From Halichondria panicea (taxonomy: Eukaryota; Porifera; Demospongiae; Suberitida; Halichondriidae), in the NCBI RefSeq assembly GCF_963675165.1, contig NC_087380.1:4083803-4147802 (forward strand): a stretch of 64,000 nucleotides of DNA. The letters are read 5' to 3'. How positions within the stretch are numbered: position 1 is the stretch's first letter; each line of letters starts with the position of its first letter. The position numbers and the translations under genes were made by a program. This document shows, piece after piece, positions 1 to 64,000 of the stretch. The notes beneath the pieces are model-generated. The model was not told the DNA's origin, searched no databases, and saw only the letters and a list, made by a program, of their open reading frames with translations.

Positions 1-254
1 TATACATCAGTGTTGTGATGATTGAGGGGGAAAATGAACTGCACTGCACTTGTGAAGAGTTGAGAGTAAGGCTTCCACTGTCTGTTTGTACATCAACGGT
101 TATGATTTAAAGTTGAGCCGCTTACACCTTTTGCATCATCACAACACCATGACATCAGGAAAGAGAGTTAACAGTCTCTGATATAGAGGGACATCCAGCC
201 ACCATGTATAACTGCAGTAACACACTCGTGCTCCAAGGAGGTCCACATACCTTT

Positions 255-305
255 TCCACTTTGCGCATGCGCGGTTCCCTACATTACGTCAACGTCATAA
301 CAATA
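255..305. promoter_or_regulatory. possible promoter: NRF1-like palindrome and CRE-like motifs
   Basis: A TGCGCATGCGC palindrome, matching the NRF1 binding consensus, lies near 263-273. It is followed about 15 bases later by TTACGTCA and ACGTCAT, which are CRE/ATF half-site-like. Clusters of this kind are common in animal core promoters. No coding exon could be firmly attached to it. The nearest recognised gene downstream on this strand is the semaphorin, whose first visible exon begins near 2120 and needs an upstream exon. The link is inference. Confidence 0.3.
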
Positions 306-598
306 CTTATGTTACAAACACCGCTTGCCATACGCGCGCGTGTGTGATTTGCAGCTAATGCTTTGTTCTCGAGTTATGCTTAGTTTTGCTCACTTGGAAT
401 GCCATCATTGCAAGAGTGAGAAGAGAGCTGCAAGGCTCTGTTGACTTGCAGCCATTAATTTTAGACTTGAACTTTTGGCATCCATCGTTTTTAACATCAA
501 TCATCGTTGATCATTACTCACTATTTGAATTTCCCTGTGATTCTGGATTCTACACGCAGCAAAATAAAAAAAGCTAGCTTATGTTATGTAGCTTTGGC

Positions 599-749
<151 letters not shown>

Positions 750-2100
750 TTCAAGCTTTCATCCATATGAGTCATCTGACACTTCCATGTCATGCGCATG
801 GATGGACTGTGTATGCCTGTGCTAACACTGTATTAGGGAGCATTACTAAATAGCGTGAACAACTAACACCAAAAACATTTGCAAAGTACATGTGAATGAC
901 GTTGTAACGGATTGTAGTCATGCACTCGCTGAATTTCTTGCTTTTTTTGCTTTTCTTGGCCAATCCTAGCAACGTTTCACATTGCAAATGTTTTTTTAGT
1001 CCGACGTATTGTCACATGCATGTTTCTTATACCCTACTGTACCGAGATTACGCCCACCCTAATTGCATGCTACAAATTAAGCAGATACAGGTGGGATGGA
1101 CTTAATTTTGAAAACCAGTAGTTTTGCCTCGAAATTAAGTCCTCCCAGGTGTTGGCCTCAATTATGCCCACTCAGTAAATTTTCTGTCTGCTTCTGAGGC
1201 CTGCTAGCTCTTGAAATACAATGAATATACATCAATGGTAGCTAAGTATAAAGAAAAGTATCAGAAGGTTGGTCTTCAACAGGGATTCAGAGGATTGTCC
1301 TTGTCTCAAATGGGCGCGAGCCCTGAGACTCGTCCCATATTAGCGAGTACCGAATATCCGTGTGTCTGTCTGTCTGTTTGTTTGTCCCAGTCAGTTTAGC
1401 ATGACGGTCGCTGCATTTTCTAACGATCATTTATACCGGCAAGCAATTGGCAAGACATTAATATTTCTACTGGATGAAACTGATACAGCTCAACAACTAA
1501 GGCAATAAGCAATGGCGTTTCCTATGCCATATCAAACACACTATATGCTGGCAAGGCTAAGAGAAGTTTGACAACAAGTATAGGAGCTAATATAATGAGA
1601 CAGAAGCTTTGTCTGTCGTCAAAAGGTTAAAGAGATCTTTAGGAAACAGCAAGTCGAGCAAGTCGAACAAGTGATTACTACTCCTATATACAACTTCTTT
1701 TTGCTAATGTTCGCCCCACACAATGCTTCCAGCATCCCCTAGTTATTAACTCGAGGCGCGCTGCGGCGCCACTGGTTACAGTAGTTGGTCTGTCTGTCTG
1801 TCGGTCTGTTTGTGTATTCTGAGTCTACTCACTCGGATATGATATATAGCACTGTGTTTGTACCATGGATAGCCTCAACACAACAAGTAGTAGTTTTAAT
1901 GTATACTTACCCTCACATATCACATATGCAGTCAATCTATATAGAGCTAGAGCTAGAGAAGGACAATCTTCAAGTGCTGCCAAATGTGTGTCCCAGTAGA
2001 CTAATAATGGGCGTTGACATTAATAATTTGGTAACATGGTCCAGGGCCAAACAACACTGAAACAAGTTCATGTTGCAAGTCTCTCTGCTCTGCTCGCACC
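750..2100. other. no recognisable gene; dispersed repeat fragments
   Basis: No splice-supported exon is seen. The stretch at about 898-1000 resembles one arm of the palindromic element at 25098-25610 (shared GTTGTAACGGATTG, CCTAGCAAC and CACATTGCAAATG blocks), so it is a partial copy. Short GTCTGT runs occur near 1365 and 1785. An upstream exon of the semaphorin gene may lie here, but I cannot identify it. Confidence 0.5.
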
Positions 2101-2119
2101 TCTAAGCCTTGTCTTCTAG

Positions 2120-5100
2120 CCCCCACCAACTGGATACACTGGTAGCCATAAACTGGAGCCATTGCCGGCTGCTCTTAAGCCTCCTGACTGCTCTACTACA
2201 CTTGAGAAATACCCACTGTGGATATGAGGCCATTAGAACAGATGCCACAAACATCGCCTACAGTGGTGAGTGCATATTAAAATAGGAGTGTAGGTAAATA
2301 GTTCCTGCAATAGTCTAAGCAGAACATGCACTGTATAAATGCAAACACTGCAAATAATTATATTTTATATATAGATATTTCTGTAGTTAATGAAATATCA
2401 AGTGTGTCATATTAACTAGCTAGAGCTATAGAGAAGGTGCAAAATACTTTGCAACATTCTGTGGAATTATTGTAATCCTAGTGTAAATTTTACCACAAGG
2501 TTCTTCATTAACAGGAATGTTTTGCAAATCTATAATGATTCTTTAACGAGCAATTCAAATTTGAAACTAAAAAGCTGTACATAGCTTTGTAGTGCGATGG
2601 GTTACCTTAATTGGTGCAGGTTTGTGTTGGTCAGTGACCTCCCCCATTCTGAATTGCATGTATTTATAGTGTCCTATTCTCCAGCAGTGAATATCGCATG
2701 CTATCAATACATGTGGTCATTGCTTGTTTAGATTGTGTGAAATTGTTGTTTTGTCCTCATCCATTTATTATATTAATATACAGTTAGCTCAACCATAAAC
2801 ACCCTGGCACATGTATGTCTAATATTAGTGCTCTCATTCTCAAGGCTTATTTTAAGGTTTTAATTGAGTTGTGCATGTAATTTAATGACAGAAGCCTTAT
2901 ACCTTTACAGCTGTTGGGATGCTATTGCAAACTGTTGTGATTTTTTATAGTCAGCCTTGTTTCCATAGTCACTCATCAATAGTCTCACGATGTACCAGGC
3001 CATATTGAACTAGTTGCCTCTTTGTTGCCTCAGGCTTATTTGTCAGGTGCCAAACTGCAGCTAATTTAAAAGGAACTTTCACTATGTCGGTGTAAACTAT
3101 AATAATGCTGTTCTGATTGTTCGTTTCAATGGCTCCTTAGACTTTCCTATAGGCAATGCTGTTACAGTAGGTTGACACCTCTATGTCCTGGAGATTGAAC
3201 TATGAGGATTTAGTCTATACCTTATAGGCCCTCTGTAATCACTGGCTTCTATCCTTCCTCTCTTGGTGATGACTTCAGTTTGTTTCACACTGTGTAGGTC
3301 AGTGCTGTGTATTCAGCATTAGTGTATAATGAATCACAGTACAATAGAGCTTCTAATTGCTTGTACATGTACCCTCAGTCACTAATTAAATGCACACACA
3401 GTTACAGTTAGTTGCGTATACATTGGATTGTTTACTCATGATTATACTGTGTATTGTGAGAGACTTAATTACTCAGAGGGCATGCAGTGTGTAACAGTAG
3501 CTAGGGATGACCTGTGTACCTACACATTGTACTCATCACAGTGTCTGTGTCTACATTCCCAGGGTGTGTGTAATATCACACTACACCTTCCGAGTAGGTA
3601 ATATTATGTGTTCCTGTTTTCTATTTCAACCTAGTCTTCCTGGTACCCCGCCTTTCTAACCATCAGCAAAGCACGTAGCTACTATTCGTACTACAAGGTT
3701 TGCTTTATAAGCTTAATATTACTACTAGTACAAGATCTGAGCATACTCCCGTTATTGACTCTGACTCTTTTGATGCTCTTTGAATATCATATATGTGGCT
3801 TCTATAAACCCCTTTGTGGTATACAGCGAAGGCTGTGGGGCCCAAACACTTATGCAGCTTCTTTAGAGAGCAGCCCGTGTATGGTCCGTCAACTTATTAG
3901 AATTAGAATTATCTTCATGAGTACTCTTGTAGACACAGCATTTGTTAGCTCTTTGATAGTGTACGTGCTTAGGTCAATGATTTCTGTATCTGTATGATTT
4001 TTCCCTTCCTCACGGCTATTATATATACTGTATTGCATGCATGCATACCTATCTCATCCTTGACATTTCCTACTTGTAACCTGTTGTGCAATAAAAATGT
4101 GCGTATAATTGTGTGTACGGTAGGTAGCTGTTGTTCTTCGTCCGCTTGAATTGTATCGCTTTCCGAGAATTGTTTGTGTTTAGCAGCTAGCCACTTGGAA
4201 ACTGTTGTTGTCAGCTATGATACAAGGCTCAAGTATACATGTACTGAGGGTGTATGTTATTATAATATAGTCTATAGTACACAATATATGTACTTCTCAT
4301 GAGCTTAATTACTACCTGTGAGTGAGAGATTTGAATTCTGCATAAACATCTCATGTGTGGCAGTAAGTCAATAACTGCTGGTGAGGCAAATTAAATTAAA
4401 AATTAACTTGTTAAAATCCCCTGTGGCATTTTCCAAGGTTTGCATTTCCACAGGTGCAGTTTTATTGCCTATAATAATATGATTAAGGTACCAGTTTGTG
4501 GCTTTACTGTACATGTACATGGAATATTGTTTTGGGACAGAGGAAAGAAGCTTCTGTTGTTGAAGTGTGTTTTGATTCCAGCATTCCAGTTGACCTCTAG
4601 TAGCTCTGCGTGAACTCTGCTCCTACATGTACTAGTATTACCTCCTCTTAGTAAGCCATGAAACTTCCAAGATACTTATTCCTAGAACAATTTGTTTTGA
4701 TACGACACCTAAGCTGTGTAGCAGGGAACTATGAGCTGTAGTTTCAGTAACTATAGATTGGGATATAATGATGTAATAAATACTAGCTTTAGTTAGCCAA
4801 TGAAAATATGGGATCTACTGTACCAAAACCATTGTTAGTTTTTCTCTCCCCTTACCTTAATGGGAAATTAATGATTTATTGATTGTTTATGTACACCCTA
4901 TACTTGGCATTCTGTCATACACTCCTGGTTAGAGTAATCACACACTTGAGATTGATTGTCATATTTCTGTGTGGGCCTGAATGCCCTAATGAGGTGTTGG
5001 TTACTGCACCATTCACTGGGTCATTAGCTACACAAACCTTTCTCTATAAGGTGTTGATAAATGGTGTGTGCAGTCATGAAAGACAGGTCATAATGAATAA

Positions 5101-8100
5101 TAGTCATGCCCTCTGTGGGTGGGGGAGTGATGGGCCTGCTGCCTGTATGCCCAGATGGTGGGGGTTGCTAAGGCCTGTATATAGAATGTGTGTATATTCC
5201 ACTGTAAATACTAACTAGGTTATAGAGTAAAGGATGGAAATTCAAGCTACATGAAAATCCGGACGATATAGCACGACGGCTAGCAAAAACAGAAAGAGCT
5301 ATGCAGAAACTAATTTGACACATAAAGAGAAACATACCTTGTAATCGATCTGGTGCGGTATCAGCTTCACAGCTTTCTTCATAATGAGGTAATGAGCATG
5401 CAAAAATAAACGTGCGATAATTGCATTTTCGGAGAATGCGATGCAATTTCGAGTTGAGCTACTTAGAGCATCAATTAGCTAAATCTGAGTTTGCCATCAG
5501 CTTTTTCATGTCCACTTTACTCCGGATCAACCTTTAGCTGAGCAGAAACAGCTGCACTGCTGCACAAAACTTGCTGAGAAGTATTCGCACAAAAACTGCT
5601 AGGTCAGCATTAATAACTACAAGTCTATTATCGAGGGCTAGCCGCACCTTGCTGTTGCTATGGTATTAATGCTGACCTAGCACTTTTTGTGCAAATACTT
5701 CTCAGCAAGTTTTGTGCAATGAAATGGAGAGCTTATAAACAGGGTACGCCATGTCACGTTTTCACTTCCTCCCCTCCTCAGATGCTAATGGCGTAGTGTT
5801 CCCTGATTTCAGCGTCACTGCCAGCCCCTCTTCTCCCTGTACACTCACTTCAGATGTTAGCTACTTTATCAGTGAGCTCAACTTCGAGGCTAGCGCTGGA
5901 AATATCCTCATTGGAGCAGCGTAAGTATATATCATATCATGTGCAGTAGCTACCTCTCTTTTCTAGGCTCTTACAATTAACTCACAACTTCTGTGCTTAT
6001 AAATGTATTGGTAATTTATGTATTGGTGTACACAGTCATGATGTGATTATGATGTTGTGTCTAGCTACTAGTTGGATTAGAGTCTACTATAAGCAACTGC
6101 TGAGCACAATCACATGAAACAGTACTTTAAATTGTGTTTTTATAATGCCCTGCTGTTTCATAGCATGAATATCTTTAGCGCTCTCTCACTGGTTATTATA
6201 ACAACTGTATACTTATTAATGTATTATGGTTTGAGAGATGGTACAATATGGGGAGTGTTGTGTATAATGTATCGATTCTTTACTCTACAGGAACAAGCTC
6301 TACTTGTTGAGCAATAATCTCGTCTGTCTGGATGAGTTGGTATGGGATGCTGCACCAGAGAACACACTTCAATGCTCCATGGTCAACAGCGCTGACCAGG
6401 TAAGAGGGCAAAGGTTAACTGTGGGGGTGGGTTCCATGTACTCTATACCACAGCATTTTATGGCATCATGGTCTCGTTCATTAGCGAACTCTTGTTAATG
6501 TACCATATATTGTTCAATTGATCATGAAGTTAAATTTATCAGATACCCTGCTACATGCATGTATTGTAGTCCTAGTGCCCTGGCCAGCTGTTTCCTCCTG
6601 TGGCTTGTTACTTAACAAACAAACAAACAGCACATGATTGTGTTTATTATCCATTGCTCTCTCTCTCTCTCTGTGTCGTGTAGACACGCACATGTCAGAA
6701 CCACATTAGATTGTACAAGGCAATTCCCATGGAAACGAACCTTGTACTCGTGTGTGGGACGGAGGCTAGTATCTCACCACCGCAGTGCAGGACTATTGAC
6801 GTGAGTATAACATAACTGACAGTACGGGTGGGTTCACAAAGTTCAATTGACCATGGAGCGTTTTTATTGTGCAGTAATTTGATCTAGTAATTGGAGCTGG
6901 TGTTTGTGTACAATCGTAGTTGATTGTCTTTCAGTAGCCATAACTTTAGTTTTGATTATCCAATTTCAAAATGTTTATAATTTTCTGAAAGCTTAGAAAG
7001 AGACCTTTCAAATGATGTATTTCAATCCAAATTTTGGATGGGGCCCTAATTTGTCATTTTTTGGCCTTGGACCATGGGCTATTTATTATCCATGGTATCA
7101 CCAAATTGGCAAATGATTTTATCTCTCAAATATTAACATTGATGGTACCATTTGAAAGGTCTCTTTCTAAGCTTTCAAAAAATCAGAAAATCGTTGAAAT
7201 TGAATATACGGAATTCAAGTTATGGCAGCTGGAAAGAGTCCCCAAACCATTAATTTTAAGTACACTTCCCAGTATATTTGTGAGGTACACTAATTGATAC
7301 GTCCTGTGTACAGGTATCCAGCAACACGCTCACAGCTGTACAGGGTCCGGTGGACGCTGCCAACGCCATTGTTAGTTACTCTCCTGAGTTTGAAGGATTT
7401 GGAGAGTTCATTCGAAATGGTAAGTTTCCTACGTATGCATGACTTATAATAATGATAGCCCTTTGATCTTGCAGTTAGTTTAATAATTATAATTATATCA
7501 ATTTATTACATGTGATATTATGGTGTGTACTTAAATGCACAGTATGTATATTATCGACCCCTCAACTGACCCCTGACCCCTACCTTACCCTCTGCAGATA
7601 CCACGGCGTATTTTGGTGTTGGTTTCTACCAAGGTGATCGTGGAGTGGGGCGTGACTATCAGATGGCCTTCTATAATGTCCAATCTCCCAGTAACGGACC
7701 TTTGAGCGTGGTCACTAACATCATCACCAGAGTACACGAGTCATGGCTCAAATGTAAGTACATGCATCACCTGACCTCAGTTAGTTTGATATAACAAATT
7801 ATCCTAAGTAATTACACTGATATTCGTATAGAAGCAATGATCAACCCCCTCCCACACACACACACACACACACACCTACGCGCAGCACCTGTGACGTTTG
7901 TGGACTACTATCGTGCTGACTACCTACCCCCCACAGTGGAGGTACTCAGTGTGTCCGGTGGGACCCCCCGCCCTGAAGACTACCACTTCTACTTTGTGTT
8001 CATTAGAGAGAACACGGCCAGTGGCACTGAGGTAGAGTAGTTAGTCTGTCTCCTAGGGGAGGACCCTGTAATTAGTCTGTCACCTGGTCCCTGTAGTTAG

Positions 8101-11100
8101 TCTGTCCCGTGGGGGAGGTCCCTGTAGTTAAATTCACGTACAATACGTGTACAAAACAGCTTTTCATTCCTAATTATGTTATTCTATCAGTATAAGTACA
8201 TGTAGCCTTGTAACTGTCAAGTATATATGCATGCAGTCTCCTGGGGGAGGTCCCTGTAGTTAATACATTAGCACAATACAGGTACAAAGCTTTTCATTCC
8301 TAATTATGTAGTATAGCTATTGTCAGTATATATACCATTTTCAACGTTGTACATGTAACTGTCAATATGGTGTATATAAGGACTATTGCGTGCATGTACT
8401 GGTCCACAATGGTTGGGATGATATATAATGATGATGTAATGATGATATGTATTTCTCTTGTATAGGTTATACACAGTCAAGTTGTGAGAATCTGCCGTGT
8501 AAGTTGATACCACTGGACATGTTTAGTGAGAGCGTGTGTGGTGACTCTCAACTCAAGTAGTATGATACCTTCCGATCCCTGAGATCGAAGCAATTTTAGA
8601 ATGTGAATGGTACACGGAGGAAATACATGAAATGCCTATAACTATACGTATGTTCACGGTTTACATGTACGTTGATTCGTGTGTATCATTCCATAGCAAG
8701 TAACACACACACGCCCACTCCACACCTCACAGAATGACCCTGGAGTGAATGGTTTCTTCTCCACCTACATGAAAGCACGCATCTACTGTATGATGTTCAT
8801 CGGTGCCAACGACTACATCTACAACAATATTGACAGTGTGGCATTTAACGAGGGTGGTCGCCATGGCGAGGGCGAGACCTGGCAGAAGACCATGTACGGA
8901 GCATTCTCTGGACCACTGTGAGTTGTTGTGCAAAATTATAGTGGCAAAGTCGTTTATGTGTACACAACTCAAAGCATCTACACTGTACATTATTATTACG
9001 TATTATACAGATGCCATTATAGTAAGTAATTTGGTACAAGAATAATAATACGAGTCGGTATTAAAGTCTATTTGTGTTGAGTTTGACCTTCATAAAGTTG
9101 TCATAACTTTGTTATACTTCACTGAAATTCAAAGTTTTATATACCATTGGATTCCTTGTTAAAAAGCGCTTCTATCTATATGCTGTAGAGCTGGTAAACT
9201 CCAACCAGCTAAAAGTTAGCAGTTTCCAAGTAGAAGTCCCAGGCATACTTGTCCACCACATAAAGCATAAATGAATCCATAATTGACCACATAACTTCCG
9301 GGGGTTGAACTCAATGCAAATAGACTTTAGTTTAATGTGCTGCAGTTTGCAACCTGCATTGACTGTTTATGATGTTTGCCAGGACAGCCTTTACTAATTA
9401 TACGTACATACATGTTAATCTCTATTGTCTCGTATTGTGCACATGTCAATGATGGTTTGCTCACATGTGCTGTACAGTATTGGACCCGAGGGCTCAGCCG
9501 TGTGCGTGTACCCAGCAGAGAACAGCAGAGAGACCGACGCCATGGCTAGCTTCAATCAAGGCATATTCGATATCTTCCGGGAAGATCTGCTCACCACTGA
9601 CGGAGTAGAGAAGCAAAATGTCTATGTTGAGGTATGGTCATTTGCATGGTTATGGTTACCGTGTAATAGACCAAAATGTACGTTCGTGTAGGTAGACCAT
9701 TCAATTGAAAAGTTCTGCAAATGTTTTGAGTCAACTTTTTACTCCCGCCCACACATTCCCACCCACTCCCCTCCCACCAATGTCTCAATGTACTGTATTG
9801 TGTGTGTTGTGTGTAGTGTGACCCTGCTGGACGCATAGAGGCTGCGTCACTGTACGTGGACATTATTCACAACATTGAGCAGATGGGAAACAACCCGCTA
9901 CTCTTTCTGGAGGGAATTACGTGAGTACACACAGTGTTTTTAGAATTAATAACCCTTTTCCTAATAACATTCTTGGTAAAGAGTATCCATAGCTAAAAAT
10001 CAGTTGTGAAGTACAGGGTGATGATATCTGGTAAAAGGTCATTATACTAATAACTGGTAACTGTCCTCCAGTGTGACGAAGATGGTTGTGGACAGTGTGT
10101 GTGTTGTGAGGAGCAGTGATTCCACTCAGTGCGTTAATCAAGACGTCCTAATCCTGGGCACAGGTGTGTACTATCTCAGTGTACTACATGTATCTCTGTG
10201 AATGATTTCTAGTAATTATAGTTATTGACGTCCCCGAGCTATTGATTACACGGGTGATACATGTACATGCAGTTGAACATCTTTCAACAGCCATAACTTG
10301 AGTATCGTTGATCCAATGTCAAAAATTTTATAATTTTCTGAAAGCTGAGAAAAATACAGTTTAAATGATGTGCTCCAATCCAAAATTTATTCAGGGCCAT
10401 AATTTGTCATTTTTCGGCCTTGGACCATGGGCAATCCATGGTATCGCCAAATTGGCAAATAATTTTTCTCCTCAAGTGTTAACTTTGATTACACCATTTT
10501 AAAGGTCTCTTTCTAAGCTTTTAGAAAATCATAAAATCGTTGAAGTTGGATCCACGGAATTCAAGTTATGGCAGTCCCCAAACCATTGATTACACGATAG
10601 ACAGTGGGTACATGTATAACTTATGCCCCCTCCTTTGCAGATGACATGAAAGTGATGAAGGTTGTGTTTGCGACTGTAACGGCTGGTCAGACGACCCCAG
10701 TGTACTCTGAGATCATCAGTGTGAGTGTACATGTACAGGTACTGTATGGTACATTGTAGGACTAGATCTGCTTGTGTGCAAAACTAGAGCATATCTCACA
10801 TATACACATGTATAGTAGTAGTAGTAGTCTATTTAGCCCGAGGGAGTCTCGTCAGCTGAAGTCTTCCTGAGAGCCATACACATACCTCCACTCCCTACAC
10901 ACCCACACCCGCCCCCTCATACACACACACACACACACCCCACACACACAACAGTTGGGAAGTGGAAACAGCTCTGAAGATATCCAAGCGTTACGTATTG
11001 AGGAAGTGGGCTCAGAGAAGAAGATATTCGTTAGTACCCAATCGGAAGTATACCAACTACCAATTGAGAGGTGCTCCAGATTCACAAGCTGCAGGTACAT

Positions 11101-11605
11101 AAGAAGAGAAAATGTCTAAATCGTTTGTTTGAACAAATGCATCCAGTCTTAGTGACCACAACTCGTAGCTCTTTGCATTGCTGTATTGATTGACTTGGTT
11201 AATTGATTACGTGTTTTAACTCTTCGTCCTCCAGCACTTGTGTGGGTGCACGTGACCCGCACTGCGTGTGGCACGCTGGCAACAATGCGTGTGAGAGGAA
11301 CCCACTGTCTGCCGTGGGATCAGCCACCGGCACAGTCCCACCAGGGTACGCAGTACTGTGCATGTAGTACCATACAGTATAGCTATGTACGGTGTATATA
11401 CCTCTTTTTATTGAACACAACTACTTTCATAATGCTTTACAGTTACTGTACGAAGATTGCAATTAGATAGTTATATTTGACTCTGTTCGTATTAGTTAGT
11501 GGCTTGTATGGCTGCATGGCTCATTCATTGTATGTTTATAGCTCCTGTTCTCTCTTCACAGTATTTGGCAAGATATTCACGATGGCATTGCTCCTGACTG
11601 TACAA
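2120..11605 (+). CDS. semaphorin: signal peptide, Sema domain, PSI domain (16 exons; ends not found)
   Basis: Semaphorins are extracellular guidance and adhesion ligands that bind plexins through a Sema beta-propeller. I assembled exons 2120-2265, 5782-5920, 6291-6399, 6684-6800, 7314-7419, 7598-7753, 7886-8031, 8466-8498, 8733-8917, 9478-9631, 9817-9920, 10072-10163, 10641-10720, 10955-11094, 11235-11345 and 11562-11605. Every junction is GT-AG and every phase joins, giving about 620 residues. The first exon has a hydrophobic leader (SHCRLLLSLLTALLHL). Sema hallmarks are NKLYLLSNN, CQNHIRLY, LVLVCGTEA, HSQVVRICRND, MYGAFSGP, GSAVCVY, VLILGTDD and QLPIERCSRFTSC. The PSI domain follows with CVGARDPHCVWHAG, close to the semaphorin ARDPYCGWD consensus. 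Exon 1 opens in phase 2 at an acceptor (TCTTCTAG), so the start codon lies further upstream. After 11605 (phase 1) no Ig or membrane exon is convincing. A weak candidate last exon near 12178 would end at TAG about 40 bases later. Confidence 0.9.
2266..5781 (+). other. large first intron of the semaphorin gene
   Basis: 3.5 kb between the signal-peptide exon and the first Sema exon. Open frames inside are short and show no domain. It contains the palindromic element at 5562-5717. All other semaphorin introns are shorter than 1 kb, so regulatory elements are plausible here but none is recognisable. Confidence 0.6.
5562..5717. mobile_element. 156-bp palindromic MITE (54-bp arms)
   Basis: Left arm 5562-5615 (starts GCACAAAACTTGCTGAGAAG) is repeated almost exactly in reverse complement at 5664-5717, with a 48-base loop. 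No clear target duplication. It sits about 65 bases upstream of a semaphorin exon. Confidence 0.75.
6935..7228. mobile_element. about 290-bp MITE, copy 1 (semaphorin intron)
   Basis: The ends are inverted repeats of about 80 bases: AGCCATAACTTTAG at the left, and a right end whose reverse complement begins CTGCCATAACTTGAATTCC. The shared core AAAGCTTAGAAAGAGACCTT appears inverted. A second copy lies at 10288-10574 and a split third copy at 11846-12613. Confidence 0.75.
7846..7876. repeat. (CA)n just before a semaphorin acceptor
   Basis: A CACACA run directly precedes the acceptor at 7884-7885 (CGCAG) and seems to replace the usual polypyrimidine tract. The exon at 10955 is likewise preceded by a CA run. 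Confidence 0.8.
8036..8335. repeat. imperfect tandem repeats in a semaphorin intron
   Basis: Units containing TTAGTCTGTC and GGGGGAGGTCCCTGTAGTTA occur three times at 8038-8130. The block ending CTTTTCATTCCTAATTATGT is duplicated at about 8120-8180 and 8235-8310. Confidence 0.7.
9063..9329. mobile_element. about 265-bp MITE in a semaphorin intron
   Basis: AAAGTCTATTTGTGTTGAGT at the left end is matched by its reverse complement (AACTCAATGCAAATAGACTTT, two mismatches) at the right end. No coding capacity. Confidence 0.6.
10288..10574. mobile_element. about 290-bp MITE, copy 2 (semaphorin intron)
   Basis: Clearly the same family as 6935-7228: CAGCCATAACTTGAGT at the left, GAATTCAAGTTATGGCAG at the right, and the shared interior GGCCTTGGACCATGGGC. 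Confidence 0.75.
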
Positions 11606-11682
11606 GTGAGTTGCGTTGAGTAATCATACCACCAAACTAGGCCACACCTCTGAGCTACTAAATCAATATTTGAAATGTGTAT

Positions 11683-11800
11683 ATTGACCTACATGTATAC
11701 CCCCCTCCATCATACCCCCCCCCATTGACCTACATGTATACCCCCCTCCATCATACCACCCCCCCTCCATTGACCTACATGTATACCCCCCATCATACAG
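11683..11800. repeat. minisatellite, about 3 units
   Basis: The unit contains TTGACCTACATGTATACCCC followed by CCTCCATCATACC with variable C runs. It is repeated three times just downstream of the last recognised semaphorin exon. Confidence 0.8.
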
Positions 11801-11845
11801 CTGAAAGATTCCCAAAATCAGATGGGGGGGAGAGTTGTCTTTTAA

Positions 11846-12613
11846 CTGCCATAACTTCAGTAAAGTTGATCCAATGTCAAATATTAATTTTTATGATTTT
11901 CTGAAAGCTTAGAAAAATACCTTTCAAATGGTGTGTTTCCACACTACCGTCACACTACCGTACACTAACGTCACACCACGGCACACTATCGTCACACTGA
12001 TTTATGGTATAGTTGGGCGGAGTCCAACCACTTGCAGTGGTTGGGTCTCACGACAATAATTATACGTTTTTGTTCCAACTGCAAAAAACTTGCAGCCCAA
12101 TCAGATTGTTGCGTTTCAAGAGAGAAACCTTACAGCTCAATTTAGCTGACAAGGCAAGATGGCTCACTGTATTTCTCCAGAGATGCAGCAACAGCATGAA
12201 CAGCTCCTGCCAGATATCTAGGCTACTAGAAAAGAACCATGGTCTATCTTACTATCTATAAATGAAGCTTGAACAGTAGATTCTTTGTATTAAAAGGACA
12301 TGTCTTTTGTTTTGAGTTTTGGTGTACTAAGATTAATTTGGACAAAACCTGTGTTATGTGTGCCTTCTCTGGTAATCAAACATCTTTTCCAGAAGCCTAT
12401 AGGGTAGTCTTATAGCTCTCTTTGTGCTAGATCTAGCTATTATGAAAAAAGGTTATTTCTGCCTCTATTAAATCTTGTTTTACAGGCTAAAGTATCCTTC
12501 CACTTTCTCTAAGAACCTGAGGTCTTTCTTGCACCCTAAAACAGTTATAGTTATAGCTACTGATGGTACCACTTGAAAGGTCTCTTTCTAAGCTTTCAGA
12601 AAAACATAAAAGC
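11846..12613. mobile_element. split third copy of the 290-bp MITE
   Basis: The left arm (11846-11935, CTGCCATAACTTCAG to CTTTCAAATGGTG) and part of the right arm (12561-12613, GATGGTACCACTTGAAAGG) match copies 1 and 2. They are separated by about 620 bases of unrelated sequence, including CACACTACCGT-type short repeats at 11940-12000. An insertion or a rearrangement would explain this. Confidence 0.5.
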
Positions 12614-12831
12614 TGATCTCTGGTAGCAGTTGTCTAGTGTAGCTCACCTCAGAAGAACATCCAGTCCACAGATAGATCTATCTAGACATTGTACTCCCTT
12701 GCCTCGATTTTAGACCCCCTTGGAATCGAGGCTATTTCAATGTCTACCCAGTCCGAGTCCTATTCTCGAATACACAACGCTTCGCAGGGGGTTTTCCCCG
12801 GAGATAAGAGGTGGGGCTGGTATGCAGCTCT

Positions 12832-13991
12832 CTAAAGGCATGGTACCAGATCGGTGTAACCACGGTTCCCGGGGTGTGGTGAGGTACTAGAGTTGTAGAT
12901 GATCACTCCATTGGCTGGTACAGTGAGGTCAGGACAGGTGGCTGTGGAAACAGTACAATCTATCAACCATCAACACATAGTGGAACTCATCTTGACACTG
13001 TTCCACTCCAGGTCCCATCATTCTGACAAACTCTGAAACCCTCTCCAGTGACAGTGTAGCCATTTTCACAAGTATAGGTAGAAACGCTATCAACAGGTCT
13101 GCTGCCAGCAGGTCCATCAGTGTAGGTAATGCCTCCATTAAATATCGGTGGTAAATCAGAACAAGTTCCTGAAATAGTGAACATCACATTCAACACATAA
13201 ACTGCACAAATTCAGATCTACTTACCTTGACAAATTGGAGCTAACCCACTCCACATTCCATCACTCCTGGTGCTGCCTCCATTGAGAGTGTAGCCAGTGT
13301 CACAGGTGTAGGTGACCACAGTGTTCTCACCCAGCGTCATGTTAGAGTAGGAGACCACTCCATTGGTGGGGGGAGTGAGGGACAGACACGTCAGTGACAC
13401 CACTGTGTACAGATGATATTGGATAAGGTAATCATTGTGCAATCCACTCACCCAGATTAGCACAGAGGGTCATATCTCCTCCAGTAGTTGGTACAGTACA
13501 ACAGTAGGACCCGGTTGGAGTGAGGGGGTTGTTGGGAGATACTCTACGGTTTAGCACGATGACCTGGGTGGCATTCCTCACAATGTAGAACTGCTGTCCA
13601 GCACTCAATGCTGCAACATTGCCCACTACCTCACTCCCATCAGGATGCGTCCACTGTCCCAGTATTCCATTACCAAAGTTGTCGCCACCACTTTTACAGC
13701 AGGTAGTGAGGTCACTGTGACAAGTGAGAGATGGAAGACCACCCTGGGCCCCCTCTCCAATGGTAGTGATGAGGATCTCAGTATTGTTAGTGGTGATGCT
13801 AGGACCAGATCCCAGAGTCAGGTAGACTTGTTTAGTGATACAAGATAATAAATGTATATTGACTACAACCAAGTTCAAAGCTCATACCTAGATCTACTAG
13901 CAATCATTATCACAGGATTACCTTGCTGTCCCCAGCAGGTAGACACAACACACAGCAAAAGCAGCAGAAACTGAACACCTTGAGTCTTCAT
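12832..13991 (-). pseudogene. secreted sushi-domain protein gene, damaged 3' half
   Basis: Five exons read downward: 13991-13922 (start and signal peptide, QFLLLLLCVVSTCWG), 13826-13452, 13402-13226, 13168 to about 12978, and 12941-12832. Exon 2 is a Cys-rich module with SLTCHSDLTTCC, WTHPDGSEV, VLNRRVSP and PTGSYCCTVP, resembling Ig-like modules frequent in sponge proteins. Exons 3 to 5 are sushi/CCP domains. Exon 3 lacks the third cysteine (GGSTRSDGMWSG). In exon 4 the last cysteine position is TGA (WSGTVSR then stop) and no canonical donor follows, as if a few bases spanning the Cys codon and donor were lost. Exon 5 starts CPDLTVPANGVIIY and stops after about 37 codons without the remaining cysteines. 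The first two exons look intact. The protein was probably secreted, with an unknown partner. Confidence 0.7.
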
Positions 13992-14388
13992 TGCATGCAT
14001 CTCTCCACTACTCTAGACACAGTTGTCTGTTTGGAAGTTGTTTCATTAATGATCTTTACCCACCAACAGATTCCCTAAGTATGCTGTCATTACCACAGCA
14101 TCAAGATCATGTGAGAGATGAGGTCGAGAACACACAGAAATGAAGTCAGCTGTAATTAGTGGTCATGGTATGGTAATGATTAATTTAATTTGTGGTATCA
14201 TTTCTCATGCATGCAATATGTTCAACTTGACTTGTGTTGATGAATTTATCAACATCACTTTTACACCGTTTTGCATGTAGCAGAAAATAAATAATGTGCT
14301 CAAAAACAATTAAAAAGGTTAAAACGTCTCTAACTATTAAACTAACTAAAAGTGCACACAGCAGCATAATTATGCTATAATTCCACTA

Positions 14389-16693
14389 CTAACCGAGTAC
14401 AAGCATGGCTACACTGATAATAGCCACCAGATAGCTGGCTACCATTCCTTGTGCAGCATTGGACGGATCAAAGGCAAGCTTCTCATAAAACAGCGACTGG
14501 GAGATCCTAAAATCACCGCACTTGTTGATATCATCAGGGGGTGGATTGTGACGGCTCTCCACTTCATTGATCATCACAGACATGCCCTCGAGGAGATCGG
14601 GGACAATATGGCAATGTAGGAACCAAAGACCGGGATTATCGGAACGGAACTGAAGCACAACGTAACCTCCACCGGGAACAATCACAGTATCCTTACGAAG
14701 TGTTTTATTGGATATCTCGAAAGATGGTTTCATGCCCACAGCCCAGGATGGGTTGCTGCACAACCTCATCACACACGATGTCTTCTCTAGGGCCTTCTAG
14801 AAACCCAGTATTATTATTGTAAGGTCCGTATCCAACATCAACCACGTGGAATTGATGGCCATGCAAATGGAAGGGATGACTGGAAGCTTCACCTTCACGC
14901 ACGTCTTCACCAATAGCACTGAGAACAATACGTATTGTCTTGTTGAATGAAGTGATTTCCCTCATGTGTGTACAGCTGCATGGTTGCTCATTAGGGCATG
15001 GTGTCTGGAGGTTACAGAATTGTCCTGGTAAGAGGTCATCCTTCTGTGTTAGTGGAGGGGCCGGAGGTAGCCTCATGTTACGGCCATTTAGAGAGTCATG
15101 ATCGGAGCCAATATTGAAGAAGATCTCGCAATCTTGACAATCAGGGTCTAGTTCGGCCTCAGGCATTTGCTCGCTCGGTGTTGCTTCCAATCTCTTCAGT
15201 TGGTGGGCATTGATGCAGCTAGTGTTGTACGAGGAATGGAAGCTCAGGAATGGTCAATTTACAGCCACACATCCACTGATATCGGCACACGTTGAAGTGT
15301 TGAACGGAATAGAGTTTTGTATGATCATCTCGTAGTCAGTAGATCGAGGTAATTGCTCCGGGCTCTGTCTGTAATGGAGTATGCCCTTGGCTAGATTACC
15401 AGCTGGAGTGTAGGGTGGACCAGGGGAGTCCAGATCAACCTCCAGTGTCTCTGCACGTATCCAGTAATCACTGACATCATCTCGTGGTTTCTGTCCTTTC
15501 ACAATAAAGTCGTATCTTTCTCCGGTGTGTATAATGAGGAACTGTGTCTCCACTGGCTCTATGAGGCTACCATCCGTACTAATCACAGTCAAATTATGCT
15601 CATCAATGGAAAACTTGAGAGCATACAAACTCTGAGCTCCCACTAGTCGAAAACGATACAATCCACCGTCGTTGCGAATATTGAATATCTCCAATCGTGT
15701 TTTGTTGTACGGTACATCATTGTGTCGTCCTTTACCGTTGATAAGTCCGGACCAAAATGGTATATCGCTGACCTCCAAACCGTCTGGCCCAGAGGAAGCC
15801 TCGTAGGCTGTGTAGGGGGTCCCTGTTTGCTCGCTGGGGGGTAGGGGGATGTCCCCGAATGGCTTGTCAGGGAAGAACTCTAGTCCTCCTGTGAATAGGT
15901 CGAGTGTAGTTCCCTCCGCCCACGCGTGCAGTTGGATAGTCTGAGTGCTAGGGTCGTCAATAACAGGGGCACCCAAAGCTCCCTCAAGCAATAGACGCCT
16001 TTCTACGGACTCTCGAATAATTAGACCACCAAACAAACCGTCGGCTTGTTGCTCCACTCTGTGGGAATGGTACCAGAACATTCCAGTCGGCGCGGCTTCA
16101 AAGTAATATCGAAATGTTTCATAGGGGCATTGAGTAACCAAGACAACGCCGTCCATCCACGGGGTGTTCCTCATATCCATACCATGCCAATGGATTCAAG
16201 TGCTCTCTGTGATCAGTCTATTGTTAACACTGACAATCACCTTCTGTCCCTCGTACACTATAATAGTAGGGCCTGAGGCTATCCCATTGATGGCAATGAA
16301 TGGTCGATAAGTACGACCATCAGCTGTGAATGGAACAGTGCATTTAACAGAGCCAAAATCTTTGTTCAATGTTACACAAACGTGGTCAGGATCAGTGTTT
16401 AATGGTTTCAAATGTCCAGAGGCGTTGAAATAATACGAATTCCCCTCTTCTTCACGGAACTTGAATGCTTCTCTCTGCTCTATTGGGTTGGAGTAGACTG
16501 GGTTGCCCTCCTCCACTGTGTAGCTGGTGAAGGTTTGCAGCTCTTCTATAACTAGCGTGAAGTCACATTCATCCGCCTCTTCTCGACACTCACACACACG
16601 ACGTTGGACATCGCATTGGACATAGTCACGGTCAATGGTTTGGGCGTACGTTGTTGTCAAGGTAACAGCGGCCAGTAGTGTATCATCTCCCAT
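14389..16693 (-). pseudogene. multicopper oxidase (laccase/ferroxidase-like), single exon with three lesions
   Basis: Multicopper oxidases oxidise phenols or metal ions and reduce O2 to water at a T1 site plus a trinuclear copper cluster. Read downward, all four copper motifs are recognisable: IHWHG (about 16190), WYHSH (about 16070), SHPFHLHGHQFHVV (about 14870) and WFLHCHI (about 14610). The extreme C terminus is hydrophobic ([14 protein letters not shown]), suggesting a membrane or GPI anchor. The N terminus starts at 16693 with a short hydrophobic stretch. Lesions: an in-frame TGA at 16196-16198 just before IHWHG, an in-frame TGA at 15254-15256 where the family usually has the Cys of NCPF, and a frameshift near 14765-14775 between DIVCDE and LCSNPSW. 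In addition HCHIVPD has Asp where the T1 histidine is expected (HCHxxxH). Either a recent pseudogene or a sequence with errors; the lost His argues for real decay. Confidence 0.85.
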
Positions 16694-16697
16694 ACAG

Positions 16698-17251
16698 TTA
16701 ACTGCCCTGACTTACCCTCACTGACCAATGGGATGATTATGTACAGTGTTGAATCCACTAACAGCAGACCATTCGGATCTAGTGCTGTACACTCCTGCAA
16801 CCCTGGCTACACTCTCACTGGAGGTACTCTCATTGCAGGTACCACCAGGTTCTGTGAGACAGGAGGAATCTGGGGTGGGTCAGCTCCAACTTGTGTAGGT
16901 TAGCTCTGTAACTCTTGTATAGTTTGTGTTCGTGAGTATACACATGTAAACCCAAGGATAATTTCTGGTTGTGAAGTAAACGTAATTATGTTGAGGATCT
17001 CACACCCCACACAGTGAACACAGGACCCACTGATCCCCCAACCACAAATTCTCCACCCACCACCTGCCCTGACTTGCTCCCAGTACTGAATAACGGGATT
17101 ATCATGTACAGTGCTGGATCCCCTGACAGCAGACCTTTCGGCTCTACTGCTATGCACTCCTGCAACACTGGCTACACTCTCAATGGAGGTACTGCTACCA
17201 GGACCTGTGTGACTGAAAGGAGATGGAGTGGGTCAGCTCCAACTTGTCAGC
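16698..17251 (+). pseudogene. two orphan sushi/CCP exons
   Basis: Exon 16698-16898 (acceptor CCCATACAG, donor GTTAGC) encodes one complete sushi domain: NCPDLPSLTNG, SAVHSCNPGYTLTGG, TRFCETGGIW, SAPTC. Exon 17015-17251 encodes a Thr/Pro linker and a second sushi domain (TTCPDLLPVLNNGIIMY, MHSCNTGYTLNGG, TRTCVTERRWSGSAPTC). The phases match (phase 1 at 16898, 17015 and 17251). All eight cysteines are present, so the domains are not decayed, but no further exon is seen on either side. The first exon begins only five bases beyond the oxidase start codon on the other strand. It looks like a fragment of a longer gene cut by rearrangement, related to the opposite-strand sushi gene at 12.8-14.0 kb. 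Confidence 0.75.
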
Positions 17252-17384
17252 GTAAGTGAAACTATCTCATAACTGACATAACCTTTTCGTTCAAAACTTG
17301 ACATATGTTTTTGTTGTCAATAAAAAAAATTATATACCCTAATTAGGGTTTCCATAGCGCCATCCTATAACACCCACACACAAA

Positions 17385-17622
17385 TACCGTATAGCGCGAA
17401 ATTTTCGAGGGGCTTAATTTTCGCGGATTTCGTGGGTTGGAATTCTACACGAAAATTAAGTCCACGAAAAGTGTTCGTTAATAAGAATTACCTGCTATCA
17501 TGCAAATATTTAAAGGCGTGGCTTCCGGTAAGCAGTCATTCCGCGAACATTGTGCAACGAAATGGCTTTTAGAGGCCAATCCACGAAATGTAAGTGCCTC
17601 GAAAATTTCGCGCTATACGGTA
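17385..17622. mobile_element. 238-bp MITE with perfect 26-bp TIRs
   Basis: TACCGTATAGCGCGAAATTT at 17385 continues as a 26-base end that recurs exactly in reverse complement at 17597-17622. The interior has further inverted blocks rich in TTCGCG and CGAAAATTAAG. TA dinucleotides bound the element. No coding capacity. Confidence 0.85.
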
Positions 17623-18651
17623 ATTGTTTTTCATCTTTTCGCTATCTAGTCCCACGTAGATGGTCCAATACCAACCAAATTTGGTACACAAGACAACTAT
17701 GTACAGTACTAAATCCAAATGAATTCCTTTTTTAGATACATACCCTTTCCCGGCTTTGGACGACATATGTCGTCCTTGCTACCGATATTTTTCAAAATTT
17801 CGTTGTGCGGGCTGTGTTGAGCTATGCGCACGCTGTAGGTACCAGCACATGCGCATTGAGCTGCTCTTTCACATGGTATTTTTAATATCTTGCCTCGAGG
17901 TACCCTTTGTGCAGTACTGCCGAAAGAAAAGTGACCGTTTGATGATGACTTTAAGATCTTTGTAGTACAACCTCATTGAGGTTTTAGAGCTGCTAGACAG
18001 TGAGAATGTCGATGTTTATGGCCTTGGACAGTGACTGGGATCATAGCTAGCTAAGAAGCTATCTCAAGCTAGAGAATAAAGAGCCTGAGGAGCCTGAAGG
18101 TGTCGGACCAAGTTTATGGATCTGGTAAGTCTACAGTAGCATCTGTTAAAAAGTTTTGGCAGATCCTGATCGAACCATGTCACCGTGAGAACATTGAGAA
18201 CACTTACTTAGTGTCTATAGTCACTTTGTGCTTTCATACAATATTGTTTGTGTACATAATTGTGAATGTTTGTAAACAATCGCTAATTAGTTGGGGGTGG
18301 TCAGTTGCTAGGTAACGATGATGATGTCATGGTACCCCCGGTGTCTGGGCTACCTGTAGGAAATAGTTACGAGTCATTTCAATGTATGGTTCATGAGATG
18401 GATTTTTAAAGCAAAATGTGTATTTATTCTGTATTTTCTTGTTTTAATGAAAGGGTTAAAGGTTGATAATCACATTTTTTTGTCATTTCAGTCGATTTGC
18501 AAAAAATCTATCTTTATGAAAACTACGCAAACTACGCAAGCAATTGAAATCAAACCTGGCCTAAACTAACTGTGATAATAAATATGTTAAAATAAAATGA
18601 ATCCCTTTTTGAGAAAGAGCGATTGCATTTAAAAATAAGGCTACTCAAAAG

Positions 18652-20406
18652 TCAGTCATTCTCACCCACACGCCTATGAGATTTATATTCTTTCCCAAAC
18701 TTTTTGACTTCACTCTCCATCTCTCTTCCTGGTAAGCTGCCTTTTAAATAAGAAAACATGTAGTTTCTGGACCTCTGAATATAGTTTTTGATAGTTTCCT
18801 TTGGAATTAAATCGAGAGCTTTCGGAAAAGTTGAGCGGAGCGAATCAAACCTGTAATCACAATAAGCTCTTGTGTATCGCTTGGCGTGTCCCCATACACG
18901 CTCAATACCGTTGAGCTCGCAGTGGAACTTTGGAACAAACAACACAGTGTGCCCTTTGGCCTCCAGCTTTTGGTGCAAGGCACTTTTCTCATTTTTGAAA
19001 TCATCGTGACAGCTGAGGATAATTTTCATATCCTCCAATTTTAGGGTAGCTGTGTTTATGCCCCTTTCCTCCAGTATCATCGCTGCCCCTTTAGGTGTGC
19101 CATCGTCCATAACCATCTTTTGTGGTCTACCAGCCCAAGTGGTGTCTCTCATAGCTGGTTGTTTACCGCCTGGCTTCCTGCTCAATCGTGAAACCACCAA
19201 TGCATCATGAGCGTATGCTGTGTGCCCACACGAGTGGTCAGTGGTCAAATACCCAAACATGCTTGTAGACACGAGGTGGGTACTTGGCTTCGGCTATCTT
19301 GAAGGCTTTATCAATCTGAACCATAAATAAATCATTGTTCCAATAGCTCTCTTTGGCTTTACCATATTCAAAAAAAACACTCTCGCAGACTTTTCAATGG
19401 TGGGTTCAACTTCAAACCAGTTTTGAAACATAGAGTCCGACAACGCACAGTAGCCATCCCTCTCCTCGTTAAAATCAGACACCATCAACCCTGACCCTCT
19501 TGCCTTTGGTTTGATGACCTGCATAGTGTCATCCTTCCACATAGACACCTGGTCATCATTAGCATTAAACGTGTTCATCATGAAACCAAAAAATGGTGTT
19601 TTCCCAGTTCTGGTCAAGAGTCACGTCTTTTAGCAGGTCAGCTGCCTCTTGGTTCGGAGCATTGGAGGCATGAAGAAATCCAAGGGCACTCATTTGTTTC
19701 AGAAATTTTTGTAGATATTTAACTACGTCTGCTCGCTCATGCCCATCGTAATAAATGCCTTTAGTTATCCTCCTCACTTTGAAGCCCATATCGTGCAACC
19801 AATTTCTTGCTACTTCTACACTCTTTGTGGGGCTCCTGCCTCAAGAGTTGAGTTTGGTAAAAGCTCATCATTGACCCATGAGCAAAATGATCTTGCTGTT
19901 AAGTTAGGAGCTCCTTTTGGAAATGCATTCTCTCGAGTACAGAGTGGCCTCCTCTGTTAGTTGCTCGTTTTTGGCAATTGCGTTTGTATGATTGTATTTC
20001 CCCCTAATAAACTTTGGCAACTCTTCTTCATTCTTCAGAAATTCAACTCTCCATTTCTGGATTGTCTTGGCGTTCCTTTTTAGATGGGAAGCAATAATCT
20101 TGGAAGCTGGCCCAGTAAGAAGCTAAAAGTCCTGATTTAAGATGTGGAAGAGAAGGAGACTGAGCGAATAAAGATCTTCTCTGGGTAGAGAGCTAACCCA
20201 ATCGGCAACAAACTCTCCAGTAGAGCATCAGGATCATTTTTCAGTGCCTCATCGGGATCAAAATCTGAGTCAGAGTCTGAGGTAGCACTGGAAGTTGATG
20301 GCTGGCCCATGAGAGATTGATCGGAGAGATGAGATGAAGAAGTATCAGTGTTGATAGCGATACTTGATACAGCAGCCTGCTGAGCAGGCCTTTGCCAGTG
20401 TTTCAC
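18652..20406 (-). pseudogene. DDE-superfamily transposase, decayed
   Basis: Reading downward: an acidic Ser-rich N terminus (20406-20137), a helix-turn-helix-like stretch (about 20100-19980), then GFKVRRITKGIYYDGHERAD (about 19790), KPKARGSGLMVSDF (about 19500), RKPGGKQPAMRDTTWAG (about 19160) and FVPKFHCELNGIERVWGHAK (about 18930). This order matches a DDE transposase family common in invertebrate genomes, with the final Glu in NGIERVWG. Integrity is lost: at least three frames are needed, with shifts near 19580-19610 and between 19270 and 19390. No terminal repeats could be assigned. Confidence 0.7.
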
Positions 20407-20854
20407 TCTTGAAGTTTTGAGATGAGCTCTTTGTTTCTTCAGTTTTTAGGCATATTGAGCAGCAGAAAGCAAAGGAGCAACAGATATGTACAGATGAATG
20501 CATGCAACAGCACCTTTGCAAAACTCACTTATTAATTATGCGTGGGCGGAAACAAGGATGTAATGATATTTTAGGCCAATCAGTTTGCATGTTTAGCTCA
20601 GCTGACCCTAGCAATAGTACATGCTCAGAATTGCTTGCAAATTGTCTCTAATTTTAGGCAACAGAGTAATATTTCTTTGTTGCTCTATCTCAAAGCAGAG
20701 GAGGGAGGACACGATTAACCTTAGCTCTAATTAGCTAATTATCGCGACCACATTCTTTAAACGATTCATCTTTTCTTTCTTTATAACCTCTACATATTGG
20801 ACACAAGAGCTAGAGCCTTTTCTCCTACTGGAGGTACCCCTATGGCCAAGTTAT

Positions 20855-21065
20855 CAGGACCTGAAGGTAATAGGACCTATAAGAAGCACTTCAAGTACTC
20901 CTATCTCTAAGATCCCTGTGAGAAGCATCCCAGGCACTCTGATCTTGTCTCTGTGAGAAGCACTCTTGATCCTGGAGACAGGATCCCTATGAGGAGCACC
21001 CCAAGCACTCTTGTCTCCAAGATCCCTGTGAGAAGCACCCCAGGCACTCCTGTCTCTGTGATAAA
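20855..21065. repeat. minisatellite inside the foldback element
   Basis: Four to five degenerate units of about 40-45 bases around AAGATCCCTGTGAGAAGCAC and CCAGGCACTCCTGTCTC. Confidence 0.8.
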
Positions 21066-21280
21066 GCTGCAACATGGAATTATTTAGTTCAGAGTGTCTC
21101 CAACATGAAGAACATCAATGACACTAACAGTCTCAGCTTCTAGCACCCCTTTATGTGTATGGTTTGCTCTGTGTCTGCAAGAATTGCCTGTCACTCATAC
21201 TACAGTACTGTTCTGTATGTCCCAATATGTAGAGGTTATAAAGAAAGAAAAGATGAATTGTTCAAAGAATGTAATTAAAA

Positions 21281-21967
21281 CAGGGGCGTAGCTTAATGGT
21301 TTCCTAGTTGCCCAGAAACCCCCTTGCTTGCTGAAAAATGGGTGGGGCTGATCATGTGCTGAAGACGACGAGTAGACCACGAGTAGATTAATATCTAGTC
21401 TGTATTTATTGTGCCTATTAGTTACCTTTTGCAATCCAAAATAAGAGACCAAGATCAGCCCAGTTCCTCTACTACTGCTCAGAGTCAGACTCCAGACTGT
21501 ATTTTACAGTGTATACTGCTAATGGCTGGAGACTAGCAAGAGTATGGATTGATATCTAGCCTGGATTTATTTCAATGCCTATTATTAATACTAGTTTAGC
21601 TTCTGCAATCCAAGATAAGAGACCTGATTGTCAGCCCAGTTCCTCTACTGCATGCTCAGACTCCAGACTGCACATGTATATGCAGTCTCACCACAATCTG
21701 ATTGTCAGCCACAAACCACAGAGCTCATGCCCACTATCAATACATCCGGTGCCGTATATGACACCTGACCCTCAATGCCAATGGTACTGATCCTGGTAGT
21801 ACATTTGTACTTACAACTATAAAATTTAGGAGATGAGGCCGAGGAGAACTGAAGCTATGGTGTAACCGGCATAATTAAGGGGCGTGGGACCGGAAGTGGG
21901 CGTGGCCTCAATTTTTCGGCGCTATTCCTTCAGAAACCCCTTTAGTAAATGTCTAACTACGCCCCTG
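21281..21967. mobile_element. nested hAT-like non-autonomous element
   Basis: Ends CAGGGGCGTAG and CTACGCCCCTG form an 11-base TIR of the CAGGGGCG type common in hAT elements. The flanks share TAAAA (21276-21280, 21968-21972); five bases rather than the usual eight. It interrupts the right arm of the foldback element, so it is younger. The interior holds a duplicated block (CCAGACTG, TCAGCCCAGTTCCTCTACT). Confidence 0.65.
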
Positions 21968-22178
21968 TAAAAGGTCGCGATAATTAGCTAATTAGAGCTA
22001 AGGTTAATCGTGTCCTCCCTCCTCTGATCTCAAAGGATATGTAAGGTAAAAAAAAAACCACCTTGTTGCACTGTATAGAGTGATCATAGTATTACACCAC
22101 AGCTAACAACTTAACCACAATAACTATGCATACATGCATGGTCAGCAATATTAGTATGGTATTTCTTATAGCACTCAG

Positions 22179-23410
22179 ATGCCTAGTGGGAACCTATCAA
22201 GAAGAGTTGTCCACTGGAGAGAGTGCTTGTGTGCCTTGTCCTGGAAACAGTGTCAGCATTGTTGAAGATAGTGTGGAGTGTACCTGTTTTCGTGGCTACT
22301 ACAGGACAGCATTGGAGGGACCAAATATTCCATGTTCAAGTAAGATTCTGTATAATAACTGTTGTTTGGAAGTACATACATGCAAGTGGTGTTCAACACA
22401 CTGTATTACGATTTATGAAATATTTACCAACATGACAATCTTGTTCATTGATGCCGTATAGTTCCTCCGAACAACTGTAAGAGTTTGCAAGTAGTTGCTG
22501 GGAGGACTCGAGGTAACACAATCACTGTGCGTTGGGAGAGGCCAGAGATTACTGGGAGAGACGACTTGTACTACAACATATTCTACTCTGAGGACAACCA
22601 GACCTTCACTCAACACAACAGTAGGCCGTATGTCAAACAAGACTCCCTGGTGGACTATTCAGTGTCTGGTCTGCAGCCACTCACCAGCTACACCATCCGA
22701 GTGATCCCTGAGAATGGAGTGAGCAATCAGGAGGAGGGAGGGCAGAGCAGGAGCTGTGAGGTCTTTGCCATGACTGGAGATATAAGTGAGTGGACACTTG
22801 GACTGATTGTTACCATTCTTGCATTTTATTGATCTCGAGGAACAAAATTGTAGAGCTATTCCCTTTGCAATTGAATTGCCCATAAATAAAATTAAGAGGG
22901 TTTTCTATGAATTGAATTTTACCACGTTTCTAGCTGTGCGTGCGCTCTCTGTGTGGCCATAGTGCAGAGCACCATTTATGACGTTGCATGCATTCAGTAA
23001 AGCGTCAATAGTATAAATAGTTAAAAATTGGAGACTTCTTTTCAGTTGGCTGAAATTCTTTAATTAAGTTTACCTCCCTGCCTCAGGGTCTAATGCCCCC
23101 TCCCTGGTGATCGGTTTCTGCACTGTTGTGGTTTGGACCACGCCCATAAGATCGTATGGGAGGATCACTGGCTATGACGTCAGGTTCATTCCTCAAGGGT
23201 CTGGTTCAGATCTGATGGTGTCTAAAGGAAGAAGAGAACTTTTCCACGCAGTTGGAGATACTGGGTTAGTCACCACTGACAACGTCATGGTACAGGTATA
23301 TATAAGACTCTAAATCAGTCTGTAGATTTATAAGTGATGCAATACTAATGTTCAGGTGAGAGCAAAAACGTCAGCTGCAGAGGGGAGGTGGAGTGAGCTG
23401 GTGCCACTGG
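22179..23410 (+). CDS. receptor-like fragment: ephrin-receptor-like Cys motif and two FN3 domains
   Basis: Four exons with matching phases: 22179-22339, 22462-22785, 23087-23295 and 23356-23410. Exon 1 has CVPCPGNSVSIVEDSVECTC and GYYRTA, the pattern of the Cys-rich ephrin-receptor-like module. Exon 2 encodes an FN3 domain (TVRWERPEITGRDDLYYNIF, LQPLTSYTIRVIPENGVS). Exons 3 and 4 encode a second FN3 (WTTPIRSYGRITGYDVRFIP, MVQVRAKTSAAEGRWSELVP). That order occurs in Eph receptors and in sponge receptor tyrosine kinases. The last exon ends phase 1 (LVPLG, donor GTGAGT), but no membrane or kinase exon follows before 24 kb. The 5' end is ambiguous: the exon may start at an acceptor at 22177-22178, or at an ATG at 22126 giving a signal-like leader (MVFLIALRC). 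It begins about 100 bases after the foldback element. Confidence 0.7.
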
Positions 23411-24240
23411 GTGAGTTTATATTGCGGAAATTTAATGTCACACAATCACATAATTATGTATGACATTGCCACAGGTTGCAGGAATGCTGATGGTTTCACT
23501 GGCCCTCTATGAATGAATCAGACTTCCGATTAATAACAATCTAAGTAAATTTCTCAATTTATACTTTACTTCTTGTGAAGAGCTGGTATTCCTCATGTTA
23601 TAAATGACAGATACATTTACAGCTCAATTTACAAGTATATACTAGACTAAGTACGTAATATTGGATTTGTACCCAGAACAAGGCTGGTTAGGAAAGAAGA
23701 ATTCTGTGTTCCCGAGGGCTACCAGCTTTCAGCCTGATGTACGTGCAGCTTGTGCACCCACTGACTGCATGCTGGCACATAATAATGTGGTGTGATATAT
23801 ATTAGTGTGAATTAAAAATGTCGGCACAGTCTAGTTACATGTCACTGTATAAAATCATAGATAGTAGAGGAAGGGGATTGGAAACACAGGCAATTAGCAC
23901 TATTTCACACCGACCGTCCTAGCCTCGATCCAATGCAGCCCCTCTCACTAGACAAGGGGTCGGACACTTTGGATTGTGCATGGTGTAGACTACAAGATCT
24001 AAGATTTAGCGGGATTTAGCAAGAAGATTTACAGATTTGCCCAGATTTACCTAGATTTTGGAGATTTAGCAAGATTTGCAGAGATTTACTCGAGATTTAG
24101 TGCTGTAAATCTAGCTAACTTGTAGTATAGTCTATATACAAGGTTTACATAGCAAGTATAATAGACAACATACAGTCAAGCATAATCACTATAACATTAT
24201 TTTCACAAAAAACAGATACATCTATAGCTATAATAATTAT
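23411..24240. other. no recognisable exon
   Basis: AT-rich sequence downstream of the FN3 exons. A local GATTTA-rich stretch lies at about 24000-24115. The expected 3' exons of the receptor-like gene are not visible. Confidence 0.5.
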
Positions 24241-24365
24241 TATACATACTTCAGTGCACGATGCATCGTTTGCAATACCACAACTCGGGAATTTTAGTGT
24301 TCACTTCAAGGCATTTTCTGTGAAACCAACCCCCAAGTGGGCAACTTGTCCCATATCACAAGCTA

Positions 24366-24726
24366 TCATTTTGGTTCCATCATCTGGACAGCGACAATAT
24401 AGCAATAGATATCAATGTTAATGATAATTTGCTTTGAAGCCCCTCTCTTCCTCCTCTCAGGTCCCACTGGAAATGGTTTAATCTTTTCATCTTCAATGCA
24501 GTGAAGAAAATGGTTTCTCATAGAAGGTTGTATGAATGTGACGCCACTTGGGTCCTTCCCAAATACCAGGTGTGTGGCATAGGCTATTGAAAACAACCCA
24601 CAATCTGATGCCCCCCCCCCACTGCTTTGGCAGTCTAATGAAATGTTTACTTGAATTTAGCAACTTTGCAAGTAGAATCTTGGTGGTCAAACAAATCTCT
24701 GTATGAGAGTACATGCAATGAGTCAT
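24366..24726 (-). pseudogene. Ulp1-like protease / PHD relic
   Basis: Read downward, the 24726-24610 frame gives a decayed leader to the protease core, then after a C-homopolymer and a frame change SDCGLFSIAYATHLVFGKD appears (24603-24540). This is the Cys block of C48/Ulp1-type proteases. It continues MRNHFLHCIEDEKIKPFP and ends in a PHD-like remnant (YCYIVAVQMMEPK). The same order (Ulp1 Cys block, basic linker, PHD) is intact in the Ginger element 4 kb away, so this is a relic of a related transposon. The His and Asp parts of the triad are missing or shifted. Confidence 0.55.
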
Positions 24727-24762
24727 ATAGGAAGACGTCAGTGTCTTGCAGTTGTCCCACTC

Positions 24763-25083
24763 CTATCGTGGAGACTGTGGTCCAATGATTTCTATTAATG
24801 TGTACAACTTGGAGAGAATCTGGAGGTAGAGGAAAACAAAAGGTTTCAGAGATAGTGTGTACTCATTGCTACCAGAAAAATGTTGGTTAATAAATTTCTC
24901 AATTATGTCAATTGAATTCCCAGGCTTGTCACTGAGATCCATTGATGCAACCACCTCAACAACATCAAATCCAGCAGCAAGCATACACTTTACAACATAC
25001 GGTGGAAGTTTATCATGCATGAGAGCGAGAAAATCTTTGTCGCTGAGTGAAGCTGGGTCCGGGTGAACATCACATGTAGCCAT
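24763..25083 (-). CDS. small unrecognised protein (107 aa ORF)
   Basis: Starts MATCDVHPDPASLSDKDFLA and continues LPPYVVKCMLAAGFDVVEVV and DIIEKFINQHFSGSNEYTLS, then a hydrophobic tail that may be intron read-through. The composition suggests a compact helical domain. I do not recognise the family. It starts 15 bases from the end of the palindromic element at 25098, which could supply its promoter, and lies upstream of the Ulp1/PHD relic on the same strand, so it could be the N-terminal exon of that relic. Confidence 0.4.
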   Translation of the reverse strand: MATCDVHPDPASLSDKDFLALMHDKLPPYVVKCMLAAGFDVVEVVASMDLSDKPGNSIDIIEKFINQHFSGSNEYTLSLKPFVFLYLQILSKLYTLIEIIGPQSPR

Positions 25084-25097
25084 CTTTCCTATATAGA

Positions 25098-25610
25098 TCA
25101 AACTAAAAAAACATTTGCAATGTGAATGTTGCTAGGATTGCCAGGAAAAGAAAAGCGCGAAAAAGCGAAGAAACAAGAAATTCGGCGAGTGCATAACTCC
25201 AATCTGTTACAACTTCATTCACATGTATACTGTTTCAATTTTTTGTTCATTTTGTGCTTTTCCTGGCCAATCCTTCAGTAATTTTTATCATAATTATAAT
25301 TATAGTGAATTTTTTGCAAGCTATATATAATGTTTGTGATGTTTTCCCTTACAGTGTTGAGCAAACATGCAAGTGTTGGATGTGTGGGTGGATGATTGTG
25401 AATTCAGTTATTCGGGTTCATTTTTACCCAACTTGTATTTTGATTCTAAAATCATTATCAACAGTAGGCCACTCGGCTGTACATGTTCATGGCGTTGTAA
25501 CGGATTGGAGTTATGCACTCACCAAATTTCTTGTTTCTTCGCTTTTTCGCGCTTTTCTTTTCCTGGCAATCCTAGCAACATTCACATTGTAAATGTTTTT
25601 TTAGTTTGAT
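25098..25610. mobile_element. 512-bp palindromic element with about 110-bp arms
   Basis: Left end ATCAAACTAAAAAAACATTT, right end its complement (AAATGTTTTTTTAGTTTGAT). The arms continue through CCTAGCAACATTCACATTG and GTTGTAACGGATTGGAGTTA in inverted orientation. Partial copies lie at about 898-1000 and 62600-62705. Confidence 0.8.
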
Positions 25611-26080
25611 TCCCTTTCTTTTTCAGTACAGCAGTATTTTTATACTCTTCAATAATGAAATGTGAAATGCCTAAGAGGAATGTCAAGAAGCAAGAGAAGT
25701 TCAAGAAGAGAAGAGAAGACAGGCCATGCAGACTGGAATATATGAACACATAATTCTTATTACAGTGTTCATTTATCTATGCATGTTAAATACTGGAGTG
25801 TATACTTCAAAGTGCAAAAGCATTGGAGGCCTATGGTAGATCTAGCCAGTAGCATACCTGAGTTGAGAATGGAGAGAAGTTGGAGAAAAGAACTAGGGAC
25901 TGTTTGTGTACCAATCGATGTCACAGCCGGTTAACCAGCCACGCCCATCTCATAAGTTGCCATGTGCGTTGCTGTGGCAGTCATTTAAAGATGGTGGAAT
26001 TGCGTAGGTAAGAAAAGTGGAGCCTGAGAGGTCATCTGCCTCTTGGAAGCGGACGCAATTCTGAGAAAAACGCCCATGGT
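25611..26080. other. no recognisable gene
   Basis: Short non-conserved open frames only, between the palindromic element and the Ginger element. Confidence 0.5.
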
Positions 26081-26273
26081 CCGGTGTCATAAAATGTTGG
26101 GCCCCCCCATGTTTAGGCCCCCCCCCCCGGGCCTAGAATTTTAAAATTTTGGGCCCCCCGGGCCTAGAATGTTAACAGTTTACGCCCCCCAGGGGGCCTA
26201 AACTGTTAACATTCTAGGCCCCCCACTGTGAGATTAGGCCCCCCTCTTTTCTGGAACAAAAAGCGCTTACGGA

Positions 26274-26440
26274 CTATGACTTCTGGCTATTAGCTGACTT
26301 ATCTATGCTGCATGATACTAATGGACAAAGCAAAGGGAGTGCTATGACACTATGACTTCTGGCTATTAGCTGACTTATCTATGCATGATACTAATGGACA
26401 AAGCAAAGGGAGTGCTATAACACTATGACTTCTAGCTATT
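26274..26440 (+). repeat. tandem repeat, unit about 75 bp, 2.3 copies
   Basis: ACTATGACTTCTGGCTATTA through GACAAAGCAAAGGGAGTGCT is repeated twice and begun a third time. It lies inside the Ginger element between its left TIR and the first coding exon, where it could contain binding sites for the transposase. That role is inference. Confidence 0.85.
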
Positions 26441-26526
26441 AGTTATCTGTGAACCCTCATCTCAGATCCTGTCAGAGAGTGTATAAAAGTAGCAAATATG
26501 TTAGCAGGCATGTTACTAAATCTACC

Positions 26527-29417
26527 ATGGAATCCAAAAGTGAAGGAAGATTTACCTTTGAAGTTATTCATGCTCTCATAAGCAGGAACGAGTACCCTTC
26601 ATCCTTTAGTAAAGAAGACAAGCGTTCCCTGAGGCGGAGAGTTAAATGCTTTGATGCAGTGGATGGAGAATTGTACTATGTTGGATCTACCCAAGAGACA
26701 GTTGCCATAAATTACCTAGATATTATACATAATTATAGTTATCGCTATATATTTGTGTCTACATACTGTTACATGCAGTATTACATTTTCAAAAAAGGTG
26801 ATGAGAAGAGGCTTGTTGTGGAAGACAAGGAGCAGAGGAAAAGGATTATAGGAGCAATCCATGATCCAAGTCATATGGGAGTCAACAGAACATTGGACAT
26901 GATCACAGCCAAGTATTACTGGCCTGGTCAAACAAATGAAGTCAAAGAATATGTAAGTGAAGCCGGACTTAGCCTCGATTCCAGGCCGATTAAAATACGT
27001 ATTTTAATCGGCCTTGAATCGAGGCTAAGCCGGACTTTACTATAGTATTTCTTTTAGTGTATTTGCATGATCTACTTATTTCTTATAGGTGAAAACATGT
27101 ACCAAGTGCCAGTGTACCAATCCTAGACTACTAAAACCAGCATCGACTCTCCACCCAATACCAGTGACACCAAAGGTTTGGCATACAGTTGGGATGGATT
27201 TGATTGGCCCTCTGACAGAGACACCCAGGGGCAACAAGTATGTCATAACGCTCACTGACTATTTCAGCAAGTGGGCGGAAGCAGCCCCACTACCAGACAA
27301 GACAGCACATGGAGTAGCTAAATTCCTTTATTCTGTAAGTGCACTATAGCAATAATTATTATGCACATCATTTACAGCAAATCAATCTCTCTTAATAGGT
27401 TATGTGCAGAATGGGCTGTGCAGAAGTCATCATCACTGACCAGGGTCGGGAATTCGTCAACTCACTCTCAGCCCAGTTGTACCAGAAAACCAACACCCAG
27501 CATAGAATCACTAGCGCTTACCATCCTCAGACAAATGAATTAACTGAGCGGTTTAACCAGACTCTTTCTAGGTGTTTGGCTAAGACTGTGAATGACAACC
27601 AAGATAACTGGGACGAGAAGATCAACACGATTCTCATGGGGTATAGGGCATCACGTCAAGCATCGATTAAGCATTCTCCTTACTTCATGCTCTTCCAAGC
27701 TGAGATGCGTTTGCCGATTGATAGTGAGCTACTGCCCGGTCAGCCTGAAGAAAGAACCCCAGAAGAAGTTATTGAGCATCTTTTGAAGAGCCGTGAAGAA
27801 GTGTTCACAACAGCTGAAGCCAACATCAAGTCAGCACAAGGCAAACAAAAAGAAACGTATGACAGAAAACACCAGCAAGTCAGCACACTTAGCGTGGGTA
27901 TGAAGGTTTTGCTGGAGAATACTGCTCAAAAGCAGAGGAAGGGAGGAAAACTGGACTCAAGATGGCTAGGGCCATATTTCATCAACCGAGATTTAGGTAA
28001 GTTATTATTATTATTTTAGTGATAATAGTTATAATCTATACAGCCTGTATGTTATACAGCTAAAATGAATTCACATGCACTATATATATAATTATATATA
28101 TATTATATGTATATATAGGTAAGGGCTTATATGAGCTAAAAAACCTTTCTGGTCAAATACTCAAGAAGAAGGCGAATGTCTGTCGGCTGAAGTTGTTTAA
28201 TGAAAGGAGCTTGTCTAGAGACAATAAACAGCCACCAGAAGGCGATCGGCCACCAGAGAGAGACGACCAACAGCCACCAGAGAGAGACGACCAACAGCCA
28301 CCAGAGAGAGACGACCCACAGCCACCAGAGAGAGACGACCCACAGCCACCAGAGGGAGACGATCCACAGCCACAAAAGGGAGACGACCCACAGCCACCAG
28401 AGAGAGACGACCAACAGCCACCAAAGAAAGACGACCCAAAGAAAGAGGACCCACAGCCACCAAAGAGAGACCCTAAGTCAAACAAATGTAAGACTAAGGA
28501 TGTTTTCAAGAAGGTGAGTGTTGTGTCTCAATCAATTATCTTTTGTCTGTTACTGTACCTTTACTGTACTATTCTTACCTTATCATAGACCGAAGTACAG
28601 TGGGTCAATGAGCTCTCTCTCACGGCACATGACAGAGAGATACTACTCGCCCCAACAGGCATGCTGTCTGACAAGCATGTGGATGCTGCAATGATGCTTT
28701 TAAGTGGCCAATTCTCCAAAACATCTGGGTTGCAATCGTCACTTAAAGTGCAGTTTCGTCTTGGTTTTCGCCCAATTGATTTGGACAAGCGCACAAGGGT
28801 TCAAGGTGAGTTATGTAACTGTCTCAAGATTATGAAACAATTCTTTTTATTATATATTAGGAGTGCAGATACTGTTTGTGCCAGAACGTCATCACTGGAT
28901 CCTGACAAGTTGTATTGAAGGCAGTGTCTATGTGTATGACAGCCTGCAGACAGGCACTAAGGAATTTCCTAGATCTGTAGAAAATCAACTACTCCAGCTC
29001 TACCATCCAACACTTAGTCCACCACAACGTCAAGAAATTGGTTTACTGGCAGAGTGTCCGCCTGTCCAACAACAACAAGAGTCATATGACTGTGGCTTAT
29101 TTGCTATTGCATGGGCGTACCACCTCTTAGTTGGAGACTCTTTAAACACGCTGACACTGGACCAGCAAAAACTCAGACGGCATTTGGTAAGGTGCTTTGA
29201 AAAGAAGAAACTATCAAGGTTCCCAAAATCAAGGCAGGAGACCCCTCGAAGTGAGATAGTGTGGGTATCTGTAGTAGCTTCGTGCTACCAGTGCATAAGG
29301 CCTGACTCGTGGAACGACATGGTGCAGTGTGATGGCTGCGACAGGTGGTACCACATGAAGTGTGCACATATAAAGAAAGCTCCATTCAGTGACTGGCACT
29401 GTAAAGACTGCAAATAG
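26527..29417 (+). CDS. Ginger transposase: HHCC zinc finger, DD35E integrase, GPY/F, Ulp1 protease, PHD finger
   Basis: Exons: 26527 (or ATG 26449)-26952, 27089-27334, 27399-27996, 28119-28513, 28589-28805 and 28861-29417, all GT-AG with matching phases. Domains in order: HHCC finger (HDPSHMGVNRTL, CTKCQC), and integrase core with GMDLIGPL, ITDQGREF and NELTERFNQT (Asp, Asp, 35 residues, Glu). Then GPY/F (RWLGPYFINRDLGKGLYEL), a repetitive PPERDDQQ linker, a C48/Ulp1 protease (HHW, VYVYDSL, Gln, SYDCGLFAIAWAY: His, Asp, Gln, Cys all present), and a PHD finger (CYQC, MVQCDGCDRWYHMKC, WHCKDCK) ending at the stop. Integrase catalyses strand transfer. The protease probably acts on SUMO/ubiquitin-like targets or on the polyprotein. 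An in-frame stretch around 26700-26795 is less conserved and may be an intron. Confidence 0.85.
26970..27027. mobile_element. 58-bp hairpin mini-element with 9-bp target duplication
   Basis: Inside the first Ginger intron. TAGCCTCGATTCCAGGCCGA at the left is matched by TCGGCCTTGAATCGAGGCTA at the right; the whole is nearly one perfect palindrome. Both flanks are AGCCGGACT (26961-26969 and 27028-27036). The termini match the helicase/DUF6589 element at 57726-61317, so this is probably a minimal non-autonomous relative. Confidence 0.85.
28206..28480 (+). repeat. 27-bp coding repeat in the Ginger linker
   Basis: About nine degenerate copies of CCACCAGAGAGAGACGACC encode PPERDDQQ-type repeats, a charged disordered linker between the GPY/F region and the Ulp1 domain. 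Frames on both strands stay open through it. Confidence 0.85.
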
Positions 29418-29677
29418 ACTGCAAATAGATAGCTAGTTTTCTGTTGTTGTACTTGTTCAAGTTTTGAGATGTATCATAATAACCGCTGAGATACTTTTAA
29501 TAGGGGGGGCCTAAACTTTTAAGAGGGGGCCCAGAATTTTAAAATTCTAGGCCCGGGGGGGGCCCAATCTCATGGGGGGCCTAAAATTTTATGACACCGG
29601 GTTCTAGTCGACTAGAGGCTGTATCTAGAATCTTCTGAACATGTCTGTACAAGGAGGAAATGCTTTCCAAGAAAGTT

Positions 29678-29718
29678 ACTTACTTACTTACTTACTTACT
29701 AACTTACTTACTTACTTA
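29678..29718. repeat. (CTTA)n microsatellite
   Basis: About ten CTTA/ACTT units with one interruption. Confidence 0.9.
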
Positions 29719-29719
29719 G

Positions 29720-30119
29720 TCAGTCAGACAAAACGCGGTGAAATATGAAAATAATGCAATTTTTCAAATATCAATAGTAATGCATGAGAATATTCATTGA
29801 CTATAATTTCACACATTTAGACAGATAAAAGGCTAACTAAGCTATCTGTCAACTCAGTTTCTTGCTGTGGCCCTTCCCTGCAGAAATAGTGATATAGATA
29901 TTATTATACAACCTATTATTGGCAGCTACAATGACAGACTATGCAATGAGTATGATAAGACTTACTGTAGAGCCTATAGATATTAAGATAATAATATCTA
30001 TATCAGTAGCAATAGACTTGCCAGTCAGAATTCCACAATAGACACTGTGAAATGATGAAATGTATAATAATTATTATAAACAGTGCTACATGGCTCTAAA
30101 AGCAATGGCTCACCTTGAT
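29720..30119. other. downstream of the sacsin-like gene; no gene seen
   Basis: AT-rich. The block at 29818-29895 (AAGGCTAACTAAGCTATCTG, CCTTCCCTGCAGAAATAG) is similar to 50190-50255, indicating a shared repeat or an old duplication. Confidence 0.4.
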
Positions 30120-33100
30120 TCAGTCACTCAGTACAGTCTTTGTATAGCGAATATAATTATAAAGTGATGCACAATGCATAGATACTATAGTATCTATACT
30201 AATCCCTCCTCCCCCTACCTGGGATCGGGACGATGACTCTTGCTCTCTTGTGTAACTTTCTCTTTGACGCTGCACTGTTTTGTTGAGATCCTCCCATTGC
30301 AGGTTAATATTTTTGTCCACATCTCTTTTTGATATCTCAGAATTTAGAAACTTAAACACCTCTTCAGTCACAGCTGAATCATCGAGGTTCTTGTCAGGAT
30401 GCCACTTAAGACAAAGACGTCTAACAGCTTTCCTTCTCTCTTCTTTTGGTAGCTTCCATATCTCATCAAGTTGACATAATAGAACATCTTCAATCTTTTT
30501 AAGATTCTTGCTCTGCACTTCTTGATGCAAATTAATCGTGTCCATGTCTGTTTCACCCCCATATGGTACAACATCTGTCCCTTCTGCAAGAATCTTTTCT
30601 TTCTTCAAACCTCTGAGGAATTTGTAGAGCTTAAGTACACCTACTTCGATTCCTTCTTCATCATCTTGGTGTGTCAATATTTTGTATTTCATACTGATTC
30701 GAGGGATGACATCAAAACTTTCACACCCTTTGGGCAAAATAGGGTACATAACCTCGACGTAAACAATGAGGTTCTCCATTACTTCATATCCAACAATCTC
30801 TCCAGGATGAAATACATTCTCAACTGCTTGATCAAGTCTATGATGCCAGCACTCTGCAACTTCTTTACTCAGTTTGAACGTGACCTCGCTCATTCTTTCT
30901 TCAGTCAGTGGAATTCTATTTACCTCTAAAATATCCTTCACTTCATGGGGATTCTGGACACTTAAGAGCTGAACAAGCACATCCTTCAATTTGGGACACA
31001 CATCATCAGTAATTAGCTGTGGTTGTTTTAGTTTACTTATAATTAGCTGAAATAATCTGTTGCACAAAGCCCGTACCACTTGGTGAATATTCTTGGCCAA
31101 CTGTGAGTCCAGGTATAAGCATCCGTCGGGAGTGTCTCCTGTTGTCTCTAAGTAAAACTTTGTGTCCAAATTACCAATCAATTTTTGGTTCTCTTTAAAA
31201 GTGACAACCATTCGCAAATGGCGAAAGGTTTGTATTGCTGTGCTGGCCAAAAACTCCCTAACAATAGATTCTACATTCTGCAGAGGTTGCTTGGCCTTGG
31301 TGTAATAGCGCACGCATGCAGAAACTGCCTGTGGCAGAATGTTGTTCATTTCAAACGTTTTAATCAAATCATTGCCTGCATCTGTATGGTCAATGGGTTC
31401 ACACTCCGGCTGAACCTTTAAGATACAAACTTTAGATAAGCCGATAGGACGAACAGTGAGTGACAGCATTTCACAGAAATCTCTCTCGAAAAGTTGGATC
31501 TTATTGTCTTTTGTTCTAATCTTTAGAAGGGAATAGCAGGTTTCCTCAAAATGAAATCTGCCCAAAAATGTGTCAGCGTCAACATATAGCAATTGTGTTG
31601 AGAGGACTAGTGTTGTGTTATCATTAGGTAAATACAGAGGAGAGAGGGTCTCACTCCCTTTTGAAACTAAAACACTGGATGATTTAACACTCAGCAACTC
31701 AATGAGCTCTTTAATTATTGCAAATACACATTTCCTTGTTTTCTGTTCTAGTACCTGCCCAGCAGAAAGTTCATAGGCTTTTTGAAGAACTAATTGAATG
31801 TGATTATAACCAATTGAAGACTCGACTCCAATCTGCTGAAGTATGAACTTTAGACATTCTAGCTGGCTATCAAGTATTTGAAGGAACGGATGATATTTAT
31901 CTGTTGAAATTGCACTGTAATGCAAGACACTGCAAGGCTTCACAAGGACTATTATGATGCTTGTGTGTCATCTCGAATGTACTATACACCGGAATGCAAT
32001 GCATATCTCTCAATAGCTGTATGTGAGCATCGTTAACATCGTCCTGTTTCGTTTCTAGCAATGTCAGGTTTTGTACAATCACTGACATAAGTGACGTGGC
32101 TTGATCAGAAGTAGGTATGTTGGAATCTGGATATTGATCAAAGTTTTGAAAGTTGCTGAATCGTTTCTTAGCACTAATAATTCTGCATGTTTTTGATTAC
32201 ATGATCAACTGTAGGATCACATGTAATGCCTAGTTTATCTGCTAATAGGCGGTGTTCACTATAAGTCAACGGACTCCAATTTTCAGGAAGATTAACTATC
32301 GGCTTTACAGTCCACAAGAAAGGTGTACAGTTTGTAATGGCAGCTTCACTGAGTTTGGTGAGGGAGCACATGCGCCTGTTCATCACTATATTGTTTGATC
32401 CACATTTTGCGCTACTGATCCATGTCACTTCTGGATGGATTTGAGTAGGCACAAATGGTATCTCTGCCACTTGATGTAGGAAATAATCGTCACTGTGCCA
32501 TTTTGCTTCCTTAGCACTGTCAGACGATAAATATTGAAGGAGAACTGTCGAAGTTTTTACAATGTCCTTGTGATTTCCTCCTGCAATTTCTTTGCAGAAC
32601 TCGAGAAACTCAGTGTGATTGACTGTGCACCTCAATCCGAGCTCTTTGAAGAAAGCTAGCCATTCAGTCCATGATGGAGAGCTCCTGAAATATTCAGGGA
32701 GAAATGAAAAGTGTTTGTGGAAAGTAAGAAATATGTCAATCTCATGATTGCAGTAGCTGTTAACTGGCAGCAATTTGTCTATACCAATACAGCGGAGTGA
32801 ACCTAATTTTTTAAGAAATCGTTTAGCCCTTGCTATGTTTTCTGTTTCACACTTGGATTTGATTTTCTTGTAAATCACATTTTTGTCGAGCAAGGTGACT
32901 CTAATATATCTTAGATGTTCATACCTGTTCATCTCGCTGATATAGGAGAAAAATTCGAAGATAAAGATGCAGTAAAGATCTTCTGCAGTGACAACATTTA
33001 CTTCAAGTTCCTCTGGAGCGCCAAAATCTGTCCAGGAACCACGTCCGTGCAGGAAGACAGCATTTGGAGTGTACTTGTTCCATTCAGAATATCCCACCTC

Positions 33101-36100
33101 ACAAGCATTGCTTGGCCAAACATATGCAGTTTTACGTTGTAATGCTCTGAAAACGCCATCAACACACTCAAATAGAGGAAGAGACCTTATATGGCTAAGG
33201 CTGTTTAAGTCAGTTCTGAAGTTAATGTTACTGAGGTAGGAAATGATAATACCAATCATTTCTTTGTCGATTACCACAGATAGTTCCTTCTCAATCTCTT
33301 GATTTAAATGGAACAATATTTTCAGAATAGCTGCAGTATCTTTTACAGTTGGACAAGACAGGTAAGCAGAACCAACTACGTTTGTGTCCAAAACTGGTAT
33401 GCCGATGTGTTGTAGGACCTGATAAATTTTAAGATATTCCCCATCCTCCTGCATAGAAATGGGAACGATTGGTATAAGAGTGTCACTGAAGGAATGTAAA
33501 CTGCCTGTGATACTCGGAAGAAGAGCCCATTCTTTCAAAATGTGAGGCATATTGAAACTAAAAACTGGATCCTCTGAAAAACAATTCCAGTATCTGATCA
33601 ATAGTTTCCTTGGCAGACTTTGGGGAAACTGAATTACTCGATTTGTTCTGAGGCAGTTAGGTAAGTGATTGCTTAAAAGCTTGTCGAAAAGGGTTAGACT
33701 ATACGCATTGTCTGATAAATGTACACATACAATAAAGTAGTTGCTGCTATACAAAACTTTGATCAGTACAGGGTGGAGAAAACAGTCTTGACTATCAGGA
33801 AAAAGATCAGAAAAGTTAGATTTGACAACCTTTGTATGTTGATGGAATCTTCTCAATATACCATCAGCTGTTAAGAGAAGGGGTTGGCCAAAAGGTTCTT
33901 TTGGGAATTTCAACTGCTCAGTAGGGCTGGTTATAGTCCTTGAGGACCCATCTGCAATTAGTTTGCTTGCACCTAGGAGGTATTCAGTGAAAAGTTTGAA
34001 TGTAGAAGTATCTCTGAAAACAGTGTCACTAATTCCACATGGGAATTTTCCCGTGTTGCTTGTTTGAGAGCAAAAATTTGAGTAGTATTCAAATACTGTT
34101 TGCGGGCTAGTCCTTTCGATTTTATTAGCACTCTCTTTTATGGCTTGGTTGAGCTGGTCTTGAATAAAGCTACCCGCTACTGTCAACTTCATGCCGATGT
34201 CTTCAATAATCGCTCTTAGTTCACCCCGTTTATCAACAAAAGACCAGAAGTATACTTGAGTAGATGGATCACTGCTTTTAGGATGGTGCCAATTTACTTG
34301 CAATTGCTTTGACTCACTATTCCTTGATCTTGTTGACATTGGTACAAGACTTGCAGGGTATTCCTTGTAATCAACTACAGCTAAAATGTTGTTGTTGCGG
34401 GCAACTAGTTTTTCATAGACACTCTCTGCAAATTTTATGAATAGTTTGTCCATTTCATATGTGGGTGGAAAAATCTCATAGTACTTCCTGATATCATGGT
34501 TTGCTATGTGCCATGCCTGGTACGGCTCAGTGGATACATAAAATGACTGACAATGCTCAAGAAGGATTGCATACGAAGAGGATATCGCTTGAAAGAGTTT
34601 ATTATTCCAAACAGACTGATGATCTTCTCTCTCCTCCTCGGTAGAACTCCACAAATTTCTACTCATTGAGTTCAAAATAAAATGTCCGTTTATATGCACT
34701 GGTAGTTTTGATGTAACTGGCAGAGGCAGAGGCAATAAACAAAACAATTTGCCCTTGAGCTTTTCCTCATTCGGAAGTGAATTCCATGGTGATAATAGAG
34801 CTGCAATCCCGTGCCTAGGCTTGATTGCTTCAATAAAACTCCATGTCTGTTGTTCATTCTCCATATCTCCTAATCCTTGTTGTATCAACCACTTGTTTTC
34901 AGTTGAAATTTCCTTTCCAGATGAGCACTGTACTTCACTGATGGTTAATGGGTATCTGATAACAAGAGATTTGTTTCCTTTCTTCTTGTTGAAGCTAGAC
35001 ATTGCTTTATGGAGCTCTTGACGCTTCTTTTGTGCTACTTCTTCTACTTCAGTGCAATACATTTTCGTGATGTTTATAGTGTTCCCATTTTCTGCTATAA
35101 CCATGAATTTTAGTTTTGTAACATTGTTAAGAAAAAGCATTGCTTCTTTCGCAATGGGTGCCCATTCTTCTAGCATTTTAAGCATGGTTCTAGATGTTAT
35201 AGGTTCACCAACAGGAGTTCCATTCTTGTGTCTAGGGATAATTTTTGAGTCTAGTAAATGTTCTTTTGTGTGTCTCAAAGGAAATCGAAATAAAGAGCCA
35301 CCACTAAGCTCAGGAGGGCAATTTTCAAGGCCAGACTGCAGAAAAGCGGAGCTCATATCAGGAAACAATTCCCAGAATCTCTGACTCAAACCATCAAATC
35401 TTCGTCCTGGAGAGAGCACATTAGCTCCAGGCACATACTTACAGTGTGGATCCAGTACACACATTGTTTCTCCTCCAGTGATGAAGCTAGGGCAATCAGT
35501 GAGGTGGTAAACTACACTGAAACCGTTGCCGTGACCAATGCTTTCATAATTAGTGCGTTTACTACCAAACCCCAGCTTCTGTATACCCCAAATATCTTTC
35601 TCTGCAAAGACACTATCGTTCCACACCAAAAGAGCTGGGCCTTGTAGTTTACCCCAATTCTGTGATAATACTCCTTGTTTTCCGTGGGTCCGCATATCCA
35701 AAATTATATACATTTTAGTTGCTTTGGCATCATCAGTGTTCTGTAGTAGCTCTTTAAGGATTGTAATATGCAACGGATAATCTCTTATGATGTTTTGAAT
35801 CCTACTGGTTAGTTCCTCATGCTGGGCAAATTCAACACTCTGAAATTGACAATGTTGACTGGAAGTGGCCACAAATTTCTCAAGTATTTTGCTTCTTCTT
35901 AGCTCCACACCCAGCTTAATTGCCAGAGTTAGTGGGATGATGCCATGTACATAAGTTTGTTTAGGGTCCCGTGGTGACCAGGGTGCGTCGTTGTAGACCA
36001 GTTTGTTTGAATCGCGTAAAACGAAATGTTCATCAGGAAGCATAAGTGTGGGGGCTACGTTTAATTTTACTTGGTGAAGTAAAGTAACAATAAAATGTAA

Positions 36101-39100
36101 AACAATCTGGCAACGCTCATCTACTGGCTGATCTTTGAAATCTTTCTTCATAGCTTTAAGAGCTTTCTCAATGTCTTTCAAGCAAAATTGTTTCTTGATC
36201 TGCAAAGATTCAATCAAACGTTTTCTCGATAATATACTTGCAGGTATTTTGTACAGATAAGGACCATCAATGGTACAGCCACTTCCAACAACCTCCTTAC
36301 TCACAAACTGCTTACCAGTCCATACAGATGATACTTTCAAGTGCTGAATATCCTTCTGAATATAATCTGATGAACTCTCTTTTGAATCAAGATCAGGTTC
36401 AAGTTGTTTGTCAAGGAAACCATACACTTGGTGGCACATTCTATCAATGGTTTCTACCAATTCTTCTGTGAGGGGTTGAGATACAAAAACTCGTTGTATT
36501 TCAGCAAGTTGTGCAATATCTTCATCCATGGAAGGTGACTTCCGTATGCTCATCACGAAAAGACTGTCTTTGTTAATATACCCACAGCCTCCATTTTCAA
36601 CAATAGCTTCATTCAAAAATGCAACTTGAGACCCAGCAAGATTAGGATTGATACCGGTGATTTCTCTATGCATATCATTGCCTACAATCATCAAGTCTTT
36701 ATCACACAGAAGTTCATGCCCATCTCCTTTCCATGGAAGAAGGTATCCTGTCGGTTTTGGGAGCACTGGTAAAAACGGAATGGAGGATAGCTCCCCACTG
36801 CTGGCTCTTTGGTATGACACACTTTGAGATTTAGCGTACTTTGGCAAGACTTCAAATTTAGTGCATGATGACAGAACAAGTTTTGCACACTTTAACGCTT
36901 TGGTTTTGTCGAAATAATACCGAGTTGGAATACTACGAGCACGCTCTACAAGCATATCATATGGAATAGCTTCACTAATCATGCCAAGTTTAAGTAATGC
37001 TGTCCTAGAAAGATGCCTTTCTGATAGTTCGTCACTAGGAAAATAGCTATCAGACTTATCATACAGGGGGGCAAAGTCTGCATCACGGTCAACAACTTCA
37101 GTGCATTTTCTGAGGACTTTTCCATCCGGTGTGCATGGTATGGAGGCATAATTCTTGAAATAATCATTTAACAAGTAGCTCCGTTCTGTTTCATCATCAT
37201 ACTCAGCTGCATACAGCTCAAGCATGCACTGAATGACTTCAGAGCGAGTGCTGAGAATTGACTCAAGAGAGCTCAAGTTTTGGAAAAACAGTTTAGTGAA
37301 AGCAGGTTCATCAATTGTAACTTCTTTTAAATTGAAATAAGAATGGAATATGATGGGTAGATCAATAATTGGCTGGTTTAGATACTTAACAACTTCAATA
37401 ACACATTTAGGAGTTGAAGATAATTGACACAAGATTCCAGGAACAAGAAATCTACTTTGATAGCCATGTAACCATTGTTTCAGGTATTCCGAGTAAAATA
37501 GTTGGTCAGATGAAATCAGTGCAAACAGTTTTGATATCATATACGTCCATGGATTATGCTGGGTTAATTTTTCATTTTGCGGCCACAAAACATGGAAATT
37601 ATAGCTCTTGATATAACGGTTGTTTTTCAATCCTTTCAATGCTATCAAAAGTGCATGATAAGCTCTTGGAATTACCCCTTGCATTAGTAAAACATTCCAA
37701 GTGACTTCACTGCCTGTAAGTGAGGTGGCTTCGTCTGAGGTCCAGATCCCCCTGCGATTATTGATCACAGCAAAGTTGCTACTTAAATGTACTGGTAGGC
37801 CAGTCTTCTGAGAGAGGGGTAGGAAACAAAATATCTCTCCTTGGAATTCTGCATCCACACTGTAGCTACCAGGAGTGCCCAGTGGACAAGAGACTGATGC
37901 AGTGAAGTATTGTTGGGAGTAATCATCAGTCTCACTTTCTTGTGATATGAGCCAATGACAGCTGTTTGATTCATTAGAGAGAGAATCGAAGCAAGTTAGT
38001 TCTCTAATCTCTGTACCAGCATGGAGTTGAATTGGTGCTTCAATACGCTCTCGAGTGATTTTCAACAAAATCTCTGGCGTGTTTTGTCCATGACTGATCG
38101 TTTGGAATGTAATAGTTCTCACGTGCTGTAGAAAAAGCAATAGAGTCGAGCTACTGTTCTTAATGGCAGATATAAGGTTCTGGACTATTGAATTTGAATA
38201 GCAGGTAGAACTAAGCTCACTAGGGTGTATCCTGAATGGAAGTCTAAATATTGTCCCTTCGTAATTAGATCGATCAAATCCAAACAAGCCATCATAAGGT
38301 GAGAGCTGACGCGAATTCGCAATGAACTTACTCGTGAAAAGAATTTTCTTACCTGGCCGAGAAAAATTCTTTATCTCTTTTCTTAGGTAGGATAGTGTTG
38401 GATCAAAAATATATAGTTTGTCTCGACTAACAAATGATGGTATATCTGTCATGTGGTACACAGAACAAATACCGATTCCAAACTTGCCAATCTTTAACAC
38501 TTTGTTGGCCTTGGTTGCTCCAGCTAGTTTTGTGATGTTAGTAAAATCATCTTCAGAAAAACTCTTGTTGTTATGAACAATTAACGCAGGACCATGAGCT
38601 TCTGCCATTCCTGAGAAAAACAGTTTCTTTGGATTTGTTTCATGCTGCCTAGCGTCATAGCAAATGTTCACTTCCGTAGCCTCTGCATCATCAGCGTTCT
38701 GCAGTAGTTCCTTGATAATAGTGAGTCCATCTTTGTAATCTCGGAGGATATTCTTCAATCGAGTGGTGAGTGGTTCGTGTTGACCAGCATCTTCAAAAGT
38801 GTCCTCAGAAGTATTCAAAAACTCTGACAATGAAACTGCACCAAGGTTATGTGCCATGCTAGCAGATGTGGTTATGCACAAATTGGTAGGAGTCCTTTTC
38901 TTCTGACGATTGCAGGTAATCCTTGAGGAATTTATTGTCCGTGTACACAACCTCCGAAGCTTGAACTAGCTGAGGCAATTCAGACTCTGTCTCTACTGGT
39001 ATCAGAACATCTTCTGGCATGACTTCGTCAGGAACTTTCTTATTTCCATTGTTTGTGAGCCAGTTTAGAATGTTCATGATCGTACTCCAAGCATCAATAG

Positions 39101-42100
39101 CATTAGTTTGTACATCGTCCTTGATCATTTTGAGAACGGAAACGATCTGGGCTTGACTAACAGTCGTTGCGACTCTAGAAGCTGAGCCAAAAAGTGTTGA
39201 GTATTGAGACAGAATGTCGGGTAGAATGTAGATGTACGGTTGAAGATCACTCTTGAAGGTGGAGTTTAGCTTAAAAGCTACTATATCTGGTGCTATAAAC
39301 TTCCTCTCTTTCTTGATATAAATCCACTCTGTGATAGAGTACAACGAAGCAAGATAGGAGACACCTCGACTATTCATGTAGTCATACACTTGAAGAACAA
39401 GCGAGTTCATAACATCAGCAGAGAGTTGATCCTTGTGCAAGAGTATCTCTTTATAGTGAGCGACCACATTCTGTGAGAGACTGTTAGAGTCAGCTGGTAA
39501 CATATTGGCAATTAGATCGGCAACTGCAGGGAACACAATGTAGACCTGTGAGCCCACTAGGCAGGGAATAGTGTTTTCAGTTGAAGGTGATAAAACCATC
39601 GAATTGCTCAGAGAGATAAAATGTGAGTTGAGGCCGTGTCCTTTCCATGAAATCTCTTCAGGATAACCAGACGGCTTATCACTGACAATTGGGAGCCAGC
39701 TCCAGCTGGTAGCTAGATACTTGAGAGCAGTCGAGAAGGTATAGCTTTGATAATGATCATTAGCTATTACATACCTTCCACCAGTTTGGTTATAAAAAGT
39801 AGATGTGCTTATGTATTTAAGCACTGCCTTGGCCCGGCTCAGCTTTAAGCTGTCAACACGTTGTGGATTTGAGCTGCAAGAACAACTAATGGAGTAGATA
39901 ATGTCAAGGACTCGTTGTGGGGTGACTGCGACACAGAGACCACAGGTTTGTAAAGTTTGAACTCTTCCTTTCGTGTTGTAAGGAGACTGAGGGAATACAT
40001 CTTCTCCGCTATACAAAGCCAAAATATCAGTATCAAAAGGAGTGAATAGTTCAGAAGGAGTCTTTCGTCCATTACTTGTTTTTACGAATTGCAAGCTCTG
40101 AAGGTAACTGGCCATATTGTACTCTCTGGAGTTGAGGACTTGGAACATGTCCAACACTTCTGGCATTAGCTTGTCAATGAGGTGGTCAGGAAAAGACTTG
40201 CTTTTAATGAGCGGGAACACATGATTGACAAGAAGTCTGAAATCAGATACAAATGGAATGCTTAGAGATTGCAATAGCTGTAGCTGATAATGGTTTCCCC
40301 GGGACAGAATAATTAGGTTTGAAGGCAGGTTTGCAACATTGAAAGCACATCTGTTAGGTTCTCCTATTGCCTGCTGTGTTACTGATTTTGATTCTGCTGT
40401 GTTAACAGAAAACAGTTCTTCGGATGAGTTTAAAGCAGATGAAAAGATGCAAACGTTCTTTAAGACCTTCTTTCTCACCATAGAAGGAGTGTAAGTGCTA
40501 GATAGGAGAAACACTCTCATGCTATCAGCTTCCTGAGCTGTGAAAGCAACTCCTATGTAATTTGATGTTGATGCTATAGCATCCAATAAGTTGTTTGTGT
40601 CAAAAATCTTTATGTTTGATGAAAGTTGCCTATGGTATACATAGCTAAATTCACTTCGTAGACAAACCTTGATTTTCATTTTGTAGAGAGCAGAGAGCAA
40701 ATTTCCAGAGCAAGACGTGTCGACATAAATAACAGCGTGTGCACTATGAAGAGGAGCAAGGTGAAAATTTATTTTTGAGCTGGAGGTAGAGATGTAGCAA
40801 GGAACCACAAGCTGACAAACAAAATGTTGTAGATTTTTTTTATGCAACCAATTCCAGAACGTCTGAAGCCAAGTGGAGGGAATCTGAGAGTGGGGAATGG
40901 ACACCAGACTGTTTCTGCTTGAAGGTAGAGCCTGAGGAAGGAGATGAGCAACCTCTCTCTCAGTGAGGAGCCGGAGCTTTGTCTGTTGACTAGCAGCCAC
41001 AGAATATAGACTTTGTTGAAGCTTTGTATCATCTGATACGTCGACAAGTAAGTGGTCCAAGTTAGGAAGCAAGGATCGTGGACAATCATCTGAGCAAAGG
41101 AAAACTGTCTGCTGTTCGGAAGTTGCATCAAAGTTAGTGAAGCTACCATTTGCTAAGGGCAGAAGATTCAATCCTCTTAGATCGTTGTAGCAACTGTCGG
41201 AAAGACAGTATGTTAAAATTACCATCTTGCCAATAGGGTCAATGCTAGAATAACATTAAGGGTAGTTGCGAAATTTGGAGCGAGCTAGCATTGGAGACAT
41301 CTCTGTGACACCGACTTTAGTGTGACACATTGCTCTCCATATTCTTGAAGGGACTGTGACTAGTTGTACAGCACAATCAGCGAGAACTCGTTTCATAATG
41401 GAGGGAAGCTTGCTGCTTTCACTGATAAAGGTTGCTTGAGAGATGACAATCCAGTTCCCAACAACTGGAATTGTGTCGATCTTCTCAGTATAAACAACTG
41501 CTTGCTGAAACAACGCACTGAACAAAGGACGGAGAATCTCAGAAAACTGGTTGTTTACAGTATTCACATCAGGCCAGGCATTGTAGAACTGATCATGAGA
41601 AATATATTTTTTAGCCTCTACTAGAAGCATAGCATAACAAGGTGGGAGGAGCTGACTAACAAGAATCTTGTTCCAATTTGCTGTAGGATCATTTCTTCTC
41701 TCAATTCCCGGCCACTTTAAAGTACGTCGCTCGTCGTTTAGCCCAAATGTTCCATTAACATGAACCGGTAGTCCAGATCGACGTAACCTCTATTGGCATG
41801 GGAAGGAAACAAAATATCCGACCCCCAACAGAACTAGTACCTAGCTCCAAAACTGTACCGACCCAAGGAAATGTACGCTGTTTGGCTGCAGCTGCTTGTA
41901 CTGTAGAGTTCCCTGATCCGACGCTTTTAGCTATCACCCAATTGCTCTGGCCAGCTTGGTTCTTCCTATGATTGTTGTCAGTCAAAATTACAGAAAAGGT
42001 AGCTGTAAAAAAAAATACTTGGGAAATTGAGTATGGTTGTTGAGAATGAGCTTGCCGAAGTTGCTGCATGAACAATTCACGCTTGGAATTAACTGATGCT

Positions 42101-44299
42101 AGACAAGCTGGAGCTATTTCCACACAGAAGGATGTGCTGTGCTGACCACTCTGTGAGATGTGCACTACTTGGATCTTGCATACTGACTTCAGAAACAAAA
42201 GCAAATACTTTGCCTCCTCTCTAAGAGCATCAAGGAGCTCTTGTAACTTTTGAATGTTGTATATTTTGTCCGAGAGACTGGATGCTTTTGTGCGTAATGG
42301 CAGTCGAAAGATAGTTTGCGAATACCGGGCTGAGTTTTTGTCGAAACCTGCCAAACCACTGAGTGGGGTGATGAAGTCAGATGACTGGTCAATAAGGTTA
42401 GCCAGACTGAATGCCTGCCCAGCTTCACCTTTCCACACTTTTTCTTGCGGTTCAAAACAAGCTAAGCGATTGCCACTGACAATCATTGGCATGTCTGAAA
42501 AGAGAGAATTTAACTTTTTATTATAATACCAAATGCTGCAAACTGCCAATATTCAGACATGCCTCTGTTTGAAGATCCTAAAATACGGTACAACTCTCAA
42601 TAATAATAATTATACTTATCTTATACTTGTCAGTATGCAATGTGCATGCAATGTGCATACATCTTCGTCTGACAATACAACATCATTAGAGATTACGTAT
42701 TTAAAATCATTAGAGATTAAGTATGTGTTATAGTAACGATCAAAATCATAGGAATAATATTGTGAGTTGCATAAGCAGTCTCACAGTGAACACAGGCAGC
42801 ATAACTAAATGACAAATGAATGCACTACATTGTTCAAACAGAGGCATGTAATATTAAAATTGTAAAATTGTACTCTCTCGATTAAACGAGCATACTTGTT
42901 TAGTCACGGCGTGCACTTTTTTGTTACACGCCACCGGATGTGGAAACGCCCGAGTTTTACCTTTAGAAGCTAACTCTAACCTCTTCCTGGCCACGTCTAT
43001 AACCGGTGATGATATATATGGCATTAATTATTGAGCATTTGCAAAATCCATTCAGTAGTTATATAGATTGAATAATGGCTGGTGCATGTGCTGATTGGAG
43101 TTAGTCTTTTAAAGTTATGTACAATAAACGCCCATATGAAATCTATTTGAGGTATCATTAATTTTTAGTGATTAATGCACTGCACGTTTAACCTAATAAA
43201 TAGTATACCCACATTTTGAACGAGAACAAGAGCTGTATATAATTATATATATAGCGGGTTATTTTCGTATGGTATAAATTTTCGTCTTTTTCGTATTTAG
43301 AGCATTAAATCATCCGAAAATTAAAACTATTACTGTGAAATAGGTCTTACGTTGTCATCATTTGAGCTGTACGAAAATTATAATTTAGAAATATTAAATA
43401 TTTAAACACATATAATAATTATATAGTTTATATGAAAATTTGCCAATTAAAATTACCCGCTATAATACGGTACTTAACCGGTGGTTATCAACATGCAGTA
43501 TTGACATGACCCACATTTTTCAATGGACCCACCTGTGAGATGATAGACAGAGTTGAATCCAATCCCAAACCTTCCAGCTTTGAAGGGGTCCTCGGCCTTG
43601 ATACTCTGCTGCAAGCTCTGTATTCCCTCCCAGTCCTCTTCTGTAAAGCAGGCATCATTGGTAGCTATCAGAGCTGGGCCCTGGAACAAGGCTAAGTCAG
43701 GATGAGGGAGGTTGGAAGTGCTATGCTGTCTCTCATCAACATAGAACCACACTGTTGTAGCTCCAGCATCATCGGCATTCTGGATCATCTCCTAAAATAT
43801 ATAATTATATGAGCAGCCATCTCAGCAACTAACTGAGGAGCAATAAAACTAAAATTTGAGGCATGACAACATTTTTGGGAATGGCATTTCAGTATAGGAA
43901 ACATGAATCGTGGACTAGAATCAGTGCATGTGATTCACAGCAATTAAAGAAGCCTGCATGGAGTCTTAGAAATATGGCTCATGCACAGCAGAGTAAACAA
44001 AAAAGCCCAAACCACACAATTGTGTGTAACGAGTTGCCTTGAATAAAATCCCCGTGTACTTTCAAATGTGCCACGTAATTTTGTATAATTATGCCTGAAT
44101 AATTATCAGCAACAAACTTTGCAACCATTAGTGTGCAGGCTGACTGCGCAAAAATTCATCCGAGCTAACATGCACACATGAACAGTGCTTACCTTGAAGA
44201 TTTGTCCATCAGGGTACCTCTCAAGAATACTTTTTATGGTAACAGACAGGGGAGGCCTTCTCAGTCCAAACTGCTCTGACTTAGTCACCATGAAGTGTG
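30120..44299 (-). CDS. SACS-like: sacsin-like chaperone: three ATPase repeats and C-terminal J domain, with apparent lesions
   Basis: Sacsin is a giant cytosolic co-chaperone. Exons read downward: 44299-44193 (EQFGLRRPPLSVTIKSILER), 43791-43533 (EMIQNADDAGATTVW, GRFGIGFNSVYHLT), then one exon from 42494 to 30120 of about 4,120 codons. Human SACS likewise has a giant coding exon. Sacsin ATPase repeats: first as above; second near 38.75-38.45 kb (KELLQNADDAEATEVNICYD, KIGKFGIGICSVYHMTD); third near 35.77-35.45 kb (KELLQNTDDAKATKMYIILD, GHGNGFSVVYHLTD, a weakened G-box). The J domain is near 30.5-30.35 kb (RRLCLKWHPDKNLDD, HPD present). No HEPN domain follows. Frame breaks lie near 41775, 38862, 32176 and 31960, with an in-frame TAA at 41256-41258. 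Each is a small indel or point change within otherwise long open frames. Upstream exons are described separately; the 44299 acceptor (ATTTTAG) opens in phase 1. Confidence 0.88.
43250..43463. mobile_element. palindromic MITE in a sacsin-gene intron
   Basis: The left end TATAGCGGGTTATTTTCG and the right end (reverse complement TATAGCGGGTAATTTTAATT) are inverted. The interior is AT-rich with TTTTCGT blocks. Likely related in type to the 17385 element. Confidence 0.55.
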
Positions 44300-45498
44300 C
44301 TAAAATTATGGAGGATCGTATATAATGCATGCATCCATTAATTCACGGTATAGTGAAGGCACATTAACGTACACACAACGTATAATTATATAGGTGGTTA
44401 TGCATACAAGATTCAATCCACGATGCACATGCATGCAAGATTATAGGCTCCTTGACTGCTGCATAATGAATCATTAGGCTTTACACAACCACAAAAAGTG
44501 TTACTAAGATTGTTACAGAGCACTAAAATCTAACCCTTGATCCGCCTAAGTTATAATAGCATAATATTATAATTATATAGGATTACATGCCGCCATGAGA
44601 TCAAGATCAATAACCACTCAAAAATAAACTCAAGAATTAGAGGTCAATTCTCGCGAAATCAATAAGTCACTTCGCACGAACGCTTTTCAATGATATATTA
44701 TTTACATACACACAGTGAAAACTAATCCAAAACCAATCTGAATGACAAACAAGTGAATCAGCGAATTAACCACCAGTATAAGCTAACAAACTAACCAGCA
44801 AACCATATTTAATATCAGTGTATGGTTCTAAAACCAGGCCCACATGACATGCATACAATCTTATCCTTCAGGGAATGCGGCTGTAGTGCAAAGGAAATGA
44901 GTAAAAATGATGTCGTAAGTCTAAAGGAGGTGATGTAATTATGCATGACATAAAATGACAGTTATGAGCAGTGCGCACAAGATAGAATGGTGTAAGTGTA
45001 TACACTACATAACTACATGCAGCCTTCAGAACAAAATGCCGTATTCTAGACCACACCCACCCCACACACATGCACACATACACACACACACACACAGCCG
45101 CCAACTCACACACACACGCAGATGTTTGAGGATGCGATGAAGTTAAAACAGGCTGAAAAGCATGCTCTTGAGAAGCAAGCGAGGACACTACAGCAGCGTC
45201 TGCTTGAGGATACAGACGAGCATGCATGACTATTGTGCATATTATTGTCTGCATGCATGTGACTGCCTGTTATTGCATACTATACTCATGCACAAGGAAT
45301 GTACAGCTAAATAGATACATTTTGAGCCCGAGGGAAAGAGATTTCTGAGCCTTTCTTGGTGCTTCCAGGGCGGATATATTACAGTTATACAATGAAAAAA
45401 CAACTCATAATATTGAGGAAAATTCACCCCACCTCTATTTGGTTCACGAGAGTAGATCTAATAATAATATCCTGTCAACAATACTATATGAAAGACTC
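44300..45498. other. intron between mini-exon and first sacsin exon
   Basis: No minus-strand exon is recognised. CA-rich stretch at 45052-45117. It holds a possible plus-strand exon at 45122-45229. Confidence 0.4.
45122..45229 (+). CDS. possible terminal exon encoding a coiled coil (plus strand)
   Basis: After an acceptor-like CACACGCAG the frame MFEDAMKLKQAEKHALEKQA continues to LLEDTDEHA and a TGA. The heptad-like spacing suggests a coiled coil. It lies within an intron of the opposite-strand DEATH-sacsin gene. No upstream plus-strand exon is visible, so it may be a stranded exon or chance. Confidence 0.3.
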   Translation: MFEDAMKLKQAEKHALEKQARTLQQRLLEDTDEHA

Positions 45499-45535
45499 AC
45501 CTGAAAGCAACGCATTGCCAGCTTCACCCTTCAGG
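45499..45535 (-). CDS. 37-nt mini-exon linking the middle domain to the sacsin part
   Basis: Acceptor CTGTAG, donor GTGAGT. Only phase 0 is open: GLKGEAGNALLS plus one base. It exits in phase 1, exactly what the sacsin exon at 44299 needs (G plus CA gives Ala). An exon of identical length and splice sites (GLQDKAANTSRS) lies at 56856-56892 with similar flanks, showing that the unit was duplicated. Such conservation of length supports a real exon. Confidence 0.5.
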
Positions 45536-46363
45536 CCCTACAGTATTTATATTGAGAGTTACTACATTCAGTCATAAAAATGTGTGTAGACACTTGAAGC
45601 CATGCAGTGTATTGTATAAGCTAGAAACATGCAGACAATAATTATGGACAGAGCAATAATGTTGCATTACATAATCAAGCTATATCAGTCTATATACATG
45701 AGTTATACTCCACTGGCATAATAACCTTATCTTAAATCAAGGGCGTATAAAAGAGAGAGGGCATGCAACAGCTTAATTGCGAGCAAAAACTAAAGTGGCG
45801 GTGGAAAAACACTAGATTTTTGTGTACAGTACATACTATTCATGTATCCGGTCTGTGGTTTTGGTTTCTGCTCGCACGTACGTAAAGGGTTGATAGTCAG
45901 TTGCATGCCCCCTTTCTTTTTATACGCCCTTGCTAACGTATAATGACCGTTCCCCAAAGGTTCAATGAAGAATGTTGGGTGTGGGATTATACATGTACCG
46001 GTACATATGGTATTTATATATAAGAACGTACAGGCATGCATTTTATTTTTACTGTTCAGAAAGAGAATTCACTATACGTACATTTGTAATATTATCTTCT
46101 GTTAGTTTATGAGTCGTAGTAGTTAACACCACTATCATTGCTATACCTGCTACATCGAGACAGGAGTAAAAAACAAACAAAGAAAAGTGTAGCCGACAAC
46201 TCGAAAATTGTGAAGTTTCTGGCACTTAACCTAGATCTATAATTATAGCAGATATACATGACTACAGCTTACACTTTGTACACTCACAAACCCCCTTATA
46301 TTTATATAATGTACTGAATCAGATATGCTAGAATTGAAGTTTGCAGACAATAATTATAAGTAC

Positions 46364-47109
46364 TGAGATATTACGTCCCTTGAGAACAATTTGGGTATAA
46401 ATCACCTCAGCTTTATAATGAGTATTCCCACAGCGTAGGTCGATGACTCCTTGACTCTTCAGAGCATGTTCTTGATCAGCTTTTAGCGGAAAGATATCAC
46501 TTGTTATGAACTGGATCGGTAATGAAAATGTGAGCTCGACACAGCCATCATCAATTTTACAAAGCTTTAAAACACCTTTATTTAAATGCAAGATTGAGCA
46601 TAGATTCCACTCGAATAGCTTCAGTCGACTCACTTCACATTCATCGTAAGTAGAATCAAGCTTTACAATCAGATTTTCTCCAGAGCCTGAACTAATATTT
46701 CCTTTCACTAGTCGCCTCCTAGCATACCTAACAAAATTGGTTTTGTAAAGTTTCATATTGTCTTTATCCTCGTCCGTTCCTAATCGGCTTGTTATCTGCT
46801 CAATAATATCATAGTCGAAGAAGGAAAAATAGTCACCAATAATTCGCCAAACTTCTGGGATAGTTGAGCATTGATCTAGATTATTTCTTTGAGCTCTAAA
46901 AACACATTGATTTCCTCCACAAAATACCTTCTTTAGAGAGCTAAGGCCCATCAAGCAAGCAACTACAGATTCTTTTGCAATTCCACGAGTTTCAAGTGAA
47001 CAACATAGTTGAGACACTAGAGTGTTGAAATTGATTTCCATCTTCATCGAATCTACTTCTAACATTGCAGTGTCTGGAAGCATATTTGAGACAAGTTGGC
47101 TGCTTGCAC
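46364..47109 (-). CDS. middle domain of the DEATH-sacsin gene
   Basis: A single exon of about 249 codons opening in phase 1 at a TTTTCATGCAG acceptor. Recognisable blocks are LVSQLCCSLETRGIAKESVV, IIGDYFSFFDYDIIEQITSR, LGTDEDKDNMKLYKTNFVRY and FPLKADQEHALKSQGVIDLR. I associate this arrangement with domains next to DEATH or NACHT modules in sponge and cnidarian proteins, but I cannot give it a domain name. The likely 3' end is TCA before GTACTT at 46363 (phase 0, fitting the mini-exon). An alternative donor GTAATA at 46374 would be phase 1. Confidence 0.65.
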
Positions 47110-47129
47110 CTGCATGAAAATATAAGCGC

Positions 47130-49040
47130 ACATAATTATTCTTACTATCTTACGATTACTTCATACATGGCTCATATACTGATGATAAAAGTATCAAAAT
47201 AATGTATGAGTTAGCCATGCGCATGCACAGTATAATTATGCCTCGAGGCGTAGCCGCACGAGGGATACGGTAAAGCCAGAGGACGTACGAAAGAGTACTT
47301 CAATTAAGCTCGATTACGTGCAAAATTCAAGTAAAGTTATCATTGCATGCATGTGACTAATTAACTCAATTTTAGCTTAATCGAGGTAATCGTGTCGGAA
47401 CTCCTCTGCGGTAAAGCTGACTGTGTGTGTGCATGTGTATTCCAGGCGTAACTGCATGCTCAGCTTCTATATAGGCTTCTATACGTTCTCTTGGGTTTTG
47501 ATTTGTGGACTCATACGTTGAATAAAAAGTTTGTGCGAACAGATGATGCTATGAAAGATTCTGAAAAGACTGCAACAGCCGCCACTGTGAGTCAAACTAG
47601 CCATAACTCGAGAAAGAAGCTTTAGTTTGCAAATCTACGAACCAAATCCAAGAGATCATGGCTAGAAGCCTATGAAAGCTGTTAGTTTTCGTCGCATTGC
47701 AACCGTAGCAGTTACAGCTGGAATACACAGACACACATGCAGTCAGATACACAGTCAGCTTTATATCGTAGGCTACGTCTTGAGCCACTACAGATTTTGC
47801 TACGCAATATATAGTCTAAAAACTACTCAGGAGACTTTGATAGCCTTCAACTGGCTTTAGTTTGCAAATCCATGAGTCAAAATCCAAGGCTATAGAGGCC
47901 TATAGAAGCTATTACTTGCACCTGCATTGCTACGGTAGAGCAGTTACATGCACGCACACACGCACACACATGCACACACACTACAATACACCTCACTGCA
48001 CATGCTGAGGCATAATTTTATATTAACTGCTTTCATTTCGAAATTTCCGTTACTGCATATGCATGTATACGCTTCCATTAGATATTATACACATGACGTA
48101 TATATAGCTTACCACGTGATGTATCACCTCCATTTGTGCTTTGAGATCTCTACATGTGCATGTACATGTCGTATGAGTTTAAAAAAAGTATATAACACTG
48201 CACGAGTATAATTACTACTCTATTATTACTGAACAACAACATGGTATGGTTATAAAAATGAATGCTCTCATTATAATGTGTGATGTATAATATGTAATTG
48301 CATGTGTATGTATTCACAGACATCAGGCTGCACACAGGCAGCAAATAATTAACCAAAACTAATTACCAATTTATATTGTATAATGACTTAAAAGGGCATT
48401 GGTTATACCTCAAGTTCCTCTCTCTCACAACCTATAATTATGTGTGCATGTACGGTACAGTGGAAAGTATATACATTTATATCCTGTTGCTACGTTGTTG
48501 CCAAGTGCAATATGCAGCACAATGCACTAACCATGCACAAAAAGATAGATCTATACTGTGCAGTGACGGTCAGGCTAAATAGCAGCAGCTCAGACACGCA
48601 CTATATAATTCAACAACAAACAGTTCCAGGCCTCCAATGTCAGATTGACAATGCATGGCCTTCACCAAATCCAGTTTGTCAATGTCTGAGCTACCAATAT
48701 TAGCCTGACTATCGCTGCACAATAGTAATCTCTTTCTGTTATTTGGGGGGTCACTAACTCCTATAAAGGGGTCACTGCATCCAACACGGGTGTCAGAGGA
48801 TTTATTGGCCCCCATGCATGGAGTCATTGTATATATATATATAGGACTCAGTGCCATGACCCCCTCAGATACTGAGTCCTAACTAAAAATAGCCAAACAA
48901 GACAGCATGGATCCCACGACAGAAGGGGGTCACTGGATTCTATAATAGAATTTCACTGAATCCTAGAACCCTGTGTCCGGGGTCACAAATCCAGTGAACC
49001 TGACCCAGTGATCCTACGACACTATGTATGCTGTTGTAGT
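47130..49040. other. intron with repeats
   Basis: Between the DEATH exon and the middle-domain exon. The block TTTAGTTTGCAAATC with following sequence is duplicated at about 47600-47730 and 47855-47980. Inverted AATTAAGCTCGATTACGTG blocks flank about 47300-47400. GGGGTCACT-type short repeats lie at 48740-49020. No exon seen. Confidence 0.45.
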
Positions 49041-49067
49041 GAATTCAAATACAATGTAGCCACTTAC

Positions 49068-49710
49068 TTTCAATGAATACCTCTATCTCCACAGCTACAT
49101 CATTTCTCTTCACTGTTGAGTGCCTGAGAGCAGCACATATGCCTCCCCATGTTAGAGTACCGGACTGTAGCTGAAGAGCTAGAACTTCATGCAGGCACAC
49201 ATCATTGTTACCAAGGTACGTTTCACGATAGTTGGTTAAGTCAGTATAGTCAAGTTCCAGAGCTAGTCCAAAGTTGAACCAGTTCGGACTAGCACTCCGT
49301 GCCTTCTCGTACACCTCAAGTATGTCAGAGAGAGATAGAACAGTATCTGCATCACAATGACAACAGTTTTTTTGTGAACCAATACCGTATTACTAGAATG
49401 TTTTGCGAGCATCAAACATTTGCGAACTTTGCGAGCAATTAAATCCGCAAAACCTAAATTATTACTAGTAAATACACATGATCCTTTCCAGAACGCAATA
49501 GTTAGATCGCAAAGGGTCACATTTTCTGCTGATTTGGCGCGCTCATTCGCAAAGGTTTTTCACCCGCAAAATATTCTAGTAATACGGTATAACTTAACCA
49601 CAGTATTTAACAGCAAATTGAAACGTACTCAGTCCAGGTCCAGGGTTTATCTCCACATCTCCAGCCAATAATAGGTGAAAGAGAGAGAAAAGTAATACAA
49701 CTATCATCAT
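49068..49710 (-). CDS. leader with 2A-like motif plus DEATH domain (first two exons)
   Basis: Exon 1 (49710-49629) encodes 27 residues: a hydrophobic leader MMIVVLLFSLFHLLLA followed at once by GDVEINPGP, a full match to the D(V/I)ExNPGP 2A ribosome-skipping motif. Donor GTACGT, phase 1. Exon 2 (49346-49068, acceptor GATGCAG, donor GTAAGT) encodes 93 residues with DEATH-fold hallmarks: PNWFNFGLALELDYTDLTNY, then LALQLQSGTLTWGGICAALR. 2A motifs inside N-terminal signal sequences have been reported for sea urchin NLR proteins and in sponges; skipping there yields either a cytosolic or a secreted protein. The same dual targeting is inferred here. Exon 2 leaves in phase 1, matching the exon at 47109. 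The DEATH domain suggests innate immune or cell-death signalling. Confidence 0.75.
49383..49589. mobile_element. 207-bp MITE with 25-bp TIRs
   Basis: TACCGTATTACTAGAATGTT at the left and its near-perfect complement at the right (AATATTCTAGTAATACGGTA). The interior has GCGAACTTTGCGAGC. It lies in the intron between the leader and DEATH exons. A degenerate copy lies at 56929-57093. The TACCGTAT terminus is shared with the 17385 element. Confidence 0.8.
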
Positions 49711-49719
49711 GATCACAGT

Positions 49720-50586
49720 TGAAGGGGGGCTATAAAAATAAACTGTGTGACTGTGATCAGTTCACGATTGATCAACAATTTGTCTTCTTCGTTGTGATAG
49801 TTACAAGATGTATAACTGTGTTCCTTGTGCTTCTAGTGACTTCAATGCACGATATATACTGGTAACATCTTCCGCCACAATCTGTGATACTGGGCATAAA
49901 ATATAGTTTGAAAGCAACACCAGTCCATTGCTACTAGATATATAAATTATAGATCTATATAAATTATAGACTATATAGTCTACTATAGCTATAGATTTTC
50001 ATTACAGTGTAGTGTCTATCTGATGATCCACAGAGCTTTACGTGGCTGCCATCCCTGAGGCACCATGCACCATTGGCATTGACTCAACTCCACAGCATGC
50101 ACTAGCCTAGCCCATGCATGGCCATCCCTTTTTGTGGGTAAATACATTGACAGGAAATGTTAAAACATTCATGGAATCAGGATCATACAAACAGAGAAAA
50201 GGCTAAATAAGCTATCTGTCCAGCGATGTGGCCTTTCCCTGCAGAGATAGAGCAGTTTGAACATGAGACAAAATATGTGAATCCTATGCCCCCTTGATGC
50301 AGGTTTCTATATGCATATGCCCTTGGTAAAACCTTCTACATTGAGTCTACCACGGCGAAATACTCAAATATTGCCTTACACAAGTTTAATACGCTACACT
50401 AGAATCTACGTTAAATACGTTCTTCACTTCGCAGATACAAGAAAGCTTTTGCATGTAGAATGTATATGCAGAACTTTGAATTGTTGTAGAATCAGTAATA
50501 CCAGAGTGCATACACTCTTGGCAATAATTATATGTAAGGTATATGTCGACCCAAAGACTGACAATTGTAACTCAGATCACTCACTC
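49720..50586. other. upstream of the DEATH-sacsin gene; no gene seen
   Basis: Presumed 5' region and promoter of the minus-strand gene that starts at 49710. AT-rich with TATA-like runs. No other exon supported. Confidence 0.4.
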
Positions 50587-50786
50587 NNNNNNNNNNNNNN
50601 NNNNNNNNNNNNNNNNNNNNNNNNNNNNNNNNNNNNNNNNNNNNNNNNNNNNNNNNNNNNNNNNNNNNNNNNNNNNNNNNNNNNNNNNNNNNNNNNNNNN
50701 NNNNNNNNNNNNNNNNNNNNNNNNNNNNNNNNNNNNNNNNNNNNNNNNNNNNNNNNNNNNNNNNNNNNNNNNNNNNNNNNNNNNNN
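50587..50786. other. assembly gap (200 N)
   Basis: Exactly 200 N, flanked on both sides by CTCACTC, so the gap probably hides a simple repeat. True size unknown. Confidence 0.99.
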
Positions 50787-50927
50787 CTCACTCTACATGG
50801 TTTGCCATCAAAAATGATTATCTTTCTTCCAGAGTGCAATGCTACCAGAAAATCACTTGTGCATGCATGCATTAATCATAAAAATGACACTTATACTGTG
50901 AATCAACTGTAAAGTTTTCAAACAGTC

Positions 50928-51922
50928 CTACGAGAAATACCAAGCGCTAAATGCTACAACACAAGCGACCCCTATCAACAGGAATGTTCCAGTACTCCAG
51001 CATGATTTTGTAGCAGGCTTGCGAACAGGCTGCTTAGTGGGCTTTTCGGGAATCGTTTCAACATTTGGCTTTTTCTCAGGGTCTGGTTTTTTCTCAAGAG
51101 TTGATTCTTTTTTCACTGGCTTTTCAATTGGCTGTTCAATTGGCTTTTCAATTGGCTGTTCAATCGCCTGTTCAGTTTCCACAGTAGGGATAACTTCAGG
51201 CTTTTTCTCGGGCTTAGGCTCAGGCTTTCCATAGATTAAATCAAGGAGCTTGTCAACAACTTCAGCTACATTCATGCCGTCCTTGGCACTGGTCTCAAAG
51301 TACTCTATGCCCAGTGACTGGGCCAGCTCCATGCCTTGCTCCTTGGTGATCACTCTGCTCTCAGTCAGGTCAGACTTGTTCCCCACTAGAATTACTTCAG
51401 GATTATCCAAATTCGCTTCTTTGATTCGGGTCATCCTGTATATATATGTGTGAGTATTATGTGAACGGCTGTGTTTATAGATGCCGGATCTATCGGACAT
51501 ACTTACATGTCATCCTGCAGTACATATAATATACAGCAATGCATGCTAGGGATTTATGGTAACGTAAACCACACCTCGCCCTCGTGCTTGGTGGGTTTAC
51601 TGCCATAAATCCCTAGAACCATATAACATAATATATATTATACAATGCATTGAATGATGCATGCATGGGCCCTTTAACTAATGCAATGGGACGATAATCA
51701 ATTGCATGAAAACAGGATATATATATATGAACAAGGTCCTGGATGCAGTATTATTATGATGAATGGCCTCACTTTCCCTCAGCATCCTCTAGTGCATCTT
51801 TAGCTGTGAGGTCCATTATGATAATGAATCCATTAGATCCTCTGAAGTAGGCACTTACTATTGCTTGATAACATTCTTGGCCAGCAGTATCCCACAACTG
51901 AAGTGCGTATGTTTTACCACCC
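50928..51922 (-). CDS. Rab-like small GTPase with C-terminal membrane anchor, N terminus missing
   Basis: Two exons: 51922 to about 51774 (acceptor TTGCAG, phase 2; donor GTGAGG) and about 51435-50928. They encode LWDTAGQECYQ (G3 switch II), VILVGNKSDL (G4) and YFETSAKDG (G5), typical of the Rab family. The tail is unusual: about 75 residues rich in Pro, Lys and Glu with IEQPIEKP repeats, then SCWSTGTFLLIGVACVVAFSAWYFS-like hydrophobic residues up to the stop. Rab proteins normally end in prenylated cysteines; here a tail-anchor replaces them. The G1 P-loop and switch I exons are not found upstream, where the foldback element at 52452-55674 lies. The gene may be truncated, or its first exons may be more distant. 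Confidence 0.75.
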
Positions 51923-52451
51923 CTGCAATGAAAAATCAACGACTTTATTGCCATATAGATATAGAGTGTATAATTATGAGGATCCAGAAATCAGTATTAA
52001 GACCATGTACAGGCAGGCATGCATGTGTAATATTTGTACATACATGCAGGCTAATAAGTATATTAGCAATTCTCTTAATAATATCTCTACCACGTATGCA
52101 TGGGTATATATACACAATGTATGCATGGTATGGTAATACTATAATAAAATTATACAAAAATACATTTTATTTGTCTCGAACGCACAACCAGAATGTTGTA
52201 CAAATTATGTGAAAATCTGTATAATTATGAACATGCATGGAAACCTAAGCTCAACTGGCTTTAAACAATAGCAGCAACTAGCAGGAGCAATGAAATGGAA
52301 AATCAATTTGAAGGCTATAATTTTATGACAAGGATTTGAAAACGGCTGTGGTGCACTGGGACTACAATATTATATAGGATCATGCACAGCAGAGCCAGAA
52401 AATAAACCTGGAATACAAATAAAGTACATTAATTATAGAGCTCCACAATTA
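51923..52451. other. AT-rich intron or upstream region of the Rab-like gene
   Basis: No P-loop exon or other coding feature could be found. Confidence 0.4.
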
Positions 52452-52616
52452 CGAGCATGCTGACTATAAATAAAAAGGCGTGCCCAGGACAGCTCCGACC
52501 GGATGCAACGGGAAAATGGCGAAAATAAAAAAATTAATTTGCTTGAGTCTTGCAAAAAGACGCCCTTGACCGTATAATGCACATTCTTACAGTCTTCTTT
52601 TGATACCGCTTCTTCC

Positions 52617-52726
52617 CAGAGGAGGTACGACATCCGCGTGTCAAAGGAAATGTTTTACACACACATTCCTTAGGTCAAAGTGTAGAATGTGTGTGTGGAT
52701 GACACGCGGATGACGTACCTCCTCTG
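52617..52726. mobile_element. 110-bp hairpin MITE with 9-bp target duplication
   Basis: CAGAGGAGGTACG at the left and CGTACCTCCTCTG at the right, with inner inverted CCGCGTGTCA and CACACACATTC. The flanks are GCTTCTTCC (52608-52616 and 52727-52735). It is missing from the opposite arm of the foldback element, so it inserted later. It shares CAGAGGAGG termini and 9-base duplications with the element at 20696. Confidence 0.85.
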
Positions 52727-53262
52727 GCTTCTTCCGCTCTCTCACGAGATAGTAGACATGATATAAACTTAAAACAAAAAATGGCTGTCAAAAGTTTATT
52801 TTCAAGAAGTGTTCTCAACCTCAGAAGAAGCCTATACTGGGGTTCCGCAGGAGCTTTGGTACGAGACTGAAGATACCAAGCAGATCTGTTGATAGAATTG
52901 ACAGTGCTAAGCGTTTAATTTTCTTGCTGCCAGAGGTTCATTGGCTTTGGAAAACATGAAGATTTGGCAAACTGATGTTGTTGTTGAAGAAGGTAAATAG
53001 TCTAGTCTATAGTATAAAAGTAAGTAGTATAGTATACAGTAATCACTAATGTGACTTTATCAACCTGCGAGTGCTTTTTTTAACATTAATTTTCATTTTA
53101 CATGGATAAAGTAACGAAGTGAAGTGTTGAAAGTCTGTAGGGAACACCTAGTGGGTTCGGGTATCGTCCAAGCACCTCCTGAAGAACGGAAATTGATTGT
53201 ACTAGTATTGTAAGTTTAAAATATCGCACAAACAGCAGCTGGGTGTTGTGGCTGTGGTGAAG

Positions 53263-54965
53263 GGTGGGTGACTAGTGACAAAATGGATGGGTGTTTTTCC
53301 CGTTCAATTACTAGTGGGTCATCATGCTCATAGCCACCATGACATTTGTATAATAACCTTCATACATAGAGTCATTATTATTAATAACGTTCATCTTTTC
53401 TCAGGTCGCTTTGAAGAACTACCCTCGCTTGTTGACAGTCTTCCTGGCATCAACCTATGTATGTAGAAAATGTAAGTCTTACTACTGTATCAAGCAATAA
53501 TTATATCGTTACCTCTCTGGCCTCTTTTCTGGAGGAACACTCACTGCTAGGGGTTGGTAGTTCTATTATTCATTCCCACATTATTCCTCCAAAGCATAAC
53601 ATAGACCACTTCCCATGTACTCGCAACTTCCATCAGGCCTACAGATGTTTATACTACTGACTCGACTGACCTGTATTTCCAAAACCTGCCTATTATTCTC
53701 ACTAATGTGCCCATGATAGAATAATTCTTCCCCCAAAATTATGCTCAAAATTATGCCAGCACTACCAACCCCTACCCGGGAGAGCTCTCACTTGTTTGCA
53801 CCCCACTCTACAACTCTAAATGATAACAAAGATTTGTTTGATATACTGACATTAATTAATGCTGATATAAATTCTTTTTCAGAATCAATTTCGTCAACTT
53901 TCTACAATGCACAATGGCATAGTCTCAAGTCTCAATGCCGTCTATTTATATGCAAGAAAGCAAGGAAAACTCTTTGGAAGAGTTCACTGGAGTAATGCTC
54001 ACTGTAGCTAACCTGGAGCTGATTAGACATTGCCTTTTACTGTACCTACAGACCTACATGAGCATTATTTATTTGTCAGCCATAATCATATATTTTTATT
54101 TTTGATTCTGGTAAAGAAGAAAACCCACCAGGAATGTATTCCCCTCCCTTCTGTGTATTTTTTTTAGTGTTCACGGTGTGTATGAATGGGTTCTGAGCGC
54201 TTTTGCGCAAGAGAAAAAACAGCTCGTTACTAAGGCTTGAATGAATTTTCGGGGTCAAAGGTCGCGTCCTGGGCAGCTCTTTTTATACCCGGTACTCAAA
54301 ACTCGCTCCGGGATGATCCGGAAGTTGCTAATCCGGTAATTAAAGCCAACATGCTCGTTTAAGTAGTGCGCATAATTTATGTGCAATGCCATATAGTCAC
54401 GTTTAGCTTGCTAGCTGTATAACCAACGTGGTATAAGCTTCTCATCTCTTGCTCGCTTTAATTCAAAATCTCCCACTATAATCACACACATGCACACACA
54501 CAATTTGTACACAAAGGAAAGGGAAATACATTCTTGGTAGTTTTTCTTTTTTACCAGAAGCAGAAAAAAAATAAAAATTAGTTTCATAAATGGCTGACAA
54601 ATACTTTATGTAAAAGGATTTATATGAATATCAGTAATCTATATCAAACAAAATCTTTACTAATAGGGCAAGTGGGGTGCATGGAACCAGACAGTGAGGC
54701 AAAGAGCAATATTTTGCAAACCCAACTAATTGCAATTCAAGAAATAATTATGATTAGCAGCCTACAATAATTATACAGAAACTCTTCCTTCATTTATCAT
54801 CGAGCAGCTGTAACAGTCGATCTACACACACACACACACACTACCGTATACCTTGCGCATGCCCAACTGAGGTATAATGACTGTACATATGAACGAACAA
54901 ACTGCAAATAGAAAGGTCGGTGGCTATATGAGCAGGATGATCACCCACTAGGAATTGAACGGAGA
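53263..54965. other. interior of the foldback element
   Basis: Short open frames (for example 53741-53995 plus, about 84 codons) show no recognised domain. Probably non-autonomous sequence or decayed genes. Confidence 0.4.
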
Positions 54966-55674
54966 AACACCTGTCATAGCCACAACACCCAGTTTTTGTA
55001 CGCTATTTAACTTACAATACTAGTACAATCAATTTCTGTTCTTCAGGAGGTGCTTGGACGATACCCGAACCCACTAGGTGTTTCCTACAGACCTTCAACT
55101 CTCCTCTTCGTTACTTTATCCATGTAAAATAAAATGCAAATGTTAAAAAGCGAAAAAGCGTTCGCAGGTTGATGAAGTCACATTACTTTATACTAGACTA
55201 CTACTTTTACTATAGACCTATATGGACTATACTTACTTGAGTTATTTATGTCCACATCTTCAACAACAGCATCAGTTTGTCAGATCCTCATGTTGGGCCA
55301 ATGAATCTCTGGCAGCAAGACAACGCTTAGCACTGTCAATTATACTATACCTACAAAGACTTGCTTGGTATCTTCAGTCTCGAACTTCAGCTCCTGTGGA
55401 ACCCCCAGTTGGCTTCTTTTGAGATTGAGAACAGACTTCTTGAAATAAACTTTTGACAGTCATTTTTTGTTTTTAGTTTGTGTCTACTATCTCGTGAGAG
55501 AGCGGAAGAAGGCGTATCAAAATAAGAATGTAAAAATGTAAAGAATGTGCATTATAACTGTCAAGGGCGTCTTTTTGCAAGACTCAAGAAAATTCATTGT
55601 TGCCATTTTGTCATTTTTTGGTTGCTTCCGGTCGGAGCTGCCCACAGCACGCCCTTTTATAGTCAGCATGCTCG

Positions 55675-56817
55675 TTTAAGTTTAGTTATTGCTCTTGAGT
55701 TGCTGTGCTAGACAACTCAGTCATACAACACTATTATTATACATGCACTGCATTATATCACTCTTCTGGTTTCTTTATAATCATGTCACCAGCCGAGGAT
55801 TTGCACTTTAGTGCTCTAGTTTACTATTATCTAGTCAGTGCAGTTAATAGATGCAGCCTGCAAGCATAAACTGTTATAGAGGGGCAATCTATATTTAAGC
55901 CTCAGTTTGCGCATGCGCAATTAATATTCAAGAAAACGTTACTAGAAGCCTATAATTATAGAAGCTCTCACTTGCACTAGTGTGTTTGTGTGTGTGTCAT
56001 GCTGCTCACTGATCACTGATCAGTTTTCCATGTATTAGATCCCATTTGAGTGTATTTAGCAGGGAACTATGAGCTATAGTACCGGTACTATAGATTGCTC
56101 TGGGCTACAAACTACAACATTGTACATTGTATTGTGAGTTACAAGAAGATACACATGTAATAATATGAAAATTATTGTAGCTAAGTCCTTTGTCTAGTAA
56201 TATAATAACAGAACTAGAATGAAAGAGAGAAGCTCTAGTTTCTTTTTTGGCTTTGTTCGAGAGTAGTATAGGAGACGCTCGTTTTTTGGGCAGTGTGCTG
56301 TGCTTTTTTGCTGCAAGGCTGCATGGGGGAGGAGCTGGATGTATGGAAGTGCTGGGATTCTAGCTTTGGCTTCTTCCTAAAGTTCCTTTTGCTTTGTTCA
56401 AGAGTAGTATAGGAGCCGCTCGTTTGCTGGGCTTGTTTGCTGCAAAAATTCGGTATCTATGGTTATAGTGTCCCTCATCCCTCGGGCTAAAGCCCTCGAG
56501 CTTTGGGACACTATAACACATAGATACCTCATGCCCATGTTCTAACTATAACGAAGTCTCTGGCATACTTGCCAAACATTTCGGGGCTCAAGTAACTCAA
56601 ACAGACTTCAAGGTGTATTGGGATTTATACCCAAGGACATTTCTATGTCGGGAGTACATACAACTGCACGACCACAATACACCCCAGGTGACTTGCAGTG
56701 TATGAAAACACTATAATGGAACGCTTGATAGTCGTGTTATGTTACCTCCATAGCACGAAGGTAACGCAACATAAGCTTGCCTATATAATTATGTCATTTA
56801 TAAGACAAGTGCACATT
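55675..56817. other. no recognisable gene
   Basis: AT-rich. Near-duplicate phrases GCTTTGTTCGAGAGTAGTATAGGAG (about 56251) and GCTTTGTTCAAGAGTAGTATAGGAG (about 56393). A hairpin around 56455-56530 repeats ATCTATG and GGGACACTATA inverted. TGCGCATGCGC at about 55908. Confidence 0.4.
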
Positions 56818-56855
56818 TTCAATATTCTGTCAACAATACTACATGACACACTCAC

Positions 56856-56892
56856 CTGAACGCGATGTATTGGCAGCTTTATCCTGCAGGCC
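56856..56892 (-). pseudogene. duplicated 37-nt mini-exon
   Basis: Same length, splice sites and reading frame as the mini-exon at 45499-45535 (GLQDKAANTSRS). The flanking intron is also similar (TCTGTCAACAATACTACATG at about 56825 versus 45470). No neighbouring exons of a second DEATH-sacsin gene are seen in the window. Confidence 0.45.
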
Positions 56893-56928
56893 CTACAGTA
56901 TTAATATATAAAGACATTAGTGCAGTTT

Positions 56929-57093
56929 ACCGTATCACTGAAATCTTTAGCAAGCATCAAAAATACGAACTTAGTGAGCGTTGGTCACTTCGCAAATAAA
57001 AATAGCAAAACCTAAACTGGTAATGACACACGATACGCAGGGGGTCAAATATTCTGCTGATTTGGCTCATTAGCAAAGGTTTTTCACTTCTTA
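56929..57093. mobile_element. degenerate copy of the 49383 MITE
   Basis: Starts TACCGTATCACTGAAATCTT and shares GCAAAACCTAAACT, TTCTGCTGATTTGGC and GCAAAGGTTTTTCAC with 49383-49589. The right TIR is lost. Confidence 0.65.
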
Positions 57094-57905
57094 GCTTATT
57101 TATACATGTTGAAACTATGCATGCAGTGTTTACATAAGCACCATGTGAGTTCATAAACAGGTGCCACCCACTGAATTAGATATGTGCTTGTCATAAATTA
57201 GCCTCCTTCGCAGCCTCTCCTTTTTCTGTTCTTTGTCACAGAAGAGAAAATTGGAGGAACAAAGAAAGAAAGAAGGAAGCGACAAAGAAAAAGGAGAGCC
57301 TGCCTTGCTAAGTTGCGTGATCCCCTACTGACGTAGACAAATTTTAACGAGCGTGGGCGAGAGAAAACCTCAATAACTGTCCTCCCACACAGTACTTGGA
57401 GCGCATTTACCAGGAACATAATCTGTAATGAACAGTACAGTCTAGTCTAGTCAGTAGAGTCAGCCTTCGTGAGACCTTTAGTCAGTAGAGAAAGTATGAA
57501 AGACTAGAGTAGAGTAGACTATACTGCTGTAATAATTATATCTACTAGTCAAGTGGGTCTGTTCTGAACTCAGGAAAAAAAATGAGCTATATTTAGATAT
57601 AGATCTAGATCTTTAGTCTTTAGTCTTTACTAGGTAAGCCCTCGTCTACGATGTCTCCACGCTTGATTCTGGCTTACTATCTACGATGCTAACAGCTTTT
57701 ATGTTAGAGTTTGCAATGCGTAGGCTAGCCTCGATTCAAGGCCGCTTTAGAAGCGGCCTGGTATACCTTGTATGCGCATGCGCTTACATTACCCCAAAAA
57801 GGGGGTAATCCGTGTATTTGTGGATACTGTCAGTAAAATAAACACGTATACTATTTTGTATTCTAATTTTAGTGGTCCGTGTTACACACTTTACATATAG
57901 CAAAG

Positions 57906-58241
57906 ATGACTAGCTCGACTGACACTGAGTTCTCTTCCGCTCTGGCTTATGCCCTTTCTTGTGTGAAGAGAAGTCATTTAGTTCTGAGGGATAAACAGCT
58001 TGACACTCTACAGATGCTGTACAAAGGGAATGATGTTTTCCTGTGGGATATGGAAAGTCTATCTGCTACCAAACTTTGCCTTTTTTATTCGACAAGAAGC
58101 TGGATAGAATTAGTTCTCCTCCTAGTGAGCGTAGTATTGTCCCCTAGTGTCTCTAATGGTAGATCAAGTGACTAGTCTACATGATCGTGGTGTTCCTGCT
58201 GGTATACTCAGTGGAAACAAAGGGGTCGATAAGAAGTCCAA
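57906..58241 (+). pseudogene. RecQ-like DEAD/DEAH helicase, N-terminal fragment
   Basis: From ATG 57906: SSALAYALSCVKRSHLVLRD and KQLDTLQMLYKGNDVFLW, the pre-helicase region of RecQ-like proteins. Then the frame shifts. GYGKSICYQTLPFLFDKKLD (Walker A region, with the usual PTG partly lost) is read in another frame from 58049, and PLVSLMVDQVTSLHDRGVPA (motif Ia region) in a third. The sequence ends at about 58241 where the opposite gene begins. RecQ helicases unwind DNA; here it is a nonfunctional remnant in a transposon. Confidence 0.7.
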
Positions 58242-61180
58242 GTGAGTGCTTCACCTACCCCCAGAATACTCATAAGGCAGTGCCAGTCCTCTATACAAGG
58301 CTCTAACTGCTCCAATCGTCCACTGCGAGTGTCCGCATCTCGCATATGTTTTTTGCTACATCGCTGTCTTTCACAAGTTATCTGATCGCCACCTGACATA
58401 ACAGTAAGTTCAATAGAATCTTTCAAGTATGAATGTTTCTCAAGTATGAATGTTTCTCGATCATTATGTCTATCATGTCTGCGGCCTTTGCCTCATTCTT
58501 GTGTAGAACATCAAGGACTACAACCTCAGATTTTTTGGCCATCTCTGTGCTGTGGGGGTGCTTAATGTGACTGACAACACACCGTTTGTACCGCTGGAGG
58601 GGCTTGATGTACTCGCACAGTATTCGACCGACTAGAACGACCAAATTTTCTTGGATGCCCTCAATGTCGGCCTTTGTAGGAAGGAAGTGAGTTATTTTTA
58701 GGGAACCCAGGTTAGGGGGGAAAAGGTTGAGACTGGAGATGGTCCTTTGCCAACAAACTGTACATTTGCACTAGCTCACCATGATGGTCACTACGTATGT
58801 CTCTAACGCCCTTTGTTTTAGCAACGTTGTCCCCCACGAACTTGAAACATGCACCCTCATCAATCCAGGCATCGATAGGACGTTGGTACAGCTTGCTGAT
58901 TTTCGTGACCAACTTCAACACGGCACAGTAACTGATAGTGACACTAAGATGATTCAGCCTGGAGTATACCTGTGAGTAATTCAATGTAATCATAATTATA
59001 TAAGAGGAGATGGATTGGAAACGGAGGTAGCATCGCGTTACATTAATTTTTAAATCTGTGTACGGTTGTGCAGCACTTGGGGAAACGATGTTTCTGGAAT
59101 TAAGACCACTGCAATTAATGCATTCAAAGCCCCCCTAAAACAACATGCATTCTCATGCCCTCTATAATGGTGAGCATCCTTTGGAAAAAATACGTTTTTC
59201 AAAATAGCTACAAAGAGTGTCATGCTCTGAGATCTTTATGAGTATGCTTCTAGCTAATGGTAATACTTAATTATCAGTGTACTGCATGTGTCAATCCATA
59301 CGTTCCGCAGGTGACAGTTGGGAGTATACTGCAGGCACTATCTAGTCTAGATTTTACTAACATTACAATCATACATACATTTTGTAGCCTCGATTAAACC
59401 CTGGCCTAACGCGGCAAGGTAACTTCCGTTTCCAATCCCTCTCTGTGATATAATAATTATACCTGTATCTGAAAATACGTAGTGGACACACATCATACAT
59501 GTACATGTACATGTACAAACCTTTTTGTTTACTCTACAGTTGAAGAGTACGAGAGACAGAAACGACTGAATACCACACATTCTTGTGTTACGCTCTTTCA
59601 AGAGAATTGCTGTGGCCATACACATCCCAGGGTAGTGACTCTCTCCGCGTTTATGCAAGTTCCTATGATCTGAACGTCCTACGATCGTCTGGATAAGCCT
59701 AAATAGAATCGGAGACTTTCGCTGTAGTTCAGACACAGCCTGTTTCCACGATAACGCTTCCACATTGTCAATTGGAACCCGGTGAAATGTGATGCAATTT
59801 GAGAAAACAGACCACTTGGCTTGGTCTAAAAAAGTTGAGATCTCTATGCATACTGATAGAGCAGAGAAATGCCTACACAATGCTATGCTTAGTCTGTACA
59901 TACCTCATTCTATGACTAAGTTATAATCGTTTGAAGTTGGTTGCTATGAAATTGCATTATTGAAAAAACGCCATTCAAAGATGCCCTACTCCATTAGTAA
60001 GCCTATGTTTTGCGTTTTTTGACGAAGCACTGAGGTGAACATATTTGGATATAGAGCACCAGACTTCACATAGAGATAGTAGAAAGGCTATAGATACTTG
60101 TAAACTTATAAAACTAAATTCATCACTTTGCACTCAAGGTCACAAATTTGCCTCTAGCTCAAATTGAAAATCTAAGCCAAGTGGTCTGTTTTCTCAGATT
60201 GCATCACAAATAGAGAGACAAACTCCCCAGAGTTACGACATAGAGTGGAACATTCGTCGTCAAGAATTTTCATCACACCCTCTACCAATTGGTCCTTCAG
60301 TGAAGGGCAAGAAAATGCTGCCTTGGCAATAGACTGAATGTTGCCACTATTCAGTGCCTGGCGTAATTTCTGGAGACTTTCATCTACTTCCGCAGTCACT
60401 GTACTGGGTGAGCTCACTGTGATCTGTATATTGTTTAATTAATTAGTGTGATTTTGGTGTGTTTACAGTATCAGATCTGTTATCCTCACCATAACTGTTT
60501 CAGTCGAACCAGGCTTGGAAATATCTCTTGCAACACCTTCTGAACCTTTAAGTTAATGGTTATATATTAATTTACGTTCATTTCGTTTGTAGGTGGTTTA
60601 ACATACCGTCAACAGAAGAAAACTGCTCGAGATTGGTCAACTCTAACAGCGGTGGCTGACGAGGACAGTCTGTGTGCGCTATGAAAAAGAGATGATTCCT
60701 GTCATTTACATATATGATTTGTTGCAATCAACCTACGTTCCTCCCTGGTTGAGAAAGCAAGCCTTCTTCCAGGTGCTCCTACTGTCAGACGTTTTGCTAG
60801 AGGTCTAGCATGGACTGTGTGAGGTGATGCTTCAAGCCCACTGGTGTCTTTAGTTCTCTTCCTACCTGATACCATAGGACTACAGATGGAAGCCTTATTT
60901 CGACCCTGCTCAAAACCACACTTAGCCATACTTCTAAAGGCTTAAGTTTAGACTCCAGAGACTGGAATTTGTTTGTGCAAGCTCTACAAATGTATGAAGA
61001 TAGCCCATCACACTCACTAACTGGCAGCTCTAGCAGTTTGCCAAGTCTGTCTGGAAGGCATCTTTGAACAGACTCTTTGCTGAACAGAGCTGAGCAGCGA
61101 GTAGAAGTAACAATGTTGCAGCACAATCTGCATATTCTGGTGGCTGCCATTGTCTTGAACATTCTACCACCAACAACCAC
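58208..61180 (-). pseudogene. ZAD-like zinc finger plus DUF6589 protein of a transposon
   Basis: Read downward. About 61150-60935: ICRLCCNIVTSTRCSALF and GLSSYICRACTNKFQSLESK, a four-Cys module like the ZAD finger. A one-base shift near 60930 leads into a basic segment (60929-60700). Then 60417-60172 (helical), 59850-59530 (ILFRLIQTIVG, PGMCMATAILLKERNTRMCG), 58993-58712 (WIDEGACFKFVGDNVAKTKG, SDHHGELVQMYSL), 58644-58423, and 58426-58208 (MSGGDQITCERQR, CIEDWHCLMSIL). The last blocks fit DUF6589, a family found in invertebrate transposons. Coding stops at the 58240 junction. A small inverted-repeat insertion lies in an intron (58992-59461). Confidence 0.65.
58992..59461. mobile_element. MITE inside the DUF6589 gene
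   Basis: ATTATATAAGAGGAGATGGA, then TTGGAAACGGAGGTAGCATC, at the left is matched inverted by AACTTCCGTTTCCAATCCCT and TGATATAATAATTATA at the right. It lies between two DUF6589 coding blocks. Confidence 0.55.
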
Positions 61181-61559
61181 GCAGTTTTACGTATTTTTCC
61201 TTTGTGTACTTTGTCCGATTTTATCACTTGCGTAATACTGATAAATATACGAATTATTTCGCGCATGCGCATACAAGGTATACCAGGCCGCTGTAAAGCG
61301 GACTTGAGTCGAGGCTATGCGTAGGCATGCTGTAGCTTTTTGCTCTGTCAGGCTCCGCCCAGCTAGTGATTGCCCACGTTCATTTTCACTCGTCTACCAC
61401 TCGTCTACCGTCACGCGACTTAGCAAGGCAGGCTCTCCTTTTTCTTTGTCTCTTCCTTCTTTCTTTCTTTATTCCTCCAATTAGTCCCGTATTTTATCTT
61501 ATTAAACTACGACAAAGAACAGAAAAAGGAGAGGCTGCGAAGGAGGCTAGTCATAAATG

Positions 61560-62990
61560 TGGTCGGTCACTGAGAGGCCCATTATTCTCATTGAGACCTG
61601 TTCAAATATTCAGAGGTATTCACGGAGGTCTATGATGTCTACACTGTAGACTACAGGCCTCACATGTGACCAGAAGACTCTAGCCAAAAAAAGAAGCTCT
61701 ATAATTATGGCAACAGTCGGATGCATGGTGCCTACTGCAAAAAGAGGAGACACTAGGCTGGGTTTTGTAGCCGTCAAAGGGCCAGTTGAGCAACACATTG
61801 TCTCCTACAGATATGCTCCTGCAGTAGCTTCCTGAGCATATAAATACACGCAGGGTTTTTTCTTTAGCAACTTATTCACAATATATTTTGGTATGTGCGA
61901 ACTGGATAACAGTTGCTTGCTATGCTTTCGACCTCCTGTGCTAGCTCTTCTCTTCAAGTTTGCATATACCACGCAGTTGCTTAGCTTATTTTCTATCAGT
62001 TATTGGCCTCGTCCAACATGTAAGAGACTGGCATTGTGTGTTGATCGTTTTGTATTTGCTTATGTTTAGACGTAATGCCAGTCTAAGCCTGAGTTTTGTG
62101 ATTGACCTCGTGAGGGGCTAAACTGAGAAGTGAATGCTGTGTGTGTTGGACCGTTTAATAGCTAGTCCTACGTAGATTGTTTTATCCGCACGGTGACACA
62201 ATGGTCTCTGCGCTATTCAGAAACCTTCACTTGGCCTATAACTGTTATTAGATCATGTCTACCATTAATCCTGCAGTCTGGTTGGCTATAGGTATAAATA
62301 TAGTGTTATTTCCAACATGTACTTCACATAGCCTCGAGGAGGCGACCTAGCGTTATTTTAGAGACAAATCGGCCTGGGAACGAGGCTAGTACATCACCTA
62401 GAAAATTATGCAGCATAGATTAGATAAGAACTGTCAAATCTGATTGGAAGAGCTTTTCAATCTGTCACAACGTCATGAACATGTACACAGCCCTTTAACA
62501 ATGCAAATGATATTCATGACATGTTTCACGTAATGTAATTGACAATGTAAGTGGACCGTGTTGTTAAACATACACATGATCTAATTTGCTAACCTAGACC
62601 GTTCATGACGTAGTGGCGGATTGTGACATACAGCTCTCTCCCACTTTTTGGTACTTCCCTGGCCACAATGTTAGTAATTTTTCACATTGCAAATGTGTTT
62701 TTAAAGATCAAGTTTTTTGTGCAGAAGTAAGTGGAACTTCAAAAATTGGTGGAATTCAAGAAGAAGATAGAACAGGAATGAGTAAAAACTAGCCAATTTA
62801 TTGATGATGCTGTATCCTAATTTATATATAAGACTTCTGGTTCTCACAGTAAATATATTGATGGTGTTTATAACCAGTGTTGCAGAGGCCTGGAGGCCCT
62901 ATGGTTATACAGGCAGAAAAGGAGCTTTGTATCACTGCTGCATGCATGCACTAGATCTACTACGGTATGTCACAGCCACGCAGGCCACCT
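61560..62990. other. no recognisable gene; repeat fragments
   Basis: The only structured element is the hairpin at 62329-62388. 62600-62705 resembles an arm of the 25098 palindromic element. Confidence 0.45.
62329..62388. mobile_element. 60-bp TAGCCTCG hairpin mini-element
   Basis: TAGCCTCGAGGAGGC at the left and GCCTGGGAACGAGGCTA at the right. The flanks are GTACTTCAC (one base away) and GTACATCAC, an imperfect 9-base duplication. Same terminal family as 26970 and 57726. Confidence 0.6.
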
Positions 62991-63082
62991 ATCTCATGAG
63001 TGGCCCATGCACACACTTTATTCCCCATGCAGTACGGTGGATAATGGTACACAACTTGCGCATGATTTGAATACGTACATAC

Positions 63083-63502
63083 GAGATACTCAGAGCTTGT
63101 GGTTCTGAAGATACTCTCGCAGGGAGTTTAGAAGTGAGCGCCATGAGGGCTGTTTGTGCTTCTTTTGGTGTTGTGTAGTCTTTGCTGAGAACCTTCCTCA
63201 CTCGAGAGCTACACGCAAAACCTACAAACATTAGCCGTGATATATGATTATTTGAACACACATGCAACATGTACACTTGTAATTATTTCACTCACTGCTT
63301 CGCAATGGTTCTTGGCTGTTTTGGTGTACAGTCGACAGAGAGAGCCTAGGTGAGTCTCTGGATTGTTGAGCAATGATTCGACTCGGGGGTAGCTTCTCAT
63401 GCTGCTTGAGTCTAGATCTATATCTAGTTTCAGTACTGGCAGTAGGAGTTGACAACTGTGGAGATAGCTTTCTCTTGTCACTGCCTCGTTCAACCATAGC
63501 AT
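63083..63502 (-). CDS. two exons of an unrecognised gene
   Basis: Exon 63502-63292 (start ATG; MLWLNEAVTRESYLHSCQLL, ending in a donor GTGAAA at phase 1) joins exon 63221-63083 (acceptor TTTGTAG; SSRVRKVLSKDYTTPKEAQT, donor GTATGT at phase 2). The result is about 116 residues, Leu-rich and probably helical. No domain recognised. Later exons on the minus strand below 63083 are not identified. Confidence 0.4.
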
Positions 63503-63687
63503 ATTAGCTAGCTTTTAGCTGCTAGCCAGTCTAGATATAATGATCTAGATGTTTAATGCAAAATTCCCTAGTGAATAAATCCATAGGCCAGATTCGAGGC
63601 TAAATCTATACAATGTATACGTATATACATGTACTTGATATAAGACTCACAAACATAGCTGAATCAGCAATAAACTACAATATAATT

Positions 63688-64000
63688 ATAGTAGTTCCTA
63701 CAGTTCCATGGTTCCACAGTTCCATGGTTCCACCGTTCCATGGTTCCATAGTTCCATGGTTCCACAGTTCCATGGTTCCACAGTTCCATGATTCCATGGT
63801 TCCATGGTTACACGGTTCCACCGTTCCATGGTTCCATAGTTCCACAGTTCCATGGTTCCACCGTTCCATGGCGCCACGGTTCCATAGTTCCATGGTTCCA
63901 CAGTTCCATGGTTCCACCGTTCCATGGTTCCACGGTTCCAAGGTTCCAAGGTTCCACAGTTCCATGGTTCCACAGTTCCATGGTTCCATGGTTCCATAGT
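63688..64000. repeat. 8-bp GTTCCANN minisatellite, continues past the window
   Basis: About 38 units of GTTCCA plus two variable bases (TG, CA, CC, TA, CG). Because the unit is 8 bases, it reads as 24-base, 8-codon repeats, and several frames on both strands are open. These frames are a composition effect, not genes. Confidence 0.95.

Follow-up and report, generated by a model that had tools for sequence, protein, structure and literature searches.

A DEATH/TRADD-N-like module and a broken sacsin copy lie side by side in the sponge Halichondria panicea

The window analyzed here is a 64,000-nucleotide stretch of the Halichondria panicea genome (C4:4083803-4147802, within a 131-Mb, 39-contig assembly) whose minus strand had been read in an initial annotation as a single gene for a DEATH-fused sacsin. 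Sequence, Pfam, and AF2/Foldseek confirmed the blocks of that proposal, all on the minus strand and in the claimed order: 2A leader, DEATH domain, middle domain, 37-nt mini-exon, sacsin exons, and J domain. The neighborhood is real and interesting, but it was wrongly taken for a single intact gene. We judge the chances to be slightly better than even that the window copy (copy A) consists of two neighboring modules, the upstream one probably a member of a sponge adaptor family with a 2A leader and DEATH and TRADD-N-like domains, and the downstream one a decayed copy within a sacsin gene cluster. With about the same narrow preference, we read the locus as one half of a duplicated pair in which the sacsin of copy A was lost and sacsin starts at its own ATG.

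The core motif of 2A/StopGo sequences is DxExNPGP. The leader exon (49629..49710, minus strand) contains it as GDVEINPGP after an ATG and a hydrophobic stretch; it translates as MMIVVLLFSLFHLLLAGDVEINPGP, ends at a phase 1 donor (CTGA/GTACGT), and was defined from sequence and conservation in paralogues; the 2A activity is putative. The following exon (49068..49346, minus strand, phase 1 to phase 1) encodes the DEATH domain. The Death model PF00531 was matched by four of 11 members of the family, with a best E of 0.012, but not by the window member. The AF2 model of the exon is a six-helix bundle with a death fold (mean pLDDT 92). In Foldseek, Fas-FADD came first among the PDB matches, and the eight rows with a probability of 1.00 (TM to query 0.61-0.77, E 0.057-0.22) were without exception structures of death domains, Fas-FADD predominating; nothing had E < 0.05, and nothing reached 0.001 or better.

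The middle-domain exon (46406..47109, minus strand), delimited from Pfam, AF2 topology, and the splicing of relatives and NCBI-named proteins, encodes a helical bundle (model residues 13-132) and a TRADD-N-like domain (residues 145-226). The latter is modeled with the beta-alpha-beta-beta-alpha-beta, RRM-like topology of that fold, and the tiny residue plus Ser/Cys expected at its beta2-beta3 turn is present as an invariant Gly-Cys. PF20694 (TRADD-like_N) was matched by five members out of 13, at best with E 0.0025; the window member gave E 0.12 and 12.6 bits against a cut-off of 23.7. The middle-domain profile had no match among PDB sequences and the model had no Foldseek match at E 0.001 or better; TRADD-N was absent among the Foldseek matches listed and could be present among further rows. 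The earlier domain calls (2A, DEATH, sacsin, and J) hold, with the middle domain now recognized as a helical bundle plus a TRADD-N-like domain.

The middle exon ends in phase 0 at 46406/46405 (GAG/GTGATT), where the coding similarity of relatives stops. The NCBI-named H. panicea proteins P0001 and P0002 splice at the homologous codon, directly after HNYQAE and HYPAE, and therefore the window donor is at 46406 and not at 46364, as had been annotated. A splice matrix scored the two sites at +10.0 and -3.95, respectively. Its underlying sites, 22 distinct donors and 18 distinct acceptors, came in part from the window and its paralogues, and they retain a few P0001/P0003 junctions that join repeated segments and may be spurious. 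Relatives, NCBI-named proteins, and the matrix together rule out the donor at 46364. Beyond 46406, a read-through tail (46325..46405, minus strand) ends in a stop codon, shows indels relative to the C2 copy L038, and is followed by an AATAAA at 46047. Judging from the sequence, a stand-alone adaptor could have its 3' end here, at the tail and AATAAA. Conservation of the phase 0 donor in the family counts against two separate modules because a transcript should then continue into another exon. It favors the main alternative, to which we give a substantial but less than even chance, namely that a true fusion decayed in the window: a twin locus, copy B, would be a working 2A-DEATH-TRADD-N-sacsin gene of ~4,700 residues, and the window would hold its dead duplicate.

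The middle domain of the adaptor exons has 99 genome matches. Among the loci inspected, DEATH-middle modules are followed by what appear by eye to be ankyrin repeats at L033, L042, L043, and L044, and the module of P0002 is likewise joined to ankyrin repeats. Several of the Halichondria DEATH-middle loci fit the plan that Kaur et al. (2021; PMC8195603) describe for Amphimedon queenslandica, where TRADD-N units of the NCOA6 clade comprise 1-3 N-terminal Death-like domains, TRADD-N, and a C-terminal part that varies, ankyrin repeats or SH3-LRR being the most frequent. TRADD-N fused to sacsin is listed in that paper under the DEDD2/TRADD-like clade; the Halichondria modules are likened to published ones by architecture. 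For the DEATH and middle exons, dN/dS of A or B against the family member L033 was 0.25-0.27, indicating constraint. Between A and B, DEATH gave 0.54 and the middle domain 1.31, from 4 synonymous and 19 nonsynonymous differences in the latter, so recent constraint is not visible, and the middle-domain value was counted in favor of two modules. An apparent second locus with DEATH and a giant ORF, at C2:2.64 Mb, was discarded because its 3127-aa frame derives from a masked stretch. Also on the minus strand of the window, at 50928-51990, are exons of a Rab/Ras-like GTPase (50928-51509 matches PF00071 at E 4.7e-15), which carries a Pro/Glu/Lys-rich tail and a terminal hydrophobic segment and is possibly tail-anchored; a run of 200 N lies at 50587-50786.

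The sacsin part begins with exon 1 (44193..44299, minus strand), which has an in-frame ATG 8 nt past its acceptor. Exon 2 (43533..43791, minus strand), bounded by splice sites, encodes the 5' part of the first SACS domain (PF25794, E 3e-34), a domain found by Pfam in three pieces of the window. The main exon spans 30197..42495 (minus strand, 5' bound approximate) and includes a J domain at ~30342-30443 in which the HPD is seen; its DnaJ match (E 6.4e-5, 23.4 bits) falls under the curated cut-off of 27.8. Human SACS has SACS repeats and a J domain and lacks a DEATH domain. The window shares the repeats and the J domain with it, and HEPN is found in other sacsin copies of the genome; the vertebrate protein differs in its N-terminal ubiquitin-like domain (PMC3710099) as well as in being without DEATH.

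The main exon is clearly broken. In an alignment with P0006, an intact relative of 4279 aa, frame changes near 41780, 38865, 32182, and 31958 divide it into five segments. Relative to copy B, it carries +4 nt at 41782, -2 nt at 38866, and an in-frame TAA at 41258-41256 where B has GAA. The sacsin match stops at ~30197, just before HEPN, and the HEPN stretch of another copy, L026 (HEPN E 1.1e-6), matched nothing else in the window at the nucleotide level. Although the 5' exons are open, DEATH and sacsin do not share one open translated frame in copy A, and the product of ~4,600 residues deduced from it falls with the four frame changes, the TAA, and an end that precedes the C-terminal HEPN. These lesions were counted in favor of two modules. 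By our own grouping of SACS matches into nine loci, seven have an open frame of 4178-4346 aa around the match, and the window copy and a copy at 4.03 Mb are split. An intact fusion obscured by assembly errors would agree with the open 5' exons and with a dN/dS of 0.34 between A and B over the sacsin stretch, which makes any decay recent, but it would have to account for five separate lesions of differing kinds plus the missing end, and we regard it as highly improbable.

Several other features were seen around the sacsin end. On the plus strand, an integrase-like ORF, a Ulp1-family protease, and a PHD finger lie at 27399-29417, beside the point where the sacsin match stops. These ORFs look like a mobile element, which may have caused the sacsin break. 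Tandem repeats coding for PPERDDQ-type units lie at 28190-28480 on the same strand. About 67 kb from the truncated copy, at ~4.0460-4.0469 Mb of C4 (L027 1-851, reverse complement), is a sacsin 3' end with HEPN-like sequence that is 99% identical to window 30559-30197 in the overlap and has no adjacent SACS match listed.

Copy B (C4:4154000-4178400) lies ~43 kb away and is co-linear, with insertions, to window 50159-37635. In it, a frame of 495 residues, with GT/AG throughout, runs from the leader across DEATH, middle, and mini-exon to the end of sacsin exon 2, and the main exon has an open frame of 4264 aa, of which 3817 aa were read; no lesion was found in the sequence read. The corresponding exons of copy A are also in frame, over 489 residues, with GT/AG at each join. 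This order at two loci, open through exon 2 in both, argues against two modules, and the stop-free join and long open frame of B favor the fusion. Copy B is the only sound candidate found for it, and the single-gene proposal, while broken in the window, is a reasonable hypothesis there. However, the B frame was assembled only through exon 2, and exon 1 of B has two possible acceptors, of which the upstream one keeps the frame and the other, right at the ATG, would break it. Multiplying one phase in three by the probabilities of a stop-free 12-codon mini-exon and of an open run to the ATG, simple arithmetic gives a chance of ~0.17 for the fit even if the mini-exon and sacsin 5' end are non-coding, and the phase fit at the decisive join is thus weak evidence. 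Protein searches, which cover H. panicea incompletely, returned no fused model of this species; we set this aside because no short model of these loci was returned either.

The interpretation of the join depends largely on the mini-exon. Its bounds, given earlier as 45535/45499, are corrected to 45501..45537 (minus strand, 37 nt, donor CAG/GTGAGT). Within 46400-44310, its donor was the best of 162 GT sites and its acceptor 6th of 99 AG sites by the splice matrix, a pattern of strong donor and lesser acceptor that would suit a first exon, which needs a donor only. The element has six genome copies. Two are at the DEATH-sacsin loci A and B, and one follows the DEATH-middle copy on C2 (L038, C2:209500-219400), where no SACS domain was found. 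Two others lie upstream of sacsin genes (C4:4.015 and 4.037 Mb) for which no DEATH or middle domain was found in the 7.4-7.7 kb read, and a second window copy (56856..56892, minus strand) is identical over all 37 nt to the one upstream of L026, a DEATH-less sacsin gene. Each of the six measures 37 nt, contains no stop in the proposed frame, and has an AG before it. The constant length and the absence of stops fit a coding exon and favor the fusion; with the AG and the C2 copy, they count against two modules. On the other hand, the element also precedes DEATH-less sacsins, and its copies form two clades separated by 7 fixed differences, of which only one affects the third position of a codon, so there is no visible sign of coding constraint. 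These DEATH-less copies and the clade split were counted for two modules. Around the mini-exon, A and B are 97-100% identical (gaps left out), which resembles recent conversion and carries little information. We lean, not strongly, toward the mini-exon being a spliced 5' leader of sacsin itself rather than a bridge. In addition, L038 was found to have a frameshift in its middle domain and Pro-rich ORFs further downstream, and at three sites (window 61546-63577 on the minus strand, L026, and L027) the mini-exon element has a small gene, possibly Myb/SANT-like by eye, immediately upstream.

The sacsin start codon points in the same direction. All nine sacsin paralogues have an in-frame ATG 22-34 codons ahead of the conserved motif RYPDGQ, although these are not nine independent events because the genes are related. 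Seven named sacsin models of other animals occur among the 120 relatives listed, and six of them (P0056, P0065, P0086, P0099, P0120, and P0121) start at the same point; the seventh, P0094, begins further in and counts against the argument. At seven of the nine sacsin loci, reading 5.6-8.2 kb upstream of exon 1 revealed no DEATH module. None of the sacsin relatives listed (120 of 123) has a precomputed DEATH domain, but most of them seem to be predictions from a single frame, in which such a domain could not appear. The shared ATG, the named starts, and the DEATH-less loci were all counted for two modules, and sacsin may start alone given the mini-exon without DEATH at two genes, the non-codon-like substitutions, and the ATG in 9/9. 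A sacsin start exon with its own promoter and no link to the DEATH exons had been named in advance as an observation that would refute a single gene, and these data come close to it.

A further explanation is that gene conversion produced a mosaic, with adaptor and sacsin modules shuffled as neighbors lacking any functional link and their conserved order reflecting segmental duplication only. Identity between A and B is indeed uneven (gaps left out): the upstream stretch, the 5' introns, and the DEATH exon stand at 89-94%, the middle exon at 96%, and sacsin at 90-95%, with only a 73% patch beyond window 37635. In addition, the window sacsin shares 99% identity over its 3' end with another sacsin copy. 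A mosaic would leave the conserved donor and open phase unexplained, however, and it overlaps with the two-module explanation. We hold it to be very unlikely as a separate account. As a side observation, non-coding window 46405-44946 is 98-100% identical to copy B (gaps left out), above most flanking coding exons, and the sequence suggests recent gene conversion around the mini-exon.

In the two-module reading that we prefer, a DEATH module would have been placed before a sacsin gene once, and the pair then duplicated into copies A and B, after which A would have lost its sacsin frame. Sacsin would most likely be translated from its exon-1 ATG with the mini-exon as spliced 5' leader, and the adaptor exons would form a separate or alternatively ended transcript. 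The 2A leader would presumably divide the adaptor products between secretory and cytosolic fates, the DEATH and TRADD-N domains would assemble signaling complexes, and the intact sacsin copies would work separately as Hsp90-like, J-domain, HEPN quality-control proteins. There is precedent for such a leader in the sea urchin, where Roulston et al. (2016; PMC4981915) describe an N-terminal 2A-like sequence that splits its product between exocytic and cytoplasmic routes, a dual targeting also recounted in PMC12846837. The Halichondria leader resembles these signal sequences in being N-terminal and ending in the 2A core; it differs in standing on a sponge DEATH/TRADD-N protein, and its 2A activity is putative. 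Were the fusion correct instead, which is the less-than-even case set out above, the Hsp90-like modules would sense or remodel clients, the J domain would recruit Hsp70, HEPN would act on RNA, and DEATH/TRADD-N would nucleate a death or immune complex. It is more doubtful still that copy B is live as one protein of ~4,700 residues that StopGo sends partly to the secretory route and partly to the cytosol, coupling Hsp90-like/Hsp70/HEPN quality control to a death adaptor in two compartments.

DEATH-fused sacsins were published for Amphimedon in 2013, and sponge modules of Death and TRADD-N in 2021. The initial annotation had called for DEATH plus sacsin in one protein to be sought in other sponges, and such proteins are in print: Anantharaman et al. 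(2013; PMC3710099) report multiple sacsin-like proteins fused to DEATH in Amphimedon queenslandica, e.g. gi 340377463, and propose both a suicidal response to stress from unfolded proteins and a connection with conflicts between host and pathogen. Their existence in Amphimedon makes a fusion in Halichondria more plausible from the outset, and the published animal TRADD-N-sacsin fusions also favor it. The Halichondria locus shares with the Amphimedon proteins, compared here by description only, a sponge host and DEATH and sacsin modules, there in one protein (PMC3710099) and here possibly so. It also has a 2A leader and a TRADD-N-like domain, in which it may differ from them, and its window copy is broken and without HEPN. 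No published 2A-DEATH-TRADD-N-sacsin protein was found in the open-licence papers searched. If the fusion is false, the locus is a caution that matching splice phases between neighboring genes are weak evidence for one gene. If the copy B fusion is true, Halichondria would be the second sponge after Amphimedon with a death-module sacsin, the apparently intact, broken, and DEATH-free copies in one genome would serve as natural controls, and the 2013 idea that sacsin feeds unfolded-protein stress into cell death would become testable.
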